The notes: generated by a model not told the origin, from the sequence alone. Positions 1 through 24,713 are shown, counted from the stretch's first letter. The stretch: DNA of 24,713 nt from a bacterium (GCA_024278345.1 JAJRTK010000128.1:1-24713); one strand, 5' to 3'. Translations and numbers: made by a program.

Positions 1-19
1 GGAGGTAACTCCCTGGTGG

Positions 20-82
20 GTGCAGGGCGAAGCCCTGCCAGGGGATGGAATCCCCGGACGACCGCCAAGCGACAGCGAGGCG
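20..82. repeat. GC-rich double hairpin of a dispersed-repeat type
   Basis: Two perfect hairpins lie side by side: GCAGGGC-GAA-GCCCTGC (22-38) and GGGGAT-GGA-ATCCCC (41-55). They are followed by AGCGACAGCGAGG (68-80). Short GC hairpins followed by a GCGACAG motif also occur in the two longer repeats at 6406 and 16208, so this is probably a diverged or partial member of the same intergenic family. An open frame crosses it (20-328) but looks non-coding. The rest of 83-337 shows no gene that can be supported. Confidence 0.5.
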
Positions 83-286
83 TTGCCCGAACGCTTTCGA
101 TTCCACAGTCCCGGGAATGTCCCGCCTTGCGTGGATACCCGCCTTTCGGCCAGGTGCATGAAACATAGGAGGAGGTTGCCACTGGGAGGTGAGAGGGGAA
201 AACCATTCTTTGGCCCTCATGGCGAGGCCGCGAGGCGGGGGAGTGTATCCGTGGACGGCGCGGGGATCCGTGGCGAGAGTTTTGGG

Positions 287-316
287 TTGACAGGAGGACC
301 GTTGATCGGTCATTCT
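287..316 (+). promoter_or_regulatory. Possible sigma70-type promoter for khpA
   Basis: An exact TTGACA box (287-292) is followed after 18 bp by CATTCT (311-316), a weak -10 match (3 of 6). It lies about 50 bp upstream of the khpA start, the right place for its promoter. The weak -10 keeps this tentative. Confidence 0.3.
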
Positions 317-367
317 AAGCCTGAGTAGCCCGTTAGAGTGAAACGCTGGAGTTCGGTGGAGGGGCGC

Positions 368-598
368 ATGAAAGAGCTTGTCGAACAGATTGCTAGAGCT
401 ATTGTCGATTATCCCGATCAGGTATCGGTGAACATGGTGGTGGGAGATCAAACGACCGTAATCGAATTGAGTGTGGCAAAGCCTGATATCGGTAAAGTCA
501 TTGGCAAGCGAGGCGTCAATGTCTCGGCCATCCGGACGTTGCTCAATGCTGCCGGAGGAAAACGGAAGAAACGGTTTGTTTTGGAGATCCTGGAATAG
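368..598 (+). CDS. khpA: KH-domain RNA-binding protein KhpA
   Basis: A 76-residue single KH-domain protein, the usual KhpA (YlqC) length. Members bind RNA in the cytoplasm, often with KhpB, and affect cell division and small-RNA biology. The GxxG loop is visible as VIGKRG, preceded by the typical KPDIGK segment, and the protein ends shortly after the last KH helix and strand ([10 protein letters not shown]). I chose ATG 368 because GGAGGGG lies just upstream and the family starts at MKELVE; a GTG at 338 would add ten unconserved residues. KhpA genes often sit in an rpsP-rimM-trmD cluster. None of those genes is visible here, so it is either isolated or the cluster lies to the left of the window. 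Confidence 0.93.
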
Positions 599-616
599 CT
601 GGACAAGGGAAGGGAG

Positions 617-659
617 AACCGCCATGCCGCGGAAGCGGTCGGGCGGTTGCCTGTTTTCT
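617..659 (+). terminator. Probable Rho-independent terminator of khpA
   Basis: Arms AACCGCC (617-623) and GGCGGTT (642-648) enclose a 3x3 internal loop and an inner CCGC-GGAA-GCGG stem capped by a GGAA tetraloop. A modest T-rich tail (GTTTTCT, 653-659) follows. It starts 18 nt after the khpA stop and before the ribosome site of the next gene. The T-run is short, so a processing or stability hairpin is the alternative. Confidence 0.5.
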
Positions 660-759
660 GGGGGATGCGATTGCGGTCGAAGCTTCTTTGGCGCGGTGAC
701 ATAGGTTGGGAGCAAAGCTTTGTTGCCCGTTGGGAGCAGATCGTTGGAGGAGGGTTTTC

Positions 760-3700
760 GTGGGGCGTAGACTGGCTATCACGTGTTTTTGGGCGGTATT
801 GTTCGGGAGCCTTCCCGGAGGCGCTTTCGCACAAATCGTCGTCAACGAAATCCTGTTCGCGGCATCTACGGACCCCAATGCACCCGCCGAGTTACAATAC
901 GAATACGCGGAACTCTACAATGCCGGTAGTGCGACGGTGGACGTCAATACCTGGCAGCTTCAGGATTCCAGTGCTCCGCTGCACACCTTCTCAAGGTCCG
1001 TCAGCTTGCCCCCCGGAGCTTTCTTGGCGGTTTATAGTAGCGCCGCCGCCGGAACGTTGGTGGAAGACCTGGATCTCAGCGATGGAACCGGGCTTGTCAT
1101 TGCGGCCACCGAGTGGGCGGCTTCCGATCTGACGAATACAGGGGACGCGGTTCAGCTCTACGATGGCGCGTCACCAGTGCGGAACATCGTGGACTTCGTC
1201 TACTACGACCAGTCAAATGTGGGCGATCCTACCGTCGATGACGCAGCCGTGGCGGCTGGCATCTGGAAGGACGGTGCCGCCGTCGATACCTGGAGTTCAG
1301 GGACCTCCGTGGGCAGGGCCATCGCTCTTTTGGTGGACGGCCAAGCCCCCAACGAGGTGAACCCGGCGCCCGATGCCGAGGATCTGGACTGGTTCCAATA
1401 CGATGCCGCCAGCGGCGGCACACCCGGGCGGACAAACCCTCTTCCGCCGACGCCCACACCCACTGTGGGGCCAACCCAGACACCGACCGTCACGCGGACT
1501 CCGACGATCTCTCCGACGCCAACGGTCTCGCCAACACCCGTGCTTCCCGGTTCGGTTCTCATCAACGAGGTGGTGACCGACCCACAACAGGACTGGAACG
1601 ATTCCTCCGACCAGGGTGGCAACGGAACGCCCTTCGACAGCACCCCTGGAAGCTCGACGAATATCGACGGTTCCAATGCGGTAACGTCTAGCGACGAATG
1701 GGTCGAGTTGGTCAACACCAGTGGAGTGATTCTCGATCTCACCGGTTGGCAGTTGGTGATGAGGGATTCGACGCCAGCGACGGAGGTTCTGGGGGTTGAT
1801 GGCGCGACCTTGGTTTTCAGTGCCGGTGGCAGTTTGGTGGCTTTCCAACCGGGCGAGTATCTCGTGGTAGGCAATCCCAAAGGAGTCATGAACAACACGA
1901 TCACCGTGGAGCTGGTAGACGGTAGTGGTCTTGTGGTGGACGATGTTGGCCTGGGAACGGGCGCGCCGGATGGGAATGCCACAGGGGTCATTGACGAGGC
2001 TGTCGGTCGCGGGCCGGACTCATCGGATACGGACAACGATGCCATAGACTTCTGCAAGAAAATCACCACCATCGGAGCGAGCAACGGATCGAGCCCTTGC
2101 CCGACACCGGTTCCCACATCGACCCCGACGGTGACTCCCACGATTACGCCCACCCCCGCGCCCGCGCTTCCCGTGGGAGCCGTCCTGGTGAACGAGCTTC
2201 AGACTGGTGGCTCGGGCACGGGGACGACAAAGGAAGAGTTCGTTGAAATCATCAACGCCAGCGGGAACACCATCGATCTGGCGAGCCACGAGCTTGTCTA
2301 TCACAGCAGCAGCGGGAGCGAGACGATCTTGGCCTCTTGGCCGGGAGGCAGCGTGTTGGTGCCTGGCGGTCGGCTGATTGTCTATTCACCGAGTTGGACG
2401 CCTCCCACGGACGTTTGCGGAGCGCTCCTGAGTCAGGCGCCCGTGGACCTTGGCCTTTCAAGTACTGCTGGCGGTCTCGCCGTCCGTCACGTGCAGGGCA
2501 CGATGATCGATTCAGTGGAGTACTGGAATGGATCGTCAGGGGCGCCCTCCAGTGGTTTCCGTGAAGGAGCCGGTCCGGCGGAGGCTCCCTCGGGGGGCCA
2601 GAGCACATCACGCATCCCCGACGCCACGGATTCGGATCAGAATAGTTGTGATTTCTCCAAGACATCGACGTCGAGCCCAGGTTGCCAGAACACCTTTGCC
2701 ACTCCGACGCCGCAGCCAACCGCGACGCCTCAATCGCACACTCCCACGGCGACCTCGACCCCAACGGGACCCACCGCCATACCGACGGTGACGCTCACTC
2801 CGACGCAGACACCGACAGCTACGGTGACTTGGACGCCCGACCCCAACGCCCCCACCTCCACGCCTACCTCCACGCCCACCTCCACGCCCACACCGCCGCC
2901 TGTGGATCTCCGTATCAATGAAATCGCCTATACACGGCAAGATGGAGGCAACTTCATCGAGCTTTATTTGGCCGCGGGTCCCATGGGCTTTACCCTCGAC
3001 GGCTTCTGGCTCCTTCGCATCGAAGGGGAGGGCGCGGGGGCTGGTACCATTGACCGGGCCTTGGACTTGAGTGGATTTTCCCTTTCCTCTTCCACTGGAA
3101 CGGCTTCGGATACCGGATTCCTGGCCCTTGCGGAGAGCGGCTCAGGGTATCAAACGCTCTATGGCCGCTGCGCGGAGATCCTGACAAGCTTCGCAAACCT
3201 CGAAGATGGTCCCGACGGATTGCTCTTGGTTTTTGCTCCCAACTTGACGAAGAAAGGGACCCCTTTGGCCAACATCGGCGGCACTCTATTCGATGCCGTG
3301 GCCTATGGCGGATCGGGCGGGCAGCCTCCGGCCGGTAACATCGGGGAGGGCAACCCCGTCAATCCCGGCCTGGGGTCAGGTGATGGGAGCTTGATTCGAC
3401 GGAACGAGGTCGATACCGGTGACAATGCTGCCGATTTTCTTGCAACTTGTGTCGAGGGGGTCTCCCCTGGGTCTGTCAACGGCGGGACCGACGGCTGCCC
3501 CACGCCAACCCCGACGGCGACTCCAGCGATGCCGGGCCAAGTGGTGATCAACGAAGTTGTCACCGACCCGCAACAGGACTGGAACGATTCCAGCGGCGGA
3601 AATGGCCAGGCGTTTGACGCTCAACCGGGAACTGGCTCCATCACAAGCGGCGACGAGTGGATCGAGCTCGTGAATCAAGGCGCCAACCCCATCAACCTGG

Positions 3701-4782
3701 CCGGCTGGTCCCTGGTCATGACCGATTCGGCCGCTTCTACCGAATTGTTGGACAATGCATCAGGTACTGTCATCATCAGTGGTGGTGGTACGGTGGCTAA
3801 TTTTGGGCCAGGCGACTATCTGGTTCTGGGGGATCCCATCGACCAGATGAATAACTCGGTGACCGTAGAACTCTACGACAGCCGCGGGCAGCTCATTGAT
3901 TCCGTGATCATCGGAGATCCAGGTGCCCCGGGAAATGGTGACGACGGCAATAGTAACGGACTTTCTGATGAGGCCGTGGCACGATTTCCAGATGGGCAGG
4001 ATACAGACGATGATGCAGCCGATTTCCGAAAGCTCCCGGCGACCATCGGTGCCACCAATGGCGATGCCTTGGCGCCAGCGCAGCCCGGTGATGTGCTGAT
4101 TTCAGAAATCGTCACCGACCCCTTCCACGACTGGAACGATTCCACCGATACCGGCGGGATCGCGGGTCTGCCTTTTGACATAACTCCCGGGCCTGTCACT
4201 GCCGACAACGTGACCCAGAGCGGCCAGGTTGATTCCGAGGACGAGTACATAGAGCTTGTGAATGTTTCCGGGAGACTGCTGGATCTCACCGAGTGGACTC
4301 TTGACCTCGGAGATCTCAGTCCCTCCAGCGAGCAGCTTGGATTGGGCCCGGCGACCCTGAGGTTCTTCGGGCCGGACGGAATTGCCGGAAACTCGGATGA
4401 CGGCTCGCTGATGGCCTTCCAACCGGGGGAGACGCTGATCATTGGCAATCCATCGGGCACGATGCTCGATTTCGTGTGGGTTCAGTTGCGAGATGCCAAT
4501 GGCCTTCTCATCGACGACGTGGAGCTGGGGCAAGGGGGGAATCGCCCCGGTTCCCGCAGCTCCGCACCAGATGGCAAGAGCAGCTCGGCGGCGGATGAGG
4601 CTGTTTTCCGCAGGAGCCTCAGTGACACCGACGATGATGCCAGGGATTTCGCCAAGGGTGCCGCCAATCCCGGGTCGGCGCCTCCCGCCGGTATTATTTT
4701 GGAGGCTTTCGGCATCTTCCTGATCTTCATGGTTTTGCTGCTGTTTTTACCGGCTCTTTGGCGGCGCCCGAAAGGCGCTTGA
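760..4782 (+). CDS. Secreted, membrane-anchored multi-lamin-tail-domain protein
   Basis: A 1340-residue exported protein of unknown role, probably a surface adhesin or scaffold. I chose GTG 760 because GGAGGAGGG lies 5 nt upstream and a clean signal peptide follows (MGRRLAITCF to GGAFA, cleavage before QIVVNE). Six lamin-tail (LTD)-like beta modules sit at about residues 25-226, 265-445, 471-645, 716-912, 926-1104 and 1109-1308. Each opens with a (V/L)xINE(V/I) type strand, has an E(W/Y)(V/I)ELVN or related strand, and most close with DTDxDAxDF. Modules 2, 5 and 6 share TDPxxDWNDS. Modules 1 to 5 are joined by TPTPTPT linkers. The C-terminus is a hydrophobic span (about 1311-1332) followed by WRRPKGA, which fits a stop-transfer anchor or a sorting-type tail. 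LTDs in bacterial surface proteins are established; substrate and partner are not inferable. Confidence 0.88.
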   Translation: MGRRLAITCFWAVLFGSLPGGAFAQIVVNEILFAASTDPNAPAELQYEYAELYNAGSATVDVNTWQLQDSSAPLHTFSRSVSLPPGAFLAVYSSAAAGTLVEDLDLSDGTGLVIAATEWAASDLTNTGDAVQLYDGASPVRNIVDFVYYDQSNVGDPTVDDAAVAAGIWKDGAAVDTWSSGTSVGRAIALLVDGQAPNEVNPAPDAEDLDWFQYDAASGGTPGRTNPLPPTPTPTVGPTQTPTVTRTPTISPTPTVSPTPVLPGSVLINEVVTDPQQDWNDSSDQGGNGTPFDSTPGSSTNIDGSNAVTSSDEWVELVNTSGVILDLTGWQLVMRDSTPATEVLGVDGATLVFSAGGSLVAFQPGEYLVVGNPKGVMNNTITVELVDGSGLVVDDVGLGTGAPDGNATGVIDEAVGRGPDSSDTDNDAIDFCKKITTIGASNGSSPCPTPVPTSTPTVTPTITPTPAPALPVGAVLVNELQTGGSGTGTTKEEFVEIINASGNTIDLASHELVYHSSSGSETILASWPGGSVLVPGGRLIVYSPSWTPPTDVCGALLSQAPVDLGLSSTAGGLAVRHVQGTMIDSVEYWNGSSGAPSSGFREGAGPAEAPSGGQSTSRIPDATDSDQNSCDFSKTSTSSPGCQNTFATPTPQPTATPQSHTPTATSTPTGPTAIPTVTLTPTQTPTATVTWTPDPNAPTSTPTSTPTSTPTPPPVDLRINEIAYTRQDGGNFIELYLAAGPMGFTLDGFWLLRIEGEGAGAGTIDRALDLSGFSLSSSTGTASDTGFLALAESGSGYQTLYGRCAEILTSFANLEDGPDGLLLVFAPNLTKKGTPLANIGGTLFDAVAYGGSGGQPPAGNIGEGNPVNPGLGSGDGSLIRRNEVDTGDNAADFLATCVEGVSPGSVNGGTDGCPTPTPTATPAMPGQVVINEVVTDPQQDWNDSSGGNGQAFDAQPGTGSITSGDEWIELVNQGANPINLAGWSLVMTDSAASTELLDNASGTVIISGGGTVANFGPGDYLVLGDPIDQMNNSVTVELYDSRGQLIDSVIIGDPGAPGNGDDGNSNGLSDEAVARFPDGQDTDDDAADFRKLPATIGATNGDALAPAQPGDVLISEIVTDPFHDWNDSTDTGGIAGLPFDITPGPVTADNVTQSGQVDSEDEYIELVNVSGRLLDLTEWTLDLGDLSPSSEQLGLGPATLRFFGPDGIAGNSDDGSLMAFQPGETLIIGNPSGTMLDFVWVQLRDANGLLIDDVELGQGGNRPGSRSSAPDGKSSSAADEAVFRRSLSDTDDDARDFAKGAANPGSAPPAGIILEAFGIFLIFMVLLLFLPALWRRPKGA
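2854..2889 (+). repeat. 12-bp tandem repeat in the third Pro/Thr linker
   Basis: Three units of ACCTCCACGCC(T/C), the first differing only in its last base, encode TSTP-type linker residues. The array preserves reading frame, so copy-number change would alter linker length without breaking the gene. Confidence 0.7.
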
Positions 4783-4815
4783 TCTTCACGCTGAGCCGGC
4801 AGCGAACGCGGACGA

Positions 4816-5718
4816 TTAGAAAAGGGTAAGGATCCGCACGTTCCTTCGGCTCATGGTTGCCAGCCATTCCTTTTCGGACCGCGAAGCCGGCGGTTCAGAA
4901 AATCCAATCATGGCGAAATGTGTGCGGTCCAAGGTTCGGTAGTCTTCGCCGAGACCCGTGAGGCCCATGTCTCCGCAGCGCAGAACCCAGGCCAGATAAG
5001 CGAGGAACTTTCTGGCGAGCCCTGGAAACAAATGGATCTCTTCCGCCACCAAGCAGATCGACCGGCTGGCCAGGAGCCGTAGAAACAACTCAAGACAGGC
5101 CTTGAACAGCTTGAGCCGGTTGCTCCCAGGATCGATGTTGAACACCTTCCCGGGGCGGCGGCAAAAGTGAGTCGGTGAAATCAAGAGCTGGAGATACTGG
5201 CATTTGTCAGAGAGAAATCGGTCTAGTTTGTCGCCATCTTCGAAAGTCTCGAGAGATGCACGAATCAGTGGTGCCAAACTACGGTCTCTGCGTCCATCGG
5301 GGAGCCGCCGCCCCGCCGCTCTAAGGACTGTGAATCCACGGGATTCGGCCCAACGAATCGTGGCTGCCGATGTCCGCAGGCGCACTGCTTTTTCCTCAGC
5401 CAACCCGACAAAAGCAGTGCCCTTTTGCTTCGCCGCCGACGCCAGCGCATCCATCACGGGTTCGGGGGCGGTTTCGCCCAGTGACCCCGGCTGTGTTCGG
5501 GGGGGCGGCTCGGTCCACGGAGCAAGTGCCACTCCTTCTTCAAGGTATTCCTCTGCCAAGAAAATGGCGGCCAGGATGTCGGCGGCACTCTGGATCTCGC
5601 CTAGGCGGCTGTCCAGGAAAAGCTGTTCCAGTCTGCGAAAATCGGCCAACTGGTGGTCGCCAAGCCACCCGAATTCCTGGCACTCCCGGATGATCTCCCG
5701 GTAGTCGGACTCCAACAT
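4816..5718 (-). CDS. Hypothetical protein, 300 residues
   Basis: Not recognised. ATG 5718 is chosen because an AAGGGG-type ribosome site lies upstream; an upstream frame to 5901 would cross the inverted repeat and the divergent gene's start region. The protein has no signal peptide or membrane span and looks cytoplasmic. The N-terminal part (to about residue 75) is acidic and helical. A Pro-rich linker (WTEPPPRTQPG) follows. The middle has an Arg-rich stretch (AAGRRLPDGRRDR), and the C-terminal half has the helical segment LKLFKACLELFLRLLASR. No catalytic motif stands out. It converges with the lamin-tail gene (33 nt between stops) and diverges from the FtsB-like gene. Confidence 0.75.
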   Translation of the reverse strand: MLESDYREIIRECQEFGWLGDHQLADFRRLEQLFLDSRLGEIQSAADILAAIFLAEEYLEEGVALAPWTEPPPRTQPGSLGETAPEPVMDALASAAKQKGTAFVGLAEEKAVRLRTSAATIRWAESRGFTVLRAAGRRLPDGRRDRSLAPLIRASLETFEDGDKLDRFLSDKCQYLQLLISPTHFCRRPGKVFNIDPGSNRLKLFKACLELFLRLLASRSICLVAEEIHLFPGLARKFLAYLAWVLRCGDMGLTGLGEDYRTLDRTHFAMIGFSEPPASRSEKEWLATMSRRNVRILTLF

Positions 5719-5821
5719 GAGCCTATCCCCTTGTTTCGCCAGCCACCCCTTAGAAGCCCCGGGCTTTGCGTTGCGTTGGCGCCTGGATGTTGGGTAGTCT
5801 ACTGAGGTATGGTTAGACCAC

Positions 5822-5871
5822 GATATCTCATCACGGATCGTCACGAGGCGGCCAATTCGTGATGAGATATC
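5822..5871. promoter_or_regulatory. Perfect 14-bp inverted repeat in a divergent intergenic region
   Basis: GATATCTCATCACG (5822-5835) is repeated as its exact reverse complement CGTGATGAGATATC (5858-5871), with a 22-nt spacer. It lies between the divergent starts at 5718 and 5922. It could be a pair of operator half-sites for a dimeric regulator or a stem-loop in the leader of the FtsB-like gene. The arms are AT-richer than the surroundings, which favours a protein site over a terminator; there is no T-run. Confidence 0.6.
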
Positions 5872-5921
5872 CAGGAGACGGTTTGTTTCTTGGAAAGGCA
5901 CGATTCTACGGAGGATTCGAC

Positions 5922-6233
5922 GTGGCCGACGAGAGCGCTGGCATTGGTTCCTCGCTGCGAGCGGGAGTTTTAGGCCTTTTCTTTGTGGTACTCTGTGGCT
6001 TGGTGCTTTACTCGTTGGTGGGGCGGCAAGGGCGGGTAAGTGTGCTTCGCATGGAAGCGGAGATCATGGATTTGGAGCACCGCATCGAAGCCCTGAAAGT
6101 AGAAAACAAGGAGCTTGAGCTCACCGTGGCTCAGCTTCGCCGCCCCGGCTTTGCCGCCGAGTGGTTTGCCAGGGAAAAGCTCGGCCTCGTGAAACGCGAC
6201 GAGCGACTCTTCTTGGAGTTGCCTGCGCCTTGA
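5922..6233 (+). CDS. ftsB: FtsB/DivIC-like septum formation initiator protein
   Basis: A 103-residue bitopic membrane protein of the FtsB/DivIC type, which joins FtsL and FtsQ in the divisome. One membrane span (residues 14-34), then a coiled coil (about 38-72) with MEAEIMDLEHRIEALK heptads, then the family tail AREKLGLVKRDE. Length is normal for the family. GTG 5922 is chosen because GGAGG sits 7 nt upstream; the longer frame from 5859 would add 21 residues read through the inverted repeat. FtsB/DivIC paralogues are short and hard to tell apart, so the exact name is less sure than the family. No other division gene is nearby. Confidence 0.82.
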   Translation: MADESAGIGSSLRAGVLGLFFVVLCGLVLYSLVGRQGRVSVLRMEAEIMDLEHRIEALKVENKELELTVAQLRRPGFAAEWFAREKLGLVKRDERLFLELPAP

Positions 6234-6405
6234 TCAAAAAAGAGTAGGAGCGGGAGGCGTCGGCACCGTTCATCGTTGCGGCCACCCTCCCAAAAAACCG
6301 CGCAGCGTACAAAAATGTGGGTGGGGAACTCGTTGCTTTTCATTGCGACGGGTCCTTGCTGGCTCCCTGGCGAGAGTCTGATGCCGAGCGCAAGCGAGCC
6401 GCAGC

Positions 6406-6545
6406 CCAAGCTCCCAGCAGAGGTCCCAAGGCCGCCTCCGCCGGGCTCCAGGGATGGAGGCCCTGGCGCTGTGCCCGAAATTTACTGGGTGGCTGGGTCC
6501 GAGCGACAGCGAGAGCTACCGAAGGCACCACCGATGGACGAAGCC
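6406..6545 (+). repeat. Dispersed intergenic repeat, copy A
   Basis: About 140 bp closely matching 16208-16348 on the same strand. Identical blocks include AAGCTCCCA, GGCCGCCTCCGCCGGGCTCC, GAGCGACAG and CCGAAGGCACCACCGATGG. It contains a hairpin CCAGGG(N7)CCCTGG (6448-6466). It fills most of the gap between the FtsB-like gene and the convergent DUF1573 gene, ending 20 bp from the latter's stop. The preceding stretch 6234-6405 shows no gene. Confidence 0.85.
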
Positions 6546-6564
6546 GTAAGAGGTTTGCCGGCTC

Positions 6565-7665
6565 TTACCTGGCTGGTGGTCCTTGAGGTGGCTTCCCGAC
6601 GAATCCGTAGATGGGGACATTGAGAGTCGGTTCGCTCTTGAGATCGGTCTTGAGAACGATGTTACCTCGGATGGTGCCCTCCGGGGCCTTTGGGCTCAGG
6701 ACGATCTCCAGCTCGTAGAGCTTTCCTTCCTCAATGGGCGAAATTTCGGCGCTGATAAAGGGGAGCGGCGACTGGATGCTGGTGATTTTGAAGGGTGTTT
6801 CGCTGTTTTGGTTCGAGACGCGGAGCTTTCTTCGAACCTCGGTACCGGGAGTAACGGTTCCCAGAACAGCAAACTTAGGCTGCACGCGTAGGTCGCCGAG
6901 GATCTGGGCAAAGAAACGAACAGTGTGTTGCCGTGCCTTAGGAATGTCCGTAGCCACCGTGATTGAGCCATTGTGGCGCCCAGGTTTCGCGTCTCCTGAT
7001 ATTCTGGCTGTGATTTCGTAGCCGTTTCGGCCAGCTTCGCTGTCGGGTTTGACTTCGATCTGGAGAAACGGCCAGTCGCTCTTCGCTTCCACAAGTTTGA
7101 AGGGTTTCTTGTCGGTGCGCCAGAGGCGGATGCGTTGCTCCGCAGGCTCGCCTTTCTTGAGGCGGTTTCCGAAGCTAAGGAAGGCTGGTTCCACGTTGAG
7201 GACGGTGAGAATTGTGCCGGAAACCGTGAGCCTCACTTCAGGCCTTGCGGGATCATTGGACGTGACCGAGATCGTTTTTCGGAAGGGCCCCTTCTTACCG
7301 GTAGAGTCGAAAGTTACGTCGATAGAGCCTTCGCTGCCGGCGGGGATATTCTTGTCGCTGGCTAGAGCCGCGGTGCAGCCGCAAGATGCCCGCACCTTTT
7401 CGATGATGAGCTCGGCATCACCCCTGTTCTGGAATTTGAACGTATGACTGACCTTGGAGTTCTGGGCAATGTCTCCAAAATCGTGGCCTTCCTGAGAGAA
7501 TTCAATCTTCGGCGCCTTTTCAGGGGGGTTGGCAGATTCCGCGTTGGCCAGTGTTGGCCCAAGGCTATCTGCATCAGGCGACTTAGGAGCCCTATCCAGG
7601 CCCGACAAACCGTAGAGCAAGCCCACGACGAAAAGGACCTTGAACCACACGTTGCGACAGATCAT
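6565..7665 (-). CDS. DUF1573 domain-containing exported protein
   Basis: A 366-residue extracytoplasmic protein of unknown role. The N-terminus is a signal peptide or anchor (MICRNVWFKVLFVVGLLYGL). At about residues 52-135 lies the DUF1573 domain with its hallmarks: HDFGDI, the paired cysteines ASCGCT, VTFDSTGKKGPFRKTI and SNDPARP. The remainder reads as two further Ig-like beta domains with similar strands (SFGNRLKKGEP; VLGTVTPGTEV). ATG 7665 is chosen because GGAGG sits 6 nt upstream. DUF1573 proteins are common in Bacteroidetes- and Planctomycetes-type genomes and are probably envelope proteins. Its own promoter lies at 7761-7790. Confidence 0.87.
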   Translation of the reverse strand: MICRNVWFKVLFVVGLLYGLSGLDRAPKSPDADSLGPTLANAESANPPEKAPKIEFSQEGHDFGDIAQNSKVSHTFKFQNRGDAELIIEKVRASCGCTAALASDKNIPAGSEGSIDVTFDSTGKKGPFRKTISVTSNDPARPEVRLTVSGTILTVLNVEPAFLSFGNRLKKGEPAEQRIRLWRTDKKPFKLVEAKSDWPFLQIEVKPDSEAGRNGYEITARISGDAKPGRHNGSITVATDIPKARQHTVRFFAQILGDLRVQPKFAVLGTVTPGTEVRRKLRVSNQNSETPFKITSIQSPLPFISAEISPIEEGKLYELEIVLSPKAPEGTIRGNIVLKTDLKSEPTLNVPIYGFVGKPPQGPPAR

Positions 7666-7760
7666 CCTGAACCTCCGCGACGAAGCGGCCGAACCCCTAC
7701 CTGGCCGAAGCCGGGCATGAACTCGGACCATGCCCCATGAGGGTTGAAAAAGAAGAAGCT

Positions 7761-7790
7761 ATTGTAAGAGCAGTTGTTTAGAAGAGTCAA
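7761..7790 (-). promoter_or_regulatory. Sigma70-type promoter for the DUF1573 gene
   Basis: On the minus strand TTGACT (7790-7785) and TACAAT (7766-7761) are separated by 18 bp; each matches consensus at 5 of 6 positions. It lies between the DUF885 stop (7799) and the DUF1573 start (7665), implying that the DUF1573 gene is transcribed at least partly on its own. This is the best promoter match I found in the window. Confidence 0.6.
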
Positions 7791-7798
7791 AATGGCGG

Positions 7799-9493
7799 TC
7801 AGCAACCAGGTCTCTTGAGCTTGTCGCTGATCCAGTCTTCCAAAAGTTGGGCAAGGATCGGGAGGCTTACGGCACCGTTTCCAAGAATTTTGTCGTGAAA
7901 CTCCTGGATGTCGAAGTCTGCCGCAAGTCGTCTTTCGGCTGTTTTTCGCAAGCGCCACATTTCTTGCTGCCCGATTTTGTAGGAAACGGCCTGGCCTGGC
8001 CAGGTGAGGTAACGATCAATTTCGTTTTCAATGTTATTTTTCGCCAGCGGTGTGTTGTCCGCCAGGAATTCCATCGCCTGGCCGCGGCTCCAGCCCAAGG
8101 CATGGAGACCCGTGTCGATGACCAGTCGGCACGCACGCCAGGCATCAAAGCTCAGGACGCCGAGCATGCTCAGCTCGCCACTATAAAGGCCCATCTCCTG
8201 TGCCAACCGCTCAACGTAGAGCGCCCAGCCTTCCACGTAGGCCGTCACGCCCACGTGGCGGCGGAAACTAGGAAGATTTCGAAGCTCTTGGGCGATGGCG
8301 ATCTGGAGATGATGACCGGGAATCGACTCGTGGAATGCCAGGACCTCTGCCTCATACCGGGGCCGGGTTGCCGGATCGCACGTGTTGACGTAGTAGATGC
8401 CGGGTCTCGATCCATCGGCCGCTGGCTGCCGGTAGTAAGCAATGGTGGAGTCTTTTTCTTCGTTGGCCGGCACGGGCTGAACTTGGCAGGACGCAGCCGG
8501 AAGTCTGCCAAACCAGTTGGGAATGATTTTGGCGGCGCGCTTCAGTGCATCTTCCGCCTGGGCCTGAATCTCTTCCCGGGTCTGGAAATGGAGTTGAGGG
8601 TTAGAGCGGAGGTGTTCGAAGATCCTTGGAAGCTCTGTCTCGCCCAGGAGCCGTTTCCCGAGCCCCAGCATTTCTTCGCGGATTCGCGTCAACTCCTCAA
8701 GGCCGATCTGGTGGATTTCCTTGGCTGTGAGATCTAGGGTCGTGTAAGCCTTGAGAAGGGTTTGGTAGGCTTGCGCCCCATCAGGCAGGTGGACCAATCC
8801 TGCCTTGGCGTTGCCCCGAGCAGCGGGGAGTATTTCGTTTTTGAGCAGATCTAGGTAGCGGACAAATGCCGGTCTTGCCAAGTTTTCCACGGCCTGAGTC
8901 ATGCGTCGTTCGAATTCCTCGGAGTCTACCTTGCTCCAGCCATTTCGGTTTTTTCCCACCGGCACCAAGAGATCCCATTGGGCGGTAGGCGTTGCCAACA
9001 TCGTCTCCACCTGGGAAATCACCTTGACCACCGAGGCCTTGGGAGCGACTTTTCCCTGAGCTAGTGAGTGTCGGAGATTGTCGGTGTGCCCATCGATGTA
9101 GTCCCCGATCTTCTCCCAACGTTCTGCCATTTTAGACCCAAGCTCCGGAGTCGAGGGATCCTGGAGCTGCGCTGTCATCGCCAAATGGGTCTGAATTCCG
9201 GCCATGGGATCAATGGTCCAGAGGTCAAGGCCGGCCCGCAAATGGATAAGTTGGCTGTCGATTTCCCACTGAAGGCACTTTGCCGTAACCTGCTCCTCAG
9301 CATCCAAGGAATCAAGATCCAGTTGCGCCAACTTTTCCCGGGTCGCTTCCAACCATTTTCCCATCCGTTCGCGGCCCTCGGGCGAGGGATCGGGCATTTC
9401 GGAATCGAAGCGCCGGTCCCCCAGCATGGTTGCCGAGAGAGGGTTTTGGCGAAGGAATTCTTCCCAATAGTCGTGGGCGATTTGCTCGATCAT
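7799..9493 (-). CDS. DUF885 family putative zinc metallopeptidase
   Basis: A 564-residue protein of the DUF885 family. The signature HESIPGHH is at residues 388-395, a HExxxxHH-type metal site; the flanks AEVLAFHE and TAYVEGWALYVERL match the family. Near the C-terminus is PGQAVSYKIGQQEM, typical of DUF885. I chose ATG 9493 because GAGGAG lies upstream and the family begins near this IEQIAHDYWEEFL segment. Many relatives carry signal peptides; this one does not, so a cytoplasmic location is inferred. The family is related to carboxypeptidase-like metalloproteases, but activity is shown for few members. It lies upstream of the DUF1573 gene on the same strand (133 bp gap). Confidence 0.9.
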   Translation of the reverse strand: MIEQIAHDYWEEFLRQNPLSATMLGDRRFDSEMPDPSPEGRERMGKWLEATREKLAQLDLDSLDAEEQVTAKCLQWEIDSQLIHLRAGLDLWTIDPMAGIQTHLAMTAQLQDPSTPELGSKMAERWEKIGDYIDGHTDNLRHSLAQGKVAPKASVVKVISQVETMLATPTAQWDLLVPVGKNRNGWSKVDSEEFERRMTQAVENLARPAFVRYLDLLKNEILPAARGNAKAGLVHLPDGAQAYQTLLKAYTTLDLTAKEIHQIGLEELTRIREEMLGLGKRLLGETELPRIFEHLRSNPQLHFQTREEIQAQAEDALKRAAKIIPNWFGRLPAASCQVQPVPANEEKDSTIAYYRQPAADGSRPGIYYVNTCDPATRPRYEAEVLAFHESIPGHHLQIAIAQELRNLPSFRRHVGVTAYVEGWALYVERLAQEMGLYSGELSMLGVLSFDAWRACRLVIDTGLHALGWSRGQAMEFLADNTPLAKNNIENEIDRYLTWPGQAVSYKIGQQEMWRLRKTAERRLAADFDIQEFHDKILGNGAVSLPILAQLLEDWISDKLKRPGC

Positions 9494-9750
9494 GGGGGCT
9501 TTCTCCTCGTTCAAGGAAAGTGGGTTTCGGCGCAGCGGTTTGGGAAAAACAACGCGGAGACTCTTGCCCGGGGGACCCTGATTCAGGTGCCCGGAGTGGC
9601 TCGTGTGGCGGCCGGGGGGCGAAAAGTGATAAGCGAGTGGCTTGTCAGAGGCATGGCCAGAGCATGGCAGAACCATCAAGTGGCCTTGTATAGCAAGTGA
9701 CGCTTAGTGTTTCCAGAACAGGAGCCATCCCGCGGAGGGCATGACGCCTC

Positions 9751-9786
9751 GTTGGAGTCTCCAACCCATTTTGGAGGAGAAGGGGG
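9751..9786 (+). promoter_or_regulatory. Leader of queF with two mutually exclusive hairpins
   Basis: TTGGAG occurs twice (9752-9757 and 9771-9776) around one CTCCAA (9759-9764). The leader can form GTTGGA-GTC-TCCAAC (9751-9765), or the centre can pair forward as CTCCAA-CCCATT-TTGGAG (9759-9776), covering the start of the purine-rich ribosome-site region (9773-9786). That is the geometry of a translational on/off switch. No preQ1 aptamer consensus is visible upstream, so the ligand, if any, is unknown. The rest of 9494-9750 shows no gene. Confidence 0.35.
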
Positions 9787-9793
9787 AATCGCA

Positions 9794-10165
9794 GTGAGCA
9801 CCACTCCGTCAAAGCAGTTGGAGACCTTTCCCAACCCCTGCCCGGAAAGGCCCTACGAAGTCCAATTCCATTGCCCGGAATTCACCTGCCTCTGTCCCCT
9901 CACGGGGCAGCCCGATTTCGCCGATATCGCCATTACCTACATTCCCGCGGAGCTCTGCATTGAACTAAAATCCCTCAAGCTTTACCTCTGGTCCTATCGC
10001 GATGAAGGGGCTTTTCACGAGGCAGTCACAAACCGGATTCTGGACGATCTCGTTCTAGCCGCCGCCCCCATCTGGATGGAGGTTGTGGGGGAGTTCTACG
10101 TCAGAGGCGGCATCGAGACGTCCGTACGGGTAGCTCACGGGGAACGCCCGCAAGGCGCGCCGTGA
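9794..10165 (+). CDS. queF: NADPH-dependent 7-cyano-7-deazaguanine reductase QueF
   Basis: Reduces preQ0 to preQ1 with NADPH in queuosine biosynthesis; acts in the cytosol. This is the short, unfused QueF type at 123 residues. Cys34 in CLCPLTGQPDF is the thioimide-forming cysteine and Asp41 the proton donor; the substrate-binding pair His75-Glu76 (GAFHE) falls at the expected 42-residue spacing from the cysteine. The segment ELKSLKLYLWSYR is also characteristic. GTG 9794 is chosen because a GGGGG ribosome site lies 7 nt upstream and the protein then begins just before the conserved TFPNP. Other queuosine genes (queC, queD, queE, tgt) are absent from the window, so it is an isolated pathway gene. 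Confidence 0.96.
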   Translation: MSTTPSKQLETFPNPCPERPYEVQFHCPEFTCLCPLTGQPDFADIAITYIPAELCIELKSLKLYLWSYRDEGAFHEAVTNRILDDLVLAAAPIWMEVVGEFYVRGGIETSVRVAHGERPQGAP

Positions 10166-10215
10166 AACAGAGGCCATGGTTTGGGGCAGGAACGATGGAT
10201 CTATGACGCGTGAAA

Positions 10216-10245
10216 TGGACATTCTGGCAGCGCTGGTGCTAAGAT
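10216..10245 (+). promoter_or_regulatory. Possible promoter of the acyl-CoA carboxylase operon
   Basis: TGGACA (10216-10221, 5 of 6 to the -35 consensus) and TAAGAT (10240-10245, 4 of 6 to the -10) are 18 bp apart, about 100 bp upstream of the carboxyltransferase start. Placement is right for the operon promoter; the match is moderate. Confidence 0.35.
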
Positions 10246-10346
10246 TCCCGCCGTTTCTATTGGAAGCCGCAAGCTCATGCGGCGCGGGATGGAGGGTTTC
10301 GGGTGGTCCTTAGCGGATCGGCCGACGCCGGATTTGGAGTGGACCG

Positions 10347-11894
10347 ATGTTGAAACGGAAGCTCGAAGAGCTGCGGCGGCTGGATACCAAGGCGGAGCTT
10401 GGTGGCGGGAAGGCCCGCATCGAGCGACACCATGCGGCCGGAAAAATGACGGCGAGGGAACGGATTGACTTTTTGGTGGATCCCGGTTCCTTCGTGGAGA
10501 TCGACAAATTCGTGACCCACCGTTGTCGCCATTTCGGGATGCAAGAGAAGCGTTTCCTGGGCGACGGCGTGGTGACGGGGCACGCCACCATTGATGGACG
10601 GCTTGTGTTCCTCTTTTCCCAGGATTTTACCGTTTTCGGCGGGTCTCTGTCCGAGGCCTACGCGGAGAAAATCTGCAAGATCATGGACACGGCGGTGGGG
10701 GTGGGCGCGCCAGTCATCGGATTGAACGACTCCGGCGGCGCAAGGATCCAGGAAGGCGTTGTTTCTCTTGCCGGTTACGCGGATATCTTCTTCCGGAATG
10801 TCCAGGCTTCCGGCGTCATTCCTCAGATTTCGGCCATCATGGGGCCTTGCGCCGGAGGCGCCGTTTATAGCCCGGCCATGACGGATTTCACGCTGATGGT
10901 GGACGGCACGAGCCAAATGTTCATCACGGGTCCCGACGTGATCAAGGCCGTGACTCACGAAGAAGTGACCTTTGAGGATCTCGGCGGAGCTAAGACCCAC
11001 GGCGGCAAGAGCGGTGTCTCCCATTACACCGCCACCGACGAGCGGGACTGCCTTCTCTTCATCCGGGAACTTTTGGGCTATCTGCCCTCCAACAATTGCG
11101 AGGATCCACCCCTCAAGAAGACGGACGACCCACCGGATCGTGCCGACGAGGACCTGAATTCCGTCGTTCCCACCAATCCCAACAAACCCTACGACATCCG
11201 AGAGATCATCACCCGAGCCGTAGACGATGGCGGCTTTCTTGAGATCCACGAGGAGTTCGCCAAGAACCTGGTGGTGGGGTTTGCCCGTTTCGATGGCCGC
11301 TCCGTTGGAATTGTGGCTAACCAGCCCGCGCATCTGGCCGGGGTCCTGGATATCGACGCTTCAGTCAAGGGCGCCCGCTTCGTCCGTTTCTGCGACGCCT
11401 TCAACATCCCCCTGGTGGTCTTCGAGGACGTGCCGGGCTTCCTGCCGGGGACCGAACAAGAGTGGCGCGGCATCATCCGACACGGCGCGAAACTGCTCTA
11501 TGCCTTCTGCGAGGCCACGGTGCCCAAGATCACCGTCGTCACCCGAAAGTCCTACGGCGGGGCTTATTGTGTCATGAACTCCAAGCAGGTGGGTGCCGAC
11601 CTCAACATTGCCTATCCCATGGCCGAGATCGCCGTCATGGGCCCTGATGGCGCGGTCAATATCGTCTACCGCAAGGAGATCCTGGCCGCCGAGGATCCCG
11701 AAGCGTTTCGCGACGGGAAGATCGCCGAATACCGCGAGGAGTTCGCCAACCCCTTCGTCGCCGCCCGCCGTGGCTACATCGACCGCATCATCGAACCAAA
11801 AACCACTCGCATGGAGATCTGCCGGGGCCTTCGCGTCCTGGACAACAAGCGCCAGGTGAGCCCTTCCAGGAAACACGGAAACATCCCTCTTTGA
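10347..11894 (+). CDS. pccB: Acyl-CoA carboxylase carboxyltransferase subunit (PccB-like)
   Basis: A 515-residue carboxyltransferase that moves CO2 from carboxybiotin to an acyl-CoA, most likely propionyl-CoA to give methylmalonyl-CoA. Both crotonase-like halves are present: N-terminal GGARIQEG and the oxyanion loop [16 protein letters not shown], and C-terminal [19 protein letters not shown] and [10 protein letters not shown]. The end, KHGNIPL, is the conserved PccB tail, so the gene is complete. Length and full-length similarity favour propionyl-CoA or broad acyl-CoA carboxylase over the split AccA/AccD type; methylmalonyl-CoA decarboxylase alpha subunits look alike, but the biotin carboxylase encoded downstream argues for carboxylase. 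It is first in a four-gene run; a 198-bp gap without a supported gene separates it from the biotin carboxylase. Confidence 0.95.
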
Positions 11895-12092
11895 GCTGCC
11901 ACGAGCGCTGCACGGTTTCTGGAGGATTCCATCGACTCCCCCGAATCATCGTCTGCCGGTAGCGACTTTTCTTGGAGTTGCGTTCCGCTCCTGTCGGGCG
12001 CGGGCCCGCACCCGCCATCCGCCACTCCACACCGACCAAGCCGGGCCACGAACCGCCGGTCATCCATCGCCCTGAACAGTTCGGAAAACCCC

Positions 12093-13628
12093 ATGAACCA
12101 CCCCCAGAAGCCCATGAATCGCGAAATCAAGAAGATCCTCGTGGCCAACCGCGGCGAGATCGCCGTCCGCGTGCTCCGGGCCGCCAAGGAGATGGGGATC
12201 GCCACCGTCGCCATCTATTCCGAGCCGGACCGGAAGGCCCTCCACACCCTTTTAGCCGACGAGGTGCGGCTGGTGGGGCCTGCCCCCTCGTCCGCCAGCT
12301 ACCTCGACCAGAAGGCCGTCCTGGATGCGGCCCTGGAGACCGGCGCCGACGCCATCCATCCCGGCTATGGATTCCTGGCGGAGAATGCCGGTTTCGCCAC
12401 ACTTTGCCAGGAAGCCGGGATCGAGTTTATCGGCCCGGCTCCAAAGACCATTGCCATGATGGGAGACAAACTCCAGGCCCGGGAATTGGCGCGGCGCGCC
12501 GGAGTGCCGCTGGTCCCGGGCAGTGCCGGTCCCGTGGATCCTGGATCCGTCCTTGAGGAGGCCGAGGCCATCGGTTTTCCCGTGATGATCAAAGCATCGG
12601 CCGGCGGCGGCGGCAAAGGGATGCGCATCGCCCGCCATCCCGGCGAGCTCCAGTCCTTGTTCCAGATGGCGCGTTCCGAGGCCCAGTCGGCCTTCGGGAG
12701 TGATTCCGTCTACCTGGAGCGGTTTGTGGAAGAGCCGCGACACATCGAAATCCAGATTCTGGCGGACAAGCATGGGAACGTCGTTCACCTCTTCGAGCGG
12801 GAGTGCTCCGTTCAGCGCCGCCACCAAAAGGTGATCGAAGAGTCTCCAGCCTCTTGCCTGGAACAGCATACGCGGGACGAAATGGCCGCCGCCGCCGTGG
12901 AGTTGGCCCGGCAGTCAGGGTACATCGGCGCTGGAACGGTGGAGTTCCTTTTCGATGCCCGGCGCGGGGAGTTCTACTTTCTTGAGGTGAATACGCGGCT
13001 CCAGGTGGAACATCCGGTGACCGAGATGATCACGGGCGTCGATCTGGTGGTGCAGCAGATCCTCGTGGCTCGTGGCCAACCCCTTGAGCTCCGACAGGAA
13101 GACCTCTTCGTCCGCGGAGCCGCCATCGAGTGTAGAATTTATGCCGAGGATCCGTCTCGAGGTTTCATTCCTTCCCCCGGCCTGATCCGGAAGCTACGGT
13201 TTCCCCGTGGCCCAGGCGTCCGCGTGGACGAAGGCATTTACGAGGGATACGAGGTGCCCATCCACTACGACCCGCTCTTGGCGAAGCTCACCTGCTGGGC
13301 GACCACGCGGCAAGCCGCCATCGCCAGGACCCGCCGGGCGCTCTCCGAGTGCGTCGTAGCCGGGATCAAGACGCCCATCGAACACTATCACCACATTCTG
13401 GGGAGCAAGCTTTTTCGTAACGGCGGATACACCACGAAGATCCTGGAGCAGATCGCCCTCCCGGAGCCATCGGAGGAAGACCTCCTCGTGGCAGCCATTG
13501 CCGCGGGCATCGCTAGGCTCCGAGGGGAAGAAAAACTTTCCGAAAAAATTACGGAAAATGGCTCGGGCAATGGCATGAGCCCGTGGAAACAGGCGGGCCG
13601 GCGAGCAGTTCTACGCTCCCGTTGGTAG
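12093..13628 (+). CDS. accC: Biotin carboxylase subunit of acyl-CoA carboxylase
   Basis: A 511-residue biotin carboxylase: ATP- and bicarbonate-dependent carboxylation of the biotin on the carrier protein. Order seen: N-terminal ILVANRGEIAVRVLRAAKEM, ATP-grasp glycine loop KASAGGGGKGMR, RRHQKVIEESP, the catalytic EVNTRLQVEHPVTE, and the C-terminal IKTPIEHYHHIL. The protein stops after this domain plus a tail of about 40 residues, so it has no fused biotinyl domain; that is supplied by the next gene 10 nt away. Two starts are possible, ATG 12093 and ATG 12114 (MNREIKKILVANR); neither has a strong ribosome site, and 12114 is closer to the usual family start. Confidence 0.96.
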   Translation: MNHPQKPMNREIKKILVANRGEIAVRVLRAAKEMGIATVAIYSEPDRKALHTLLADEVRLVGPAPSSASYLDQKAVLDAALETGADAIHPGYGFLAENAGFATLCQEAGIEFIGPAPKTIAMMGDKLQARELARRAGVPLVPGSAGPVDPGSVLEEAEAIGFPVMIKASAGGGGKGMRIARHPGELQSLFQMARSEAQSAFGSDSVYLERFVEEPRHIEIQILADKHGNVVHLFERECSVQRRHQKVIEESPASCLEQHTRDEMAAAAVELARQSGYIGAGTVEFLFDARRGEFYFLEVNTRLQVEHPVTEMITGVDLVVQQILVARGQPLELRQEDLFVRGAAIECRIYAEDPSRGFIPSPGLIRKLRFPRGPGVRVDEGIYEGYEVPIHYDPLLAKLTCWATTRQAAIARTRRALSECVVAGIKTPIEHYHHILGSKLFRNGGYTTKILEQIALPEPSEEDLLVAAIAAGIARLRGEEKLSEKITENGSGNGMSPWKQAGRRAVLRSRW

Positions 13629-13638
13629 GGTAAATAGA

Positions 13639-14148
13639 ATGATCGATTACGAAGTGACGTTAAGTGGCGATTCAAAGAGGCTCCGGATTGAGCGTTGTGA
13701 AGGGGGATACAAAGTCGATATCGACGACCGGGAATTGTTTGTAAGCTGGACCGACCTAGAGCCCGGTCACCACTCCATCTTGCTAGGTGGCCGCCAGCGT
13801 GAGCTCCACGTCGTTCAGGAGCGTGACAGGGTCTATGTCCACTGCGGAGCCGCCGCCAAGGAAGCGCGGGTACAGGATCTTCGCCAGCGCCGGCGAGGCG
13901 GAGCCGCGGCAGGTGACGGCAGGTTCGAGATCAGCGCCGCCATGCCCGGCAAGGTCGTCCGCGTTTTGGTGGAAGAGGGGCAAACCGTGGAAACGGGCCA
14001 AGGAATCGTCGTCCTGGAAGCCATGAAGATGGAGAACGAATTGGGCGCCGGCCAGGCCGGGATGGTCAAAGAGATCCTTGTCAAAGCCGGAGACCTGGTG
14101 GAAAATGGTGCGCTCCTGGTACGTCTCGGCCCGCTAGAGAAGGCATGA
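13639..14148 (+). CDS. Biotin carboxyl carrier protein
   Basis: A 169-residue carrier for the acyl-CoA carboxylase. The C-terminal 75 residues form a biotinyl/lipoyl-type barrel with the canonical EAMKMEN motif; Lys130 is the expected biotinylation site. AMPGKVVRVLVEEGQTVETG and GMVKEILVKAGDLVENG are the two pseudo-symmetric halves. Residues 1-90 form a separate beta-rich region ending in an Arg/Ala-rich hinge (LRQRRRGGAAAG), probably for docking to the carboxylase. It begins 10 nt after the biotin carboxylase stop and its own stop overlaps the next start by 4 nt, so the genes are almost surely co-translated. Confidence 0.93.
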   Translation: MIDYEVTLSGDSKRLRIERCEGGYKVDIDDRELFVSWTDLEPGHHSILLGGRQRELHVVQERDRVYVHCGAAAKEARVQDLRQRRRGGAAAGDGRFEISAAMPGKVVRVLVEEGQTVETGQGIVVLEAMKMENELGAGQAGMVKEILVKAGDLVENGALLVRLGPLEKA

Positions 14149-16040
14149 GATTCACCACAAAGCTTGAGGGGGATGTGGCTCGCTGTTCCCGCCGGTGGCA
14201 GCGTTGGATCCGGAGCCTGGTTCGCCTCTGGCGCTGGACTCCCGTGGTCTGGTTCGACGAGCAGTACCAAAGCAGTATCTCCGGAGTGCCTCTCGATCCG
14301 CTGCGAGGCGCCAAGATCCTGACCTTCTTGAGCCTGGAGAACCTCGTGGGGCGCCGGGAAGTCCGTCGGCCGTTGGCTGTTTCCATGGAGCTTTTGAGGC
14401 GGGTTCACTCCGATGCCTACTTGGAGGAGCTTCAGCGACCCGGTGCGCTGACTCTTATCCTGGGAATGGAAGTGGCACAGGAGGAGCAAGATCACGTGCT
14501 CTCCTTGCAGCGGTTGATGGTGGGAGGGACCGTGGCCGCGGCGGAGCAGGCTTGGAGGTCCGGAGGCATTGGTTTTCACCTTGGTGGCGGCTTTCACCAC
14601 GCCTCTCCGAACCGGGGAGAGGGATTTTGTGTCTTCAATGACATCGTGGCGGCTGTCCTTCACCTCAGGGATCAGGGGTTTTCCGGGAAGATCCTGGTCG
14701 TGGACTGTGATTTGCATGACGGCGACGGCACGCGGGCCGCGTTTGCGGAGGATGCCACGGTCCACACTTTTTCCATTCATAATCACCATCTGGGGCCCAC
14801 CGATGTGCTGGAGGCCACCAGCGTAGAGCTGGGGAGCGGCATCGGTGACCACCGCTATATCCAAGAGCTGGAGCAACGGCTACCCGAGCTTCTGGCTTCA
14901 TTCCGGCCCGAGCTGGTGATCTACTTGGCCGGAGCGGACCCCGCGGCCGATGACCAGATCGGAGACTGGGAGATCAGCGCCCGAGGTATGATGCGCCGGG
15001 ATCGGCTTGTAGTTTCCGCGGTACGGAAAAAGAACTCTCTGCCGCTGGTTGTTTTGTTGGCCGGTGGTTATGGATCTGGCGCGTGGCGTTATGGGGGAAG
15101 ACTGGCATCGCTCCTCTTGTCCGGACGTTTCATTGAGCCGCCTTCCAACGAGATGGCGACCATGGCGCGGCTGAGGCACTTGGCGAAGCTCCTGCCAGCA
15201 TCCACCTTGATGGGAGAAAAGAGGGATGACGATTTCGGCCTCACCGAAGAAGATGTCATGGGAGGACTTGGGGTTCACGGGCGGGAAACCCGATTCTTGG
15301 GCTACTATTCCACACACGGCATCGAGTTGGCTTTGGAGCGGTACGCCTATTTGGCGCAGATCCGGGCCATGGGGTTTCCCCGGCCCCGCCTGAGCTTTGA
15401 GCTCCACGTGGGAGCAGCCCATCGGATGCGCCTCTACGGAGACGAAACCCGCCGGCTCCTTCTCCTGGAGCTGGTGGCGCGAAGGGATGGAGCAACGATT
15501 CGGGAGATGGAGCTTCTCCATATCGAGTGGCTTCTTCTCCAGAACCCGCGAGTCAGTTTTCCCCCCGGCCGACCGCCGTTACCGGGGCAGGAAAAACCCG
15601 GACTGGGACTCCTCCACGAGACCGTTGCCTTGCTCCTCTTGGTATGCCAGCGTCTGGACCTCGACGGTTTGGCCTTTGTTCCATCGAAGTACCATCTTGC
15701 CAAGTTTGGTGAGGGTCAGGGGCTTCGGTTTCTGGATCCCGTGGCCGAGGCTCGTCTCATTGCAATGAAAAATGCCTTGGGCAGGTTCTCGTTATCCACG
15801 GCGAGCTGGCTGGTGGAGAAGGGCGGGCTGGTCGATGTCCAGACGGGAAAGGCAGCGGTTTGGGAACCCAGTGTGATGGTGCTTCCCTGGTCTGCCAGTC
15901 TAAAGGAGAAACTGGAAGATCCGGACTACAAGGAGCTCGTCGTCGTTGCGCTCCCTGATTTCCGTTACAAGGCGATATCGGAATCGGGTCGTGAGACGCT
16001 TGTAGGGCATCGAGAAGGGGGGCTGGGTGATGCAATGTGA
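14145..16040 (+). CDS. Histone-deacetylase-family amidohydrolase with C-terminal extension
   Basis: A 631-residue zinc-dependent deacylase of the arginase/HDAC fold. The N-terminal half (about 35-330) has the full active site: GGGFHHAS with His151/His152, the zinc ligands Asp189 and His191 in DCDLHDGDGT, Asp265 in GADP, and the transition-state Tyr309 in AGGYG. Bacterial members act on acetylated polyamines, acetoin-related substrates or acyl-lysine; the substrate here is unknown. The C-terminal half (about 331-631) is soluble and not assigned to a named domain; it contains LSFELHVGAAHRMRLYG, PGLGLLHE and YHLAKFG. The start overlaps the carrier-protein stop as ATGA, tying expression to the acyl-CoA carboxylase. 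There is no signal peptide, so it is cytoplasmic. Confidence 0.9.
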   Translation: MRFTTKLEGDVARCSRRWQRWIRSLVRLWRWTPVVWFDEQYQSSISGVPLDPLRGAKILTFLSLENLVGRREVRRPLAVSMELLRRVHSDAYLEELQRPGALTLILGMEVAQEEQDHVLSLQRLMVGGTVAAAEQAWRSGGIGFHLGGGFHHASPNRGEGFCVFNDIVAAVLHLRDQGFSGKILVVDCDLHDGDGTRAAFAEDATVHTFSIHNHHLGPTDVLEATSVELGSGIGDHRYIQELEQRLPELLASFRPELVIYLAGADPAADDQIGDWEISARGMMRRDRLVVSAVRKKNSLPLVVLLAGGYGSGAWRYGGRLASLLLSGRFIEPPSNEMATMARLRHLAKLLPASTLMGEKRDDDFGLTEEDVMGGLGVHGRETRFLGYYSTHGIELALERYAYLAQIRAMGFPRPRLSFELHVGAAHRMRLYGDETRRLLLLELVARRDGATIREMELLHIEWLLLQNPRVSFPPGRPPLPGQEKPGLGLLHETVALLLLVCQRLDLDGLAFVPSKYHLAKFGEGQGLRFLDPVAEARLIAMKNALGRFSLSTASWLVEKGGLVDVQTGKAAVWEPSVMVLPWSASLKEKLEDPDYKELVVVALPDFRYKAISESGRETLVGHREGGLGDAM

Positions 16041-16118
16041 GCCGCGGCGGCTGCGGGTAGGCCTGTTGGGCATCCACGCAAAGCGGGACAATGGGCCACC
16101 GGGGAAAAAACTTGGCAT

Positions 16119-16205
16119 CGGACAACGCCGTGCTCCGCTCGGCGGGTAACGCCTAGCGTTACTCGGCGGTTGTCCGGGGACTCCGGCTGCGGCCCTGTGG
16201 GCCGC
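16119..16205. repeat. Nested hairpin cluster adjoining repeat copy B
   Basis: CGGACAAC (16119-16126) pairs with GTTGTCCG (16169-16176), extended by GCCG/CGGC with one bulged G. Inside is a perfect hairpin GTAACGC-CTA-GCGTTAC (16146-16162). A third perfect hairpin, GCGGCCC-TGT-GGGCCGC, follows at 16189-16205. Together they form a branched structure 79 nt after the deacylase stop. It has no T-run, so it is more like a mobile or REP-type element than a terminator, though it may stop or stabilise the operon transcript. Confidence 0.65.
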
Positions 16206-16207
16206 GG

Positions 16208-16348
16208 CGCAAGCTCCCATCGCAGGTCCGGAGGCCGCCTCCGCCGGGCTCCAGGGCCGGCGGCCCTGGCGCCGTGCCCGGAGTCCACAGGGTGGCCGGG
16301 GCCGAGCGACAGGAAGAGCTGCCGAAGGCACCACCGATGGACGAGGCC
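16208..16348 (+). repeat. Dispersed intergenic repeat, copy B
   Basis: About 141 bp closely matching 6406-6545 in the same orientation. It contains a stronger version of the internal hairpin, CCAGGGCC-GGC-GGCCCTGG (16251-16269). Similarity to copy A ends at CCGATGGACGA(A/G)GCC, exactly where similarity to the helicase nuclease domain begins. Confidence 0.85.
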
Positions 16349-16615
16349 ATGAAAGAGTCTCTCCACTTCGCGGGACAGGGGGGAACGGAACTGTCTGGTC
16401 TCGGTGGGGACCCGGATGTGTCGCTCTTCAAAAAACAGGTTGCGGTCGCTCTTGCGCTCCACGGCTGGCAGGTCCGGGAACGGGTTGGTTGCAAGGGCTT
16501 TGCCATCTACGTGGCCATCGTGGATCCGAAGGATTCCGGGCGCTGCTTGTTGGGCGCCGAATGCGACGGATCGACCTATGGGAAGCTCTTGGGCTGGAAA
16601 GGAGCGGCGTGGTGA
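16349..16615 (+). pseudogene. Remnant of a DUF4011/DUF3320-helicase nuclease domain
   Basis: An 88-codon frame from ATG 16349 aligns with the nuclease region of the large minus-strand protein: MKESLHFA against LKEYLHYA, HGWQVRERVG against HGWQIHEQVG, FAIYVAIVDP against FAIDLALVDP, and GAECDG against GLECDG. It lacks everything before and after, and the first catalytic Asp (FAID) is Tyr (codon 16508-16510). The frame is open back through repeat copy B to 16274 and ends in TGGTGA, overlapping the symporter's GTG start. I read it as a decayed fragment of a second helicase gene, though a short translated protein is possible. Confidence 0.75.
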
Positions 16616-18489
16616 GCTTGACATTGCTTGATTGGGTGATCCTGGTGGTCCTCATCAGCGGGGTTTTTGGGCTGGGCGTGGCGTTGGCAAGACGGGCGAG
16701 CTCCAGTGCGGAGGATTACTTCCTGGGAGGGCGGAGTCTTCCGTGGTGGGTGCTGGGTACCTCCATGGTGGCGACGACGTTTGCCGCCGACACTCCGCTG
16801 GCGGTGACAGGTATCGTCCGGGAACATGGGATCTGGTTCAACTGGTTCGGCTGGCACATGGTCTTTGTGCAGATGCTGGCGGTGCTCCTTTTTTCTCGGC
16901 TTTGGCGGCGTGCTGAGGTGCTTACGGATCTCGAGCTCATCGAGCTTCGTTACGACGGCCGAGCAGCCGCCGTCCTTCGCGGGTTCAAAGCGTTTCATTT
17001 TGCCGTCATCTACAATCTGATCGTCCTTGGATGGGTCATCAAGGGATTGTCCACGGTTCTTGCCGTTCTCCTGGGAGTGGACGAAACGACGGCGGTCTTG
17101 GGTTGCATCCTCTTGGCCATGGTCTATTCGACCCTGGCCGGTTTCTGGGGAGTGGTGGCCACGGACGTTTTCCAGTTTTTTCTTGCGATGATAAGTGCGC
17201 TGGTCCTGGCCTGGTTCTCGGTCCGCGAGGTGGGCGGAATGTCGAGTCTCATGGAGCAGCTCTCCGGTAGGCCGGACTTGACGGCCATCGTCCCTTGGCC
17301 CGGTATTGACGGAAAGCCTTTTTTCCAGAGCGCCTTTTTCCAGTGGCTCATCTTCCTGACGGTGATGTGGTGGTCCAGCCATACCGCCGATGGTGGCGGT
17401 TACTTGATCCAAAGGATGATGTCAGCCAAGGATGAGCGACACGCTCAGTGGGGAACCCTTTGGTTCTCCACGGCATACACCGCTGTCCGGTACTGGCCCT
17501 GGATCGTCGTGGCCCTTGCTTCCCTGGTTCTGCTTTCCCCCTCAGAGGTGGCCCAAGCAGGCGCCGGAGCCAAAGGCGCCTACCCGCTGATGATGAAACG
17601 AGTGCTGGGACCCGGATGGATGGGATTGATGTTGGCTGGTTTCGTGGCGGCTTTCATGTCCACGGTGGATACTCACGTCAATTGGGGTGCCTCCTATCTG
17701 GTCCACGACGTCTGGAAACGGTTCTTTCGCCCCAAGGCCACGGAGCGCGAGACAATCCTGGTGGCGAAGATTGTCACCGTGCTGCTGGTGATCGTTGCTG
17801 CCGGTGTTTCCAGGTTCATCGGTTCCATCGGGAGCGCTTGGATCTTCGTTTGGTCGATGTCGGCCGGGATTGGAGCGGTACTCATCTTGCGGTGGTTCTG
17901 GTGGCGCTTGACCGCCTGGTCGGAGATCGTGGCCTTGGCGTCGAGTCTCTGCCTGGCCTTCGCCTTCGAGGGGTTGGCCGCCATTCAGGCGTATGGAAGA
18001 GGGGATTCCTATCACTTGTTTGAAACACCGGCGTTTCTGGGAGGGATGCCTCTTATGCAGCACCACAAGGCCCTCATCATCGTGGCGATTTCAACGGTCT
18101 GCTGGATCGTGGCCACCAGGTGGAGCCGCCCCGTGGAGTTGGAGCATCTCCGGCGGTTTTATCTCCAGGTCCGACCGCCCGGTGCCTGGGGACCTGTCAT
18201 GAGTGCCGGCGCCAAAAAAGAGCGCGGCAGAGCTCTCTTTTTTCTGGCGTTGGGGTGGATGGGAGGGTGTTGCTTTGTGCTGGGGCTCAACGGGGCGATT
18301 GGGCTTTGGCTCATGGGCAAGGGGGGGCAGGCGATGGTCTGGGGAATGGTGAGCCTGATGGGTGCTATCGTGGGCGGCCTGGTTTTGGCGCGACAAACCA
18401 CGTCCAGAGGGGGCCGACTAGATTCGCTGGCTGGTGACGATGCTTCCCTGAAAGCGCCTGGTCTCGGCTCCGAGTCCCGGGAAGCTTGA
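16612..18489 (+). CDS. Sodium:solute symporter family transporter
   Basis: A 625-residue inner-membrane transporter of the SSS family (LeuT fold), expected to couple Na+ entry to solute uptake. About 13-14 hydrophobic helices are visible. Family signatures include DYFLGGRSLPWW after helix 1, TSMVATTFAADTP in helix 2, and YSTLAGFWGVVATDVFQFF in the middle of the protein. The substrate cannot be told. GTG 16612 is chosen because AGGAG lies upstream and the protein then starts at helix 1 (SLTLLDWVILVVLI); upstream codons belong to other frames of the nuclease remnant. After helix 11 an additional C-terminal region with two to three helices is present, as in the longer SSS subfamily. There are 140 nt to the next gene on the same strand. 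Confidence 0.92.
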   Translation: MSLTLLDWVILVVLISGVFGLGVALARRASSSAEDYFLGGRSLPWWVLGTSMVATTFAADTPLAVTGIVREHGIWFNWFGWHMVFVQMLAVLLFSRLWRRAEVLTDLELIELRYDGRAAAVLRGFKAFHFAVIYNLIVLGWVIKGLSTVLAVLLGVDETTAVLGCILLAMVYSTLAGFWGVVATDVFQFFLAMISALVLAWFSVREVGGMSSLMEQLSGRPDLTAIVPWPGIDGKPFFQSAFFQWLIFLTVMWWSSHTADGGGYLIQRMMSAKDERHAQWGTLWFSTAYTAVRYWPWIVVALASLVLLSPSEVAQAGAGAKGAYPLMMKRVLGPGWMGLMLAGFVAAFMSTVDTHVNWGASYLVHDVWKRFFRPKATERETILVAKIVTVLLVIVAAGVSRFIGSIGSAWIFVWSMSAGIGAVLILRWFWWRLTAWSEIVALASSLCLAFAFEGLAAIQAYGRGDSYHLFETPAFLGGMPLMQHHKALIIVAISTVCWIVATRWSRPVELEHLRRFYLQVRPPGAWGPVMSAGAKKERGRALFFLALGWMGGCCFVLGLNGAIGLWLMGKGGQAMVWGMVSLMGAIVGGLVLARQTTSRGGRLDSLAGDDASLKAPGLGSESREA

Positions 18490-18568
18490 CACGGTGGGAG
18501 TTTCTCTGTTCCGGTGGTGGAAGGATATCGCGGGGATCCTCGCGAGCAGCGGTCGGCCGCAGGGAACT

Positions 18569-18583
18569 CGCGCCGCAGGCGCG
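18569..18583. repeat. GC hairpin between symporter and propeller genes
   Basis: CGCGCC-GCA-GGCGCG is a perfect 6-bp stem with a 3-nt loop, followed by no T-run. It may be a weak transcription pause or a REP-type remnant. Confidence 0.4.
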
Positions 18584-18629
18584 GGTCGGTGCCGAAGTGA
18601 GCAGCACACAACCAAGAGAAGGATCGACC

Positions 18630-19877
18630 ATGACCACGAAAACCTTGCTCCATGGAAGACGTTTTTCGGTGATCCACGGACTTTACGTGGGCATCTTTCT
18701 CTTATGTATAGCCTTTTGGGTGGGCGGAATGGCCGGCTGTGGGAGTGAATCCGAGGCAGTTCCACCGTTGACCCGTTCGGACGGAGCTCACCGCCTGACC
18801 CTGGCCCCGGCGGGAGCCTCGGACCAAAACCCCTGTTTCTCCCCCGACGGGAGTTTTCTAGTCTTCACGCGGTTCAGTAACGGCTACAATGTGGGACCCG
18901 GTCACCTTTACCGCTTGGACCTCGATGGAGCGCGGGCCGCCGGCGATCCGGTTCCCCTCACGGCCGGGGATTTCGACGATGTGAACGTGCCATGGGGCTG
19001 TTTTTCTCCGGATGGCCAGAGGGTTGTGTTTGCCTCCGATCGCCAGGAGGCCAACGATTTCTGGACCCTTGCACCTGATTCCGGGGCCACCGACATGCAG
19101 CGCGTGACTTGGCACGGCGAGCTGCCTGTTTGGATCGAGCATGTCTTTTCTCCTGACGGTCTTTCTCTTGCGTTCGAGCGGGACCTGGACGTAGCCACGG
19201 AAGAGGCGCAGCGCGCTAGTGTTTGGGTGGTGGAGCTCGCTGGGCAGCAGGTTCGCCGCCTCACGAATGCGGACGGTCTGTTGGACGACCGCCTCCCCTC
19301 GTGGTCGCCGGATGGGCGGATGATCCTGTTTCAGAGGCGTTTACCGCCGTCCGACCTCTGGCATGCCCTTCTTATCCCCGCCGTGGGCGGAAATACCTTT
19401 GATATCACCGCGAACGCCGACATTACCGTGCCGGGCCACGATACCGATCTCTCTTGGGTGCCGTCGGGGGAAGCCGTCTTGACTAGCAGCGACCTGGATG
19501 GCATACCGCTGCCGAACATCTGGGCACTTCTGGTGGCGGGAGGTCCGCCTCTTCGCGTGACCACCAGCGATGCTCACGAGGATGGTGCGCCTTGCGCATC
19601 GCCTGACGGCGGTTGGGTTGCCTTCGAATCGCACCGAACCACCGATGAGAACTCCCCGACGGACCTCTGGATTGTTCCCATGCCGCAATCCGTGGCTGCC
19701 AATAATCCCATGAGTTTCGCCGGGCTGGCAGTCCTGGCCCTGTTCATGACCTACGGGCGAATCACTAGGAAGCCCGCCCCATCGGCCACCACTTCTCCCG
19801 ATTTCAATAGGTCGTCCAGCGCTTTTGTCACGGATTTTTCCAGCTTTGCTCCTAGCCTCTTGAAGCCCAGGAGCTGA
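18630..19877 (+). CDS. PD40/TolB-like beta-propeller lipoprotein
   Basis: A 415-residue envelope protein. The signal segment (about 14-36) ends in MAGC, so Cys37 is a probable lipid-attachment site. Six PD40 motifs mark six blades: FSPDGSFLVF, FSPDGQRVVF, FSPDGLSLAF, WSPDGRMILF, WVPSGEAVL and ASPDGGWVAF. Such propellers resemble TolB and the N-terminal domains of prolyl oligopeptidases, but no hydrolase domain follows. A hydrophobic stretch (MSFAGLAVLALFMTYG) followed by RITRK lies near the C-terminus. ATG 18630 is chosen because AGAGAAGGA lies just upstream and a lipoprotein signal follows; the frame is open back to 18486. The last 42 codons overlap the minus-strand helicase gene. Confidence 0.87.
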   Translation: MTTKTLLHGRRFSVIHGLYVGIFLLCIAFWVGGMAGCGSESEAVPPLTRSDGAHRLTLAPAGASDQNPCFSPDGSFLVFTRFSNGYNVGPGHLYRLDLDGARAAGDPVPLTAGDFDDVNVPWGCFSPDGQRVVFASDRQEANDFWTLAPDSGATDMQRVTWHGELPVWIEHVFSPDGLSLAFERDLDVATEEAQRASVWVVELAGQQVRRLTNADGLLDDRLPSWSPDGRMILFQRRLPPSDLWHALLIPAVGGNTFDITANADITVPGHDTDLSWVPSGEAVLTSSDLDGIPLPNIWALLVAGGPPLRVTTSDAHEDGAPCASPDGGWVAFESHRTTDENSPTDLWIVPMPQSVAANNPMSFAGLAVLALFMTYGRITRKPAPSATTSPDFNRSSSAFVTDFSSFAPSLLKPRS

Positions 19878-22800
19878 ACGGTCCTGGATGGGAGCTCTTC
19901 GGGGACGGCGCCCCGCTCCCTGGCCAGGACCACGCGGATTGCTTCTTGGAACTCTTCGGGTGCGATGAGTTTGGGCTCCATGGGACAGTCAATCCCGTGG
20001 CGCCGGCGAACGGGAGCTCGATTCATGGAGGGAAGCCAGAGAAAATCGCCGCGTCTCTTCAGTTTCTTTTTGCGGTTTGCCTCATCGATAGCTCGGCCGA
20101 TGACTTGGCGTGGCTTTTTCGTCAACCGCGTCGAATAAGCCTTGGCGATGACTCGCATCGTTTCGTCGATGTGGATCGGGCTTTCCGTGGCCACGACTTC
20201 CAGAACGACAGATGTCAAGCGCCCCAGGGGAAGTTTCAGGAGGGCGGCGCGATCACCGCGGTCCACGACGAGCATTCGCTGGTACGGCTGGATTTGCAGC
20301 TCTTGGGAAGGCGCTGCCGGGGAGGCGCCTTTTGCCGAAGGCGCGCTCCTCTTATTCCCGCCCCCTCTCTGCTTCCTTCCTTTTTGTTTCCCCAACGCTG
20401 GCTCCTCCAGGAGCTTGTCCACGAGGGCTTCCCATTCCTCGCTGTCAGGGCTTCGAGTTGGGATCCGCTTTTGGGTCCGCGGTTGCCGGTTCACGGATTC
20501 GAGTCTCTTCAGGAGCTCCTTGAGGCTGTTTTCCGGGCGCCGGAGCCAGTCAAGGCACCAGATGCGTTGAACCCGCCACCCAAGATTCTCTAGGACGGAT
20601 GGCCGGATGCGGTCCCGGTCCCGAGCGGAAGAAAGACTCTCGTATATCGGGCCATCGCATTCCAAGCCCACAAGATAACGCTCTGGGTTCCTGGGATCCA
20701 CCAGGGCGAGGTCGATGGCGAAGCCGGGTCCGCCCACCTGTTCGTGGATCTGCCAGCCATGCTGCGCAACTGCTTCGTAGACCCTCCGCCCGAAAGGAGA
20801 GCCGCCGCCACTACCCCGGGTGCCGGGCTTTCTTGCGTCGCCATGCTCCGCGTAGTGGAGGTATTCCTTCAGTGCGGCCACGCCACGGGCCTTGGTGGCG
20901 CCAAGGTTTAACTCCTCCGCCCGGATGGAGGAAAAGAGTACGCACTGGCTCCGGGCACGGGTCACAAGCACATTGAGTCGCCGCCACCCGCCGTCTCGGT
21001 TCAAAGGCCCGAAGTTCATGGAAAGCTTCCCCTCTTCATCCCTCCCGTAGCCGATACTCAGGAAGATGACATCCCGCTCGTCTCCTTGGATGGTCTCCAA
21101 GTTTTTGACGAAGAGAGGTTCCGTAGGATGACGTTCGGAGAACTGTTCCAGGAAGTCATCTTCTTCGTGGCGTGCCAGGAGTTCCAGCTCCAGCTCGATT
21201 CGCCGTTGTTGGGCTATGCTGAATGCCCCGATCCCCAAAGAGAGCTCCGGCGCTTCCCGGGTGTGCCGGAGAACTTCGTGGGCGATGAGCCGCGCCTCCA
21301 GTGGGTTGTCACGACCCTTCCCTCGCTCGTAAACACCCTTTCCCACGAATCGGAACCGGAGGCCCGTTCCCGAAATCCCCGTGGACGGGCTGGGAAAGAC
21401 TCGCAGTTCCCCATCGTAGAATCGCTCGTTGGAAAACTGGATAAGGCTCTGGTGGCGGCTCCGATAGTGCCACCTGAGACGGTGCCGGTGACGCAGATGC
21501 ACGATTCCCAGGCCCAGGATGCTCTCCAGATCGCCAGCGCTGAACGTCTCTCCAGATTCCAGAGATTCAGCTTCCAGAGAATCCGCGGCGATCTTGTTGA
21601 AGAAACTCGTGGGTGGGAGCTGTTTTTCGTCGCCTACCAGCAGGAGCTGTCGCCCTCTTGCCACGGCTCCGAACGCATCGGCTGGTTCCACCTGGCTTGC
21701 CTCGTCGAAGATCACGGCATCGAAAAGGATATCCCCCGGTTCCAGGAACTGAGCGACGGAAATCGGGCTCATCATGAAGCAGGGTTTGATGGACTGGATC
21801 AGATCGCCCACGGTGGAGAGCAGTTTTCGCAGAGGCAGATGGCGCCGCTTTTTTCTGATCTCGGCCTGGAGGATGCCCAATTTTGATCTGCGGGAGGCGC
21901 TGTAACCAAGATTCGGCCGGCGGTGAGCCAGGATTTCCACAAGTCTATGGCGGCTTGCTTGGAGCCACGCCGTATCGAGTGCCGCGAACTTTTCGATGAG
22001 CTTTTCGTGACTGTCCCCGCGGAACCCTTTGAGTTCCTGCCTTTGATGGATGGCCTCGTCACACCAAAGCCGGTAAAAGTGCCGCTGGAAAGTCTTGGCC
22101 AAGCGCCCAGCGTCAACGGCGGTTTCGGGAGCCTCCAGCCACTCCAAAAAATCGGAAAGACCGGCCCGCCGGCACTGCTGAAGCCTTCCCCGATACGCGG
22201 CCCAGTCTTGAAGCGATTCCATGGCTTGCGCCAGGGGGTTCAACCGCGAGCCTAGCGCTTCCCAAGTCACATCTTGCCAATCCTTGCCCAGCCACTCCCT
22301 CTCACTGCTCTCCATCACTTCAAGCCAGGCCGCCCACTCCTTGGCTACCTCTTCCAGGGCGGCCCTGGATGGCTCGAAAACCCGCCGCAGTTCTTCCCGT
22401 CGTTCCGACGCCACGATTTCCCGCACGGATGGTTCTCCCACGGCCCTTCGAAGGATCAACTGCCGGATGGCGATGACGCTCTTGGCGATCTTTTCCAGAA
22501 GATCCCAATCTCCGTCGATCCCCTTCCAATAGCTGTCGAAGAGAGGAGCATACGTTTCGACGTCCCGTCGGAGATCCTCGCGAAGCTTGCCGCTCTCCAC
22601 CACAGCCGACAGGAGCACCAGTTGTTGGGCGAGCCTTGGTTTTCGCACCTCCGGTTGCAGCATTGCACGGATCTGCTTGGAGTCCCGATACCAGGAAGGC
22701 CGAAAAAAACGGAGCCACGATTTCCCATGTTCCCGTCTTCGATGGAGGAGGTCTGGAGAAAAAGTCGTCTCTGCCGCGGACTTTAGGATCTTGGACCAGG

Positions 22801-24713
22801 AGCCTCTCAGTTTTGCTCGCCTTTGGCCCTTCGCCAGCCACTTCGCCATCCCCGGATCAAGGGCGTTCCACCGCGGATCCGCCACGGTGGCGCTAGAGAG
22901 AGTGGGGGCTGCCAAAAGCACTTTCGCCGCCTCCAAGAGCTCCTCCAGCCGCCCCGGGCCAGCGGGAGCTTGGTTCTCCAAGACCCCAGCGACTTTTGCA
23001 CCTTCTTCCACGACTTGCGCCAGCGCCTGGGAAAGCCGCTGGTGTTGCCCTTTGACCCGCTGTTCCACAGCCAGTCCAGCCGACTCCAGGCCGGTTCCCC
23101 GCCACGGGTGTCGCCCCGGCGCTCCGATCCTACGGAGCGCCATGTCTAGGGCTTCCAGACTCTGAATCGCCTCCGAAAGCCGAGCCTTTGTCCATTCCGC
23201 CACGTCGGGAATCTCAAAGAAGGCTTCTTTTTCTCCTTCGAGGCTCACCGCCTCGGACACGCCGTCGAACACCGAAAGCTCAAGTCCACCAAAGGGTTCG
23301 TGCAATTCTCTGACATAACGGTTCAAGCGGTCTCGGATCGACTCCAGCCGCTCGGCATGGAGGTCGTGGGAGCGCCTTGACCGCAGATCCTTCTCCAGGC
23401 CGCGACGGATCTCTTCCAGCACCGCCCGGCGGCTGACCTTCCGGCTATGGAGCGCCAGGACGAAATCGCCGAGCCCCACGTTTTTTAGCCTCCGCTGAAC
23501 CACCTCTAGGGCGGCGGCTTTCTCCGCCACAAAAAGAACCGTCTTGCCCAGGGACAAAAGCTCGGCGATGATGTTCGTGATCGTCTGGGACTTGCCTGTT
23601 CCCGGCGGTCCTTCGATGACGCCACTCAGCCCCTGTTTAGCCATCATGATGGCCCGCTGTTGGCTGGAATCGGCGTCCAGCACCTGGAAACACTCAGCGG
23701 GCGGGATCTCCCGGCCCTCGGGCCAGGCTTCGGTCTCCTCCGTCGGCGGGGAGCCTGTCACCTCGCCACACAGGGAACGGAGCAGCCGGTGTTCCAGGAG
23801 CGGGGCACCCGCCGGCCAGTTATCGGGGTCGAGATCTCTGTACATCAGCAGCTTCGAAAAACTGAAGATCCCGATGTTGATTTCTGGCGAAACCATCCAT
23901 TTCAAGGAGCCTGACACCATGTCCTGAACTGCCTGGAAGTAGTCTGAAGGCCGGAATTCTTCCTCGGCGTCGAGACGGGGAAGCTCCAGCCGAAACTCCT
24001 GCTGGCAAAGCTCATCCAAACAGGGGTTCAGGACGATCTCCTCGTCCAAAACCCGGATGTTGTGCCGGGAATTGACGTTTTTTCGGCGAAGCTCTACGGG
24101 AACGAAAATGAGGGGCGCTCGGGACGGGCCGACCCGCTTTTTCGGATCGTGCCAGACCAGAACCCCCAGAGTCAGGTAGAGAACATTGCATCCCTGTTCT
24201 TCGTTGGCGCTCCGTGCAGCCCGCTGAAGATGGGTCAAACGCATCTGGAGGGCGTCGCCAGGAAGAGCCGTCTGAAGAAAATCGTCCCTATACCGCTCGG
24301 CTAGCTTTCCATCCCGTTCCAACGGTGCAAGGGGAACGAGAAGGTCTCCTCCCATCTTCTCAGAAGGCTCCGCTGCCGCTCCTTCCCCTTGAAGGTCTCC
24401 AGACGTCAAGCTCTCTCGCTCTCCGTCCAGCCTTTCGTGTGTTGCGTTCCTCTCGGGCTGCTCGCAGCCACTCCCATCCCTCGAAGGATCCTCCTGCAAG
24501 GAACCCTCTTCCGCCCCCGAATCGGATCGCCCCACCAGTGGGCAAGCCGCCGTGGAAATATCAGCCCCCGTAACGCCATTCCCGTCCGCTCCGGCCTGTT
24601 CCTCCGCCCCGGCCTGTTCCTCCGCCCCGGCCAGCAGGCCATCCCGGCCCGCTCCACCCTGTTCCTCCGCCCCGGCCCGTTCCTCCGCCCCGGCCCGTTC
24701 CTCCGCCCCGGCC
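19751..24713 (-). CDS. DUF4011 helicase-nuclease with DUF3320 domain, 5' partial
   Basis: The frame has no stop up to the window edge, so the N-terminus is missing; 1653 residues are visible. Order: AGAEE(Q/R) repeats (1-39); the latter part of DUF4011 (about 95-320; MRLTHLQRAARSANEEQG, PLIFVPVELRRK); superfamily 1 helicase with Walker A GPPGTGKS (368-375), a roughly 600-residue charged insertion, Walker B DEAS (Asp1003), GDEKQLPP, and the C-terminal motifs IQGDERDVIFLS and NVLVTRARSQ; a Vsr/PD-(D/E)xK-like nuclease with Asp1334 and Glu1351-Cys-Asp; then DUF3320 (about 1470-1607). The usual DUF4011 opening (LLDLSLRNRLLN type) is not seen and should lie beyond the edge. A GTG at 24535 is internal. 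The architecture is that of large helicase-nucleases often found in defence islands; an antiviral role is inference. Confidence 0.9.
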   Translation of the reverse strand, partial: AGAEERAGAEERAGAEEQGGAGRDGLLAGAEEQAGAEEQAGADGNGVTGADISTAACPLVGRSDSGAEEGSLQEDPSRDGSGCEQPERNATHERLDGERESLTSGDLQGEGAAAEPSEKMGGDLLVPLAPLERDGKLAERYRDDFLQTALPGDALQMRLTHLQRAARSANEEQGCNVLYLTLGVLVWHDPKKRVGPSRAPLIFVPVELRRKNVNSRHNIRVLDEEIVLNPCLDELCQQEFRLELPRLDAEEEFRPSDYFQAVQDMVSGSLKWMVSPEINIGIFSFSKLLMYRDLDPDNWPAGAPLLEHRLLRSLCGEVTGSPPTEETEAWPEGREIPPAECFQVLDADSSQQRAIMMAKQGLSGVIEGPPGTGKSQTITNIIAELLSLGKTVLFVAEKAAALEVVQRRLKNVGLGDFVLALHSRKVSRRAVLEEIRRGLEKDLRSRRSHDLHAERLESIRDRLNRYVRELHEPFGGLELSVFDGVSEAVSLEGEKEAFFEIPDVAEWTKARLSEAIQSLEALDMALRRIGAPGRHPWRGTGLESAGLAVEQRVKGQHQRLSQALAQVVEEGAKVAGVLENQAPAGPGRLEELLEAAKVLLAAPTLSSATVADPRWNALDPGMAKWLAKGQRRAKLRGSWSKILKSAAETTFSPDLLHRRREHGKSWLRFFRPSWYRDSKQIRAMLQPEVRKPRLAQQLVLLSAVVESGKLREDLRRDVETYAPLFDSYWKGIDGDWDLLEKIAKSVIAIRQLILRRAVGEPSVREIVASERREELRRVFEPSRAALEEVAKEWAAWLEVMESSEREWLGKDWQDVTWEALGSRLNPLAQAMESLQDWAAYRGRLQQCRRAGLSDFLEWLEAPETAVDAGRLAKTFQRHFYRLWCDEAIHQRQELKGFRGDSHEKLIEKFAALDTAWLQASRHRLVEILAHRRPNLGYSASRRSKLGILQAEIRKKRRHLPLRKLLSTVGDLIQSIKPCFMMSPISVAQFLEPGDILFDAVIFDEASQVEPADAFGAVARGRQLLLVGDEKQLPPTSFFNKIAADSLEAESLESGETFSAGDLESILGLGIVHLRHRHRLRWHYRSRHQSLIQFSNERFYDGELRVFPSPSTGISGTGLRFRFVGKGVYERGKGRDNPLEARLIAHEVLRHTREAPELSLGIGAFSIAQQRRIELELELLARHEEDDFLEQFSERHPTEPLFVKNLETIQGDERDVIFLSIGYGRDEEGKLSMNFGPLNRDGGWRRLNVLVTRARSQCVLFSSIRAEELNLGATKARGVAALKEYLHYAEHGDARKPGTRGSGGGSPFGRRVYEAVAQHGWQIHEQVGGPGFAIDLALVDPRNPERYLVGLECDGPIYESLSSARDRDRIRPSVLENLGWRVQRIWCLDWLRRPENSLKELLKRLESVNRQPRTQKRIPTRSPDSEEWEALVDKLLEEPALGKQKGRKQRGGGNKRSAPSAKGASPAAPSQELQIQPYQRMLVVDRGDRAALLKLPLGRLTSVVLEVVATESPIHIDETMRVIAKAYSTRLTKKPRQVIGRAIDEANRKKKLKRRGDFLWLPSMNRAPVRRRHGIDCPMEPKLIAPEEFQEAIRVVLARERGAVPEELPSRTVQLLGFKRLGAKLEKSVTKALDDLLKSGEVVADGAGFLVIRP
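24593..24713 (-). repeat. 18-bp tandem repeat coding AGAEE(Q/R)
   Basis: Five units close to GGCCTGTTCCTCCGCCCC (plus strand) lie at 24593-24628 (two) and 24656-24709 (three), separated by a 27-bp spacer, and the array runs to the window edge. On the minus strand each unit is six in-frame codons, Ala-Gly-Ala-Glu-Glu-Gln or Arg. All units and the spacer keep the helicase frame. Confidence 0.85.

Follow-up and report, generated by a model that had tools for sequence, protein, structure and literature searches.

An HDAC11-type deacylase fused to an unannotated domain of predicted GNAT fold: a possible single-chain writer and eraser of lysine acylation in bacteria

Background

AcuA and AcuC are the precedent for a partnership between an acyltransferase and an HDAC-family deacylase (PMC8556138, PMC13039410). 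In B. subtilis (acuABC), the HDAC and its acyltransferase-type partner are encoded together. Canonical GNAT-HDAC fusions, in which PF00583 precedes PF00850 and both activities are predicted in one chain, exist independently, and one of them lies on contig C405 of the genome analyzed here. A GNAT fold that belongs to no sequence family is also known from M. tuberculosis, where it forms the C-terminal domain of a metabolic enzyme, the isocitrate lyase ICL2, and has a proven role as a sensor. Among the HDACs closest to the protein described below, Leptospira HDAC11 was solved with a dodecenoic acid (9gz5) and V. cholerae HdaH with decanoic acid (9gkv, 9gky); both are single-domain proteins of about 305-320 aa. 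The GGGFHH foot-pocket motif is typical of HDAC11, a de-fatty-acylase (PMC11532494; see also PMC13325672). Enzymes of the HDAC11 type favour acyl groups of medium and long chain. The writers and erasers of bacterial lysine acylation, especially of longer chains, are for the most part an open question.

Here we describe a 631-aa protein encoded in a window of 24,713 nucleotides of bacterial DNA (GCA_024278345.1, JAJRTK010000128.1:1-24713; all positions below are those of the window). It resembles AcuA/AcuC in joining an HDAC to a partner of acyltransferase type, but does so in one chain, with an unrelated GNAT-fold partner and an HDAC of a different branch. It resembles the canonical GNAT-HDAC fusions in its two predicted activities, but has the reverse domain order, no classical GNAT and an HDAC from a separate clade. 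As in ICL2, the GNAT fold, here a predicted one, is C-terminal, but the two domains have only about 10% identity and different partners. The HDAC fold, catalytic residues and GGGFHH motif are those of Leptospira HDAC11 and V. cholerae HdaH, to which the fusion adds a domain of 300 aa. The fusion with its unnamed domain is thus a new version of the known acetyltransferase/HDAC partnership. No description of an HDAC joined to this C-terminal domain was found in the open-access literature searched.

Results and discussion

A carboxylase gene cluster that ends in a fusion gene

Carboxyltransferase, biotin carboxylase, biotin carrier and an HDAC-family ORF lie in one direction on the + strand between 10347 and 16040, as an earlier note on this DNA had described. 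The overlap of the carrier stop with the deacylase start, which the note had also reported, is read directly in the sequence.

10347-11894, +, acyl-CoA carboxylase carboxyltransferase subunit (CT), PccB/MmdA type (PF01039, Carboxyl_trans, E 1e-203)
12093-13628, +, biotin carboxylase subunit (BC), AccC type (NCBIfam accC TIGR00514, above cut-off)
13639-14148, +, biotin carboxyl carrier protein (BCCP) (PF00364, Biotin_lipoyl, E 6e-20)
14145-14148, +, ATGA stop/start overlap between BCCP and the deacylase fusion
14145-16040, +, 631-aa HDAC/GNAT-fold fusion protein (ORF; full-length fused homologues in many genomes)

The CT scores 822 bits against the NCBIfam model mmdA TIGR01117, which is below the cut-off of that model; the BC matches the biotin carboxylase domains of Pfam, and the BCCP carries its biotin site, EAMKM, at aa 127. 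All the components of a biotin-dependent acyl-CoA carboxylase (CT, BC and biotin carrier) are therefore encoded here. The genome as a whole has four CT genes of PccB/MmdA type and a fused one, together with methylmalonyl-CoA mutase genes, and for this reason we leave the carboxylase substrate as either acetyl-CoA or propionyl-CoA. A gap of 198 bp separates CT from BC and one of 10 bp separates BC from BCCP, followed by the 4-bp overlap of BCCP with the HDAC gene. The overlap and the 10-bp BC-BCCP spacing imply, as predicted from gene layout, that the deacylase is co-expressed with the carboxylase. An ATGA overlap by itself is no proof of common function, since it is frequent in operons; B. subtilis acuB and acuC overlap in the same way (PMC13039410).

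An intact HDAC11-type deacylase domain

The earlier note's reading of the last gene as an HDAC-family enzyme was borne out for the N-terminal half, but a second domain, filling half of the 631 aa, had been overlooked. The HDAC domain stops near aa 311 (base 15077), and a separate conserved domain begins at aa 338.

14292-15077, +, HDAC11-like Zn-dependent deacylase domain, aa 50-311 (PF00850, Hist_deacetyl, 3e-51; best PDB relative Leptospira HDAC11, 9gz5)
14595-14600, +, catalytic His-His dyad H151-H152 (conserved in 81/81 and 80/81 homologues)
14709-14717, +, zinc ligands D189 and H191 (conserved in 80-81/81)
14937-14939, +, third zinc ligand D265 (conserved in 80-81/81)
15069-15071, +, catalytic Y309 (conserved in 80-81/81)
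15156-15998, +, unannotated domain of predicted GNAT fold, aa 338-618 (profile E 7e-92 to family A2; AF2 pLDDT 80; top structural neighbours GNAT-fold)

The PF00850 match has 175 bits against a gathering score of 27.9. Homologues were collected in a scan of named genomes using two patterns, one from the GNAT-fold loop described below and one around the His-His dyad; it yielded 80 loci, each with both domains and with up to 48% identity to the window protein. The active-site set that the earlier note had reported is complete (H151, H152, D189, H191, D265, Y309) and is kept in 80-81 of the 81 fused proteins, a count that was partly selected for by the scan patterns in the case of the dyad, as in that of the loop, and is independent of them for the downstream Asp, His and Tyr. 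The N-terminal half is, from these residues, an intact predicted Zn-dependent deacylase.

Its closest matches, both by sequence (phmmer) and by structure (Foldseek), are Leptospira HDAC11 and V. cholerae HdaH, and it carries GGGFHH at aa 147-152. By these matches it is nearer to the HDAC11 type (class IV, cluster 5) than to class I/II enzymes. The window protein has a Glu near the aligned place of the clade B rim glutamate (hsHDAC11 Glu94), which is missing in some homologues. Because the nearest relatives were solved with dodecenoic and decanoic acid, and because the GGGFHH motif is that of a de-fatty-acylase, we infer that medium- or long-chain acyl groups are a better first guess for the substrate than the acetyl, propionyl or methylmalonyl groups suggested in the earlier note, a suggestion that is weakened accordingly.

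A C-terminal domain of predicted GNAT fold

The C-terminal half has no sequence match in Pfam, NCBIfam, PHROG or the PDB. An AF2 model of the domain, built from 12 relatives, has a mean pLDDT of 80.5; the model of the full-length fusion is modest (pLDDT 70). With the C-terminal model, Foldseek gave matches at E 1e-4, and GNAT-fold proteins occupied all 50 rows of structural matches listed. VIA-align 2 Z scores were 9.0 for NatD, 7.8 for Elp3 and 7.5 for the C-terminal domain of ICL2; the latter and Rv1916 both rank with the nearest structural neighbours. The modelled structure thus predicts a GNAT fold. Sequence-level proof of GNAT homology was sought and failed, in profile comparison and also against PHROGs and the PDB: hhalign of the domain against known GNATs gave a probability of 0.9%, which is not significant, and the best local match coincides with a loop and the helix that follows it. 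Since the fold is modelled but the profile match is not significant, we call the domain GNAT-fold and place it in no GNAT family.

15582-15608, +, P-loop-like motif PGQEKPGLG, aa 480-488, just before helix alpha3 (conservation; position in the AF2 model)

This loop, PGQxxPGLG, is invariant and lies between beta4 and alpha3 in the model, with Q482, P485, G486 and G488 kept in 81/81 fused proteins, the loop being one of the two scan patterns. In GNATs, the beta4-alpha3 loop binds the acyl-CoA pyrophosphate. QxxPGLG stands at the place corresponding to the classical Q/RxxGxG/A of GNATs and is one residue longer.

Distribution and evolution of the fusion

The fusion, or an adjacent pair with the HDAC gene before the GNAT-fold gene, occurs in Acidobacteriota, Gemmatimonadota, Myxococcota, Krumholzibacteriota, Calditrichota and a Bdellovibrionales genome. 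The GNAT-fold domain was found in 31 of 386 sampled genomes, in 10 of which an HDAC is part of the same protein or is encoded right next to it. Where the two are unfused and adjacent, the genes may be separated by a 3-bp gap (L088) or overlap by 1 bp (L089). Free-standing GNAT-fold ORFs of about 300 aa are present in many genomes. In G001, a genome from the window's own phylum, the domain also occurs in one protein with two universal stress protein domains, and in another genome (G064) its gene adjoins a universal stress protein gene. The plasmid collection held no full-length fusion homologue, its matches covering the HDAC only.

In a quick tree, built without HDAC11 itself, the GNAT-paired HDACs from these phyla form one clade that includes none of 67 other HDACs (SH-aLRT 84). 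The fused proteins form a subclade within it (SH-aLRT 98). Beside this subclade stand the two-gene forms, which come from Calditrichota, part of the Acidobacteriota and other groups. This topology would fit a gene pair that fused later, and the tree of the GNAT-fold domain, with weak support, is compatible with the same order of events.

No neighbour is conserved over all fusion loci, but in one clade of Myxococcales the genes directly upstream of the fusion, which overlap its start or almost touch it, encode a thioesterase and a TPP enzyme. The TPP enzyme has acetolactate synthase and 2-hydroxyacyl-CoA lyase among its relatives. As some lineages thus set the fusion beside other acyl-CoA genes, a general tie of the fusion to acyl-CoA metabolism is plausible.

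The carboxylase linkage

The earlier note had proposed that the deacylase is functionally tied to the carboxylase, and that HDAC genes be surveyed near accC, pccB and BCCP genes across phyla. With the CT, BC and BCCP of the window as tblastn queries, no carboxylase gene was found flanking any of the 80 fusion loci, 50 of which have at least 3 kb of flank on both sides. Other loci with the GNAT-fold domain, the window excepted, likewise have no carboxylase gene. Among 80 general HDAC neighbourhoods from diverse families, one (L035) has a carboxylase gene near the HDAC; this is a partial case, in which two carboxyltransferases and a thiolase-like gene lie by an HDAC from outside the GNAT-paired clade and BC and BCCP are absent. 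Two weak BC matches in HDAC neighbourhoods (about 23% identity) resemble other ATP-grasp enzymes. No HDAC was found at the 29 best non-window BCCP loci, where BC and BCCP stand in their usual order or the carboxylase genes are arranged in some other way. No standard operon of the window's composition was found in the surveyed loci, in agreement with the earlier note. The linkage as a conserved feature is rejected, since it is seen in the window genome only, the closest genomes in this comparison being seven others of the same phylum. We take the position of the fusion behind the carboxylase to be a local and probably recent arrangement; a dedicated functional tie between deacylase and carboxylase is not supported, because the linkage occurs in no other genome compared. 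The earlier note had named a linkage confined to close relatives as grounds for giving up its proposal, and the linkage proved narrower still.

Proposed function and alternatives

We give about even chances to a single-chain module for reversible acylation, in which the C-terminal half is a writer that uses acyl-CoA and the HDAC half the eraser. Conjectural in this scheme are the binding of acyl-CoA, any catalysis by the C-terminal half, the preferred chain length and the target. The N-terminal half would be active as a Zn-dependent enzyme of HDAC11 (class IV) type that removes acyl groups from lysine, probably with a preference for medium or long chains. Its C-terminal partner would bind acyl-CoA through the invariant QxxPGLG loop and most likely donate the acyl group to lysine or some other amine, from which the HDAC half could clear it again. 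In this the protein may parallel the writer-eraser pair AcuA/AcuC, with both functions on a single polypeptide and a GNAT-fold partner that is unrelated. Lying in the carboxylase operon would give it co-expression, and the carboxylase need not be a substrate.

The strongest competitor, to which we give clearly lower odds, sees in the C-terminal domain a sensor of acyl-CoA with no catalytic function, by which the HDAC half is turned on or off. The ICL2 parallel argues for it: the ICL2 domain and Rv1916 are near structural matches, and ICL2 is activated by acetyl- and propionyl-CoA via its GNAT-like domain (PMC6788997). The exchange of partners, HDAC in some proteins and universal stress protein in others, is as expected of a sensor, the sequence features of classical GNATs are missing, and AcuC too is under the control of AcuB, an adaptor that binds a ligand (PMC13039410). 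No residue of the C-terminal half was identified as catalytic, which, with the longer loop, appears to count against a writer. However, versions of about 300 aa without any partner are common, and other genomes link an HDAC to canonical, probably catalytic GNATs; these free-standing forms and recurrent canonical fusions favour the writer.

We consider it improbable that the protein is a deacylase dedicated to the carboxylase, produced in constant proportion to it and acting on the acylated enzyme or on modifications derived from its acyl-CoA. The ATGA overlap and close spacing speak for co-expression, and HDACs of other lineages also lie near acyl-CoA genes (L035; the Myxococcales TPP enzyme and thioesterase), but the survey above, with one partial case among the HDAC neighbourhoods and none at the fusion or BCCP loci, goes against it. 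Equally improbable, in our judgement, is a deacylase for a small molecule such as an acyl-polyamine, acylated carbohydrate or lipid, with the GNAT-fold domain making the N-acyl product and the carboxylase nearby by chance. GNAT substrates are diverse, and the genes around the fusion are for the most part not conserved. The HDAC family includes polyamine deacetylases (PMC11532494), but the nearest characterised HDACs act on acyl-lysine.

A broader form of the writer-eraser reading is put forward more tentatively than the module itself: that an undescribed family of GNAT-fold acyltransferases, joined to an HDAC11-type domain, forms a single-chain writer-eraser of lysine (fatty-)acylation in at least six bacterial lineages, with sisters coupled to universal stress proteins, and is here wired to a carboxylase that governs the supply of acyl-CoA. 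If so, an HDAC11-type eraser and an uncharacterised acyl-CoA-type domain would make a compact system, both halves of which could be assayed in one tube, and the free-standing and stress-protein-linked relatives would offer a testable function for an unannotated domain family.

Sequences around the operon

In the acuABC system, acetyltransferase and HDAC are encoded beside their target, an acetyl-CoA synthetase, together with AcuB. Among the ten window proteins scanned, from 4816 to 19877, no acetyl-CoA synthetase or AcuB-like match was found. Rfam gave no match anywhere in the window, and scans for promoters and terminators gave no excess over chance. A remnant of another gene lies outside the operon, after the fusion gene and ahead of the next transporter.

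16274-16615, +, remnant of a REase_MTES_1575-type C-terminus (47% identity over 81 aa to the window protein at 19751-24535)

Gene neighborhoods of the deacylase and GNAT-fold domains

In one Myxococcales clade, two genes lie upstream of the fusion gene, with gene ends that overlap or nearly do so: one for a 4HBT thioesterase, the other for a TPP enzyme that is a relative of acetolactate synthase and 2-hydroxyacyl-CoA lyase (L086:5425-7640; also loci L136, L140, L142, L143 and L149). In another phylum, a thiolase-like gene and two carboxyltransferase genes adjoin a single-domain HDAC11-like gene (L035:2244-8245, minus strand).

Universal stress protein domains are further partners of the GNAT-fold domain, either fused to it or encoded by adjoining genes, at three loci:

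L043:2805-4691
L017:1372-3138
L097:1333-2829

At L099:7187-8844 (minus strand), a free-standing GNAT-fold gene has a 4-bp overlap with a gene that, judged by eye, looks like an acetoacetate decarboxylase.

Contig C405 of the source genome (L210:5443-6789, plus strand) encodes a second fusion protein, of the canonical type and 448 aa long, in which GNAT (PF00583) is N-terminal to HDAC, the opposite of the domain order in the window fusion protein. Similar proteins are found at L205 and L208, although the GNAT match at L208 is weaker.

Within the window, a nuclease-domain remnant is flanked by the fusion gene and an SSS transporter gene:

16274-16615, plus strand, REase_MTES_1575 domain remnant (47% identity over 81 aa to the helicase-nuclease gene)
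19751-24535, large helicase-nuclease gene
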